From Deroplatys truncata (Eukaryota > Arthropoda > Insecta > Mantodea > Mantidae): DNA of 64,000 nt. Of the stretch, positions 1 to 64,000 are shown in pieces (within the stretch, counting starts at the first letter, position 1; each line of letters begins with the position of its first letter). The notes below the pieces were generated by a model. The model saw only the letters and a list, made by a program, of their open reading frames with translations. It had not been told where the DNA came from and ran no database searches. The translations under genes and the position numbers were made by a program. The stretch lies in contig CM060975.1 in the NCBI GenBank assembly GCA_030765065.1, positions 106,846,094 through 106,910,093 on the forward strand, given 5' to 3'.

Positions 1-501
1 TATTTTTATGGCAAATGAAATGTATATCTTGAATTTTCTGGGAATATACCCAAAAGTCCTATTAATTGTGAATGGCTTTTGCCGAAGTGGTAATCCGTAA
101 GAGATAGATAAAATTTGTGTACACAAAAAATGTAGATCTCGCTAAAATACACAATTTATGTACTATACTTTTTTTTGTCGAGTGAAGCATTTCCGTGATA
201 TTCCTTGTTACTTGTTCGAATTTTCCAATACTTATACTGTTTCTCAAATGGGAATTCGTTATTCGTCTTTTTATGTCTTGAACATGCAAAGAGAATGGTT
301 TACTCCACATAGCAACCAGCTCTTGAAATATTTGACTATCGCTTAGAGCCTACCAATTCCCCTTGCGTCTACAAGAAAATTAGCAATAAGATTAACGTCT
401 CGATATCTCGATTAACATGAAGCATATGGAGAATAATAAGCGTTTGTAAAAATAGTTTGTACAAGAGTAGAGAAAGTTATGTGAGTGCAACACAGATTTT
501 T
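1..501 (+). repeat. Dispersed ~0.9-kb repeat, copy A (3' part)
   Basis: This is the 3' part of a repeat that recurs eight times in the window; the 5' part lies outside. It aligns by eye with 25330-25825, sharing the stretch on a GGCAAATGAAATG start, the CATAGCAACCAGCTCTT block, the GACTATCGCTTA block and the shared end CAAGAGTAGAGAAAGT...CAGATTTTT. The short open frames inside it are not genes. Confidence 0.85.
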
Positions 502-2386
502 GTTTGTATGCATTCTTGAGTTTTTCAATCGCAGCAAATGTTCTTTCCAATTGTTTCTATTTACTACAACTGTTTTCTTTTAAAGTACAAATATTTACCT
601 ATTCTCTAGTTTTTGTGTTTCTCTTTTTATCCATTCTGGGTATCCTTCAATTGCCGTTAGAAATCCCATTTCGCTCCTTGTACCGGATTTTAGTGCTTTT
701 TGACATGCCCATATCGCAGCGCCATATAGAAACGTTAGTATCGCCTTCACTTTGTGGAACTTTATCTGTGTCTCTTTCCTTTTCTGTTTTTGTGTTTCTT
801 CTTACTGTGAAGCAATTTGTTTAAATTTTATTTCTATTCTGATTTCCTCTGAGTGATAATAATGTATTATATATTATTTTGTATTATAACATATGATATG
901 GATTTACAGAAGAGTTCTTGCCAGAAATATTATACTTCACAATGAGGAAGTATTTTTGTTGCTTAGCTAAACACAGTATTTCTTTGTGTGTGTATATGCA
1001 GGGAGGAAAATGCAACAGAGAGAATAACCCAAGAGGTTGGGTTTACAACAAAGTACCTGACCTTGGAGAGAGACTATGTTCGATTGATCCTTATTTTGAT
1101 GAACAGTAGCACCCTTGAAAATGCTGAATCTCGTGGACATGAACACTTGCGAATGACTCAGTGGAATGATGGCATCAGAAGCGGGCCACGTCAGCCGCAC
1201 TTCACAACGGACATAATGTGAAGCAAGGTTTACAGAGAGAACACTTGAGCCTGCCTTATGTCACGGCGCGGCGGGCGGAAGGAGTTGCCTTGCGTACATG
1301 CGGCAACATGGACCCCAATTTCCGTCAGAATAATTTCGCAGAAGGGGAACTTCTGTGTCGGACACAATACGTCAAGACCACTCTGCCCCGCGGGAATTTC
1401 CCCATTCCACGGACCTATTCCGATTTGATGACCAGATCTTTTGATGTAAGGAAGGGGAATCAGCAGGAAGAAGGAAGCTGTGTCATTTAGAACTCCTCTT
1501 ATTATCATGGTAATGATTTTAGTCGGGGCTATTACCGAACGAAAAACACTAAATTCTCCTTACAAAGTGATCTGTTTTCTTTGTTAGGATGTTAGGGAGG
1601 AATAGGGTAAATCTAAATGTAAAAAATGCATTAGTTTAGAAGCTACTCTGTAACTGTTATGTAATTTATTTACAGCATTTCCTTTATAGCCTGTTTCCCT
1701 ACCTTCCATTACTGTCCTAAACCATCCTTATATAAATTAAACATTATTGCATTTCACTAAGAATCGTCATGATAACGCCTCCTTACCCTAGTTAACTTAG
1801 GGCACAACTTGTAGACGTTAAATCACATGTCTGGAGAGTATGTAGGCACAATTTTATGGGTCCATAAATGCTATAATATTTAGAATTTGTTGAAAATCTC
1901 ACATCTTCGATTACCATGCCTTATATAAATTATTTTTAAAACCGGATATTTAAGAATCTCATTTGTAGCGATATTTCCACCTCATTGCACATACACAAAA
2001 GGAACGCTGTAGTAATTATAATTTAGGAATTATTAATAATTAATTAAAATGCAATTTTATAATTTTCCATAATTTTAAAGCAATCGGGTTCAAAACTGTA
2101 TCAATCGAAAGCCCTTCTGAAGCTGTAAATTTGTTTTAAATTTCAATACTGTTGTCAAATAAAAAAAGGCGTAATGACCTAAGAAAATGTGCAAGATTTA
2201 GGAAAAATAAGCGTAACTCGTTTCGGACTGTCCATTATCTTTTTCCGAGCGTGGGACTATAAAATTCGAAAGCTTCTTTTGTACTTCGTGGGGATGAGGC
2301 AAGTTTTAAGATTAAACAGATGCTATAAGGCAACGGACTCTTATTACAGTTAGGCTTTGAATTTTCAGCCAGGGAACCAATAAACT
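502..2386. other. Unassigned AT-rich sequence with one GC-richer island
   Basis: Mostly AT-rich sequence with no recognisable gene. The part at about 1000-1500 is clearly richer in GC and has a 90-codon open frame on the plus strand (1218-1490) and one overlapping on the minus strand. Neither resembles a protein I know and no splice or promoter context is evident, so I do not call a gene. Confidence 0.5.
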
Positions 2387-3033
2387 CCCTAAGAAAGTAT
2401 TCATCTGCACTTTAAAAATACTGGCAGGCAAATTAATGGAGGGAAAAATATAGCTTTTTTGGGGCATAAAGATCAAATGGTAATAAACTTTACGTGTTTT
2501 TACGGTTTTTCAGATCGTTCATTTTATTAGTTTATAAATTTTCGAAAAATGTACAAAACTACAACTCTTTTCTGCGTGGTATTTTCAAAATTATCTTACA
2601 TGCAGTGAATAGAGAAGTTTTTGTTTGTGTATTACTTAATTTTGCGGTGAAATATAATTTTATTTGACGGAGGAATAAAATGTCAAAGTTGGGAATTTTC
2701 AACGTTTTTGCCTTAATTCCTTATATTTGGCTGACTTTTTACGACTTCACTAGTTTAAGTCACATGTCGATGAAAGTGTCGGTTTGTATAAACAAAACAA
2801 TGCTCTGCCCAATGCATAAAAGATAATTTTGAAAACACCACGTACAGAAAAGTCACAATTTTGGAATATTTTTCAACAATTTTTAAACTGATTAAGTAAA
2901 CGATCTGAAAAGCCGCAATACACGTAAACTGTATCAAAATTTGTTCTTTATGTTAAAAAAATTAGATTTTTCCTTTCATTAATTTGACTGCTACAGTTGT
3001 TTTAAAGTGCAGACAAATACATTCTTAAGGGGG
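2387..3033. repeat. Fold-back (inverted-repeat) element
   Basis: Two imperfect inverted arms of about 250 bp, roughly 2387-2635 and 2765-3033, face each other across about 130 bp. Shared landmarks read on the left arm and on the complement of the right arm include CTGCACTTTAAAA, CAAATTAATG, TTTACGTGT, TTTCAGATCGTT and TTTTCAAAATTATCTT. The outer ends begin CCCTAAGAA and CCCTTAAGAA. No coding capacity is seen. This fits a MITE or fold-back DNA transposon with old arm divergence; I could not define a target duplication. Confidence 0.7.
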
Positions 3034-5401
3034 TGTATATATAGAAAAGCTAACTTAAAACGTTTTCAGTCTCTAGTCTTGCATGTGTACATTTATAGTG
3101 TAAGTAGAAAACAGTAACGTAAAGACTGTGGTTAAGATTTTTCTGAGAATGCTGCTTTTATTGCTGTCATTGCAACGTTGGTTAATTTGCTCAGGTTTTA
3201 ACTGCGTAAGTACTTTCAAATAGCAGGGGTGCTTGGTTTAGTCTGTTTCAGAATTCCAGGAACTAAATATTTCATGGAGATTTTATTTTTCATACAAGCG
3301 AAGGTGAACTTCTTAAGTAATCTCAGTGCGTTGCAGTTTTTAATTAAATCCAAATGAAGGTGGGCTAAAAATGTAAAGCTCCTATGCAAGGAAACGCACC
3401 CAGTTGGCCTTTAAAAGTTGTGAAACTGCTTATTAAAGGTTCATGATATAATTGAGTGGAGTTTTGCTCAAGTTGGCTAATGCGGTACGTTATCTCGAAA
3501 GAAAATTGGCTTTAATTAAGAACGGAGCGGCAACCAGGAGAATCGTCCAATTTCTTTGTATCGCTCATCTTCCTTAACGGCGACTCTGGAATACTTTCAG
3601 TGCTTTGTGTGGTACTTTGAGGTCGATTGGACACTTAGAGTTCAGCTAATGAGGCTCAAGTGACGAAATACTTTCTATCTCTGCAGATCTGTTTATTAGT
3701 ATGAGTCCTTAACGTGGAAATTTCAAGCAAAACATCCTATACGTTACATTATGACTTTCTTACCCATATCGTTTATGCTTATATCTCTTCTACAAGCTCT
3801 TACTTTTCTATCTACTTCATGTTAATCCAAATAATTTTTTGCATAAATCATTTCGTTATACGTGTCGTTGTAGTTACAAGGAGGAAATGAGGCTGAAACG
3901 ATAGTGAAATGCTAAAAAATCGGGTCGTTATATATTGGTTTTAAAATTCAATACTCTTTGCAAGAAATCATGAGAAACCAAAGTGGGATAACTTAGCTCT
4001 TAAAAGAATGTATGAAGAAGGTTTTGAAAAATTTAAAGCAATACAGGCTATCTCAGATAAGATAAACGCCACAAGCTGCGTATGCATTTGAAAGGATCTA
4101 CTGCGCAGATAAGTAGAAGGGTTTAGGTTGGCTTGTGAATAGAAGTTGCTCTTGTTTTTTGGTGACCTATAGTATCCGCTGTACCACATTGAATGCATGG
4201 AAATAAGTAGAAATTTGCAGGTGAAATCTTTACTACAGTATGGTTCTGCCGAACTGGTGTTAGCTTGAATGGAGCGCAACCAATTTGACTGCGCGCAGTA
4301 GTTTAACCTGAATATGTGTTCCATTTACTTGAAAACTGATATTTGAGATTAAATAACACGAATTAAAATATAAACTGTCCATTTTATAGAGTTTCTGATT
4401 TTAGCGTAAGTGTTCCCCGTTCTCTTATTGTCAATGGAATAATTCAATTTTATTTACATACTAGGTTAATATCCTTAAATATTTTTTTTAAAAATAACCT
4501 GAGTTGGTCTAAATATCATTTTGTAAGGTCGTTCGTTTCCCTGACCTTTGCAGAAAATTCGGAGTTAACTTACGTATTATAATATTTTGTAATTCTTTAT
4601 CTACATTAGTGTTGTGTAAGCAGTAACTTGAAAAGTTGAATCAAACTTGAAAAATTTAATGCTACTTATTATTCTCCATGAGTTAAAGTGAAATCACTGC
4701 ATTCTGTGCATACCAATTGTCACGGTCTTTGGACACACTGCGCTCACTTTAATGACCCATAGTATCAGTTTATATTCGCAACCGAGTCTCTTATTTGAAT
4801 GTACTTCCGCATTACGCCATATTGCCTTTAGTGTTTAAATACTTTATGTTTCTAAAATATAAGGCCATACAAAATGTGTTGTTATATATTTATGAAGTGC
4901 TTTATACAGAGCCTTCATTTTGTTGTGTGGCCGGCCTGACAGGAAATTTTTGGCACGGAATCACGCTGTTTGCCGGTCGGGTCGGATATTCGTAGCCCCC
5001 TTAAATTCAAGCGCATAGATTTCTCGTGAAACTTATAGCCACAATAACCATATACCTGTGTCATAGATAATGGAAATGATATCCTTTTGCCGACATTCAT
5101 CTCTCACCTTTTAAAAAAGTTTGCATTAACACCCGTTAATTCTTTATGTCCACGTAAATAAAACCATGCTTCGCCCATAAAAAAATTAAACTGAATCATT
5201 AGAGCAAACTTTAACATTACTTAACACACATTTGTTGAAATAAACTCTACTCACATTGTCGCGTGGTTGCAATTCCTGAACTGCAGTTATCTCATCGGTT
5301 TTAATTTTAAAAGTTTAGTGGCATTCCAAGCTGAGGTTTTTGAAATTCCTGATTCCTAAGCAAGTTTTGTCCGAGATTTCTTTGGACTTCGTTCTAACTT
5401 T
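3034..5401. other. Unassigned AT-rich sequence
   Basis: No gene, RNA or repeat recognised. A 118-codon open frame on the minus strand (3968-4324) looks like chance. A GC-richer patch at about 4930-5100 has the look of an old repeat fragment but I cannot name it. Confidence 0.4.
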
Positions 5402-6188
5402 TTACTTTCTCTACTACGATAGTATGTAGGGGAACTATTGTATACCACCCAAAAATTCGATACCGAAATTTCACCGGAAATATATGTTTTGAAACCCCCT
5501 GAATCAAAAAAAGCATTTTTGGAAACATGTCGTGTGTGTGTGTGTGTGTCTGTGAACGGCATAACTCAGAAACGAACAGTCGGATAAACACCAAACTTGG
5601 TATTTAGGTTCAGTATCTTCCAGAGATGCGACACGAAGGTTTTCAAGAAAATCCCCCCACCCCAGATTACCCTTTACATGGAACATCTTTCGAAAATTTT
5701 AATTTTCTCAAAAATGACTCTAACGATTTTGATTAAAATATCATATGCTTAAGATATTTTCATGACAAATGAAATGTATATCTTGAATTTTCTGGGAATA
5801 TCTCCAAAAGTATTCTTCATTGTGAACGACTTTTGCATAACTGGTAAACCATAAGAGATAGACAAAATATACATTTTTTTTTGTTGAGTGAATCATTTTC
5901 GAGATATTGCTTGTTATTCCCTTAAATTTTTCAATACTTTTTCTCAAATTCGTTATTCATTTTTTTATGTCCTGGACATGCAAAGAGAATGAAATGCGCC
6001 ACATAGCAACCAGCTCTTAAAAGATTTGACTATCGCTTAAAGCCTACCACATTCCCCTTGCATCTACAAGAAAATTAGCAATAAGATTAACATCTCGATT
6101 AACATGAAGCATATGGAGAATAAGCGTTTGTAAAAATAGTTTGTACAAGAGTAGAGAAAGTCATGTGAGTGTAACACATCAGATTTTT
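5402..6188 (+). repeat. Dispersed ~0.9-kb repeat, copy B
   Basis: Nearly complete copy: begins at CTTTCTCTACTACG, has the internal GT run near 5530-5550, and ends with AGTAGAGAAAGT...CATCAGATTTTT. The end motif CTTTCTCTACT recurs inverted near the 3' end, as in a non-autonomous DNA transposon. A minus-strand open frame ending in histidine/threonine repeats is a by-product of the GT tract. Confidence 0.85.
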
Positions 6189-6796
6189 GCTGATGTAATT
6201 GAGTTTTTCCTCTAAAAGCACGGCGACTTACTTTCAGTTTCTTAATAGGAATAGATTCCACTTCCCTAAATATGTTCATAAGATTAGGAACTGTTTACCC
6301 GTGAGGCGCACGAACAATAGGGCATATGCCTATAAATTAACGTCTCACTTCTGTTCAAGAGTTTGTTGTCCCAGGAATCACGCATGAAAATTCTGTGTGC
6401 TGAAGTGGCATTACCTATAACAGCACCAACGCCCTATAACACTGAATAAAGTTCAGAACTTATCAACCTCTGTACAAGGTCTTCGCGTCAATTGATTAAC
6501 CGACCACGGCGAGGAGGGAAAGCGGAGAGGGGACAGAATCGGTTAGAAACAGCGCAGTGCAGGGCACGTAATTCCCCTTAATATGGATACACGTCGAAAC
6601 AAGACTATGTAGCAGGGCCGTATTTAGAGGGGGGTTTATAGGGTTCAACCCTCCCCCCGAAAATTCTGACAGTTTTATTTATTTCGATTCATAGCAAACC
6701 AACATGGGAAAATGTTATATAACAGCAAGTATATTGCTAGTAGCGCATTTACAAGAAAAAGGGAAACTTAATATCATCACCTTACATAGGCACGGT
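6189..6796. other. Left flank of the giant palindrome
   Basis: No gene recognised. A G/C-run patch at 6637-6660 (a G6 run followed by a C6 run) resembles the end of an unknown repeat. The last six bases, CACGGT (6791-6796), are the candidate target duplication of the palindromic element; the right flank has CACGCT at 23352-23357. Confidence 0.5.
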
Positions 6797-8020
6797 AGTA
6801 GGTTATATAGGACAGACCGAGGCCACTTTTTTGGGCATGTATGGGAAAGGATAGGGAAAACGAGGCTAGATGGGGCGGTTCAAGGAGGAAAATGGGTTTA
6901 TATGGGAGAGATAGGGAATACGACGACCAATACTATGCTAGACAGGGTTGAAGGAGGGAAATACGTTATATGGAAGAGATAGTAGAGAGCTGTTAGGCTA
7001 GACAGAGGCTGAGGAGCATGGTTTATATGAAAAGTATAGGAAAAACGAGGAGAGGTATTACACTAGACAGAGTTGAAGGGTAGAGTATGTCTTTTATATG
7101 AGAGCGGTAGGGAACAGGAGGAGGGGTGTTAGGCTAGACAGAGGTTGAAGGGTAGAGTATGTCTTTTATATGAGAGGTAGGGAACAGGAGGAGAGGTGTT
7201 AGGCTAGACAGAGTTGAAGGGTAGAGCTTATCTTTATATATGAGACAGTTAAGGAACAGGGGGTAGGGATGATAGGCTAGACAAAGGTCAAGAAGTAGAG
7301 TATGGTTTATATGAGATATAGGAAAACCAGGAGAGGTATTAGGCTAAGGAGGTTGGTATGCGTTTATAAGGAGAGACGAGTAAACGGAGAGATCCTATGC
7401 TAGGATAGACAGCTGTTAAAGGTAGAATGTGTTTTCTATAGGTTAGATAGGAACCCAAGGAGAGATACTCAGCTAGACAGGAGCAGGCGGGAAATGCGCT
7501 TTATGAGAGGCAAGGGATACGGGGGAGACGCTAGACTAGACAGAGGTTTAGAGTATGCGTTTATATGTATGAGGGATATAGGAACAGGAGGAGAGATATT
7601 AGGCTAAGGAGGTTGAGTAGCCGTTTATAAGGAGAGATGAGTAAACGAAGAGATCCAATGCTAGGATAGGCAGGTGCTAAAGGTAGAATGTGTTTTATAT
7701 ATGCTAGATAGGAACCCAAGGAGAGATAGACGGGGGGCAGGAGGGGAATGCGCTTATGAGAGGTAGGGGATACGAGGAGGGGTGTTAGGCTAGACAGAGG
7801 TAGAGGAGTAGAGTATGGTTTATATGAGAGGTATAGGGAAACGAGGAGAGTCGGTAGGCTAGACAGATAGTGAAGTAGTAGGAATATGGACTTATATACA
7901 GGAGATATAGGGAATAGGAGATGCTAGACCATGAAAGCGACTTTAGGCGAGAACTTCATGGAAATATGTTTCATGTCAATGTTAGAGCGCTAATTCTAGA
8001 CATGCTCATCACGTAACCTA
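6797..8020. repeat. Subterminal 70-bp tandem repeats, left arm
   Basis: Degenerate direct repeats with a 70-bp period, clearest at 7133 to 7203. Units start GCTAGACAGAGG, pass through TTTATATGAGAGG and end AGGAGAGGTGTTAG. About 17 units fill the outer 1.2 kb of the arm. They are purine-rich on this strand and the same block occurs inverted at the other end of the palindrome. No coding function is suggested. Confidence 0.85.
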
Positions 8021-8027
8021 TTCAGGG

Positions 8028-8975
8028 AAAAGGTGACTCGCTCAGGGGAAAAAGGTGACCAGGAAAGGGAAAAAGGAGAACCGCAAAGGGAAAAAGGTGA
8101 CCAGCAAAGGGAAAAATGTGACCAGCAAAGGGAAAAAGGTGACCAGCAAAGGGAAAAAGGTGACCAGCAAATGGAAAAAGGTGACCAGCAAAGGGAAAAA
8201 GGTGACCAGGAAAGGGAAAAAGGTGACCAGCAAAGGGAAAAAGGTGACCAGGAAAGGGAAAAAGGTGACCAGCAAAGGGAAAAAGGTGACCAGCAAAGGG
8301 AAAAAGGTGACCAGCAAAGGGAAAAAGGTGACCAGCAAAGGGAAAAAGGTGACCAGGAAAGGGAAAAAGGTGACCAGCAAAGGGAAAAAGGTGACCAGCA
8401 AAGGGAAAAAGGTGACCAGCAAAGGGAAAAAGGTGACCAGCAAAGGGAAAAAGGTGACCAGCAAACGGAAAAAGGTGACCAGCAAAGGGAAAAAGGTGAC
8501 CAGCAAAGGGAAAAAGGTGACGAGCAAAGGGAAAAAGGCGACCAGCAAAGGGAGAAACGTGACCAGCAAAGGGAAAAAGGTGACCAGCAAAGGGAAAAAG
8601 GTGACCAGCAAAGGGAAAAAGGTGACCAGCAAAGGGAAAAAGGTGACCAGCAAAGGGAAAAAGGTGACCAGCAAAGGGAAAAACGTTATCAGCAAAGGGA
8701 AAAAGGTGACCAGCAAAGGGGAAAAGGTGACCAGCAAAGGGAAAAACGTGACCAGCAAAGGGAAAAACGTGACCAGTAAAGGGAAAAAGGTGACCAGCAA
8801 AGGGAAAAAGGTGACCAGCAAAGGGAAAAACGTTACCAGCAAAGGGAAAAAGGTGACCAGCAAAGGGGAAAAGGTGACCAGCAAAGGGAAAAACGTGACC
8901 AGCAAAGGAAAAAACGTGACCAGTAAAGGGAAAAAGGTGACCAGCAAAGGGAAAAGGGCAGGGAAAAGGCGGTCC
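8028..8975. repeat. 21-bp minisatellite, left arm (~45 units)
   Basis: Tandem array of the 21-bp unit GACCAGCAAAGGGAAAAAGG plus T, with scattered variants. Because 21 is a multiple of three, long open frames run through it on both strands (for example repeated REKGDQQ or FPFAGHL peptides). These are periodicity artefacts rather than genes. The strand asymmetry (G/A-rich on plus) is strong. The right arm has the same array with roughly six fewer units. Confidence 0.95.
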
Positions 8976-9538
8976 TCTCACGGGAAAAGCTAACCCACTC
9001 ACACTAACAGGTAAGTAATTCAGTTAGTATCACAGGGTAGGACAGGTTCCGGGAAGCGGATATAGCATAGTTCCGTATGATGTTACAGGTAATTCAGAGA
9101 GTATCGTAGGTATTTAGGATAATTCAAGTAACATAGGTGTTTAAAGTCATTCAGCTAGTATCACAGGTACTCATGGTAATATAGAGAGTAATTAGATCAT
9201 AAACATTTCTTATCCAACGTTACAACAATTTATATACTTTTTTCTAAATCTTACAAACTTATTGTACGATGCGGAGAGGCATAAACGACATATTGATTCA
9301 CAAATTGAAAAGCTTTGCGTCAACATACATTTATTTAAGTTTGTTGTAGATGTCTCTCCCCTTTTATCTAGGCTTGAGACTAGCACTAGGATTGCTCCTA
9401 ATGGCAGGGTTACCACCTTCCCTTCCATCTTCTTCTTTCTTCATCAGGCGTCTGCTAGTTGCATATCAGTACACGGATAAACTTCATTTTTAACATTGTA
9501 GACTCACGAGAAAATCTCCATCTTCGACTTACATTCTC
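8976..9538. other. Region between minisatellite and PolB 3' end, left arm
   Basis: Contains short imperfect repeats of the type AATTCAG.AGTATC.CAGGTA at about 9008-9190, then the 3' untranslated region of the polymerase (minus strand). The complement of AATAAA lies at 9330-9335, about 205 bp past the polymerase stop, and is a plausible poly(A) signal. A 72-codon minus-strand frame (9210-9428) is mirrored in the right arm but lies in this 3' region, and I do not call it a gene. Confidence 0.5.
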
Positions 9539-12500
9539 TTAAGCACTATTTGTAATACTGTAATGTCCATACGCATAGGTAGTTATACCGTCCTCAGCAA
9601 TAATTCTTTTATCATCAAAGGGATTCAATGCAATTTTATTCACTTGCACTGTGGAAATAGCATGCTTTCGCGATAGGATTAGATTCATGGGCGTTCTGAT
9701 GATTTCAAAGGTTTTAAGACAATCAGTATAGCTGTCAAACGAAATGTACTGCTTAATAGCGCTACGTTTTATACCTTTAATCTTTTTTATCATTGAGCCT
9801 TGAATATCTAAGGCATACATCTTAGGACGTAGTCCAACAAAGCGTAGGATGATTTTGCTATTAGCCTCATCTTTAAATTTTCCCAATACCTTCTTGTTCT
9901 GAGTAGAGTGGCATATATGATTGACAGGCTAATCAGCTGTATCGAGATGCTCAAGAAAACGTAGCTTGTCCTGGTACACATCTTCAGTTGTAACACGATG
10001 AATGAACGAATCAGTGTCCATATACATAAGCTTCAGGTTTTCAGCTCCATAATAAGGCAACAACACGTCGTAATGATAGTTATACATTAATGTCTTAGAG
10101 ATGTCCAACACACTCATACCAATGTATATAGGCTTGTTGAACACAATCTGACGAGAGGCCATATGTACAGCAGCTAGATTAGCAGCATATATCGTCCTGT
10201 CGATAAACGTAGGCTTGGCGATCAGCTTCTCTAGAGTTTTTTCATTTGTCACCAGTCGTATATCCACACGGCTACGCAGGTTCTCCATAGATTTTCCAAA
10301 CATGGCGTTGTTAAAGAGCTTGTAGAGATCCTTCTCGAAATCATTTGCAGCTTGTTGTCGTAGCCTGTTGTTAAATTCCACATAAGGTTTCAACCACCGA
10401 GACTGTCGGAATTTTAGCACACGATGGATTTTTGTTAGTCGTAGTCCATGACTAAGAGCTTGCTTCAAAGCCATGTAATGCACTACATACTTCTTTCGAG
10501 GTCCAAGATGAGGTATCAGTTTCTTTGTAGATTATTCCAATGGTTTCATACACTCTGGCAGGAACGGTAGATCGTTGTGTAGATCGTGAAGTTCAGTAGG
10601 ATACTCGATGTCGACTTCTAATATGTACCCATGAGGATCATCTTCTTGTAGTGTTTCTAAGTTGATTTCTTCTGGTGACACCCACTGAAATCCACCAAAA
10701 GGAAGGGCGTGACACATTGCCCACCCATATTGGTTATTAGCGTCCTCGTATGTGATAAATTGGGTTGGTCTCGACGGATCAAACTTATCCATATAAGTGT
10801 TATTAGCCTCAGCATACCGATGGGAAACTTGGCATAAACCTCCTCTTATACCTGATTCCACCATAAGTAGTTGATCATAATCTTGTAACAGTTCCAGCTT
10901 AATTCCAGTATACAGTAACATGGCGTCCCATGTAAGACCTGGAGAGGTAAAATAATGGGCAGGATCAACTTTGTGTGTTTTAAGGGTTTGCTCTCTGAAC
11001 GTCTCAAAGACATCAGCTAGGAGAAGTACATCCGAAGTTAAGTAGAGATCGCTGTACTCTCCCAGGTTTCTCACATTAAACAGCTCCCATACATTTCTAG
11101 CATGATCGTAGTCAGTATCAGTAATTTCTTCTTCATTTAATCTATTGTAGAAGTAGTCCTTAGGAGGCAAGCAGGTCTCGTTCAGGACATCCCATGACGT
11201 AACAAAATCATAGGGAAATACACCCTTACGGGTCATCAACTTCAATTTGTCTTCTCCAAAGTACTTTAGCGTTTCAGGATACGAGGTTAGATTTTTTACC
11301 AACTTATCCAAGCTTGTACTGAGGAATCGGAAGCTATCCACAAATCGAAGCTTTATATCTCCTACATACTTGGTGAATGAGATATAGCTTTCTTCAGAGT
11401 TAGGAATTACCTCCACACGTTCACTTGTACAACCCAGCTCCTTAACAATGAAATGAGAGTCATATTCGCTAAGGTTATGCATGAAGACTGGTATATATTT
11501 AGGTGTTTTACAGGCTAAATTACATTCATTATGAAGACTTCCACGATATTCACCGCTGATGTGATCATGGTCGCGTACTTTATAGTTCTCTTCTGTAAAG
11601 GGTTTTCCACACAAGTAGCATGCTGAAGAAGACTCAAAATCCATCTGCTGTTGATCTGTAAGTTTCAGAGGCTTAGCAGATTTGTATATGTCATCAATCA
11701 TTTTTGCAAGAGATGTCAGGTACAGCATAAACTTCTGAGCAGCATCAGCACCACGATACACATAGGGTTGCTTAGGAAGACCAGTTTCGAGATGTTCAAC
11801 GTTGGTTGATGGTTTAACGTAAACACAGAAGCTCATTGGTGTGTGCTCTTGATAAGGGGTTGTATAGGAAGTTTCAGGATTGGGTGTACATGTATGGCAT
11901 GGAGTGAGAATACTCTCAAAATCCGCATAAATGACATAAGGTACTTTCAGCATCCTCTCAACATTTTTAAACTGTACAATTGCTTTCTCCTTGGTAGGCA
12001 TAACTACCCTTGCAACACCATGTTGATTACAGATGGTTGCATGTTCTTGTAGTTTTTCCTGTCCACTTTGTCCATATCGATTGTCAAAGTGTGTAAAGCA
12101 CCGCTTACTGGTATATATCACTCCATCATGCTTAGTTTTTTGACGTCGAACGAGCTTCTCAAAATTCTTGATATATACGTAGTGATGTTTTCCACAACTG
12201 TCACTCAATAGTAGCAGGTCACGATGTTCAGGTAGTTCAATATCAGCAACCTTTATTGGATACACCTCATGCTTCTCATCTAGACCGAAAACGTTAATAG
12301 ATATCTTGTTAAGCTTCTCAAATTTAGGTATTTGAGAAAGTGGAGTAGGATAGTAAACACAGCTGAAGTCGTACTTATCTTGAAGTTGCTTGTATTTGCT
12401 GACGCGTTGAGGCTTGGTGCTGACGAATTTGGCCAGTATAGAGTACATGAAACATTTCTCGTCGATAAAGTTCTGAATGTTTATACACGCTTCTTTAGCT

Positions 12501-13192
12501 CCGACAGATGACGGTAGACTTATGTAGCTACTTCCTCGTAACGGGTTGTACTTGTTGATACGAAGTCGAACTCCTTCCACAGCAAGTAGGGCCAAGCTGC
12601 TATCCTTAAGCTGAGACTCCTCCATTTCAGTCACCAATTTCTTGAATTTCACTTCCATCGCTGACTCCAGATCAGTTTCCAGGAAAACAGCTTGATTCCG
12701 TGTTTTAAATGTTTTGTCACAGGTTTCTCCAATACTGTTAACAAATCGACACTCAACCAGCAGATTAATTTTAACACTCTTGTGAATACCAAGCTCTTTA
12801 TGCACAGCCTGGATTATCCGTTGTTTTGCCTCTTGCAGATACATATTCAGGTCCTTAGGTGACTCGCATCGTATAAAATACGATTTCAATCGTCCTTCGA
12901 ATGAAGTTTCGTATTCTTTCATATCACAGTCCTCCATTGTTGACAGTAACTGATGTTTAGTTGGCTCCAATCTTCTTTTCTTCTGAGGACTGCTTATTTC
13001 ACATATATCTTCGTGTCGCTGGCCCTTACAACCATCATTGAAGGTCAAGCTACAATGTTTACATTTGAAGAGCTTCTTGCAGCTCATCTCGTGTCTTCTC
13101 TTGTGATAACCTCGCAGGAACTTCTTCCCACATTTTCCGCATGCATATCCAGTAGCGCTTGGAATAATATCCTTATACGCTGAGTTATTCAT
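9539..13192 (-). pseudogene. Protein-primed family B DNA polymerase, left copy (two nonsense mutations)
   Basis: One reading frame of 1217 codons, interrupted by two stops and no frameshift. Domains by residue: paired C2H2/C2HC zinc fingers at 18-64 (CGKCGKKF, CKHCSLTF); exonuclease I YADFES 422-427; a CxxC...RDHDH...HNEC endonuclease VII/HNH-like motif 525-557; exonuclease II HNLS.YDSHF near 572; exonuclease III YLTSDVLLLADVFE 717-730; polymerase motif A YEDANNQYG 815-823; motif B NNAMFGK near 961-967; motif C MYMDTDSF 1056-1063. These mark the organellar/viral PolB (DNA_pol_B_2) family, which copies linear DNA from a protein primer. The stops lie near 10532 (a serine codon became TAA) and 9929 (a tyrosine codon became TAG). 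I chose the ATG at 13190-13192 because the right arm has a stop in the upstream extension. Catalytic residues look intact, but the gene as it stands is broken. Confidence 0.93.
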
Positions 13193-13560
13193 CTTTATTC
13201 TTGATGTAATAACGTATAAATCCTTCTTCAAGGGAAATGTAGACCTCTTCACCTTGATATCACTTATAAAGCTGATTATTCTTGGAGAGAACACAATGTT
13301 AACACCTCAAGGCTAATTAGCACAATGAAGTCCAATACCCTAGATCACCATATTTATAGAGGGAGCACGAACCTTTTAGATCAATCATAAACTCGCTCCA
13401 TAACTAGCTGTATATGCTTGCTCCACGCGTATTAACCTCACGCCCAGAGTCAGGATGCCTATGATGTCACACCCAGAGACAGGATGTCTGGCAGTATCAA
13501 ACACGTTTAAACTCGTCTCGTAACTACATGTATATGCTGTCACACCAACAAGAGAAGTAT
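13193..13560 (-). promoter_or_regulatory. PolB promoter region, left arm
   Basis: Reading the minus strand toward the polymerase, TATAAATA (13351-13358) lies about 160 bp before the ATG. Upstream are two imperfect copies of a module containing CCCAGAGTCAGGATG or CCCAGAGACAGGATG (about 13441-13490), and a twice-used motif of the form AACTAGCTGTATATGC or AACTACATGTATATGC. The same arrangement is mirrored in the right arm. Promoter role is inferred from position and the TATA motif. Confidence 0.6.
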
Positions 13561-13839
13561 TCCCACACGCTCATTCAGTCAGAGGTTCCATTCAAAGCCT
13601 ACCACCCCCCATTACACCAAAGCTAATACAATCTCTATTATCAAAATACTTAAAAGTAAAGGCTTAAAAGGTAACGTAGAAGATTTTCCTCCTTATTTAC
13701 TTAAATGTGTGTATATACTACATTATTTCATGTTTTCATCCCCTTTTCAATTCTTCCTTTCCATCTTCTTCCAGAAAGACCATTACATTTCACTACAATC
13801 ACGAGAAAAGCAATTTTTCCAGTGTTTCACAGATTCTAA

Positions 13840-14975
13840 GCTTCTAGAATCGAACCCGGTAATAGTTTTAATAAATGTATTTTTAGTAATTTAGCTCCCT
13901 CACATCAGCATCTACCATTTAATCTTTACTCGAACCTGATAGGATTCATAGGCTTGAAGATATATGAAATCACCCCTTCGGGATTCGATCTGAGTACTTT
14001 AAAGTACTTTTTGTCATGATAACGATATTTAGGAACTAGGTACTCTGTTTACGGTTTACTTGACGTGTCTATATAAATTAGATTACGAGTTATTAAATTA
14101 GCAAGTAAATTTCATTAAATCGGTATTCGAACCCAGAACACCAGGAACAAAATAATTTATAATATTAGCTTGACATGTTAAACAAAGCTGTGTGCAGTTA
14201 CGCTATCAAGCCAAGTGATATATTCTAGTGTACGGAGGAAAATTAAGGAACTCATTAAAAGATGGGGAATCGAACCAAGCACAACTGATTGACAATTGTA
14301 TACAACATTAATTACCTATTATAATAGCTATCAAACATGCTTTGGCCTACTCCTCTACCTCATTTAGTTCCAGAGATAATGAATATTTAAAATTAAGAAT
14401 CGAACTCAGGAGACCAGATCCCCAAGTATAGATTCAGAAGAAACTACCTATTGATCTAAATGTAATAAAGTTTATTTGACGTCTCTATCTTAAGTAGTTT
14501 AGGAGTTATTAAATTTATAATTGAATTACATTTTATCGGTATTCGAACCCAGAACACCAGAAACAAAATTATTTATAAACTTAGTTTGCTATGTTAAAGA
14601 GAGTTGTATACAGTTACGCAATCAATCTAAGTGATATATTCTAGTATACAGAGAAAAATTAAGGAAATCATTTAAAAATCGGGATTCGAACTAGGGACAA
14701 ATGTTTGAAAATTATATACAGTATTAATTACGCATTATAACAGCTATCAAACATGCTTTGGTACATCCCTCTACCTTTCTTAGTTTCCGAGATAATGGCG
14801 ATTTAAAAATTAAAGATCGAACCCAGGACACCAGGTACCCAAATATACATTCAGAAGAAACTACCTAATGATATAAATGTAATACAGTTTATTTGGCGTC
14901 TTTATCTTAATTAGTCTCTGAGTTATTAGAAGTTGAATTTGTAATTACTCGTGGGATTCGAACCCAGGCATCCCG
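13840..14975 (-). repeat. B-box-like (tRNA-like) array, left arm
   Basis: Nine occurrences of a motif resembling the tRNA TpsiC arm / RNA polymerase III B box (complement of GGTTCGANTCC) lie near 13851, 13986, 14124, 14269, 14399, 14540, 14686, 14816 and 14955. Spacing is 130-146 bp and units two to seven form a three-unit higher-order repeat of about 417 bp. Clear tRNA cloverleafs are not evident; only the B-box half is well kept. Function unknown. Confidence 0.7.
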
Positions 14976-15090
14976 GTCAACTCGGGTTAATATCCCAAGG
15001 ACGCGGCGCATTCCAAGGAATTGATTAGTTTTTATCCCATTGTTCTATCTTTTTTCATTCAGGAGATATAAGCAATTAATCAGTAGGGGG

Positions 15091-15178
15091 AGAATAAGAG
15101 AGCTGGCCCACTTAATATGCATGGAATGCAATTAATATGCTAATAACCCCACCCTACTAATTAGCCCCCCTCTCATTT
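15091..15178. other. Palindrome centre (spacer between arms)
   Basis: The arms match up to CAGTAGGGGG (ending 15090) and its complement (starting 15179). The 88-bp spacer is asymmetric and contains two direct copies of TTAATATGC around GGAATGCA (about 15112-15140), a possible small hairpin. This is the turnaround point expected if the element is an inverted dimer. Confidence 0.75.
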
Positions 15179-15289
15179 CCCCCTACTGATTAATTGCTTA
15201 TATCTCCTGAATGAAAAGAGATAGAACAATGGGATAAAATCTAATCAATTATTTGGAATGCGCCGCGTCCTTGAGATATTAATCCGAGT

Positions 15290-16430
15290 TGTCCGGGATG
15301 CCAGGGTTCGAATCCCACGAGTAATTACAAATTCAACTTCTAATAACTCATAGACTAATTAAGATAAAGACGCCAAATAAATTGTATTACATTTATATCA
15401 TTAGGTAGTTTCTTCTGAATGTATACTTGGGTACCTGGTTTCCTGGGTTCGATCTTTAATTTTTAAATCGCCATTATCTCAGAAACTAAGAAAGGTAGAG
15501 GGATGTACCAAAGCATGTTTGATAGCTGTTATAATGTGCAATTAATACTGTATATAATTTTCAAACAGTTGTCCCTAGTTCGAATCCCGATTTTTAAATG
15601 ATTTCCTTAATTTTTCTCTGTATACTAGAATATATCACTTAGATTGATTGCGTAACTGTATACAACTCTTTTTAACATAGCAAACTAAGTTTATAAATAA
15701 TTTTGTTTCTGGTGTTCTGGGTTCGAATACCGATAAAATGTAATTTAATTATAAATTTAATAACTCCTAAACTACTTAAGATAGAGACGTCAAATAAACT
15801 TTATTACATTTATATCAACAGGTAGTTTCTTGCGGATCTATATTTGGGGATCTGGTGTCCTGAGTTCGATTCTTAATTTTAAATATTCATTATCTCTGGA
15901 ACTAAATGAGGTAGAGGAGTAGGCCAAAGCATGTTTGATAGCTATTATAATAGGTAATTAATGTTGTATATAATTGTCAATCAGTTGTGCTTGGTTCGAT
16001 TCCCCATCTTTTAATGAGTTCCTTAATTTTCCTCCGTACACTAGAATATATCACTTGGCTTGATAGCGTAACTGCACACAGCTTTGTTTAACATGTCAAG
16101 CTAATATTATAAATTATTTTGTTCCTGGTGTTCTGGGTTCGAATACCGATTTAATGAAATTTACTTGCAAATTTAATAACTCGTAATCTAATTTATATAG
16201 ACACGTCAAGTAAACCGTAAACAGAGTGCCTAGTTCCTAAATATCGTTATCATGACAAAAAGTACTTTAAAGTACTCAGATCGAATCCCGAAGGGGTGAT
16301 TTCATATATCTTCAAGCCTATGAATCCTATCAGGTTCGAGTAAAGATTAAATGGTAGATGCTGATGTGAGGGAGCTAAATTACTAAAAATACATTTATTA
16401 AAACTATTACCGGGTTCGATTCTAGAAGCT
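15290..16430 (+). repeat. B-box-like (tRNA-like) array, right arm
   Basis: Mirror of the left array, here readable on the plus strand. B-box-like motifs (GGGTTCGAATCCC, GGGTTCGATC, AGTTCGAATCCC, GGGTTCGAATACC and others) occur near 15304, 15444, 15577, 15718, 15863, 15992, 16136, 16279 and 16412. Units at 15444/15577/15718 recur at 15863/15992/16136 with offsets of 419, 415 and 418 bp, showing the three-unit period. Whether they bind TFIIIC or are transcribed is unknown. Confidence 0.7.
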
Positions 16431-16739
16431 TAGAATCTGTGAAACTCTGGAAAAATTGCTTTTCTCGTGATTGTAGTGAAATGTAATGGTCTTTCTGGAA
16501 GAAGATGGAAAGGAAGAATTGAAAAGGGGATGAAAACATGAAATAATGTAGTATATACACACATGTAAGTAAATAAGGAGGAAAATCTTCTACGTTACCT
16601 TTTAAGCCTTTACTTTTAAGTATTTTGATAATAGAGATTGTACTAGCTTTGGTGAAATGGGGGGGGGTGGTAGGCTTTGAATGGAACCTCTGACTGAATG
16701 AGCGTGTGGGAATACTTCTCTTGTTGGTGTGAAAGAATA

Positions 16740-17079
16740 TACATGTAGTTACGAGACGAGTTTAAACGTGTTTGATACTGCCAGACATCCTGTCTCTGGG
16801 TGTGACATCATAGGCATCCTGACTCTGGGCGTGAGGTTAATACGCGTGGAGCAAGCATATACAGCTAGTTATGGAGCGAGTTTATGATTGATCTAAAAGG
16901 TTCGTGCTCCCTCTATAAATATGGTGATCTAGGGTATTGGACTTCATTGTGCAAATTAGCCTTGAGGTGTTAACATTGTGTTCTCTCCAAGAATAATCAG
17001 CTTTATAAGTGATATCAAGGTGAAGAGGTCTACATTTCCCTTGAAGAAGGATTAATACGTTATTACATCAAGAATAAAG
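16740..17079 (+). promoter_or_regulatory. PolB promoter region, right arm
   Basis: TATAAATA at 16914-16921 is followed 32 bases later by an initiator-like TTCATTG (A at 16946), giving a 5' untranslated region of about 135 bases before the ATG at 17080. Upstream lie the duplicated CCCAGAG(A/T)CAGGATG-type modules in inverted notation (about 16788-16832). A stop codon lies in the reading frame between promoter and ATG, which supports 17080 as the start. Confidence 0.65.
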
Positions 17080-20000
17080 ATGAATAACTCAGCGTATAAG
17101 GATATTATTCCAAGCGCTACTGGATATGCATGCGGAAAATGTGGGAAGAAGTTCCTCCGAGGTTATCACAAGAGAAGACACGAGATGAGCTGCAAGAAGC
17201 TCTTCAAATGTAAACATTGTAGCTTGACCTTCAATGATGGTTGTAAGGGCCAGCGACACGAAGATATATGTGAAATAAGCAGTCCTCAGAAGAAAAGAAG
17301 ATTGGAGCCAACTAAACATCAGTTACTGTCAACAATGGAGGACTGTGATATGAAAGAATACGAAACTTCATTCGAAGGACGATTGAAATCGTATTTATAC
17401 GATGCGAGTCACCTAAGGACCTGAATATGTATCTGCAAGAGGCAAAACAACGGATAATCCAGGCTGTGCATAAAGAGCTTGGTATTCACAAGAGTGTTAA
17501 AATTAATCTACTGGTTGAGTGTCGATTTGTTAACAGTATTGGATAAACCTGTGACAAAACATTTAAAACACGGAATCAAGCTGTTTTCCTGGAAACTGAT
17601 CTGGAGTCAGCGATGGAAGTGAAATTCAAGAAATTGGTGACTGAAATGGAGGAGTCTCAGCTTATGGGTAGCAGCTGGGCCCTACTTGCTGTGGAAGGAG
17701 TTCGACTTCGTATCAACAAGTACAACCCGTTACGAGGAAGTAGCTACATACCTCTACCGTCATCTGTCGGAGCTAAAGAAGCGTGTATAAACATTCAGAA
17801 CTTTATCGACGAGAAATGTTTCATGTACTCTATACTGGCCAAATTCGTCAGCACCAAGCCTCAACGCGTCAGCAAATACAAGCAACTTCAAGATAAGTAC
17901 GACTTCAGCAGTGTTTCCTATCCTACTCCACTTTCTCAAATACCTAAATTTGAGAAGCTTAACAAGATATCTATTAACGTTTTCGGTCTAGATGAGAAGC
18001 ATGAGGTGTATCCAATAAAGGTTGCTGATATTGAACTACCTGAACAACGTGACCTGCTACTATTGAGTGACAGTTGTGGAAAACATCACTACGTATATAT
18101 CAAGAATTTTGAGAAGCTCGTTCGACGTCAAAAAACTAAGCATGATGGAGTGATATATACCTGTAAGCGGTGCTTTACACACTTTGACAATCGATATGGA
18201 CAAAGTGGACAGGAAAAACTACAAGAACATGCAACCATCTGTAATCAACATGGTGTTGCAAGGGTAGTTATGCCTACCAAGGAGAAAGCAATTGTATAGT
18301 TTAAAAATGTTGAGAGGATGCTGAAAGTACCTTATGTCATTTATGCGGATTTTGAGAGTATTCTCACTCCATGCCATACATGTACACCCAATCCGGAAAT
18401 TTCCTATACAACCCCTTATCAAGAGCACACACCAATGAGCTTCTGTGTTTACGTTAAACCATCAACCAACGTTGAACATCTCGAAACTGGTCTTCCTAAG
18501 CAACCCTATGTGTATCGTGGTGCTGATGCTGCTCAGAAGTTTATGCTGTACCTGACATCTCTTGCAAAAATGATTGATGACATATACAAATCTGCTAAGC
18601 CTCTGAAACTTACAGATCAACAGCAGATGGATTTTGAGTCTTCTTCAGCATGCTACTTGTGTGGAAAACCCTTTACAGAAGAGAACTATAAAGTACGCGA
18701 CCATGATCACATCAGCGGTGAATATCGTGGAAGTCTTCATAATGAATGTAATTTAGCCTGTAAAACACCTAAATATATACCAGTCTTCATGCATAACCTT
18801 AGCGGATATGACTCTCATTTCATTGTTAAGGAGCTGGGTTGTACAAGTGAACGTGTGGAGGTAATTCCTAACTCTGAAGAAAGCTATATCTCATTCACCA
18901 AGTATGTAGGAGATATAAAGCTTCGATTTGTGGATAGCTTCCGATTCCTCAGTACAAGCTTGGATAAGTTGGTAAAAAATCTAACCTCGTATCCTGAAAC
19001 GCTAAAGTACTTTGGAGAAGACAAATTGAAGTTGATGACCCGTAAGGGTGTATTTCCCTATGATTTTGTTACGTCATGGGATGTCCTGAACGAGACCTGC
19101 TTGCCTCCTAAGGACTACTTCTACAATAGATTAAATGAAGAAGAAATTACTGATACTGACTACGATCATGCTAGAAATGTATGGGAGCTGTTTAATGTGA
19201 GAAACCTGGGAGAGTACAGCGATCTCTACTTAACTTCGGATGTACTTCTCCTAGCTGATGTCTTTGAGACGTTCAGAGAGCAAACCCTTAAAACACACAA
19301 AGTTGATCCTGCCCATTATTTTACCTCTCCAGGTCTTACATGGGACGCCATGTTACTGTATACTGGAATTAAGCTGGAACTGTTACAAGATTATGATCAA
19401 CTACTTATGGTGGAATCAGGTATAAGAGGAGGTTTATGCCAAGTTTCCCATCGGTATGCTGAGGCTAATAACACTTATATGGATAAGTTTGATCCGTCGA
19501 GACCAACCCAATTTATCACATACGAGGACGCTAATAACCAATATGGGCGGGCAATGTGTCACGCCCTTCCTTTTGGTGGATTTCAGTGGGTGTCACCTGA
19601 AGAAATCAACTTAGAAACACTACAACAAGATGATCCTCATGGGTACATATTAGAAGTCGACATCGAGTATCCTACTGAACTTCACGATCTACACAACGAT
19701 CTACCGTTCCTGCCAGAGTGTATGAAACCATTGGAATCATCTACAAAGAAACTGATACCTCATCTTGGACCTCGAAAGAAGTATGTAGTGCATTACATGG
19801 CTTTGAAGCAAGCTCTTAGTCATGGACTACGACTAACAAAAATCCATCGTGTGCTAAAATTCCGACAGTCTCGGTGGTTGAAACCTTATGTGGAATTTAA
19901 CAACAGGCTACGACAACAAGCTGCAAATGATTTCGAGAAGGATCTCTACAAGCTCTTTAACAACGCCATGTTTGGAAAAACTATGGAGAACCTGCGTAGC

Positions 20001-20732
20001 CGTGTGGATATACGACTGGTGACAAATGAAAAAACTCTAGAGAAGCTGATCGCCAAGCCTACGTTTATCGACAGGACGATATATGCTGCTAATCTAGCTG
20101 CTGTACATATAGCCTCTCGTCAGATTGTGTTCAACAAGCCTATATACATTGGTATGAGTGTGTTGGACATCTCTAAGACATTAATGTATAACTATCATTA
20201 CGACGTGTTGTTGCCTTATTATGGAGCTGAAAACCTGAAGCTTATGTATATGGACACTGATTCGTTCATTCATCGTGTTACAACTGAAGATGTGTACCAG
20301 GACAAGCTACGTTTTCTTGAGCATCTCGATAAGGCTGATTACCCTGTCAATCATATATGCCACTCTACTCAGAACAAGAAGGTATTGGGAAAATTTAAAG
20401 ATGAGGCTAATAGCAAAATCATCCTACGCTTTGTTGGACTACGTCCTAAGATGTATGCCTTAGATATTCAAGTCTCAATGATAAAAAAGATTAAAGGTAT
20501 AAAACGTAGCGCTATTAAGCAGTACATTTCGTTTGACAGCTATACTGATTGCCTTAAAACCTGTGAAATCATCAGAACGCCCATGAATCTAATCCTATCG
20601 CGAAAGCATGCTATTACCACAGTGCAAGTGAATAAAATTGCATTGAATCCCTTTGATGATAAAAGAATTATTGCTGAGGACGGTATAACTACCTATGCGT
20701 ATGGACATTACAGTATTACAAATAGTGCTTAA
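17080..20732 (+). pseudogene. Protein-primed family B DNA polymerase, right copy (frameshift plus two stops)
   Basis: Same gene as the left copy, 3653 bp against 3654 bp. Lesions differ from those of the left copy. One T is lost near 17393 (frameshift after the KSYL segment), a glutamate codon became TAA near 17544, and a glutamine codon became TAG at 18297. From 18318 to 20732 the frame is open for 804 codons and holds the exonuclease motifs, the endonuclease VII/HNH-like cysteine/histidine cluster, and polymerase motifs A, B and C (MYMDTDSF near 20247). Roughly 15-20 amino-acid differences from the left copy are visible, one in motif A (W to R next to NNQYG). It points outward, away from the palindrome centre. 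A poly(A) signal AATAAA at 20936-20941 follows. Decay looks neutral. Confidence 0.93.
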
Positions 20733-21300
20733 GAGAATGTAAGTCGAAGATGGAGATTTTCTCGTGAGTCTACAATGTTAAAAATGAAGTTTATCCGTGT
20801 ACTGATATGCAACTAGCAGACGCCTGATGAAGAAAGAAGAAGATGGAAGGGAAGGTGGTAACCCTGCCATTAGGAGCAATCCTAGTGCTAGTCTCAAGCC
20901 TAGATAAAAGCGGAGAGACATCTACAACAAACTTAAATAAATGTATGTTGACGCAAAGCTTTTCAATTTGTGAATCAATATGTCGTTTATCCCTCTCCGC
21001 ATCGTACAATAAGTTTGTAAGGTTTAGAAAAAAGTATATAAATTGTTGTAACGTTGGATAAGAAATGTTTATGATCTAATTACTCTCTATATTACCATGA
21101 GTACCTGTGATACTAGCTGAGTGACTTTAAACACCTATGTTACTTGAATTATCCTAAATACCTACGATACTCTCTGAATTACCTGTAACATCATACGGAA
21201 CTATGCTATATCCGCTTCCCGGAACCTGTCCTACCCTGTGATACTAACTGAATTACTTACCTGTTAGTGTGAGTGGGTTAGCTTTTCCCGTGAGAGGACC
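20733..21300. other. Region between PolB 3' end and minisatellite, right arm
   Basis: Mirror of 8976-9538: polymerase 3' untranslated region with AATAAA at 20936-20941, then short repeats with TAATACC/TGATACT-like blocks. The 72-codon open frame at 20843-21061 matches the left-arm one but is not supported as a gene. Confidence 0.5.
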
Positions 21301-21312
21301 GCCTTTTCCCTG

Positions 21313-22110
21313 CCGTTTTCCCTTTGCTGGTCACCTTTATCCCTTTACTGGTCACGTTTTTCCCTTTGCTGGTCACGTTTTTCCCTTTGCTGGTCACCTT
21401 TTCCCCTTTGCTGGTCACCTTTTTCCCTTTGCTGGTAACGTTTTTCCCTTTGCTGGTCACCTTTTTCCCTTTGCTGGTCACCTTTTTCCCTTTGCTGGTC
21501 ACCTTTTTCCCTTTGCTGGTCACCTTTTTCCCTTTGCTGGTCACCTTTTTCCCTTTGCTGGTCACCTTTTTCCCTTTGCTGGTCACCTTTTTCCCTTTCC
21601 TGGTCACCTTTTTCCCTTTCCTGGTCACCTTTTTCCCTTTCCTGGTCACCTTTTTCCCTTTGCTCGTCACCTTTTTCCCTTTGCTCGTCACCTTTTTCGC
21701 TTTGCTGGTCACCTTTTTCCCTTTGCTGGTCACCTTTTTCCCTTTGCTGGTCACCTTTTCCCTTTGCTGGTCACCTTTTTCCCTTTCCTGGTCACCTTTT
21801 TCCCTTTGCTGGTCACGTTTTTCCCTTTGCTGGTCACCTTTTTCCCTTTGCTGGTCACCTTTGTCCCTTTGCTGGTCACCTTTTTCCCTTTGCTGGTCAC
21901 TTTTTTCCCTTTGCTGGTCACCTTTTTCCCTTTGCTGGTCACCTTTTTCCCTTTGCTGGTCACCTTTTTCCCTTTGCTGGTCACCTTTTTCCATTTGCTG
22001 GTCACCTTTTTCCCTTTGCTGGTCACATTTTTCCCTTTGCTGGTCACATTTTTCCCTTTGCAGGTCACCTTTTTCCCTTTCCTGGTCACCTTTTTCCCCT
22101 GAGCGAGTCA
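21313..22110. repeat. 21-bp minisatellite, right arm (~38 units)
   Basis: Inverted counterpart of the left array, unit CCTTTTTCCCTTTGCTGGTC plus A on this strand. It has several units with CCTGGTC or CTCGTC variants and one short unit near 21754 that shifts frame. Unit number differs from the left arm by about six, which accounts for most of the length difference between the arms. The encoded repeat peptides are artefacts of the 21-bp period. Confidence 0.95.
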
Positions 22111-22139
22111 CCTTTTCCCTGAATAGGTTACGTGATGAG

Positions 22140-23351
22140 CATGTCTAGAATTAGCGCTCTAACATTGACATGAAACATATTTCCATGAAGTTCTCGCCTA
22201 AAGTCGCTTTCAAGGACTAGCATCTCCTCTTCCCTATATCTCCTGTATATAAGTCCATATTCCTACTGCTTCACTATCTGTCTAGCCTACCGACTCTCCT
22301 CGTTTCCCTATACCTCTCATATAAACCATACTCTACTCCTCTACCTCTGTCTAGCCTAACACCCCTCCTCGTATCCCCTACCTCTCATAAGCGCATTCCC
22401 CTCCTGCCCCCCGTCTATCTCTCCTTGGGTTCCTATCTAGCATATATAAAACACATTCTACCTTTAGCACCTGCCTATCCTAGCATTGGATCTCTTCGTT
22501 TACTCATCTCTCCTTATAAACGGCTACTCAACCTCCTTAGCCTAATATCTCTCCTCCTGTTCCTATATCCCTCATACATATAAACGCATACTCTAAACCT
22601 CTGTCTAGTCTAGCGTCTCTCCCCGTATCCCTTGCCTCTCATAAAGCGCATTTCCCGCCTGCTCCTGGCTAGCTGAGTATCTCTCCTTGGGTTCCTATCT
22701 AACCTATAGAAAACACATTCTACCTTTAACAGCTGTCTATCCTAGCATAGGATCTCTCCGTTTTCTCGTCTCTCCTTATAAACGCATACTCAACCTCCTT
22801 AGCCTAATACCTCTCCTGGTTTTCCTATATCTCATATAAACCATACTCTACTTCTTGACCTCTGTCTAGCCTATCATCCCTACCCCCTGTTCCTTAACTG
22901 TCTCATATATAAAGATAAGCTCTACCCTTCAACTCTGTCTAGCCTAACACCTCTCCTCCTGTTCCCTACCTCTCTCATATAAAAGACATACTCTACCCTT
23001 CAACCTCTGTCTAGCCTAACACCCCTCCTCCTGTTCCCTACCGCTCTCATATAAAAGACATACTCTACCCTTCAACTCTGTCTAGTGTAATACCTCTCCT
23101 CGTTTTTCCTATACTTTTCATATAAACCATGCTCCTCAGCCTCTGTCTAGCCTAACAGCTCTCTACTATCTCTTCCATATAACGTATTTCCCTCCTTCAA
23201 CCCTGTCTAGCATAGTATTGGTCGTCGTATTCCCTATCTCTCCCATATAAACCCATTTTCCTCCTTGAACCGCCCCATCTAGCCTCGTTTTCCCTATCCT
23301 TTCCCATACATGCCCAAAAAAGTGGCCTCGGTCTGTCCTATATAACCTACT
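22140..23351. repeat. Subterminal 70-bp tandem repeats, right arm
   Basis: Inverted counterpart of the left subterminal block: units containing CTCTCATATAAA, CTACC and CTCTGTCTAGCCTAACACC at about 70-bp intervals up to the outer end ATAACCTACT (23351). The next six bases, CACGCT (23352-23357), are the candidate target duplication. Confidence 0.85.
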
Positions 23352-24936
23352 CACGCTGACCATACATCCCAGTTTTTGAAGCAGTCTCCATGTTTTGTGC
23401 TGTAATGTAGAATATCTTCATTCTGGTGAGTTTTTCTTGTCTATATAATGTTTCCAAGCAATTTTCTTATCCATGTAACGTCTATATACTACGGGGTAGG
23501 TACATGGTAACTGTGTGGGGTACTGTTAAGTTTAGGTCTAGTTGTGGAAACCCCCCCTCCGAAAATCGTTTCTGGGTACGGGCATGCTCTGTAGATTATT
23601 TTGCATTAAAGAACTCACTGCATTCGATCTCGCATACCACTTTAAAAATAAATCAAGCAACACTTTAATATATAACCAGTGAATTTTGAATGCAATTGTG
23701 GCGTTTTCCTGCCCCTGACTGGAACAAGGTCATTCTAGGTATCGTTCTACTAGTGGCAGGGAGCAGTTCAATAATTATTAAACGTGAACTAAAAGTCAAC
23801 ATATTTTTTTCTACTGCATAATGTATTTATGAATATGCGTTAAATTAAATTGGTTCTAGAATAACGCGGCATTTTTAATATGTCCTCTCGGTCCACTGCC
23901 AAATTCGTTCTATAGTAAATTAAAACATACAAGCCATTCAACATATCCCGGAAGAACAAACAAAATATTCTACAAGAAAAAAGTCAACATACTCAATGTG
24001 AACTACTGCTAGTGATGAAAATAATCACGAACCGTGATCCGTTTCAGTACCTTCTTTTATAAAGTTGCAAAGACAAATCCTTCAAAATAGCTAGGTAAAA
24101 GCTGTTAAACGGCTGTGTTAGTGACACTCTACGGTAGCTACAAACGGTAATATCAGCCGCTCTCGCTGATAGGCAAAACAAAGCAGATTGGTGCATACTT
24201 CGGTGGATCTCAGTGTATTGCGTACATTTATACTGTTGATGAAGCCTATATTTTTGAACAGATGTTTAAACCTATTATAAAAAAGCAGAATATGAGATGG
24301 TCTATTTAACCTTAGAATAAAACCATAACTAACAAAACTAACGATGTTATTTTTTACTTCATCGCATTCAGTACATGTAAGTACGTGCACACACACTTTC
24401 AAGTCAGGTGCGCACTTTAAAATGTATTTAGGTACTACGAGGCCAGTTCTGTATGGTGAAACATGGATTACGGAACTGGGCTTGAGTGGACACAAAATCC
24501 TGTTTGTTTATTATTTCTGGGCAATACAATATGCATTAATATTTCCATTTGGTTCTGAACTCCCAAAGTAACAATGCATTCGGCGCTTATTAATGATATC
24601 ACACAAGTATCCATATTCAAAATACGAGTGAATATTCAAGCCGCTTAACTCTGCCTAAAACCCTTAACAAGATAACAACCCTGGCGAGATTACAAAATGC
24701 ATTCTAGTCATTTCCTGTACGTGTTGTTTCATGTAAATAAGTATTATAATGGGCGGTAAGTTATCTCCCTATTGAGCTGGAAAATAAGGAAAAATGTGGA
24801 AACGACGTGCGCAAAGTGATCAAGGAAGAAAAATTACAGAATTGAGTATTAAGTGACCCACTAAAACGTCGATGAAATCTTCAAATAGTCACATTCCTTT
24901 TTTCATTAAGAAAATTCTTTATGGTTTAATTCATTT
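23352..24936. other. Unassigned sequence right of the palindrome
   Basis: AT-rich with no recognisable gene. A short C-run patch at 23548-23560 followed by CTCCGAAAATCG resembles the G/C patch left of the palindrome (6640-6665), but both may simply be fragments of one common repeat. Confidence 0.4.
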
Positions 24937-25825
24937 TAACTTTCTCTACTACGTATAGTAAGCAGGGGAAGTATTGCATTCCACCCAAAAATTCGATACC
25001 GAGATTTCACCGGAAATACATGTTTTGAGACCTCCTGAATCCAAAAAAAGCATTTTTGGGAAACATGTCCGTGTGTGTGTCTGTGTGTGTGTGTGTGTCT
25101 GTGTGTGTGTGTGTCTGTGTGTCTGTGAACAGCATAACTCAAAAACAAACAGTCGGATAAGCACCAAACTTGGTATTTAGGTTCAGTATCTTCCAGAGAT
25201 GCAACACGAAGGTTTTCAAGAAAATCCCCCCACCCCAGACTACCCTTTGCATGGAAGATTTTTCGAAAATTTTAATTTTCTCAAAAATGGCTCTAACGAT
25301 TTTGATGAAAATATCATATGTTTAAGATAATGTCATGAGAAATGAAATGTATATCTCGAATTTTCTGGAAATGTCTCCAAAAGTATTCTTCATTGTGAAC
25401 GACTTTTGCATAACTGGTAAACCATAACAGATAGACAAAATGTTACTACACAAAAAATGTAGATCGCGTTAAAATACAGAACTTATGTCATATACATTTC
25501 TTTTGTTGAGTGAACCGTTTTCGAGATATTGCTTGTTATTTCCTTAAATTTTCCAATACTTATACTTTTTCTCAAATTCGTTATTCATTTTTTTATGTCC
25601 TGGACATGCAAAGAGAATGGAATGCGCCACATAGCAACCAGCGTTAAAATATTTGACTATCGCTTAAAAGCTACCATACTCCCCTTGCATCTACATGAAT
25701 ATTACCAATAAGATTGACATCTCGATATCTCGATTAACATGAAGGATATGGAGAATAAGCGTTTGTAAAATTAGATTGTACAAGAGTAGAGAAAGTCATG
25801 TGAGTGTAACACATCAGATTTTTTC
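24937..25825 (+). repeat. Dispersed ~0.9-kb repeat, copy C (complete)
   Basis: Best complete copy. CTTTCTCTACT near 24940 is mirrored by AGTAGAGAAAG at 25785-25795. A GT/CT-rich microsatellite lies at about 25069-25130. The end CATCAGATTTTT is shared with the other copies. No transposase is encoded; it fits a non-autonomous DNA transposon. Confidence 0.88.
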
Positions 25826-27064
25826 TATATTGTTTAAATGTCCTTCACCGTAATTTTATTAACCATTATGCTGTAAAGTAGCTAGGGAATTCATAGCTTA
25901 ATTTCGCTTTTTTGACAATCTTCTTTTTTTTAGGAATTTGTTTCAATTTCAGTAATATTCTTGAAAGGGCAATAAGAAAATTAGAGGATCCATTTTTCGT
26001 AATAAAATAGCTTTGTTTTTAGATATGTATTTGTTTTTTATTTCATAACATAGTATACGATATCTGGAAAACTATAAGGAATGGATGAAAATAATCCTTA
26101 GTTTTTAAAATAGGATGTTTAAAAATTTATCATATTCATCACTTAAATTTTTCAAAATGTCATTGTGAGGAGCCATTATAAGTGTTTAAAATTTTTTGAA
26201 GATTAATATTTTAAAATAGTTAAAATATGTTGAATTTAAATTTAAAACATTAATTGTTATACGTACATGAGATAAAACAATGGCTAAAACTTAAATTAGA
26301 ATCTCAAAAATTGAGGAATCTTCATAGGAGAGTCCCCAAAGCAAGGCGAATGAGAATGGGATATGAAACGGGGAATAATTAGGAAACAAAACGAGCATAG
26401 AAGGAAGGAGTGAAAGGGTTGAAGCTGCTAATAAATAGATACAAAGCTTATGATGAGGAGTGAAAGAGAGGGAAACAATAAAGGATGAAGTATCAACAGC
26501 AACAGCAGGTACGAGCTATTGGCATGCAGTAAAACCGACCGGAAGCAATCGGGTGTCATGTATCCACACTTGTGCGATAATTACTGCCCTCAGTGGGGCT
26601 CTGTATCACTCCCTCCGTGTAAAAATCCCTGCTTCATATTTTATGATGCGATTATTTGCAATGGGTGTGAGGCGATCTGATCGCCGGGATTATCTATCTC
26701 GTTACGTCGCTCGTAAATCACACAAGGCGAGCGCTATCAGCCTCTTCATTACGCCTCGTACAGATTGGCTTGTGGCCAGCCTCTGCGATACAAATAAACT
26801 CGTTTGAATTGTTAAAATTAGATAACCACACTACTTACAAGTTTAGAACTTGAAAAGTGCTGCGTATACGTGGATTGAGGGTGAACCACATAAATATTCA
26901 CTAAGTTAATGACTTATAATTTCTCTTTGGAAGTTAGTATACACTTGAAATGAAATATTTGGACCTCTATGGTTCTGAAAGATTTTGTGCTAATGCCCAT
27001 GGTAGGATTGTTCTCCATTATTGTCTATGGTAAACCCTATTATACTATTTGACTTCTTAGAATA
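25826..27064. other. Unassigned sequence with a GC-balanced island at 26460-26810
   Basis: AT-rich sequence to about 26340. The stretch 26490-26810 is of more even composition and unlike the surrounding repeats. It holds homeodomain-like GATAATTA and octamer-like TTATTTGCAATG motifs and a 115-codon frame with no family resemblance. It could be a conserved non-coding element or an exon; I cannot tell which. Confidence 0.4.
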
Positions 27065-27066
27065 TA

Positions 27067-28645
27067 CAGGGTGATTCGTTTGGAAAGACATCATATAATG
27101 ACTATGACGTTTAATAATAAAGATGCTTTAGAATTCATTTCAGCTCCAATGCGATATAATACACCTGTTCTGCAACATCTGTTGAAGTTTAAACAACTTG
27201 ATAAGGCTAACCAGGTGCTACGCCCTGTGTGGTATTCTGTAACACCTAAAAACATTTTGTCTTGTGCAAAATTATGGTAAACGATACCAGGAGCCGAGAA
27301 CGTGTTGTTAGCACTAGCAGTACTACTACTACAACAAGTGATTTATGAAGAACTGACACATTGTTTCAAAACGAGTTATGCTAGCGAAAAGTTATTATAC
27401 CTGAAATGCAGAGTAATTTTGGGAGATTATTTACCTCTATAGCAAATTTTGAAAATGTCCTCCATCCTGCATAAGGCACAACTCAACACGTCGTCCCATG
27501 TTACTGGCCACTCGGAGAACTCTGCTGTCAATAGCTTGAATCTCCTGTGTAATGGTGTGCGTCAGATCGTCCAATGTCTGGGGACGTTTGGCATAAACTC
27601 TGTTTTTAAGTAACCCCATAGAAAGAAGTCCGGCCTTGCCAAATCCAGAGATCTCGGTGGCCACAGGTTCTTGGAAATTATCCGGTCGTCAAAGAAACTT
27701 GCAATTAGTGCCATGGATTAATTTGATGTATGGCATTTATGGCCGTCCTGCTGAAAATATTCTTGACTCAGCTCTACAACGTCTAGTTGCTCAGCAAACT
27801 CCATGAAAATCCATCGGTACCCTGCAGTGTTCACATTGTTTAAAAAAAATTGGTCCCAATATTCTCTGTGCAGGTATTGCGCGCGAAACTCCGATTTTAA
27901 CCGGGAGCATAGTTGCTTCATTAATAACATGTGAATTTTCACTGGCCCAATAGAGTGAGTTATTTGAGTCCACATAGCCGGATAAATAGAACAATGCTTC
28001 ATCTGTGAACCATGTATGGACAATATGTAGGATATTGTACAATGAACGCCTGAAACCAACGACAATAATTCAGTCGTTTATCCTTATCTGGTTCTTGTAA
28101 CTGTTGGACAACCGTAATCCTATACGGCTTTAGGTCTGCACTTTTCACAGCTCTCTGACACATTTACTAGCTGTACCCTGTCTCCTGCGACAAACGTCTT
28201 AATGATTTTTTGGTTGACTGATCCAGTCACACTCTTACGTCATCAACAACCGTGAGAAGCCTAGATGAACGAGTTGTGCCTTTTTCACTTACCAGAGATC
28301 CAGTTGTTTCCAATTTGTTTAACAGTTCCAGTAATGTGTTTCCTTGGGGACCATCAAATTTGCTCTGGTATGCCCTTTGAGTAGCGTAATTGAATTCGTA
28401 ATCCAGTATTGCTTTACAAGGAAGAGTCGTTCATTTAATTTGTACTCTATTTTCACGTTGACTATAACAAAATCTCAAAAACAGTTGCCGACAACAAAAC
28501 TAACATGAACATCTGTGCATTTAGTGACAGGCAATCGAAACTCCAGAATATTCTGCTTAATTTGGTGCTAAAATTGGGGTATTGGTTGAATTTCGAACAG
28601 AATAATTAAAGAAAGACGTGTGTCAGTTCTTTATAAATCACCCTG
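27067..28645 (-). mobile_element. Tc1/mariner-superfamily transposon, decayed
   Basis: Starts CAGGGTGATT and ends with its complement; TA dinucleotides flank both ends (27065-27066 and 28646-28647), as expected for this superfamily. Inside, on the minus strand, are remnants of a mariner-like transposase. TIRs are short (about 10-13 bp well matched). Confidence 0.85.
27437..28450 (-). pseudogene. Mariner-like transposase remnant
   Basis: Pieces in different frames match the C-terminal half of a common arthropod mariner-type DD[E/D] transposase. They include WFTDEALFYLSGYVDS (the catalytic-core segment around the second acidic residue), EYFQQDGHKCHTS (third strand region) and the C-terminal LLKNRVYAKRPQTLDDL followed by RRVELCLMQDGGHFQNLL. 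Frameshifts and stops separate them. The N-terminal DNA-binding part is poorly preserved, and I place the 5' limit only approximately. Confidence 0.8.
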
Positions 28646-28737
28646 TACTATTACTGACTGAACATGGTTGCACTTTTAGTGCTTCTTGATCTTAAAGAGT
28701 AACGGTAACCATACGTTTAAGCAGAAAGTTACAGAAT

Positions 28738-28935
28738 AGCGGCGTGGGCAAGTGGTTAGACCGTTTGCCTTCCACCAGGTTCGATTCCAGGGGCCCGCAT
28801 GCGGGATTTATGGTGGACGAAGCGGCTCTGGAGGGGTTTTCTCCGGATTCTGCGGTTTCCCCCGCCATCCATTAGACTAATTGCTCCAACACCTTTCCTT
28901 TCATCCATTTCGCCTGGCACCAACCGATTTCTTTC
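28738..28935 (+). repeat. tRNA-derived SINE, copy 1
   Basis: An A-box-like GGCAAGTGGTTAGACC is followed about 40 bp later by a B box, GGTTCGATTCC (28779-28789). The body GGGATTTATGGTGGAC...CGGCTCTGG...TTTCTCCGG...CGGTTTCCCCCGCCAT is shared with 47037-47220. The 3' limit is uncertain. Confidence 0.8.
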
Positions 28936-29816
28936 TTTGTGGTTTCGTGAAGAATGATGTGTATGCACAACAATCCAGGGATATTCATGATCTCAGAGCG
29001 AAGATTTCCCCAGCTCTTTGAAAGTCATCCCTGAAATGTTAGACCATACATGAGAGCAATTAGCATCAGGATATGAACTATGTCCTGTTCGCAATGATAG
29101 ACACGTTAAGGCATAATTTTAACAAAACTCTCATTCTTCTAGAATGCATATACCAATTATTGAACAAGAGCAACAGTTATGATTTTATAACGTTTGTATT
29201 TTATGTGTTCCAAAATGTGTCTGCTATCATGAAGTTCACTATTTTAACTATAACGTAAATAATTTATTTCACACTTAATTTGAAAGGCCTTTACAAAAGT
29301 TAATTTCCTATAGAGAGAGGGCGAAAATGGTCGCAACGAAGGTAATAAATATTTTATTGTAATTTTATTGATTCACCTATTTTTATAAAATATATTCCTT
29401 ACAAGTATGGAACAATTCTGAAGCTAACTATATTCTGCTTTACACCATTGATGTGTACAGTAATAAAAACCGAAGAATGGGAAACAACAAATAAAGATAT
29501 AAAACGATCACAATAGCTGACTGACATAAAATATACATACGTATATGACACAAAAGTTATTCATCGGATTCTTTAAGTCCTTCTTCAGGCTAGAAGAAAA
29601 ATACACACAGGATCTAGATCGCTATATGTTAGTAATATAGGGTACAAACACACTATATAGCCTTCTGCCTTCAATCTGAGTCCTAAGTCCTAAATTTAAA
29701 CTAATAATAGCTAACCCTTTTCATTCTTACTCACCTTAATTAATGCTTAATATTTGCAGAAGAGTTTTCCAATGTAATACTTACTCCCTTCCATAAGGCG
29801 TTTTTGCGCTCAAAAT
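28936..29816. other. Unassigned AT-rich sequence
   Basis: No gene or known repeat recognised apart from a possible SINE tail at its start. Confidence 0.4.
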
Positions 29817-30760
29817 TGAGGCAGTATTTTTAACACTTAAATGATTTCAGTGTAATTATATAATATATAAATTCAATAACAGCCTTAAAGCAATATGTGT
29901 ATGTAACAAGATATAAAACGTGTATATTACAGTCGCTGTATATGTTTATATTATTGTATACATGTTCAATAATGTTATGCGAATGTATTACGTAATTTAA
30001 TAATGTAGGATCTGTGAGAATAATAGGTTAAAAGTTGCTAACAATGAGGTAACAATGAGGTAACCTTGAGGCAATAGTGAGTAGGAAAGTTTAATAATGC
30101 TGCTAGTCATTACTGGAGCAACAATAATGTAAATTTTGAGATAGTTTATAAAATAGCCAATCAACAACCAGAAAAAAGCTTAAGTTAAATAAAAGTATTC
30201 TATTGGTTTAGGAATAGCCAATTAGAGACTTGAAATACAGAAATTTACAAATTTAGGCGGTAGAAATCAAGTCAGTTGCTTGCAGACAGCGATCATAACT
30301 GGACGCGTTGGTTGTAGACGGTGTTTCTAACCGGACGCGAGATGTGTCTTCGAGAAATTTAATATGTATTTTGTGTGAGATAAAAATAATTTACGTGTTA
30401 AAAAGTGCAAGTAATTAACAAAAGAATCTCACAGCTCTCTATATCAGTGAAGTGTTATTTAAATCGTGTCAAGCAGTAATAAATGGAGTGAAGAAAAACA
30501 TATAATCTGTATAAGCCTACATTCTTCAGTCGCACCACTCCCTGATAAGACATTCATGTCTCTAAAAAAAACATAAATACTGACGCAGCCGAGGCAAACA
30601 TAAATATATAATATTTAAAGAAACAGTCAAATTACAAAGTTAATAATATTTTTAAACTTTTTGAGGGGGGGCGAAGGCTACCGGAAACCTTTTTTACCAT
30701 ACTTGCGGTTGCTACTACTTCAAGTTCGGCTCCCCAACAGTCGAAATATAATACATCATC
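29817..30760 (+). repeat. LTR-like repeat, truncated copy
   Basis: Reverse complement of most of 60805-61833. It begins TGAGGCAGTA as the other copy does on its own strand, and the two can be followed to about GAAATATAAT near 30752. CCAAT boxes at about 30157 and 30218 followed by AATAAA at 30478-30483 suggest U3 to R order on the plus strand. The last ~80-100 bp of the full repeat are missing or too diverged. No internal retrotransposon genes adjoin. Confidence 0.75.
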
Positions 30761-31059
30761 TTCAAACTGACTTTTCATATGTAGCAGCAACAAACCTTCT
30801 TCAAAATAAATTATCAAGTTTAAACACAACGGAAATGTTGAGAAAGCTCAATGACCATAAAGTTGCAATCAAGCCAACAGTTATTTTTTCCGACAGTCAC
30901 TGGCGTGATTGGTAAGCTTAGACCTTTAATGAGAATGATTTTCTTGAGAAGTTTACTTAACTCGTCAAAGAAATTGTTGCAATGCGCGAACCAAAGAAAT
31001 CAGACTTGGAAAAGCGAATTTCTTATTGTAGTTGGTTACATGTTGTTCTTACTCTCAAG

Positions 31060-31300
31060 GCAGTCACAGATGTGCAATATTATTTACCATTCTAGTTGTG
31101 CTTCTTAACCCACTGATCACCTTCTAGCTACACTTCGAGTGATGTTAGCCCGCAGTACAGCAATCCATATGGATGATGCTTGAAAGGGGGAGAATTATCG
31201 ACTCTACGAGTATAGTTATTTGCTAAGCGGGCTTGTGTCGCCCCAGTTGCAGGCGGTTGATAAACTATGATCTAAGGAGGACACGTGCAACAGAAGCCTA
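31060..31300 (+). repeat. Dispersed repeat of unknown class, copy 1
   Basis: Shares GATGTGCAATATTA, TAGTTGTGCT, CGAGTGAT...AGCCCGCA.TACAG and GATGATGCTTGAA-like blocks with 42585-42920. The second copy carries about 100 bp more between the blocks. No ends or genes defined. Confidence 0.6.
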
Positions 31301-32535
31301 ATGATTACCTAGTAGGAAGGAATCAACAATGCTTTGGTAATGGAAATCTGTAAGACGGAGACTGTTCGGTCGCTTGTCATCTAGCTGGATAGCCCGCTGG
31401 GCACCAGTAGAATGGTACTGCCCATTACTTCTGACCACCGGATGTTTTTATATTACTATTATTATTGTTGTTGTTACAATTACTATTACTACACGTGCTC
31501 CACCCTTTCACCACGTGGTCAGCCTAATTCACTACCACTCCACTATAGCGGCCTAGCTCTCAAATTGCCTTTATTACCATAAATCAAGAATAACTTCAGC
31601 ATGCTAAACCAGGGATAATAGGTTCAGTGTTATCCCAAGGTGGAGTAGTTTATGAATACGCAATTTGATTAATATTAAACACATTACCAATAATTTATAC
31701 TTCCTGGAGCTATGACTAAGGACTACAGCATGATGTATTGAAATTACGTAAAACAAGTATCTCATATTATTCTCTTAAATAACTGAAATAATAGATACAT
31801 ATAAAATATATTTAGTTTAAATAATAATTTTGATGGTGTTATATTTATTTTACTTCCCCCAAAAGACTCTATGGGATAAGCCATAATTACAATTGACGCA
31901 ACGTGGTGACAATGTTTCTCAATCACTGACAGTCTTTATGCTACGCATTTTTGAATTTATTATTATTATTATCATCATCATCATCATCATCATCACAACT
32001 TTGGTATTAACCTTCCCATCATTAAACCTTTCCACAAACTGGAAATATAATGTAACAAATGAATAATTATTATTAACATGTTGAAGTGAAATGAATACAC
32101 AATACAAACTTTTAAAATTATCCATCACTCTTCCTTAAATTTCAATGTTATTTTACTGCATGGCATGACTTTAGCGTAGACATTTAATAATGAAGTGAAG
32201 ATTACCCGTTTAATTTGGCTGAGGAGGTGAGTACAGTAGCAACCAAAGATTTTCTTACTTCCATGAGATTCCACTAATGTTCTGCTGTATATCAGCCTGG
32301 ATGTAGTAGAACTCGGAATCCAACTACCTTCCTCTCTTGATTGCTGATGTAGCATGCAGAGGTTGTAAACTGGACATCCTCAGCGAAGTATCACTACCCC
32401 ACAAGTCCCATTTGATTTTTGACGGCTAGTCGCTTGATGTAGATGTAGGAAGTGAAAATTAAATTGAGTTTTATTTATGGACGTTCTTTAACTACTATGG
32501 TCTTTAGCATCTCATTCTATATTGCGCGTGAAAGA
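31301..32535. other. Unassigned sequence with simple repeats
   Basis: Nothing coding recognised. Simple ATT/ATC repeats occur at about 31957-31995 and short ATT/GTT runs at 31451-31475. Confidence 0.4.
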
Positions 32536-32539
32536 CCGG

Positions 32540-32756
32540 AAATTTTGCTCAGAGGCCTCTTTATCAGGCTTGAGGTTCTTTTACGTGCCGTAAATCTACG
32601 ACACGGGACCACCGGCTTTACTTCCCTTCCGAAGGAAGCCATGCTAAGGATTTTTACGCCCCCCAAAAAATCCCTCGTCCTCCGCCGGGTTTGAACCCGC
32701 GACCATGGGAACCTAAGACTAGCATAGTAACCACCACACCACGGAGGACGAAGTGT
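32540..32756 (-). repeat. tRNA-derived SINE, second family
   Basis: On the minus strand, GTGGTGTGGTGGTTAC (A-box side) is followed by GGGTTCAAACCC (B box, 32687-32698), then a non-tRNA body running through GGGGGGCGTAAAAATCC and a conserved-looking GGAAGGGAAGTAAAGCCGG block. The head looks tRNA-derived. Confidence 0.75.
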
Positions 32757-33680
32757 ATGAAGTGCCAGCATACTAGCGTATGGTGTATAACTTTGCTAGT
32801 ATGCTCGCTACATAATAGCGAAGTTATTTTAAAGCCACTGGTCACCATATGAGTGAAGAAATGATGCTTTCTCAATAAAACTGGTAAAGTAGCTTCAAAG
32901 TAGTTATCTCGTATTAACTGGTCGGCTCAGAACAGCTATGCAGAACCAAGTGCTCAGAGCAACCATGCGAGACTGACTGCTCGCGACTGCTTCGCAGAAC
33001 CAAGTGCACACACAAACCTATTATGTTTTTCTTGTTCGACAGGTGAAATAACGGGGTCAAGTCGATCTCGCTGCAGTCGAAACCACTTAATTTTTCCCGG
33101 CCTACGGAATTTAAAAAAACGTCACACGTGATATAGTTTCGTATGCGTCAGTGACAAGGAAACTTTATATATGGTGCTCAGTCAGCGTTAGCTATCCTGA
33201 ATGTATAATGGCGTGCCAAACTGTCTTCTAACACATGTAAGACCTGTTTATATTGAATCAGGATCTACTCTAACCATCAAAACAGAAATGCTGTAATTAA
33301 ATTATGGGATATGTGAATAAATGATACTACGTATGTTTAAAAATCTACCGTTATGCATTCAATAATAGTCAATCGCGTTTGGTATAAATAATCAAAAGAG
33401 AGGTCGCGCAGGAATAAAAATAAAAATATTTTCAAGAGTATTTTCGTTCTAAAAATACCAAGAAAAATAAATGAAAACTACGCCAGAAAATGCAAACAAT
33501 CAGGTCCAAGGGTTCGTATTTTACCAACGCTTAAATATTTTCTAAAAGCAGCATAACAAACTGAGAAAATTTAGGAAATCTGCAGGTGTGAAGAACCTAC
33601 AAATGAAAACCACTGCAGCTTAGAATGATCACTGCTGGTGCGAATTATTTATGTGACTGTCTATGGAATCTTTTTTGAAA

Positions 33681-33713
<33 letters not shown>

Positions 33714-33888
33714 TTGAAAGCTTATAGTAGCTTTAACACATTAGTCACATCGCGACTTTACAACTTTTTATAAAATAAGTATTTAACAATAAAACAATGA
33801 GGTTATTTAACATACTGACAGTTTTAAACCATTACAATGAACTAGTATTCAAAATTGTGACACTATAACTAATGAAATTGATTGAACA
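32757..33888. other. Unassigned sequence with an ATT microsatellite
   Basis: No gene recognised. (ATT)n microsatellite at 33681-33713. Short duplicated GCAGAACCAAGTGC at 32940 and 32995. Confidence 0.4.
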
Positions 33889-36800
33889 TTATATACTTTT
33901 ATATAAATTTATGCTTTTAAAAAATTCAACTGCCTTAGGGTACATCGAATAGTCGAGTGTTGTTTGTAAATCATTGGCTATCTGATAGGGTTGTCTCCAT
34001 TGATCGTATTGTGGACATTCTACGATTATGTGTTTCGTCGTTAACAGTATCTTACGCTCGTGACAGATGGGTAGTTGGTCCTTTGAAAGAAGATGAATGT
34101 GTGTGATCTTTTTATGGCCCATTTTCAGTCGGGACATTAAAACCTGATCTTGTCCTTAAAGAGGATTATTGGGAAGATGTGTCGAAAAACTTGATATTAT
34201 ATCACGCAGTTTGCTTCTCGTGGAGTCAAGCCATCTTGTCTTCCACTGTAGACAGCTTCTCTTCCACTGTAGACAGAGCTTCCCTTCAATGGTTGAGATA
34301 GCATCATAGTTATAGTTGGATCACCTAGTGGATGTTTAGTGATTGGCAATTCGTTGCCTTGTATTCCAGTGTGGGATGGGATCCATATTAAAGGCTCTTG
34401 CTTTGTTTGCTTATTGGTTCTATGAAGGAGTGATTGAGATTCTTGTGTAAGGATATGGGTAGATGATAGATTGTTTATTGCAAGTAGTGAACTTTTAGAA
34501 TCTTAGTATATAACAAATAAGTTTGAGCACAGAGTATTCAAAACATAAATCACAGCTTGTTTAATTGCAAACAGTTAACTTGAGAACCTGTACAAAAATC
34601 GGAAGTCTGATTAACATAGCATGGTCTGGATAAACAACAACACAAGCACTTTTATCATTACACTTTGATCCATCTGTGTAAATTGCTGAATGGTTTCTAT
34701 ATTTGTCATGTAATTCATTAAATAGTTGGCGATAAACTGAGAAATGCATGTGTTCTTTGGAGACGATGTTCAGTTATAAGTTTGTTTTAGGTGGAGTGAT
34801 TGTCCAGGGTGGAATAGTAAAAGAGGAGTTTATTTGTGCCACAGGAGATATTTGGAGACTCTCAGATATAAGGGTATTATTAATGATCTTTTGACGACTT
34901 CTTAGGTCTTTAATGAAATATATACCTTTTCATTCGAGAATCGGACATCGTCGCTATCTTGAGGACATATTTTAAAGTCAATTTTTTTTCTAGCTTCAAG
35001 TAGAGGTTCATTTGTTTCTATTCGTATGCTTGCCGTCGTGCCGGTACAAACAGCTCCAAGTGTTATACGAAGTTCTGTGGTATGTATTGAATCCAACATT
35101 TGGAGAGAAGAAGGTCTTGCACAATTGTAAACAATCACCATAATCCAATTTTGCTCTAATAAATGCTTTGTAGGTGTTTAACAGCAAATGATAATCCAGT
35201 TTTTGGCCGCTAGGATTTTCATAACGTTCAACCTCTTGCGACAGTCATCTTTAGGACCTTTAAGATGATGTTTCCAGTTTAATTCGCTATCAAAGGTTAT
35301 CCCCAGGATCATGATTTTCTTATGTAGTTCAAGCTTTCGGTTGTCGATATACAGTTTAGACTCTGTATCATTACACCTGCTTTTAGAGAAGCAAACACAT
35401 TTAGAACTAGTCTTTGAAAGCTTAAACCCTCTAACTTCCGCCTACTTTTGAATCTTTAAATTTGTCTCTTGCAGCAGTTGTTGAATTGTATCAATGTTTT
35501 TTCCTGTACATGATAAAATAAGGTCATCTCCAGAAAGATCTACTTTAACAGATGGTGATATGTTTGAAACAATGTTATTTGTGGTTATTAGAAACAATGC
35601 TACACTGCTAACTGATCCTTGAGCTACTCCATTTTTTACTGTGAATTTCTTTGATAGAACCCGACTTACTCTAACTTGAATTTGTCGATCCTGAAGAAAG
35701 TTGGTTAAGAACTATACTATATTTTCTGAAACATATCTCTTTAGAACGTCAACAATATAATCTTTTTCTACCGTGTCGTATGCTTTTTTTAATATCTAGA
35801 CTAACTAGTACTCAGAAATGTTGTTGATAAAAGCATTCTGAATTTCACTTTATAGACATATGAGATTATCTGAAGTTGAGTGTGCTTCCCTAAATCCACT
35901 TGTACGCTGTTAAAGAATTTGATGTTTTCAAGACACCATCATAGTCTCTTATTAACTGCCCTTTCTAGTAGTTTACACACAGTGTTAGAGCAATTGGACG
36001 ATAACTTTCTGTAATCTAATCTTTTTCTGGTTTCAGTATTGGGATTACAATAGCAGAATGCCATTGGTTAGGAAATCATTTTGAAGTCCACATGATATTA
36101 TAGATTGTTAGAAGGTAATTTTATGCAATAAATGGAAGCTTTTTGATGAAATCATAAAGTATGAAATCTGGACCGGGGTAGGATTCTCACATTTGTCTAG
36201 CTTGTTTCGTAATTCTCGAAGTTGGAGTTCATCGGTTAGAAAGCGGCCGTTATCAGAGAGGTTAGTTTGTGATACTGTAGCCTCACTCGTAATCAAAAGT
36301 TGGAGCTATTCGAGATTCTGGCAAATTCATTTGCAAGCGCATCAGCTATGTGTTGATTTTCATTTATAAAGGTTCCAGTAATTTAATTTCTAAGGGCTGT
36401 GACACGGAATTGATTATATTTTCCAGCTATTCCTTTGATTTTGTCCCACACTATTTTGGAGGGTGTTTCTGTTGTCAAGTGTGAGACAAATGATATCCAG
36501 GAATCTCTCTTACTTTTTTGATAACTTTACGAGATGTTGCTCTGTATTTCTGATAATTTAGTTTGTTTTCAGGTGTAGGTTACCTATTATAAAGATAAAA
36601 ATATGGTTTTTATTCTTTATAGCAATTTTGCAGGTTTCATTCACAGGAATCTTTTCCTTTGAAGCAGGCATCTTCAAATTGGACGATGACTTTTGTAAAG
36701 TCGTGTACGATGTTTATAATGTGTTTTGTAAAAAATGTTCAGATGTTAGGCTTTTTTATGAGATTAGTACTGCATCTCTGAACTTGTGCCAGTCAGCTCT

Positions 36801-37496
36801 ATGGATATTCCACTTAACAGTGTGGAGTGTTTGAGAGTTATTGCTGGAATAATTACTTTCACTTCTGACCATAATGGGAAGATGGTCACTTCCGTGAGGT
36901 GAAGTGTAAACATACCAGTTCATTTTTTCGTAGACATCAGGTGTGCAAATAGTCAAATCTATACTGCTGCTACTCCCATGTGTAATATCATAGCGAGTAG
37001 GTTTTGTAAAATGCATTAATACCAAGTCAAATTCGTCTAACACTTTTTCTATAATTTTTCCTCTGGCTTCAGTTTTGTAACATCCCCATAAACTGTTATG
37101 ACTTTTAAAGTCACCCAATAAAATGAACGGTTTTGGTAACTGTCGTATAAGATGTCTTAGATCGTCTTTCTGAAGAATATGGCTGTTTAGGAGATAAATA
37201 ATACAAACACAAACAGTCGGAAGTAAGTTTATTAATACCGCCGCAGCTTCTAATTTAGGGTTTAAGGGAACTTTCTTGTAATACAAACTAGTTTTCACGT
37301 AGGTGGCTATTCCTCCACACATTCGCTCTGTTTTTATTATATACACTATATTGTTTTAAATTGGATACATAATTATCTCAGAAGTTAGGATTCTGTAAGC
37401 ATATTACTTCAGATTGGTGTCTAGCGTGTAGCAGATGTAAGCATTCGTATAGAGGTCGAAAGTCGTTAATGTTCCATTGCATTAGTGTATACTCCA
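33889..37496 (-). pseudogene. Non-LTR retrotransposon ORF2 (endonuclease, RT, RNase H), decayed
   Basis: Minus-strand second ORF of an I/Jockey-type LINE with an RNase H domain, broken by many frameshifts. The start ATG at 37494-37496 opens MEYTLMQWNINDF, typical of the apurinic-like endonuclease. At 36756-37346 the endonuclease continues with GGIATYVKTSLYY, FILLGDFKSHNSLWG and GSDHLPI. Reverse transcriptase follows: a priming segment near 36108-36296, NGVAQGSVSSVALFL near 35600, and SGDDLILSC with the catalytic DD near 35525. RNase H is marked by IYTDGSKC near 34670. The C-terminal end (33889-34137) has RLKMGHKKITHIHLLS and an ECPQYD knuckle-like segment. It would copy its own RNA at a nicked target; this copy cannot. 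Confidence 0.9.
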
Positions 37497-37769
37497 TAGA
37501 AGAGTACTAATTATGCGTCTGATACTGGTTAGGGGAGACGTTTTACTGCATTTAAGGATTTAGCATTGAGCTATCGCTTACTGTTTCTTTGTTTTGGTTG
37601 ATATCATTGAGCAGCTTCTGTTCTTTATGCTTTTGTCACTGTCGAGTAGATGAAGTGTTTGTAGTGTATGTATTAAAGTTTGTAAGTCCTTCAATGTAGC
37701 TGAGTGGGATTGGTGCTGTATCATTTCGCCTGCAGTACTTTCAAATAAGTTCTAAAGTTGTAAGTAACG

Positions 37770-38990
37770 CAATGGAAAATCAATTTATTATTTTCAATAT
37801 ATTCCTTGGCTGGTTTAATAGAATGTTTAATACTGAGTTATGTTTGTCCTTTTTGGGTCTTTTATTGAGTCGATTATATTTGCTATTCTGTTCATGCATA
37901 ACAGTTCCGGAACTTTGACAGGATTCCTGACTGTCTGCAACGTTAATAGTAACTGTTTCACTACTAGCAGACGATATAGATCTTTTAGACCTATGCAATT
38001 GCATGTTATTGGAAGTCTGGGAGGATTTCTTGTAGTCAGAAGGTGTATTGTTCACAGAAATTTTAGATGAAGACTCATGAGAATGGAGCACAGTCTTGGG
38101 TTACTGAAGGAAGGTTTGAGAAGGAACAACGCATTGTGATGGAGAATCATCCTCTACTCTTTTAGAAGCATCAGTATTATCATTTAATGGACAAAATTCG
38201 TCTTTTCTTTTTCTATTGTTGGGTTTTGGAAATGTAGATTAATCGGGACTAAACTTAGGAGTTTGGATAGTGCAGATTTCTGAATCTGAGTTAGGGTATA
38301 GTTTGGTGAAATGATCTTCAGCTAAGCATATGAAGCGGTAAGTGAGTCTGAAGATAGATATACCCATAGGTCGTCCCATCATAGTCAATTTGTAAAGCAT
38401 TGGGGATTTTATTAATGTCCTCATTTGAGATATACATTTCTCTGCGGAAACTGAGGATGTGTGAGAAGCCAGGGATTAATAACCCTGCTCTAATTGAAGA
38501 CATCTTTGACATGGGCTTGATGCCTAGTTGTATCAGTTCATTTTCAGTTACGTGGTTTGGAATTACTGGACAAACGTTTGAGAGTATAATTCGTTTGTAA
38601 TTTGTGAGAAGGGGTGTTATTTTCAAAGATATATTGTTTTCAAGTATCTTTGAGTGGCTGCTTGTTAGTTCCTCAGCACATTTCTTTGAAGACAGAAAGA
38701 AACTTACTCTTCCATTTGATATGCCTGAGGTATTTGGAATGTTATTGGGGAGATAAGTTTCCCTAATGCTAAAACATAATATTTTATATCTACTCCATCG
38801 TAGAATTCCATGACAATAGGTTTTTCTTTGGTAGGATTTGTTGCAATTACTGCTCAGTGTGTTAATCCTTGGGACGATATAGATTCATTGTTCGAAGTTT
38901 TCAGTAGGTTAGGTGATTGTTGATTTCGCTTGACATTTGCTTACTTTGAATGTTTTTGTTGGTAGTAGCGTAGTTGATTGGATTAAATGT
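37770..38990 (-). pseudogene. Non-LTR retrotransposon ORF1 (gag-like), decayed
   Basis: Upstream of ORF2 on the same strand. The segment at 38318-38626 has a gag-like context (ISFRREMYI-type, then a short TTYGYI strand and a degraded knuckle region), followed by a low-complexity serine/glutamine-rich part at 37780-38091. Order and orientation with ORF2 support an ORF1 assignment; sequence identity alone is weaker. The 5' end of the element is not sharply defined (about 38990). Confidence 0.65.
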
Positions 38991-39896
38991 ATCTTGCCTA
39001 CCTCTATTAATAGAGAAGTCCATGAGATTTACTCGAACTATTAGAGCTTAGCTAGAAAAAATTGTAATTTCAACTAAACCACACTATCACCCTAAAAATA
39101 TAAAAGATTTTACTAACAGACGTCAAAGATATGATGACGTTGTCATGGAGTATCTTAATTAAAAGGAATCGTATTTTTAACACTAAAGTCGTTGTTAAAG
39201 CAGAGGATTATCTTCACACGCCGAACTCTTCAAAGCCATGGCCTCCCTTTTTGTATGGAATTTTGTAAGCTTAAGACAGCCATTCTTCGTTTTCCTCATT
39301 CAAGCCTTCTGTCCGGCAACTAGCCAGCCTACCAACCACCAGCCCGGTAGCAAGCAAGCAAGCAAGCAAGCAAGCCTGGTCGTCTTGTTTGGAACACGTA
39401 TAAGGACACTGTGATGTCATTAGGAAGTTAACACATGGCACTGGTTTAAATTCTGGCTACACGATGACTTCAAAATGTTGCAACACATAGTTCAGGTGCA
39501 CTTTCCTCCTATGATTCTGTTTCTGTGATCGACATGTTTTCCCTCAAACACTTAAAAGATAATTTTATACTCTTATTTTTAATTTATCGAGAATAAACAT
39601 ATTATAACATTAAAAGGTTAGCTTAAAAATCTTTAAAAACAATTTGCCATAAAGAGAGAGCTCCTAGAAATATCCAATAAAATGTTCATATTTTTAATAC
39701 TTTTTGAGAAAAGCGCACCTGAAGTATAAAAACCAAGTTACGGGAAATTGAGGAAAAAAACAATGCAATGGGCATGGTTATGCGCCGCTGTGCATAAATT
39801 GTCAAACACGAGGGGGAATGAAGATCCTCGTATAAAGGGTCAATGTGGTCAATAAGTCCAATCATATATACATCTCGCGCGCGCGTGTGTGTGTGT
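38991..39896. other. Unassigned sequence
   Basis: AT-rich with no gene. An AAGC microsatellite lies at 39350-39376 and a CG/GT dinucleotide run at 39877-39896. Confidence 0.4.
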
Positions 39897-39965
39897 ATAA
39901 TTTTAAAGCTGAATACTTCTGCTTTTTTGTCACACAGACAATGAAAAATTAAATGTTATAAGCAT
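39897..39965 (+). repeat. Direct repeat flanking a Tc1 element (left)
   Basis: ATAATTTTAAAGCTGAATAC followed by TTCTGCTTTTTTGTCAC recurs at 41046-41112 with few mismatches. The Tc1-like element sits between the two copies. Confidence 0.85.
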
Positions 39966-39972
39966 TTATATA

Positions 39973-40985
39973 CACTACGTGATCAAAAGTATCCGGACAC
40001 CTGGCTGAAAATGATGTACAAGTTCATGACGCCCTCTCTCGGAAATGCTGGAAGTTAATATGGTGTTGGCCCACCCTTAGCCTAGATGACAGCGTTCACT
40101 CTCGCAGGCATACTTTGAATCAGGTGCTGGAAGGTTTCTTGGGGAATGACAGCCCATTCTTCACGGAGTGCGGAACTGAGGAGAGGTATCGATGTAGGTC
40201 GGTGAGGCCTGGCACGAAGTCGGCGTTCCAAAACATCCCAAAAGGTGTTATACAGGATTCAAGTCAGGACTCTGTGCAGCCAGTCCATTACAGGGATGTT
40301 ATTGTCGTGTAACCACTCCGCCACAGCCCGTGCAGTATGAACAGGTGCGATCGTGTTGAAAGATGCAATCGCCATCCCCGAATTGCTCTTCAACAGTGGG
40401 AAGCAAGAAGGCGCTTAAAATATCAATGTAGATATGCGATGTGATCATGCCACGCAAAACAACAAGAGGTTTAAGCCCCCTCCAGGAAAAACACGACCAC
40501 ACCGCTCGACCATGGAATCCAAGGTTTCTCACCTCACCCCTAACTGTCATAGTACCTGGAGTGGATCTTGATGCAGTTTGTAATTCCTGTGTGATGGTCT
40601 GGATATATGTCTGCCTATTACTCTTTACGACTCTCTTCAAATGTCGGCGGTCTCTGTCAGTCAACAGACGAGGTCGGCCTGTACAACTTTGTGCTGCACA
40701 TGTCCTTTCACGTTTCCACTTCACTATTACATCAGAAACAGTGGACCTAGGGATGTTTAGGAGTGTGGAAATCTCGCGTACAAACTTCTGACACAAGTGA
40801 CACCCAATCACCTCACCACGTTCGAAGTCCATGAGTTCCACGGAGCATCCTATTCTTCTGTTTCAGGATGTCTAATGACTACTGAGGTCGCGGATAATGA
40901 GTACCAGGCAGTGTGTGGCAGCACAATGCACCTAAGATTAAAAACCTATGTTTGTGGGTGTCCGGATACTTTGGATCACATAGTG
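39973..40985 (-). mobile_element. Tc1-like transposon, internally deleted
   Basis: Ends are inverted repeats: CACTACGTGATCAAAAGTAT at the left and the complement of CACTATGTGATCCAAAGTAT at the right, both continuing CCGGACACC. TA flanks both sides (39971-39972, 40986-40987). At 1013 bp it is shorter than the usual 1.3-1.7 kb, consistent with loss of part of the catalytic core. Confidence 0.93.
40299..40841 (-). pseudogene. Tc1-like transposase, truncated
   Basis: The frame gives 180 codons. The N-terminal paired helix-turn-helix is recognisable: ELMDFERGEVIG, STLLNIPRSTVSDVIVKW, GRPRLLTDRDRRHLKRVV, followed by a linker with NLGFHGRAVW. The sequence then jumps to a distal catalytic segment, EEQFGDGDCIFQHDRTCSY, so the first catalytic aspartate region is missing or scrambled. 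The usual initiator ATG reads GTG here (40839-40841). Not functional as it stands. Confidence 0.88.
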
Positions 40986-41045
40986 TATATGTAATCGCTT
41001 ACTGCAGCGATTAAGCAAGGATAAGGCTTATATATACATATATAC

Positions 41046-41112
41046 ATAATTTTAAAGATGAATACTTCTGCTTTTTTGTCACATAGACAATGAAGAATCA
41101 AATGCTTTAAGA
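41046..41112 (+). repeat. Direct repeat flanking a Tc1 element (right)
   Basis: Near copy of 39897-39965 (ATAATTTTAAAGATGAATAC then TTCTGCTTTTTTGTCAC). See the finding on the flanking duplication. Confidence 0.85.
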
Positions 41113-41939
41113 ATCTGGTCCTCCCAGTGCCCTTAAAAGGAACATTGATATCCTGGATTTATTCGGACTTGGATTTCTCGATTGTTTCAAGTATTGTTTA
41201 GATAAAGAGACCTATTCATTGCATGTTCCCAAAGCAAAATATCAAGTAGTTGCTGATTCAACTCCAGTGAAGGAATTGATGGAACTCGACTGTTAGTGGT
41301 CTTAACAGCAACTTTCCGTCTTGATAGCTTACGCCTGTACAAGTAAAGTGATGGATTAAACTTAGCGTCTGTGGCTGCCTTAAGCTAAAACGTTTTGTTC
41401 CTAATCTGGTTTAAAGCCAGAACGTGGTTCTGCTTGTCAGCCTACATCAACTTCCTAAACAGCAGTTATTGGCTACGGCAAATCTCGTTATTCTCCCGAT
41501 ACAGTACAACATTTATTGGTGTCTAGAGCGCTATGTCTCCTTGCCAACTTGTAGGCTTCAGTTTTTTTAATGAAGTATTGAACACTGAGGTTTGAGTCGC
41601 AACCTCAGTGGTTTTTGTGAGAGCTTAGCCATAGATATACATACTACTTTAGCATACGCTATACTAAAATTTGAATTCTAAATAAATCGGTATGATGAAA
41701 CTCACGACGTTTCAAATGATATCTTCATGATACATCTTTCATTCTGTATATTGTATAGTCCTATGTACTATACAACATACACAAAAAGGTAACTTAGAAT
41801 CAAAGTAGAACGGAAATGGTAACATTTTCAATTCTTAATAATAGCTAAAGAATTTATAAGAGCGCAAAATTTTTTTATACTGAAAACCTTTTTTTGTATA
41901 TTCCATCTCAGTATGGAAGGCTTTTCCCCTCATAACTAG
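41113..41939. other. Unassigned sequence
   Basis: No gene or known repeat recognised. Confidence 0.4.
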
Positions 41940-42270
41940 TTATGTTCACCACCATCATCATCATCATTAACTATCATTTCTAATCTATTCCGGCTCCATC
42001 TTTTAGCTGGTCGTCGGGATTTCTATGAACTTGTGGATTACAATTTGTAATTATATGAAATAGCCTTTTTTCATTCATTCTACTGACATGATCAAACCAT
42101 TTTCTTCTGCTACCGCAGTGAGTATTTGTAATTTCTTGTGGTTATCTCCATGTCTTTTCTTATCTAAAAGAAATTCTGCCAAATGTAAAAATTTCAGTTT
42201 TGCTGCTTCCAATGTTGTTTATACATTTTTATTGAGATTCCAACATTCCGAGCTATACATCAAAACATAA
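41940..42270 (-). pseudogene. LINE C-terminal fragment
   Basis: On the minus strand the peptide RRKWFDHVSRMNEKRLFH, then NPQVHRNPDD, matches the widespread C-terminal tail of arthropod endonuclease-reverse transcriptases (the [RK]W.GHV.RM...NP.G.R.PGRP type). It is short and decayed and unrelated to the LINE at 33889-38990. It resembles the tail at 56810-57000. Confidence 0.75.
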
Positions 42271-42584
42271 CTATTTATAGATTTATTTCTGTGCAGACAG
42301 AAATACGAGGAAAAAAATCTTGTTAATTGGGCACCCAAATTGTTAAGACACGATATATTGCTGACTGAGTATTCAGTTATTCTTTCCGATAGCAGCTCTG
42401 GAAAACATAGACCTACGAGGTCATTGATCTTCCAGGAATTTTATTTAATTTGCTAAAGAAACAAAATTGTTGCAGCAATTAAGTCAGGATAAGGCTATTC
42501 GTTTGGTACTTGTGAAAGAGCGGTAAAGAAATTTCTCTAAACACCGTACTATACAATGCATATTACTCTTATTCTAAAGATATC

Positions 42585-43025
42585 CATAGACGTGCAATAT
42601 TACATAGCAGTTTAGTTGTGCTATCATGGTAAGTTGCTATACAAGACATGCAGGATACAGTCATGTCCTCATTAGATTTCTGTTTGCATTTCAAAACGAA
42701 TAAGAGGTGCTCATAAATTGTTCTGGATACACAGTTAAAATGAAGTATTCAAGGACTAAATGACCTAATCTACTCATCCCCATCCGCCTAAATTTCGAGT
42801 GATACCAGCCCGCAATACAGCTCTGCATAAGGGCGATGCTTGAAGAGTGTGAGGATGATCGGCTCTACGGATATAGTTGCCTGTTAAACGGCCTATGTCG
42901 CTCCGCTTCATAACCCATCGTGTAACCTTAGCATGCATGCTGCAGTCTAGTCCCATGTAAAATAAATTGTGGTTGGCAATAGTAAATCGTAATAGCCCAT
43001 GTGCAACTAAGGACTGCACAGCATC
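42585..43025 (+). repeat. Dispersed repeat of unknown class, copy 2
   Basis: Related to 31060-31300 (GACGTGCAATATTAC, TAGTTGTGCTA, CGAGTGATACCAGCCCGCA, GGCGATGCTTGAAG), ending near CTAAGGACTGCACAGCATC, which also has a relative at 31715-31740. Confidence 0.6.
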
Positions 43026-43077
43026 TACAATACAAGGACATGTTTATGTTTTTATCTCTATATGTTAGCTCATAACA

Positions 43078-43216
43078 TTTTTACTTTCTCTAATACGTAT
43101 AGTAAGCATGGGAAGTAGACATTGTCTTCCACCCAAAAATTCGGTACCGAGATTTCACCGGAAATATATATTTTAAGGCCCCCTGAATCCAAAAAAAGCA
43201 TTTTTGGAAACATGTC

Positions 43217-43278
<62 letters not shown>

Positions 43279-43875
43279 CAGCATCTCAGAAACGAACAGT
43301 CGGATAAATATCAAACTTGGTTTAGGTTTAGGTTCAGTATCTCCCAGAGATGTGACAGGAAGGTTTTCAAGAAAATCCCCCCATCCCAGATTACCCTTTA
43401 CATAGAACATTTTTCGAACATTTTAATTTTCTCAAAAATGGCTCTAACGATTTTGAATAAAATATCATAAGTTTAAGACATTGTTATGGCAAATGAATTG
43501 TATATCTCGAATTTTCTGGAAATGTCTCCAAAAGTATTCTTCATTCGGAACCATTTTGTATTACTGGTAAACCATAAGAGATAGACAAAATTTAAATAAA
43601 AACGTAGATTGCGTTAAAATACACAATTTATTTCATATACATTTTTTTGTTGAGTGATCGGTTTTCGAGATATTTTCCAATACTTATACTTTTGCTCAAA
43701 TGGGATTTCGTTATTCACGTTTTGTCTTGGATATACAACGAGTATTAATCTGTGGCAAAGAGAATGGTGCTGCACCTAGCAACCAGCTATTAAGAGATAT
43801 GTCTATGCTTAAAGGCATGTCTATGCTTAAAGGCCTACTATGCATAGTAGGCTTTAAGCGATAGTCAAATATTTT
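43078..43875 (+). repeat. Dispersed ~0.9-kb repeat, copy D (5' part, with long GT tract)
   Basis: Starts TTACTTTCTCTAATACG and carries an uninterrupted GT tract at 43219-43276. Near 43830-43875 the usual GACTATCGCTTAAAGCC block appears in inverted orientation, as in copy E. Its missing 3' end may be the fragment at 44505-44738. Confidence 0.82.
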
Positions 43876-44164
43876 TTATACTGAGAAATAAACGTACTGC
43901 TATGATTTTGTGAATCTTCTAACGACTTTTGCTTAAAAGGAATGCTGATTTGAACCAATTTCGTAAGATCGTTTCATTTTATTAATTCAAATCTTATTGT
44001 TCGGTATAGTAGCATTTTAAACGTTCCTATTTTAGTTTATATTTTTTGTTTCAACCTTTTAAGGGCTGTTTATTTTATTCATATATTATTTGTTATAGTA
44101 CCATTTTCAGGTATTTCTGTTTTGGTTTCTGTTCTTTGTTTACTGGTTTACGTTTTAAGACATT

Positions 44165-44371
44165 AGTTCACAAGCAACTCGGTGGTGGCGTTTTTCAACT
44201 GTAATAAATATTGATGCTTGGAGTTCTGAAGTAATTGATAAAATTCTTCATTTAGGCAATGATTTGCACTTAAAATCAATTTCAAAATATGATGGTGCTA
44301 TGCCATATCCGCCTTACTTGTACGCTGATGAGGTTTGGCTGCAGGATATTGTAATTCATGATGAAAAGTAA
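44165..44371 (+). pseudogene. Unrecognised coding fragment
   Basis: A frame open from an upstream stop to TAA encodes a peptide of protein-like composition, with WWRFSTVINIDAWSSEVIDK then HLGNDLHLKS and YADEVWLQDI. Codon use and absence of low complexity suggest a former protein. The WSSEVID.IL..GN.L pattern reminds me of proteins carried by large DNA transposons, but I cannot assign a family. It sits between the two parts of repeat copy D. Confidence 0.45.
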
Positions 44372-44504
44372 TCTGCAATGCAGTGACAAATAATTTTGCA
44401 TTACAAGGGATCATACCGAGGGATTTAGGCAGTGTATTAAAGGTTTTTCCAGTGCTATCACTACGGTGTGTTTACTGTACAGTTAAAATCTATAGCTCTT
44501 ATTC

Positions 44505-44738
44505 TTTTTGTCCTGGTAATGCCAAGAGAATGGAATACTCCACATAGCAACCAGCTCTTAAAATATTTGACTATCGCTTAAAGCCTACCAATTCCCCTTG
44601 CATCTAGTAGAAAATTAGCAATAAGATTAACATCGTGATATGTCAATCAACATGAAGCATATGGAAAATAAGCGTTTGTAAAAATATTTTGTACAAGAGT
44701 AGATAAGGTCATGTGAGTGTAGCACATCAGATTTTTTA
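44505..44738 (+). repeat. Dispersed ~0.9-kb repeat, 3' fragment
   Basis: Contains AAGAGAATGGAAT, CATAGCAACCAGCTCTTAAA and the end CAAGAGTAGA...CATCAGATTTTTT. Either the displaced 3' end of copy D or a separate fragment. Confidence 0.82.
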
Positions 44739-45353
44739 AAATTTGGAGCAACGTGTGGTGAAAGTCGCGTTAAAAGATTGATCCTTTTATTTTTAAGAGC
44801 ATTATGATATACCTCACAAGAGATTACCAAAAGTGAAGATAAGTGTGTTTCCCAAGTTTTATAGGTAAAACAGTGTCTTATAAATGATCATTAACTAAAA
44901 AATGACAAAAAAGTAAACCTTGGCTCTGGCATGAAATACAAGACAACAGCATGCGAGATATTAGCCAGGCTTTATAGGTATCGGAGGTGAAACAAATAAT
45001 TAAATCAGTGAAAACAGATATGTCTAATCCTTCCTTTGAAGTTCAGAAGATTTATCGCCCTTAAATGCTACAAGATTTAACATCACAGTTCAAAGTGATC
45101 TCATTCATAACCCATCCATCTGCCATATGTAGAGGACGTACAGTCCGGTGGACTGTAATGTGTGTTGGGCATTTTACTGAAAGCTGGAATCTTTGTTCCT
45201 CTACTGTTTATAAAAGGAGCATAACCTCAGTCCTTCAATAAGTCATAGGGCTAGGAGAGCAATAGTAGCGGTGGGGTGATAATTGTTGTATACTGCAATA
45301 ACATAGAATTAACAAAATACTACTATACTATTATTAGCATACCTACCACGACC

Positions 45354-45414
<61 letters not shown>

Positions 45415-45790
45415 GGCATACAATGTTAAAATCCAAAGGGAAGGAAATCAAAACGAAGGAGTTTAAACAATTTTGTCTTCATAATTATGTTAAAGCAATG
45501 ACATGTCATATTGTGATTTAAAACTATGTTAAGTATTATGTTAAATATTTTGCATGTTTCAGTATATAAATTTCCGCACTCACTATCATTTATTTTAACA
45601 GATACTCTGCCAGGCCTTGAATCTTCTTCCTATTAAATATAATAGTATTCGCAGAAACGCATAAACTTTACTGAAACTTCAGACATTTCTTTCCCAAAAC
45701 ATTAGATTCATTGTAATCCATTAGTATTAATAACTGTACTTAAATAACTGTGCTTAAATGCTTAAAGCATTTGACATAACGAAGAGATTA
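44739..45790. other. Unassigned sequence with an AAT microsatellite
   Basis: No gene recognised. A (AAT)n tract of about 20 units fills 45354-45413; the polyasparagine frame it creates is an artefact. Confidence 0.5.
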
Positions 45791-46744
45791 TTACTTTCTC
45801 TACTACGTATAGTAAGTAGGGGAAGTATTGCATTCCACTAAAAAATTCGATACCGAGATTTCACCGGAAATATATGTTTTGAGACCCCCTGAATCCAAAA
45901 AAAAGCATTTTTGTAAACATGTCCGTGTATGTGTCTGTGTGTCTGTGTGTGTGTCTGTCTGTCTGTGAACAGCATAACTCAGAAACGAACAGTCGGATAA
46001 ACACCAAACTTGGTATTTAGGTTCAGTATCTTCCAAGGATGCGACACGAAGGTTTTCAAGAAAATCCCCCCACCCCAGACTACCCTTTACATGGAACATT
46101 TTTCGAAACTTTTAATTTTCTCAAAAATGGCTCTTAGGATTTTGATTAAAATATCATATGTTTAAGATATTTTTATGACAAATAAAATGTATATCTTGAA
46201 TTTTCTGGGAATGTCTCCAAAAGTATTCTTCATTCGGAACGACTTTTGCATAACTGGTAAACCATAAGAGATAGACAAAATTTTACTGCACAAAAATGTA
46301 GATCGCGCTAAAATACACAATTTATGTCATGTACATTTTTGTTGTTGAATGAACTATTTTCGAGATATTTCTTGTTATTTCCTTAAATTTTTCAATAATT
46401 TTCTCAAATGGGAATTCGTTATTCATTTTTTTGTCTTGGATATGCAAAGAGTATTAATCTGTGGCAAAGAGAATGGTGCTGCACATAGCAACCAGATATT
46501 AAGAGATATGTCTGTGCTTATATTGCCCTTGCAAATACAAAACAAGGGGAACATAGTAGGCCTGAAGCGATAGTCAAATATTTTAGAACTGGTCGCTATG
46601 TGTAAAATGTAATTCTCTTTGCATGTCAAAAGATCGTTTCTGCAAATGTTTATCTCGATTAATATGAAATAGATGGAGAATAAGAGTTTGTGAAAATAAT
46701 TTGTACAGAGAAAGTCATGCGAGTGTAACACATCAGATTTTTTT
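45791..46744 (+). repeat. Dispersed ~0.9-kb repeat, copy E (fold-back variant)
   Basis: Complete from TTACTTTCTCTACTACG to CATCAGATTTTTTT. Around 46440-46625 the block containing GCAAAGAGAATGG and CATAGCAACCAG is followed by its own inverted version (CTGGTCGCTATGTG then ATTCTCTTTGCATG), so the copy contains an internal hairpin absent from copies B and C. Confidence 0.85.
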
Positions 46745-47036
46745 ATCTTCCAATCATCCAAACTAAATAAATTCCAAATAAATAAGCAGTAAACTGATTT
46801 TATGAGGATTTATTTGTACATTATATTACTTTGGCGTTTTAATTAAGACTCCAAGTATGAAAACATCCAGGAAAATACGCTGGTAGGAGGTCAATTGTTA
46901 AAAGGTAAGTCGATATACGTTCATGTTGATACTACCTCTTTCTCTCTCTTTCACACATACATATCTACATTCAGCCACGCATATACGCACGCGCGGCATA
47001 GTTTTTCTGTAAATATGCCTTTTGCTTTCAGAGTAA

Positions 47037-47390
47037 GGGCAGTGCCATGGCCGAGTGGTTAGACTGCTCTCCTCTCACTAGGCGCCGGGGTTCGAATCCC
47101 AGGGAACCGTATATGGGATTTGTGGTGGACAAGCGGCTCTGGGCGGATCTTCTCCGGGTTCTCCGGTTTCCCCCGCCATTTATTCCACTAAATTCTCCAT
47201 CATCACTTTTCCTTTCATTCATTTCACCGTCATTTCATATCATCTGCTTCCTCGGTCTCATATCAGGCTTCGGGTTGATCACCTATCCTGCTGTTCTATC
47301 CGATCCAATTTGTCTGCTCCTCGACAGGCGCCTGACACCCAGACACTCACTAGTAAGTATTGGGAGGTGTAAGTCCTAACAGGGAGGGTA
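47037..47390 (+). repeat. tRNA-derived SINE, copy 2
   Basis: TGGCCGAGTGG (A box, 47048-47058) and GGTTCGAATCC (B box, 47089-47099) sit about 40 bp apart as in a tRNA gene. The GGGATTTGTGGTGGACAAGCGG and CTCCGGTTTCCCCCGCCAT body is shared with 28738-28870. The 3' part extends to about 47390. Confidence 0.85.
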
Positions 47391-48954
47391 AACAGCGAAA
47401 GATGAAGGTTTCAGAGCAAACTAAAACATATTTAGTTAAAGTTTTCATATGGAATTTTGGCTGAAATGCAGTATCTTTGTCCGAGTGAAAGTACAAATAA
47501 TATTGAAAATGTTAACAAAACGCATTTGCTTTGCGTCTCAGTATTGGGTTTTTGGAACATACCCAGCTTCTAAAAGTTGAATCGATACCTTAAGCAGTAG
47601 CATAATAAACGTATGTTCTTTTGGTACTACTACCAAACCTCGGTGCTAAAGGTTGGGAGTGTACAACTAATCGCGATGGTTTAATTACAGAACAAATAAG
47701 TGGAATTCGTCTCGTTGGTGATTACGCAGTGAAAGGCAATTTTAGTAACGGAACAAAGCTTGAAAGAGGAGCTTAGAGCCGAAGCACTTGAATTTTTCGC
47801 CCTGAATTCCAAGAAAATACGAAGATGCTGTCTTGGCAGAATCGCAGTTCACTGCGTATTGGATAATAGCTAGCGGAGGAGAGCGTAACAATTAAAAAGT
47901 ATTTAAAAACAGAAGAGGAAAGGCAAGAAAGGAAGAAAAAAAGAAGCAAATTCTTCTGTGCGGGATACATCTGACTTCTTAATTCCATGGCAGGCCCGGA
48001 GGTTGTTTCCAGAAGCTGGTGGAAGAGGGGGGAGTAAGAAAACGATTCCTCTGCAATTAAAAGTTTAATTTGAGAAAGAGGGGCCGCTGGAATAAGAACA
48101 TACAAGTAGGCGGGGATGGGAGACAGAGATGTTATCTGGTGTCGGGCTGCAGAACCCTCACACCACCACCTGAACCTTATAGACTCTTCCAAATGATACA
48201 ATGCTAATTTCGCTAGAGGCTTTGCTTCAAGAAACCCCTTTAGCTAAGAGGTGGTATCCTTCAGCTGAAGTAGGTCTTCGCTAATGTTATTGCTTTCTGC
48301 AGAGCACCACGTGTGGAACATAATAGGTGCGTTCGCAGTTTTACAGAAGGAAGATCTGCGTGTGTACTTCCCGCAAGTAGCATGCTTTCGGTCGAAGTTG
48401 GACAGTCTCTGGGTCATTTCTCGCTTGTAACAATGGCTTGCGTAACTATGTTTTAACAGACTGAAGTGCTGCATGCACTGCCTTGATCACCTGCCACTAC
48501 ACGAGATGGGTAACCGAAATCGCTAAGGTTCTGTGTTCCTCTCACGAGAATGTCTCTGTAAATAATGTGTTGACATCAACAATTCTATCGCTATCCGAGA
48601 AAGATTATGGCTCTACTTTAAGCATATCAACAAGACATAAGGCCTCTTAGAAAACATGCGCTCTCTTGCAGTAATGCTGAATAACCAGTTGCTTTCCTCG
48701 TCACAGACTTTAACACCTGAGCAACTATTTCTCGAGCTTGATTGTGTGGAGTTCTTTCTTTCTTACTGGGCATTGTAAATAACTTTATAAAGCGCTAGAA
48801 AACATACACTGCTCCAAGTGAAACACGCTGGAATACTAACGTTGCGCGATGTTTTTAATGTAGATAGAATTTCTATTTATGATACCATCGTGAACTGTCA
48901 CGTGTACTGCCCCCCCCTCACTCCTCCGGAGAGCAGAACAAACCGCAAATGTTT
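47391..48954. other. Unassigned sequence
   Basis: Includes a 142-codon minus-strand open frame (47773-48201) in sequence of more even composition, with no recognisable domain and serine/leucine-rich chance-like content. I do not call it a gene. Confidence 0.4.
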
Positions 48955-49205
48955 TCTTGTCAGAGACCTAGAGTTCGTACTCGTCAACGGGAGGTTTGCG
49001 GTTCAAATCTTGGTAGAATCTTGTTTCTTGACAGGTTATTTCCAGAGTTTCCTTAGTTGTAATAATTGGCATACCGGGAGGTACCCTAAACTTAGGCATT
49101 TTCTTCCTAAATTTCCTTTCCGAATTATAATTTAATTTCATGTATCATTAGTGTCCACTGCCTGTAATGCCGTATGTAGTGATAGCGGGCATTAAACACT
49201 ACTGA
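48955..49205 (+). repeat. SINE-like repeat, third family, copy 1
   Basis: CGGGAGGTTTGCGGTTCAAAT (part of a B-box-like head) leads to TTGACAGGTTATTTCCAGA, GAGGTACCCTAAACTTAGGC, TTTCATGTATC.TTAGTGTC, GCCTGTAATGCCGTAT and a GCGGGCAT end. The same order of blocks occurs at 52745-52985. Confidence 0.75.
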
Positions 49206-49583
49206 AAACAATACTAATATTGCTATTATTAATATTATCGGCAATTGTAAGAGAGGCAAGAAATATAAGCCTGTAGTTCAAATCACGCAGAAAGCACTCA
49301 GAGTACAGTGAAAACAATCCGAGCGTCCAGACAGCGCGTGGTCCCGAAGTATGGAGGAAGAGAGAGAGGAGAGAAGTAAGGAAAACAAAAGCTAAAAAAT
49401 AAAACTGAGAATGAAAAGAGAAAGCTTATTAAAAGTTAGGAAAGTGCCAAATTTTTAATCCATCAGAATGCAACATTGGAAGGTTTCTCTTCTACGAAAC
49501 CTCTTTATGAAACAGAGTGAGAGACAGGCTACAGTTAGGGTGGAGCATAATTGTGTACGTGTTTGTGCTCTTGCTGTGTATGT

Positions 49584-49616
<33 letters not shown>

Positions 49617-50210
49617 GACAGTTAAGATTAATTACAGTAATATGGCAACTGCAGCTTTTTACTAGTTTGTTTAAAGTTTCTCAAGGGGATCTGTGTAAAT
49701 TTTACCCACTTACTGCGAGAGGGAGAACGTGTGAGTTATTTATACGTGCGCAGAGTTGAAGGAGAAGAAAAACCCACTTTGGTTTTCCTTGCAGCCGTAT
49801 CCGGGGCTCGGCGCCTAACTTTCCCAGTTCTGCAAGAGGGGAAGGCAAGAGAAGAAAGAAAGAAAAAAAAAGTGTTCGAATGTCTTTGGTGTTTTCTCTG
49901 CATTCTGTCTCCATAGCCGCATTAGGTTTTAGTTTCTATTTCTAAGCACAGCTGTGCAGTTGCTGCTGGAGGGCAGTTAATGAAACACTACTGGGGTTAG
50001 TTGCGTGGGTTTATTATTTCGTTGCAATTAACGTCTCCTGGTATACTGAGGGCTAAAACTGTCACGGGAAGTTTTTATCAACCAAAGCTTACCACAAAGT
50101 TGTACTGTGCACCTTTTGTAATTTTATCATGAAGTCTAAAACACAACAATAATTAGATCAGCAGAATTCATATACGCAGTAACACAGATTCGCCTTTTGA
50201 ACTATTTTTA
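49206..50210. other. Unassigned sequence with a GT microsatellite
   Basis: No gene recognised. (GT)n tract at 49587-49614. Purine-rich patches occur at 49350-49430 and 49840-49870. Confidence 0.45.
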
Positions 50211-51036
50211 GTGTCTACTACGTGCGTACATATTAGGTAGAGAAGGTATTGCATTCCATCTAAAAACTCAATACCGAAAATTCACCGGAAATACATGTTT
50301 TGAGGCACCCTGAATTCAACTAAAGCATTTTTAAAAAGGTCCGTATGTGTACGTGTGTGTGTCTGCGGTCAGCAAACTCAAAAACATAAGTGAGATAAAC
50401 ACCAAACTTGGTATTTAGGTTCAGTATCTTCCAAAGATGCAACACGAAGATTTTCAAAAACAACCCAAACTACCCTTTACATGGAATATGTTTGGAAATT
50501 TTTTATTTTCTAAAAATAGCTCTAACGATTTTGATTAATATATCATATATTAAAGATATTTACAGACAAATAAGATCTATGTCCTGAATTTTCTGGGAAT
50601 AGTCTATGAAGTCCTCTTCATTCGGAAAAAAGTTTATATAATATTGTATAAGTGGTAAACGTTAAGCAATAAACGTACCACACAAAAATTGTATATCTCT
50701 AAAAAACAGAATTTATGTGAAATAACCTTTGTAGCATAAGCCATATCTGAGATATCTGTTATTAATGGTTCGAAATATCCATTGCTTGGTCATTCCTTTT
50801 AAGTCCTATCAACATTCAGTTGTTTCTCGCGATTGATGGAAACAGTATGGAATTTTAAGGCCAGCGCATAGTGTCCAGTTCTTAAACTTTGACTGTCGCT
50901 TTTTGTATCTATACCGAAATGTGTATCTTAACTAAACAGATAGAGAAATAAACTTTAGTAAAATTAGTTTGAATATCCACTAATAAACGATAGAGGGTAG
51001 AGAAAAACTGTGAATGTATCACATCAGATTTTTCCA
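50211..51036 (+). repeat. Dispersed ~0.9-kb repeat, copy F (diverged)
   Basis: Keeps TCTACTACG, GGTATTGCATTCCA, CACCAAACTTGGTATTTAGG, CAGTATCTTCCAAAGATG and the CACATCAGATTTTT end, but differs more from the others and shares several variants with copies G and H, suggesting an older subfamily. Confidence 0.8.
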
Positions 51037-51151
51037 GTTGTTTTATTAATGCTATGTATTAGGGAGTTTTATGTTTTCACTTTTGAGTAACTGTTTTATC
51101 ACATACAATTTATGTATTCTGAGACGGAATCATCTCATCCAGGACTAAATC

Positions 51152-51805
51152 TACTTTCTGTAACACGTTCTTAGTAAGCAGAGGAAGTGTGCAAGCCACC
51201 AAAAAACTGGGTATCGTGATTACAGAAGAAATGCATGTTTTGAGGCCCCATTAATCCAAAAAGGCATTTTTACAAAAGTCTCTATGTGTGTCTGTGAGAT
51301 TTGTCGTATGGTTTAGTTATGTTAAGATTTTGGATTTGTACTTTAATAATTTTAGCTAGTTATTCTGTAATTTGGTATAAGTTTTATAGTAATGCATAAC
51401 TCAAAAAATAAATGTTGGATAAATACCAAAGTGGTATTTAGTTCAGTGTCTTACAAAGATGCGACACAAAGATTTTCAAGAAAATCCTGTCCGCTCCAAA
51501 CTATCGTTTACATGAAAATTTTTTCAAAAATGGAATTCAACGATTATTACATCAAAATATCATATACTTGTATTTAAGGTATGTAGATAATAATTAAAAT
51601 ATATATCTTGAATTTTCATGGGAATATCCTGTGAAGTCCTCGTCATTCTGAATGACTTTCCTGTCATTTGCGTAAGAGTTGAGTCATAATCTTACTACAT
51701 AAAAAATTTAGATCTCATTAAGGTACACAATTGATGTCAAACGCATTATGAACCATTTCCAAGATATTTGTTGTTAATGGTTTCAATTTCGAAGTATTTT
51801 TTTTA
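51152..51805 (+). repeat. Dispersed ~0.9-kb repeat, copy G (diverged, truncated)
   Basis: Follows the family from the AGTAAGCAGAGGAAGTG region to the TTGTTAATGGTTTC region. About 90 bp of unrelated sequence sits near 51305-51395, after the microsatellite position. Confidence 0.75.
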
Positions 51806-52620
51806 AAATGGTAAGTCACTGTGATTCCACCCATGGGGTTACGGATTTTAAGTCCCGAGTATAGGACCGGTGCCCACTCAGCATGGTGAGGAAAGTAAGG
51901 AGCTACGATAGGCAGCAATCCCGGCCACAGAGATGGGAGATGCGTAATACTGGCCACATTTCCTCGTCGTATCGGTTAGATGATCGCCCACCTCTGGTGT
52001 GTACGTTGGCGTAGGCCCGATAGTTGAGTTGGCAGGTCTTGGCCCTTCATAGAGCGAGAGGGATGGCTCAGGTGGTTACGTCTGTGGCCCGTATTGCTAG
52101 GCGAATTCTGGAGTGGTTCATCTTCTACCTCGCCTCTCCTTCCTGTATACTTCCTGTACCCATCATCTTCCTTGTTATCTGTTTCAGTGTTGTAGGGCCA
52201 GGTGACGGTTCGGCGGGTTACAGCTGGGCGGTGGCTTGCGCTCTGTAAAGGTTTCTCCCTGGCGTCGCTGTGGTGCTGCTCAGTTAGGTCTCTCCTCAGC
52301 GTGGGACTCCGCTCCGGGGGACCCTGGAGGTTGGTGGCATGTGGGCAGGGACCGTGCGGCGTCGGATGCGTTCTATCTGGAAACGTCAGGAACTCCGTCC
52401 ATGCTTGCGCCGGTCGGCATCCGGATTTGGTCTCCCTTCGGATCTCTCCCCTCATCCTACCCTCCCAGAGGTCACGTTGGAAGCACAATGGGCCGACTGA
52501 CCTGCGTGCGGTGCTCTTCCCCGGTTCCGGGGACCCTCGTGATACGCACGTTTACCTTTAGGCCCTTCATGGTCTGTAACGCCACGGGATTATTATTATT
52601 ATTATTATTATTATAATTAT
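51806..52620. repeat. GC-rich repeat remnant ending in an ATT microsatellite
   Basis: An abruptly GC-rich block (about 51820-52590) ends in (ATT)n at 52590-52614. That tail and the composition suggest the untranslated end of a non-LTR retrotransposon. Long frames run on both strands (for example 51976-52488, minus) but none shows a known domain; they reflect the low stop frequency in GC-rich DNA. Confidence 0.45.
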
Positions 52621-52744
52621 ATTATTATTAAGTCAATATAGTTTTTTTCTCGTGTTCGTGCATGGAGCATTGAATTTCATAGCCATTACATTCAAACCCC
52701 CCTTTAAAAATTTGACTATCTTCCACTATAAGCACATATAGGTA

Positions 52745-52985
52745 TGGATAAACCGAGACGGGTAAGGCACGGATACGTGAACGGGAGGTCTGCGGTTCAA
52801 ATTTCATTAGGACCGATCTCCTTGACAGATCTTTTTACAGATTTTCTCAGCAAACGCTAGGGAGTTACCCTAAACATAGACCTGGAACATTTCCTTCCAA
52901 TCATTTCACTTCATGTATCGCCAGTGTCACGCCTGCGGTGCCGTATAGGGTAAAGGCGGACATCATATAGTACGTAGGTATGGAT
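52745..52985 (+). repeat. SINE-like repeat, third family, copy 2
   Basis: CGGGAGGTCTGCGGTTCAAAT, CCTTGACAGATC, GAGTTACCCTAAACATAG, CTTCATGTATCGCCAGTGTC and CCTGCGGTGCCGTAT match copy 1 at 48955-49205 block for block. Confidence 0.75.
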
Positions 52986-53618
52986 GGACGACGCTTCTGT
53001 CCTCAGTTAAGCAGCAGTGTGAGAGACACAGACCTTGTCACATCTCGAAAATATAGTACCCTTCTACTGCGAACACATCAGCTTTCTAACCTATTATATA
53101 AACTTTTAGTATACCTTATAGTTTGCTACCTATCTCCGAAAACTCTCACCTATCCAATGTCAAATCAGCCAAGAAAAGAATGCTGGATCTGTACAATCGA
53201 GGAACAATAGGCCACGCCTGTTCTCAACGTGCTTGATCTACAGTCAACTGACAGAAATTATAAATTACTTGTTGCTTTCTCTACTGCGTATAATAAGTAA
53301 GGGAAGTATTGTATTCCAACCAAAGTTTAGATATCGAGATGTCACCGGAAATACATATTTTGAAGCTTCCTGTATCCAAAAAAGATGCATTTTTAGAAAA
53401 CGTTCCATAAGTCTGTGTGTCTGTGAACAGCATAAATCAAAAACAAAGAGTCGGATAAATAAAAAATTTGGTCTTTAGTTTCAATACCTTCCAAAGATGA
53501 GACCCAAAGATTTTCAAGAAAATACCCCTGCCCCAAATCACCCTTTAAATGGAAAATTTTTCTTTTTTTTATGCTCTAAGAAATGGCTGAAACGATTTTG
53601 ATTATGTAATGTATATAT

Positions 53619-54451
53619 ACTGCCGTTTGTGAAAATTGCAACACCAAGAAAGAATTTCCCGAATAACTCCAAACTTGGTGGAAGTGTAGGAGAGCTGCAA
53701 GAAATAAGTGATTACGTTTGCAGAGAGACGGGGTACACGTAGGCCGAGCAGAGCCCTCTCGTGTCGGTCCGACAAGGTCAGTGTTGTGCCCAGTGTAGTC
53801 AGTGCAGAGCTGTCAAAAAAGGTGGAAACAATAAAGTGAGTGCCAGAATGCCTCGTCGATGTCAAAGGGAGCCATATCGACATGTGAGTGAGCTCGAACG
53901 GGGCAGAATGACCGGTCTCCAGGAAACGGGTTTGACATTTCCGCTCGTACAAGGCATGCTGCTTCGACAGTGATGCGTGTGTGGAAGCAGTGGAAAGATG
54001 AAGATTGTACGCAGCGAAGAGCGGGTACTGAACCACGGAACATGACCACAACACGGGATGACCGTCATCTTGTCCGCATGGCCATAACGGACCGTATAGG
54101 TTTATCCACAGTGTTGGCTGGACGCTGGAGCACTGCAACAGGTGTGAACTTGTCTGCATCAACGGTCCTCCAGTAACGAGTATCACGGATTTGTGGGCTC
54201 GAATACAAAATGCTTGGAGGGAAATCCCTCGGGAACTTATTCTCAACCTATTTTACTCAATGCCACGGCGTATAGCAGCTCTAATTGCATCGCATGGAGG
54301 CCAAACCAAATGCTGAATATTAGGGCTCAAATGCCATGTATAGATTTGAAAAGCTTATCATTTGTTACTTGTCATGTACCTTACCTGTGGTATTAAATTC
54401 ATTGAATTCATGCGTTTCCTTCTTGGTGTTGCAATTTTCACAAACGGCAGT
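53619..54451 (+). mobile_element. Tc1-like transposon, internally deleted, inserted in repeat copy H
   Basis: Inverted ends of about 32 bp: ACTGCCGTTTGTGAAAATTG then CAACACCAAGAA, mirrored at the right end. At 833 bp it has lost roughly half of a normal Tc1-like element. It is flanked by TA-rich host sequence. Confidence 0.92.
53848..54316 (+). pseudogene. Tc1-like transposase, core deleted
   Basis: Starts MPRRCQREPYRHVSELERGR (helix-turn-helix), continues in shifted frames with MRVWKQWKDEDCTQRRAGTE, RDDRHLVRMAITDR and STVLAGRWSTATGVNLSAST, then jumps directly to the C-terminal SMPRRIAALIASHGGQTKC and a stop at 54314-54316. The catalytic DDE core is absent, so it is a non-autonomous derivative. 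Confidence 0.9.
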
Positions 54452-55112
54452 GCGTATATTAAAATGTCATATATTACAAATAAAACGTAGAATTTTCTGG
54501 GAATAGTCTATGAAATTCACTTTATTTGGAAGAAATGTTGTATAATATTATATAACCAGTAAACGTTAAGGGATAGGCGAAAACGTACTACACAAAAAAT
54601 GTAGAATTGTTTAAAGCACACAATTTATTTCAAAGAAGTTTTTCGTGACATTTTCTGAGATATCCGTTATTAAAAATTCGAATTATTCATTTCTTGGTCG
54701 TTCTCTGTCAAGTTTCACTTGTTTCTAGCAATTGCATGGAATTTTAAGACCGCATATACCGTTCAGTTCTTAAACATTTAACTATCACTGTTTCCTTTGT
54801 AACTAAAGGAAATGTGTAATGTAACTATTTCTACAAAGCTTATTTGGATTAAAATTAAATAGATAGAGAAATAAGCATTAGTAAGAATAGATTGCATACC
54901 CAGTAATAAACGATAGAAGGTAGAGAAAGTCATATGAATGTATCATATAAAGTAATTTCAATTCTGAAGTGAGCTAAGTTAGGTATATTGAATACGGCAT
55001 ACATAATAGGCTGTGCCATTAGATTAATTTAAATGTTTAACAGAGAACGAAAAGCGATGTTGAAAGGTTATGCAAGCGAACTTGAGAGTTGATAACCAAT
55101 TCTTATAGTATA

Positions 55113-56352
55113 GGGTCTTTTAACAAGAGTATCCTATCTTTAGCATGTGATAGCTACCGTTGTTGAGTTACATCAGTCATTTTTTCATGTGGTTACAGTT
55201 GTTATTGACAAATAGCCATGGAACGTTACAGCATTCAGCAACGCGTAGAAATTGTGAAAATTTATTATCAAAATGGATAATTGTTCGCCAAACCTTCCGT
55301 GTATTGCGTGAAGTTTACGGTGCATAATCGTCCCTGCGAGAGAACGATTCGTCGTTTGATCAATAAATTTGAAAGAAGTGATCCTGTCAGCGATCAAATA
55401 ACGCCTGTACGTAATCGACGTAAGCGCTCCAACGAAAACATAGGCGCCGTTCGCGAGAGTGTACGCGAGAACGGAAACAAATCAATGGCTCGTCGACCAC
55501 AACTTGGCGTATTCTGCATCTGGACTTGAAGTTTCACGCTTACAAAATGGTGTTAGCTCAAGAAATACCGCCCAACGATCATAGGTTGCGCCGTGTATTT
55601 GCTGACTGGGCTATGGAGCAATTGGTAGCTGACCTGGAATTTTGTCGAAAAATCATTTTCAGCGATGAAGCCCACTTTTGGATGGATGGTTGTGTTAACA
55701 AACAAAGTTGCGCCATTGGAGAAATTGCAATCCAATGCAAATTCAAGAACGACCACTTCATCCGCAAAAGATTATGTGTGGTGTGGATTTTGGTGTGGTG
55801 GAATCATTGGTCCATATTTTTTCCAAGCTGAAGATGGAGAATCTCAATGGAAAAGATACCGGACTATTATGAGGGACTATTTTTGGCCTCAATTGGAATG
55901 ATATGGATCTCAGAAATATTTGGTTCCAGCAATATGGTGCCACATGTCATACTGCTCTCGAAACAATCAATCTTTTGAAGAAGTTCAGAGGTTTCATCAT
56001 TTCCCGTGGTGGTGATGTTAACTGGTGCCGAGATCATGTGATTTAACGCCGTTGGATTACTTCTTGTGGGGTTATGTTAAATCTCAAGTTTATGTCAACC
56101 AGCCAGAAATAGTAAATGATCTTATGAATAACATCACGCATGTTGTTCGTGAAGTTGGACCTAATTTACGTTCTTCTGTCATTGAAAATTGGGTCAACCG
56201 TATACGCGCAACCCAACGAAGTCACTGTGGTCACTTAACTGATGTTCTCTTCCACACGTAATGACATTAATTATGTTCCAAAAAAAACCTCTATCATTTA
56301 TAGAACGTGTATTATTTAAGTTCAAAGATAGGACACTCATGTTGAAAGACCC
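55113..56352 (+). mobile_element. Mariner-like transposon with a nearly full-length decayed transposase
   Basis: Ends GGGTCTTTTAACAAGAGTAT (left) and the complement of GGGTCTTTCAACATGAGTGT (right), both leading into CCTATCTTT. TA target duplications flank at 55111-55112 and 56353-56354. Length 1240 bp is close to that of a full mariner. Confidence 0.93.
55218..56261 (+). pseudogene. Mariner-like transposase, frameshifted
   Basis: Opens MERYSIQQRVEIVKIYYQNG, the typical start of this arthropod mariner-type family, and then meets a stop. Later pieces: RTIRRLINKFERSDPVSDQ (helix-turn-helix), RVFADWAMEQL then FCRKIIFSDEAHFWMDG (first catalytic aspartate), FQQ/DGATCH-like region near 55930, and SCDLTPLDYFLWGYVKSQVY (third acidic position) to the C-terminus. 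Several frameshifts and stops make it inactive. Confidence 0.92.
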
Positions 56353-56805
56353 TATATAAAGCTGGATTGGAATTTTGAGTTTCAAAGCAAGTGGAAGCAG
56401 AGCCATGTTTGTTGATCTTAACAAGTGACACAACTAGCTAGTAGCTTAACCTTTTCATTTTTATGGTTTTAGTTTGGGGTTCCTATTTTGGCATAATATA
56501 GCCTTGTATGAAGCTTATAAATAAATATAAGTTAAGACTTTTAAGACCAATTGGAAAGAATTAAGAGGACATAACTGAAGTAAAATTAACGTTAATAAAT
56601 ACAAATATCCTACAGCAGCATGTAACTAGCTGCAATGTATCAACGCACTGAAAGTGATTAATTAAAAAGCTTCTTGTTGTAGTGGTTTTGAAATGTTCAA
56701 CATAGAGCCGTCTTGCTTTTTCAGTATTCAGGATTACATCAAACCATTGCTGAGACACCCATAATGTTTCATTTTTCTGTCATATATACTTCAACATGTT
56801 GCTAT

Positions 56806-57000
56806 TTAATTTGTAATTTCCTGGTCATAATCATTACCATTACCATTTAGGCTATGCATCCTTTTCGGCAAGTGGAGTCCGTCTTCTCCGCAACGGGGTC
56901 GGCCGGTTCCTTGTGGATTATATAGGAAAGTTCTTTTCGGCATTCCTTTGTCCATTCTCGTTAAATGTTCTGTCCACTTATAGGCTTTCATTTTTTCTTC
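56806..57000 (-). pseudogene. LINE C-terminal tail, distal part (split)
   Basis: Minus-strand peptide KWTEHLTRMDKGMPKRTFLY then NPQGTGRPRCGEDG matches the C-terminal tail of arthropod LINE reverse transcriptases. Its upstream continuation is at 58960-59239, beyond a microsatellite and a mariner insertion. Confidence 0.78.
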
Positions 57001-57015
57001 AATAGTATATACATA

Positions 57016-57088
57016 TATACATACATACATACATACATACATACATACATACATACATACATACATACATACATACATACATACATAC
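57016..57088. repeat. ATAC tetranucleotide microsatellite
   Basis: About 18 copies of ATAC (CATA phase) adjoin the left end of the mariner-like element at 57094. The short YVCM-repeat frame is an artefact. Confidence 0.95.
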
Positions 57089-57093
57089 AAATA

Positions 57094-58924
57094 AGGGTGG
57101 ATCAGCTAAAACTTCCACCGCAAATATTTCGTAAATGGAAAGCACTATTGTTGTGCAGTTCTAACAGCACTGATTGATAGTCAGGGGCTCCTACATTCAG
57201 CCTATAAACAGATTTTAATAATACTGAGAAAGTGTACTTTTTGAGCGAACATACAATTTTTAAATGTAACAATACCTAGTTACATCAATAGAATAAAGGT
57301 AGGGTAAATTAGAAGGTCAGTGGCGTTTGTTGCAAGATTCTAGTGCAAATGGTTTACGAGAAATCTTATTATGAAGCTTTTACGCACCAACACTTGTACA
57401 ACCTGTGATAGCACAAACTAAAGAAAAACAAAAGGAAATTACAATACTTCTGTGAATTCTTACAAGTAAACATAGTCCTTCAAAGCTTGTGTTCAAAATG
57501 ACCACCGGCAGCTTCAATACACGCTTCCAGTCTGCTATGGAAAGACTGCTGCACACGTTCTAGCATTTCAACGGAAATTTCAGAGCAGACAACGTCGTTT
57601 CATATCGTCTGGTGTAGTTGATACATCCTTGTAGACAGTGTCTTTCAGTTTACCCCACAGAAAAAAGTCTAAAAGAGTCAGAACGGACCGACCAAGGTAC
57701 AGGTCCTCTTCGTCCAATCCAACGATTTGTAAACAATCCGTTAAGACAAGCTGTTGTACTTTGCGCACTATAGGCTGGACAGCCATCATGTTGGTACCAC
57801 AGTTCCTCCTAGCCTGCAAAGGAACGTCTTCTATCATCTGTGGAAGATGGTCTGTCAGGAGGCTGCGATACTTGTGCCAGTTCATTGTTCCTTCTATGAA
57901 CAAAGGCCTATGAGCTGATGGTTCATTATCCCACACCACACGTTTAAACTCCATGGACGTTTCCAGCTGACGAAGTCAACGGGGATTGTCAACAGACCTA
58001 TAGTGGATGTTTTTGAGGTTTACCTGGCCATGATTAGTAAATGTTGCCTCATCACTAAACATGAATCTGGAGTATCATGTCTTAATGCCCATATACAAAA
58101 GTTAACACGATTTTCAAAATCGTTTCCATACAGCTCTTGATGGAGAGAGATGTGACAGAGATGGAACCTATGTCAAGGGAGAATGCGCAGTACACACCTG
58201 ACTTATACCACTTCCACGTGCGATTGTGCGGGAAGTAATTTGTGGATCTACTGCAACGGCAGCCAAAACATTAATTTCTGTCTTTTCTCCAGTCACTTGT
58301 TTGTTTCTGTTACGTTTTCTAGGTATTACAGTACTAATTTCACGTAATTGGTTGAAGAGGTTGATAAATAATTGCCGGGATGGTTGACGTCTATTGGGAT
58401 ACATTTCTGCATACATCGTACAGGAACGAACTGCATTCTTCCTACACTCTCCATACACCATGAGCATGTCGGCTTTTTCTGCATTAGTAAACACCATCTT
58501 CCACTCACGACTTACTGCTTGAACTGTCACAAACTAACTGACCAGAAAGTCGCAATGCAATCAATGAACAGAAAACATATTGCAAACAAACATAACAGCA
58601 TCGTACCTAGCAACTAAGCAGGTTGAATGGGACAAACAATTGTCGGGATGAAAACTTTTAAAAATACGATTTCTCGTAAACCACTTGCAACAAACGCCAC
58701 TGACACTCTGATTTATCCTACCTTTATTGTGTTTATGTAAATAGGCATTATTCCGTTTAAAAAAGTGTATGTTTGCTCAAAAAATACACGTTCTCAGTAT
58801 TATTAAAATATTTTTATAGGCTAAATATACCGGCCCCTGACTAGCAATCAATGCTGTGAAACCGCACATCAATAGCACTTTCCATTTCTGAAACATTTGC
58901 GGTGCAAGTTTTAGGTGATCACCC
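57094..58924 (-). mobile_element. Mariner-superfamily transposon with long terminal inverted repeats
   Basis: Terminal inverted repeats run about 270 bp: 57094-57365 against 58660-58924. Landmarks: GGGTG.ATCA, AAACTT.CACCGCAAAT, GGAAAG..CTATTG, TAGTCAGGGGC, GTCAGTGGCGTTTGTTGCAA and GTTTACGAGAAATC in both ends. TA dinucleotides flank both sides. It interrupts a LINE tail. Confidence 0.88.
57480..58497 (-). pseudogene. Mariner-like transposase, decayed
   Basis: Minus strand, about 339 codon-lengths from the ATG at 58495-58497 to TGA at 57480-57482. The N-terminus VFTNAEKADMLMVYGECRKN and AEMYPNRRQPSRQLFINL is the helix-turn-helix region of this family. PQITSRTIARGSGIS is the second helical region. 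The C-terminal parts include a QARRNCGTNMMAVQPI segment, LTLLDFFLWGKLKDTVYKDV and CIEAAGGHFEHKL. The middle, including the first catalytic residue, is scrambled by frameshifts. Confidence 0.9.
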
Positions 58925-58959
58925 TATATATATATATATTATATATATATATAATTCTT

Positions 58960-59239
58960 CTCTAATAGTTTAATTGTTTATCCTAATGGGTCTTGTACAT
59001 CCTTTTACATTGCTTAGGAATAGCATTTTTGCTGCTTGTATTTTGATTTTGTCCCTTGATTTAATTATCCAATTTTCGCTTCCGTATAGCAACGAAGAAA
59101 CGGCAAATGTTTTGCGTAATTTCACTTTTAATCCTTCCTTGCTTTCCGTCCAAAGCTTGTATTTATGGCTCCACATATAGCCTGAAATATAGCTCGTATT
59201 ATATTTTCTATAGCTTAATTCCTTCGATAACTCATTCAC
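58960..59239 (-). pseudogene. LINE C-terminal tail, proximal part (split)
   Basis: The minus-strand frame 58970-59239 gives LRKTFAVSSLLYGSENWIIK then SRDKIKIQAAKMLFLSNVKG and CTRPIRINN, the well-known segment just upstream of the GHV.RM tail in arthropod endonuclease-reverse transcriptases. On the minus strand it precedes 56806-57000, so a single LINE tail was split by the mariner element. Confidence 0.82.
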
Positions 59240-59439
59240 ATCCTAAATAATGGAAATGTGTTTCATTAGTATCTCTCGTAATTTCCTTGTATTTGCAGTA
59301 TTGTTACTATTATTATTATTAATATTATCTCAATATTAATTGTATTACTTGCCCTTTTACAATAGCTGATAAGCCTGCCAGCTCTTCCAAGTGTTAACAT
59401 GAAATCCCTTGAGTTTCTGTGAATGCGAGGTGGAACAAA

Positions 59440-60800
59440 CAACCTTTTACACAATGTGTCCATCTGTATAGTAATCTCCGGAGTAAGTCTGTGACGTATT
59501 CCACATATTCTGAGTCCACCTGTATAGTAATCTCTGGAGTGTGTTGGTTGATTTCCTAAGAAGAAGTCTGTGACGTAATCCACAATGTGTCCACCTGTGT
59601 AGTAATCTCTGGAGTGCAATAGTTGTATTTCTAAGAAGCAGTCTGTGGGGTACTTTACAAATGTGTAGTAATCTCTGGAAGTGCTATGGTTGAATTCCTA
59701 AGAAGAAGACTGTGATGTACTTCACAATGTGTCCATCCGTGTAGTAATCTCTGGAAGTGCTATGGTTGAATTCCTAAGAAGAAGTCTGTGATGTACTTCA
59801 CAATGTGTCCATCCGTGTAGTAATCTCTGGAAGTGCTATGGTTGAATTCCTAAGAAGAAGTCTGTGATGTACTTCACAATGTGTCCATCGGTGCAGTAAT
59901 CTCTGGAAGTGCTATGGTTGAATTCCTAAGAAGAAGTCTGTGATTTACTTCACAATGTGTCCATCGGTGTCGTAATCTCTGGAAGTGCTATGGTTGAATT
60001 CCTAAGAAGAAGTCTGTGATGTACTTCACAATGTGTCCATCGGTGTAGTAATCTCTGGAGGTGCTATGGTTGAATTCCTAAGAAGAAGTCTGTGATGTAC
60101 TTCACAATGTGTCCATCTGTGCAGTAATCTCTGGAAGTGCTATGGTTGAATTTCTAAGAAGAAGTCTGTGATTTACTTCACAATGTGTCCATCGGTGTAG
60201 TAATCTCTGGAAGTGCTATGGTTGAATTCCTAAGAAGAAGTCTGTGATGTACTTCACTATGTGTCCATCGGTGTAGTAATCTCTGGAGGTGCTATGGTTG
60301 AATTCCTAAGAAGAAGTCTGTGATGTACTTCACAATGTGTCCATCTGTGCAGTAATCTCTGGAAGTGCTATGGTTGAATTCCTAAGAAGAAGTCTGTGAT
60401 TTACTTCACAATGTGTCCATCCGTGTAGTAATCTCTGGAGGTGCTATGGTTGAATTCCTAAGAAGAAGTCTGTGATGTACTTCACAATGTGTCCATCGGT
60501 GTAGTAATCTCTGGAGGTGCTATGGTTGAATTCCTAAGAAGAAGTCTGTGATGTACTTCACAATGTGTCCATCTGTGTAGTAATTTCTGCAGGTGCTATG
60601 GTTGAATTCCTAAGAAGAAGTCTGTGACGTACTTCACAATGTGTCCATCCGTGTAGTAATCTCAGTAGGTATTGTGGTTGAATTCCTAAGTCGTCTTACA
60701 GAAGGTGTCAACTCGTGTAGTAATATCTTATGTTGGCGTGATTGAATTTCTAAGAAGTCCTACAGTGTGTCCACCAATGTAGTAATCTATGTAGGTACTT
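59440..60800 (+). repeat. 76-bp tandem repeat (~18 units)
   Basis: Unit runs GTGTAGTAATCTCTGGAAGT, GCTATGGTTGAATTCCTAAG, AAGAAGTCTGTGATGTACTT, CACAATGTGTCCATCG, 76 bp in total (for example 59739 to 59815). The central units are nearly identical, the outer ones diverged. One more diverged unit lies beyond the LTR-like insertion at about 61838-61915. Confidence 0.93.
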
Positions 60801-60804
60801 CGGT

Positions 60805-61833
60805 TGAGAAGTATGTTTATTAGCCCCACGTATAGACGCCAATTTGAAGTAGATGGTTTGTTATGTTATCTGCACCACGCTTTGGGCGTCAATTTGAAGT
60901 AGTTTGTATTGAAGGAGTTGCATTATATTTCAACTGTTGGGGAGCCGAAGTTGTAGTAGTTGCAACCGCACGTATGGTAAACAGTTTCCGGTAGCCTTCC
61001 CCCCAAATGTACTTTCAGGTGGCCTTTGCCCCAAGTTTAAAAAATATTAAATTTGTAATTTAACTGTTTCTTTAAATATTATATATTTGTGTTTGCCTCG
61101 GCTGCATCAGTATTATTGTTAGAGACATGGATGTCTTGGCAGGGTTGTGGTGCGACAAGAATGTAGGCTTACACAGATTATAATTTTACTTCACTCCTTT
61201 TATTAATGCTTGATGCGATTTAATTAACACTTCACTGATATAGAGAGCTGTGAGATTCCTTTATTAATTACTTGTACTTTTTAACATGTAAACTCTTTTC
61301 GTCTCACACGAATAGTATTAAATTTCTCGAGGACACGTTTTGCGTCTGGTTAGTAACGCTATCTGCAACCAACTGACTTCTGAATTTGTAAATGTTTCTC
61401 CTTTTCAGTTTCTGATTGGCTAATCCTACTCCAATAGAATACCTTCATTTAACTAAAGCTTTTTATGGTTGTCGATTGGCTATTTTATAAACTGTCGCAA
61501 AAATTACATTCTTGTTGCTCCAATAATGACTAGTAGCATTATTAAACATTCTTACTCATTAATGCCTCAAGGTTACCTCATTGTTACCTCATTGTTAGCA
61601 ACTTTTAACCTATTATTCTCACAGCTCCTACATTATTAAATTACGTAATGCATTCACATAACATTATTGAACATGTATAAAATAATATACAATAATATAA
61701 ACATATACAATGCCTGTAATATACACTTTTTATATGTTGTTACATACACATATTGCTTTATGGCGGGTTGTTATTGAATTTATATATTATAGAATTTGAC
61801 TGAAATCATTTAAGTGTTAAAAATACTGCCTCA
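60805..61833 (-). mobile_element. Solo-LTR-like insertion
   Basis: A 1029-bp block with ends TGAG...CTCA lies inside the 76-bp array. CGGT occurs immediately before (60801-60804) and after (61834-61837), and the array unit resumes on the right as GGTTGAGTTCGTAAGAC. This fits a solo LTR with a 4-bp target duplication. A truncated relative is at 29817-30760 in the opposite direction. No internal genes are left, so the superfamily is not determined. Confidence 0.78.
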
Positions 61834-61837
61834 CGGT

Positions 61838-64000
61838 TGAGTTCGTAAGACATCCTATACACTGCGTGCATTCTTGTAGTAACTACAGAGGTGCTATGGT
61901 TGAATTCCTAAGACAAAATCTATTCAAGGCATTTTGTGATTCGTGGATATATATACGCAATTTGGATGCAAACATCTCCAGAAGTTTCACATATTCGCTG
62001 GAAAATCTATATTGTCTGAGAAATTCTTTGGTACTGAATATTTATAAAGGAATTAACCCATCATATATATATACCTTCGCGTTTCTAACAATCTAATTGG
62101 TACTCATCGTGCTTCAAAACGTTTGTAGTCTTGTAATTTATTATTTGGAAAGCGATATCCGCATTCAAACCTGGGCAAGTTGAAGACGAAAGTTAAAACT
62201 TCGGGCGATTACATACTTGAAGAAAACAAACCGGCATGTGGTGGGTAATGTTTAAGACTACAGGTAGGGTTGGTGCAACTGCGAGACATTTGAGTGCATA
62301 ATGCAGAACAGCTCTCATGATTCACATAAGTACCTCTAAAAATTGGCAAAATTTGAAATCCCCACTAAGGTTCTTGTTTGGATGACTTACCGATATTAGT
62401 GGCTTCTCCACTTAAATTGAGGTGGGTATAAAGCTAACTTTTGTCTTATGAAAACCCATGAGGCTTGAGAATAGCGTATTTATTAAAACCTTGAAAATGG
62501 GGATAGGTATTCTCGGTAGCATCGTGAGAAGTTAAAAAGCAATAAAAAAGTGAGATTAATCATTACATAAATTCCTGATCTCCACAAGACCTTTCCGGCT
62601 GGTGGTTGGAATCTGAAAATTAATAAGGTTCCTTTGCTAAGTCCCAAAAAAGCCAGACCGCCAGAATTGATGGAAAGGCTTTCCTTGGGAAAAAATTGTC
62701 CTTCACTTTGCTTTGTTTCAACCATTATCAGCCCTTCGTCTCCAGTTATGTGTACATTTTATTGGGAGCACGAAATCTTTATCAGCCACCGGATAAACCG
62801 TGTGAGAAGGATCATTAACTTCTTTCTATGCTTTCAGTGTTTCGACTTTTATAATTTTTAATCAGAACACAGATTTCCGTTTTCCTTACTAGCTGTTTCT
62901 CTTTTTATTGTTATGCTAGTTTGCTTTTCCGCTTCTTCTTTTACTTTTAGCTCTCTCTCCTTGGTGTGCTTTTATTTAGTTTTCGTTAATTAGTTCGTGT
63001 GTACTTATGTTTTTCCGCCGTTTTATTCGATGTACCATCTACTTTTTCTGTTTTGATTACTTTTCTCTTTTTGGGTTTTCTAACGGTGCTCTAGCTTTTT
63101 ACTGTTTTTTACTTTAAGTTTGCGTATTTGGTCTTTCCTAATTCCTCAAAGATGTTGGAAATGAAAAAGTTATTCTTTATGACCTGATGGCTTCTGATTT
63201 AGGCCATGCATATGGCAGTAAGCCAATAATACTATATGCCTTGAACTGCATCTTCTTAAAACAAAACTGCATAATATTGCGACTGTAGTGTTATAGAGGA
63301 GGTTTTTATGTCATTTTCAAATTACCAAGTATATACTTAAAATAAGAGCTGCAACTTTCCTGACGGCATAATGGCGCTTAAATTTTTTACTTATCTGGCT
63401 AGAAGTCCCAGAAATTTAAAGTCAAGTATATGCATTTCTTATTTTTCCTAAGAAGACTTTTTTTCTTCTTCTTCTGTACAGGTATAACTAAGCAAAGAAG
63501 AGGAAACTGATCCTGACCAAAACTCCTTTGTCTCACATTTAGGTGATCGTATACCACATATAAGGCAATCAACAGAGAGCTCTTTACAAACCTAAATAAA
63601 GCTTCAAGACGAATGCACACGAAGCAGGCCATTACTTCCGTTTTCCTGTAGCACCATGCCAATTACTAGTGTCTTTCAAAGTAGGGAATAGATTGGGTCT
63701 CTGTAAAGATTAATAGAGATCGGAATGTTGCAATGTTCACAGAGGGCAAAAGAATCTTCAGAGCCACCTTTAGAAATCGTACAATGTTGGATTGCAATTT
63801 GTAACATGTATTACATTGTTGAACTGGTGACACGATTAGGAACTGCAATTTTTTAAATAATTATTAAAAGATATAAAATAACATCACGTTATTTATAAGG
63901 CACTTTTTATACAATCGATAGTCATTTGACACATTTAGGTCAATTTGTGCCTCTAAAGTATATCTTAGTTTGCCTAAATTTAGGTACACTTTCCTTAGAA
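61838..64000. other. Remaining array unit, then unassigned sequence
   Basis: About 75 bp belong to the 76-bp array. The rest, to the window end, is AT-rich with no gene, RNA or repeat I can recognise; short frames on both strands look like chance. Confidence 0.45.

What the first reader, a model, noticed from the sequence alone, without database searches (positions are those of the whole stretch)
6797..23351. A 16.6-kb palindrome made of two head-to-head copies of a PolB-only element
Two arms of more than 8 kb are mirror images across an 88-bp spacer, each with one outward-facing protein-primed family B DNA polymerase as its only recognisable gene. Canonical Polintons carry PolB plus integrase, ATPase, protease and capsid genes; none of these is seen. 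An inverted dimer is what replication around a hairpin end, or turnaround of a linear protein-primed molecule, would produce. This could be a distinct class of self-replicating linear element (plasmid- or virus-like) that was integrated as a dimer.
Basis: partly seen in the sequence, partly recalled or inferred. Interest (0 to 1): 0.88.

Follow-up and report, generated by a model that had tools for sequence, protein, structure and literature searches.

The report
Palindromic polymerase-only Maverick-like transposon family
The window holds one copy of a many-copy mobile DNA element that is almost a perfect mirror image of itself, carries a single replication-enzyme gene in each half, and appears to enter the chromosome each time with its two halves freshly identical, as if it were copied through a giant hairpin.

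Summary
The palindrome is real: two ~8.2-kb arms (6797-15081, 15188-23351) around a ~106-bp centre, each with one outward-facing PolB gene, broken differently in each arm. It is not a one-off dimer. The host genome (4.29 Gb) holds at least 91 loci matching its PolB, outer end or centre; 56 scored PolB hits include 20 outward-facing pairs. The palindrome is the transposing unit: 18 of 21 copies have exact 6-bp target duplications, 3 match at 5 of 6, and their ends start AGTAG, much as in Mavericks. PolB is under purifying selection (dN/dS ~0.17); no integrase, ATPase or capsid gene was found in the arms. Arms of one copy form a clade in 9 of 11 pairs, and only 4 of 80 arm differences have both states elsewhere, so arms look identical at insertion. 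A PolB-less relative carries captured DNA in both arms around its own ~106-bp centre. Best reading: a Maverick-derived element copied through a snap-back hairpin and inserted by a Maverick integrase; a Maverick-type gene set with integrase exists in this genome. Hairpin copying and integrase in trans are inferred.

The parts
6791..6796 (.). left target-site duplication CACGGT
   Evidence: 6 bp before the left end; compared with right flank CACGCT
6797..15081 (-). left arm (mirror copy)
   Evidence: self-BLAST and arm alignment
6797..6856 (+). left terminus, begins AGTAGGTTATATAGG
   Evidence: identical at both ends; same AGTAG start in the copies examined
7014..7346 (.). 72/141-bp imperfect tandem repeats, left arm
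   Evidence: Tandem Repeats Finder
8024..8955 (.). 21-bp tandem array, 44 copies, left arm
9539..13192 (-). left PolB gene, broken by two in-frame stops (ends of the open pieces at 10532 and 9929)
   Evidence: ORF list, Pfam PF03175 and PF02945
15082..15187 (+). centre spacer, AGTAG...CTACT, folds as a three-way hairpin
15188..23351 (+). right arm (mirror copy)
15341..16219 (.). 416-bp-period inner repeats of the right arm with GGTTCGA motifs (mirror set in the left arm)
   Evidence: no tRNA or Rfam match
17080..20732 (+). right PolB gene, broken by a frameshift near 17.4 kb and two in-frame stops (before 17547 and before 18300); 18300-20732 open (810 aa)
   Evidence: ORF list, Pfam PF03175 E 3.2e-27
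21316..22120 (.). 21-bp tandem array, 38 copies, right arm
22800..23157 (.). 72/143-bp imperfect tandem repeats, right arm
23352..23357 (.). right target-site duplication CACGCT

Best explanation
This is one aging copy of a family of Maverick(Polinton)-derived, PolB-only transposons whose mobile unit is a ~16.5-kb near-perfect palindrome. Inferred cycle: the element's own protein-primed PolB copies a linear form from its identical ends; the displaced single strand is self-complementary and snaps back into an ~8.2-kb hairpin with the ~100-nt centre as a folded loop; copying round the loop, together with repair of mismatches in the stem, leaves the two arms identical; a Maverick-type integrase, probably supplied in trans by Mavericks of the same genome, inserts the duplex with a 6-bp target duplication. 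After insertion the arms mutate independently, so their divergence acts as a clock. Shown by sequence: palindromic unit, many copies, AGTAG ends, 6-bp duplications, selected PolB, arms near-identical at insertion, a new centre formed in a relative, a Maverick-type integrase gene in the same genome. Inferred: hairpin intermediate, protein priming, mismatch repair, integrase in trans.
For: 20 outward-facing PolB pairs and 16 single hits among the 56 scored of 27,918 candidates. Target duplications: 18 of 21 copies exact, 3 at 5 of 6; cross-copy control 1 of 210. Arms of a copy are sister sequences in 9 of 11 pairs, 8 of them with support 94-100 and the window pair 72. Of 80 substitutions between arms of one copy, 4 have both states in other copies. 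Window copy: 14 and 14 private changes per arm, 1 shared, the pattern of identical arms that later decayed apart. PolB dN/dS ~0.17 over 68 divergent pairs of intact ORFs against 0.66 between arms of one copy, 5 stop changes included. L098: PolB-less palindrome with ~640 bp without match in the window in both arms (98-100% alike per 100 columns) and its own ~106-bp centre. Centre folds as a three-way hairpin: 92.9% of cells paired against 27-49% for slid partners; 32 double-changed cells, 0 of 500 shuffles. Maverick-type genes within one ~8-kb stretch of the genome: Pox_A32 ATPase, PLA2-like/Adeno_PX protein, rve integrase, related but broken PolB.
Against: No extrachromosomal form was or could be seen. 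C1_2875 arms are not sisters in the tree; C16_6598 arms sit in a clade of three with C14_1846_R, whose partner was not included. C16_2634 arms are barely closer to each other (6 differences) than one of them is to another copy (7). Two covariation measures of the centre are weaker: pairs changed on both sides reached by 43 of 500 shuffles, further pair types by 14 of 500; and stem covariation could follow from arm homogenisation alone. Several copies carry asymmetric deletions beside the centre, so the integrated palindrome is unstable. PolB dN/dS is less low among close copies (0.34), and copies with truncated PolB have spread. Whether the Mavericks share this family's termini was not seen, so integrase in trans is a guess; the gene set found lacks an intact PolB and no capsid gene was seen in the ~8 kb read. 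Three short open frames besides PolB cannot be fully excluded as genes. The N-terminal fold could not be modelled (pLDDT 28), so the priming domain is assumed from homology.
Confidence: 0.6

Rival explanations
1. The arms are homogenised after insertion by gene conversion between the arms in the chromosome, as in Y-chromosome palindromes; the element is copied as an ordinary duplex.
For: Arms of one copy are usually sisters; some pairs share a disabling change in both arms, e.g. C16_4194 and C2_928.
Against: Window copy: 14 + 14 single-arm changes against 1 shared; C1_2875: 5 + 10 against 0. The stops of the two window arms are at different places. Conversion does not explain a new palindrome around captured DNA (L098).
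Confidence: 0.17
2. An old palindrome is propagated faithfully as a whole; arms look alike only because the family is young.
For: Low overall divergence within subfamilies.
Against: Faithful copying would carry arm differences from copy to copy; 4 of 80 arm differences have both states elsewhere. In the 5 pairs read at full arm length, subfamily-specific outer ends occur on both sides, and centre edges match within a copy better than between copies (2.9 against 5.9 mismatches of 18, n = 20).
Confidence: 0.08
3. A non-autonomous Maverick internal-deletion derivative with very long terminal repeats, moved wholly by full-length Mavericks; its PolB is not used.
For: Maverick-like ends and target duplications; Maverick-type genes in the genome; copies with truncated PolB also spread (L099-L101 share one deletion junction).
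Against: PolB is kept intact in 20 of 31 arms and is under purifying selection, which an unused gene would not be.
Confidence: 0.12
4. Assembly or library artefact: fold-back reads assembled as palindromes.
For: Long-read libraries can give fold-back chimeras (recalled).
Against: Left and right flanks differ and are joined by 6-bp duplications (exact or 5 of 6) at 21 loci; centres are non-palindromic and recur; arms differ by private changes.
Confidence: 0.03

Closest known systems
Polinton/Maverick transposons (polintoviruses)
   Same: Protein-primed-type PolB; 6-bp target duplications and AGT/AG-type ends as reported for vertebrate Mavericks (PMC8097293, passages); a PolB 41-47% identical in aligned pieces occurs near integrase and ATPase genes in this genome.
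   Different: No integrase, ATPase, protease or capsid gene found in the arms; almost the whole element is one inverted repeat; PolB is present twice; ends are AGTAGG, not strictly (AGT)2.
Hairpin and palindromic deletion derivatives of linear protein-primed plasmids (kalilo; yeast pGKL)
   Same: Linear protein-primed replicons that become hairpins and inverted dimers. A kalilo deletion derivative forming hairpin and duplex DNA is cited by title in the reference list of PMC11071308; the pGKL hairpin plasmid is recalled.
   Different: Those are, as far as recalled, sporadic defective forms in fungi; this is a many-copy integrated family with a selected PolB gene.
Teratorn
   Same: Long inverted repeats with additional terminal repeats at the boundary to the unique region (PMC6431247, passage).
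   Different: Teratorn is a herpesvirus-piggyBac fusion of 41-182 kb; no shared gene was seen here.
Parvovirus/bidnavirus hairpin ends and self-complementary genomes
   Same: A three-way hairpin and a strand that folds on itself (recalled for parvoviruses); bidnaviruses also carry a Polinton-type PolB (PMC11071308, passages).
   Different: The hairpin is at the centre, not the ends; no Rep or parvoviral capsid gene was found.
Foldback/Galileo long-TIR transposons
   Same: Very long, internally repetitive inverted repeats (PMC3573991, start of abstract in a listing).
   Different: Galileo has a P-element-type transposase; here there is PolB.

Membership tests
Polinton/Maverick | protein-primed-type family B DNA polymerase | tested here: met
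   PF03175 E 3.2e-27; 41-47% identity in aligned pieces to a PolB near an integrase gene in the same genome; priming itself not testable
Polinton/Maverick | 6-bp target-site duplications | tested here: met
   18 of 21 copies exact, 3 at 5 of 6
Polinton/Maverick | termini (AGT)2 or (AG)3 | tested here: inconclusive
   ends are AGTAGG in nearly all copies read: AGT once, then AGG
Polinton/Maverick | own retroviral-like integrase gene | tested here: not met
   no integrase match; PolB is the only frame under clear selection in the arms; copies with other insides were not all read
Polinton/Maverick | packaging ATPase, protease and capsid genes | tested here: not met
   none found in the arms; by listed coordinates none of the 38 ATPase hits lies in a PolB locus; protease and capsid were not searched genome-wide
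Polinton/Maverick | terminal inverted repeats around a unique interior | tested here: not met
   the inverted repeat is ~99% of the element
Linear protein-primed plasmid (hairpin derivative) | free linear or hairpin DNA with bound terminal protein | not testable with these tools
   only an assembly is available
Bidnavirus | PolB plus parvovirus-type capsid gene | tested here: not met
   no capsid gene found in the arms

The most novel reading that the evidence does not exclude
A natural lineage of transposons that lives as a self-complementary, hairpin-replicating genome: one polymerase gene, an obligate palindrome rebuilt symmetric in every cycle, a folded ~100-nt centre used as a turn-around point, and a capacity to capture foreign DNA into both arms at once. 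The recurring centre length (99-113 bp in three unrelated centre types) would reflect a mechanical rule of the fold-back step.
Probability: 0.4. Interest if true: 0.88.

Novelty: new variant of a known kind. Interest (0 to 1): 0.74.

Why it matters
Mavericks sit at the root of several eukaryotic DNA virus and plasmid groups, yet their replication has hardly been seen (recalled). A family that keeps only PolB and turns itself into a palindrome would show what the polymerase and ends suffice for, leave a record of strand turn-around in sequence, and give each insertion a built-in clock like the two LTRs of a retrotransposon. It also supplies 8-kb inverted repeats to a genome in large number, a known source of instability.

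Tried and rejected
Assembly artefact: rejected (unlike flanks joined by target duplications at 21 loci). Centre as an independent short transposon: considered because it begins AGTAG and ends CTACT; rejected because 7 of 8 centre hits fetched from elsewhere sit between the same mirror arms (37-38 of 38 bases; L111 is one-sided, 17 of 38) (the mirror numbers printed are off by one base and were replaced). Centre derived from the outer end: a cherry-picked 17-of-18 match exists between the window centre and another copy's end, but of 16 tests of own centre edges against own ends only 2 fell below p 0.05, and 1 once the first 6 bases were left out. Spacer orientation as flip-flop evidence: dropped, since insertion orientation is arbitrary. 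tRNA array in the inner arms: no support. Structure of the N-terminal 886 aa failed, pLDDT 28. No relatives in viral contigs, genome contigs or plasmids; phages gave only endonuclease VII pieces; PDB sequences none. First identity matrix was mis-cut, with unoriented pieces, and was replaced; one search was replaced.

A search for the source of the captured DNA in L098 did not complete. Protease search PF00770 was tried once, not answered, and not repeated. I had also missed two in-frame stops of the right PolB copy, which one search shows.
Full report
What is there. The window contains two arms, 6797-15081 and 15188-23351, mirror images at about 98% around a 106-bp centre. Each arm holds, from the outer end inwards: a terminus starting AGTAGG, 72/141-bp imperfect repeats, a 21-bp tandem array, an outward-facing PolB gene, and about 1.9 kb of non-coding repeats. 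PolB matches DNA_pol_B_2 and, inside it, Endonuclease_7. The left copy is broken by two in-frame stops; the right by a frameshift and two in-frame stops; none is shared. Motifs that I recognise by recall as PolB exonuclease and polymerase motifs and as a viral OTU-like cysteine/histidine pair are readable in the translation; PMC11071308 (start of abstract, passages and section 9 seen) describes a terminal-protein, OTU-like, exonuclease and palm order in Polinton PolBs. I could not test the fold.

It is a family. In the host genome (G000, 4.29 Gb, 818 contigs) the PolB piece found 56 scored matches out of 27,918 candidates, 96-100% identical; these are 20 outward-facing pairs and 16 single hits. 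A 550-bp outer-end query gave 40 scored of 6129 candidates, of which 32 form 16 facing pairs 7.5-17.4 kb apart. A centre query gave 42 matches (40 of 1308 candidates scored), nearly all at other loci; of 8 fetched, 7 lie between the same mirror arms and one is one-sided. Merging the three lists gives 91 loci, a lower bound because only the best candidates are scored; most of these loci were not read in full.

The palindrome is the transposing unit. For 21 copies I compared both outer flanks: 18 have exact 6-bp duplications and 3, the window copy among them, match at 5 of 6; one of the 18, C16_2634, lies in a TATATA run and is weak. The control pairing flanks of different copies gave 1 match in 210. 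These ends start AGTAG. Vertebrate Mavericks have 6-bp duplications and most often (AGT)2 or (AG)3 ends (PMC8097293, passages).

Arms are near-identical when inserted. Over 3.7 kb of the PolB region in 31 arms, the two arms of a copy are nearest relatives in most of the 11 pairs held, for example C2_928 0 differences (next 11), C16_4194 4 (next 33), C15_761 12 (next 49); not so for the window copy and C1_2875, and barely so for C16_2634 (6 against 7) and C16_6598 (a tie at 2). A tree makes them sisters in 9 of 11 pairs, 8 with support 94-100 and the window pair 72; the exceptions are C1_2875, whose arms are apart, and C16_6598, in a clade of three with a single arm of C14_1846. Of 80 substitutions between arms of one copy 4 have both states elsewhere, so arm differences are almost all new at that place. 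In the window copy 14 changes are private to each arm and 1 is shared; in C1_2875 it is 5, 10 and 0. Identical arms that then decay apart explain this; continuing conversion in the chromosome does not. Subfamilies differ strongly in their outer kilobase, yet in the 5 pairs read at full arm length both arms carry the same type.

PolB matters to the element. Twenty of 31 arms keep a 1225- or 1226-codon frame. Between subfamilies dN/dS is about 0.17 (68 pairs; 0.14-0.16 for the 12 most divergent); among closely related copies it is 0.34; between arms of one copy it is 0.66 with 5 stop changes counted as replacements. Over all 14 full arms PolB gives 0.20; three other short frames outside the tandem arrays, of 76, 60 and 93 aa, stay open in 12, 14 and 12 of 14 arms with 0.65, 1.20 and 0.68 and no Pfam match above cut-off. 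They look like chance frames, but the 76-aa one just after PolB cannot be excluded. Copies with truncated PolB also spread: L099-L101 share one deletion junction.

The centre. Twenty complete centres are 99-113 bp; two further ones are 110 and 111. Eighteen related centres fold as a stem with two inner hairpins; the structure, taken from their own RNAalifold consensus, pairs 92.9% of cells against 27-49% when slid, with 32 double-changed cells and 0 of 500 shuffles as high; two other measures are weaker (43 and 14 of 500). Single folds: the window centre z -4.35 and C12_871 z -8.72; a third piece (L040) was mis-cut and showed nothing. Two copies (C15_789, C16_3014) have an unrelated centre of 99 bp with the same AGTAG edges, and part of that type appears in C11_887. 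Because the same process that makes arms equal would equalise stem edges, covariation does not prove that the folded form acts. Several copies have lost one arm's inner part next to the centre, as expected of unstable long palindromes (general knowledge).

A second palindrome with its own centre. L098 (C7:217404900-217412560) has the same outer 2 kb and 21-bp arrays and a 6-bp duplication TACCTC, no PolB match, and in both arms ~640 bp without match in the window, at 98-100% per 100 columns, around ~106 bp of its own. An ORF in the captured part runs right through the centre from one arm only; a BED-finger match is below the curated cut-off (E 0.0023). A single capture that ends up in both arms is what a fold-back copy would give. 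This rests on one locus.

Who inserts it. The genome has 38 Pox_A32-type ATPase matches at E 0.001 or better. The first lies beside a Phospholip_A2_4 ORF with a sub-cut-off Adeno_PX match, with an rve integrase ORF and a broken PolB of the same kind within about 7 kb; that PolB is 41% and 47% identical to the window's in the two aligned pieces. So Maverick-type modules share the genome. I did not see their termini or a capsid gene, so supply in trans is inferred.

Mechanism and precedents. Protein-primed linear replicons are known to yield hairpins and inverted dimers: a kalilo deletion derivative forming hairpin and duplex DNA is cited by title in PMC11071308 (the cited paper was not seen), and the yeast hairpin plasmid is recalled. 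Those are defective forms; here the form is a propagating family. Paper searches for palindromic or inverted-duplicate Polintons listed none whose title or shown abstract reports such a family; only open-licence full texts are held and long listings were cut, so this does not show that none exists.

Limits. No free form, no expression and no second eukaryotic genome could be examined. Age in years is not given because the host's rate is unknown.

Noticed in passing
window 59514-60690: Tandem array of 15.6 copies of a 76-bp unit at 92% match.
   Followed up: no
window 24933-25615, 43077-43811, 45787-46520: Three copies of a dispersed repeat at 85-89% identity, outside the palindrome.
   Followed up: no
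window 36756-37346 and 40299-40841: Remnants of a non-LTR-type endonuclease (Exo_endo_phos_2) and of a Tc1/Sleeping-Beauty-type transposase (HTH_SB, below cut-off).
   Followed up: no
window 8024-8955 and 21316-22120: The 21-bp array is open in several frames on both strands because its period is a multiple of three; array length differs between arms and copies.
   Followed up: partly
window 13930-14990 and mirror 15341-16219: Inner arm repeats carry spaced GGTTCGA motifs that resemble a tRNA T-arm, but no tRNA model matches.
   Followed up: partly
window 20831-21061 (and mirror in the left arm): A 76-aa frame just after PolB stays open in 12 of 14 arms with dN/dS 0.65; weak hint of a small gene or chance.
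   Followed up: partly
L108 and L109 (C16:175.63-175.64 Mb): Maverick-type gene set: Pox_A32 ATPase, PLA2-like ORF, rve integrase and a broken PolB.
   Followed up: partly
L099, L100, L101: Three copies share one internal deletion junction (arm positions 1630/4507), so a PolB-truncated subfamily has spread.
   Followed up: partly
arm alignments W_R against C16_3014_R and C14_1846_R: Identity jumps between about 80% and 100% in blocks along the arm, which suggests recombination between subfamilies.
   Followed up: no
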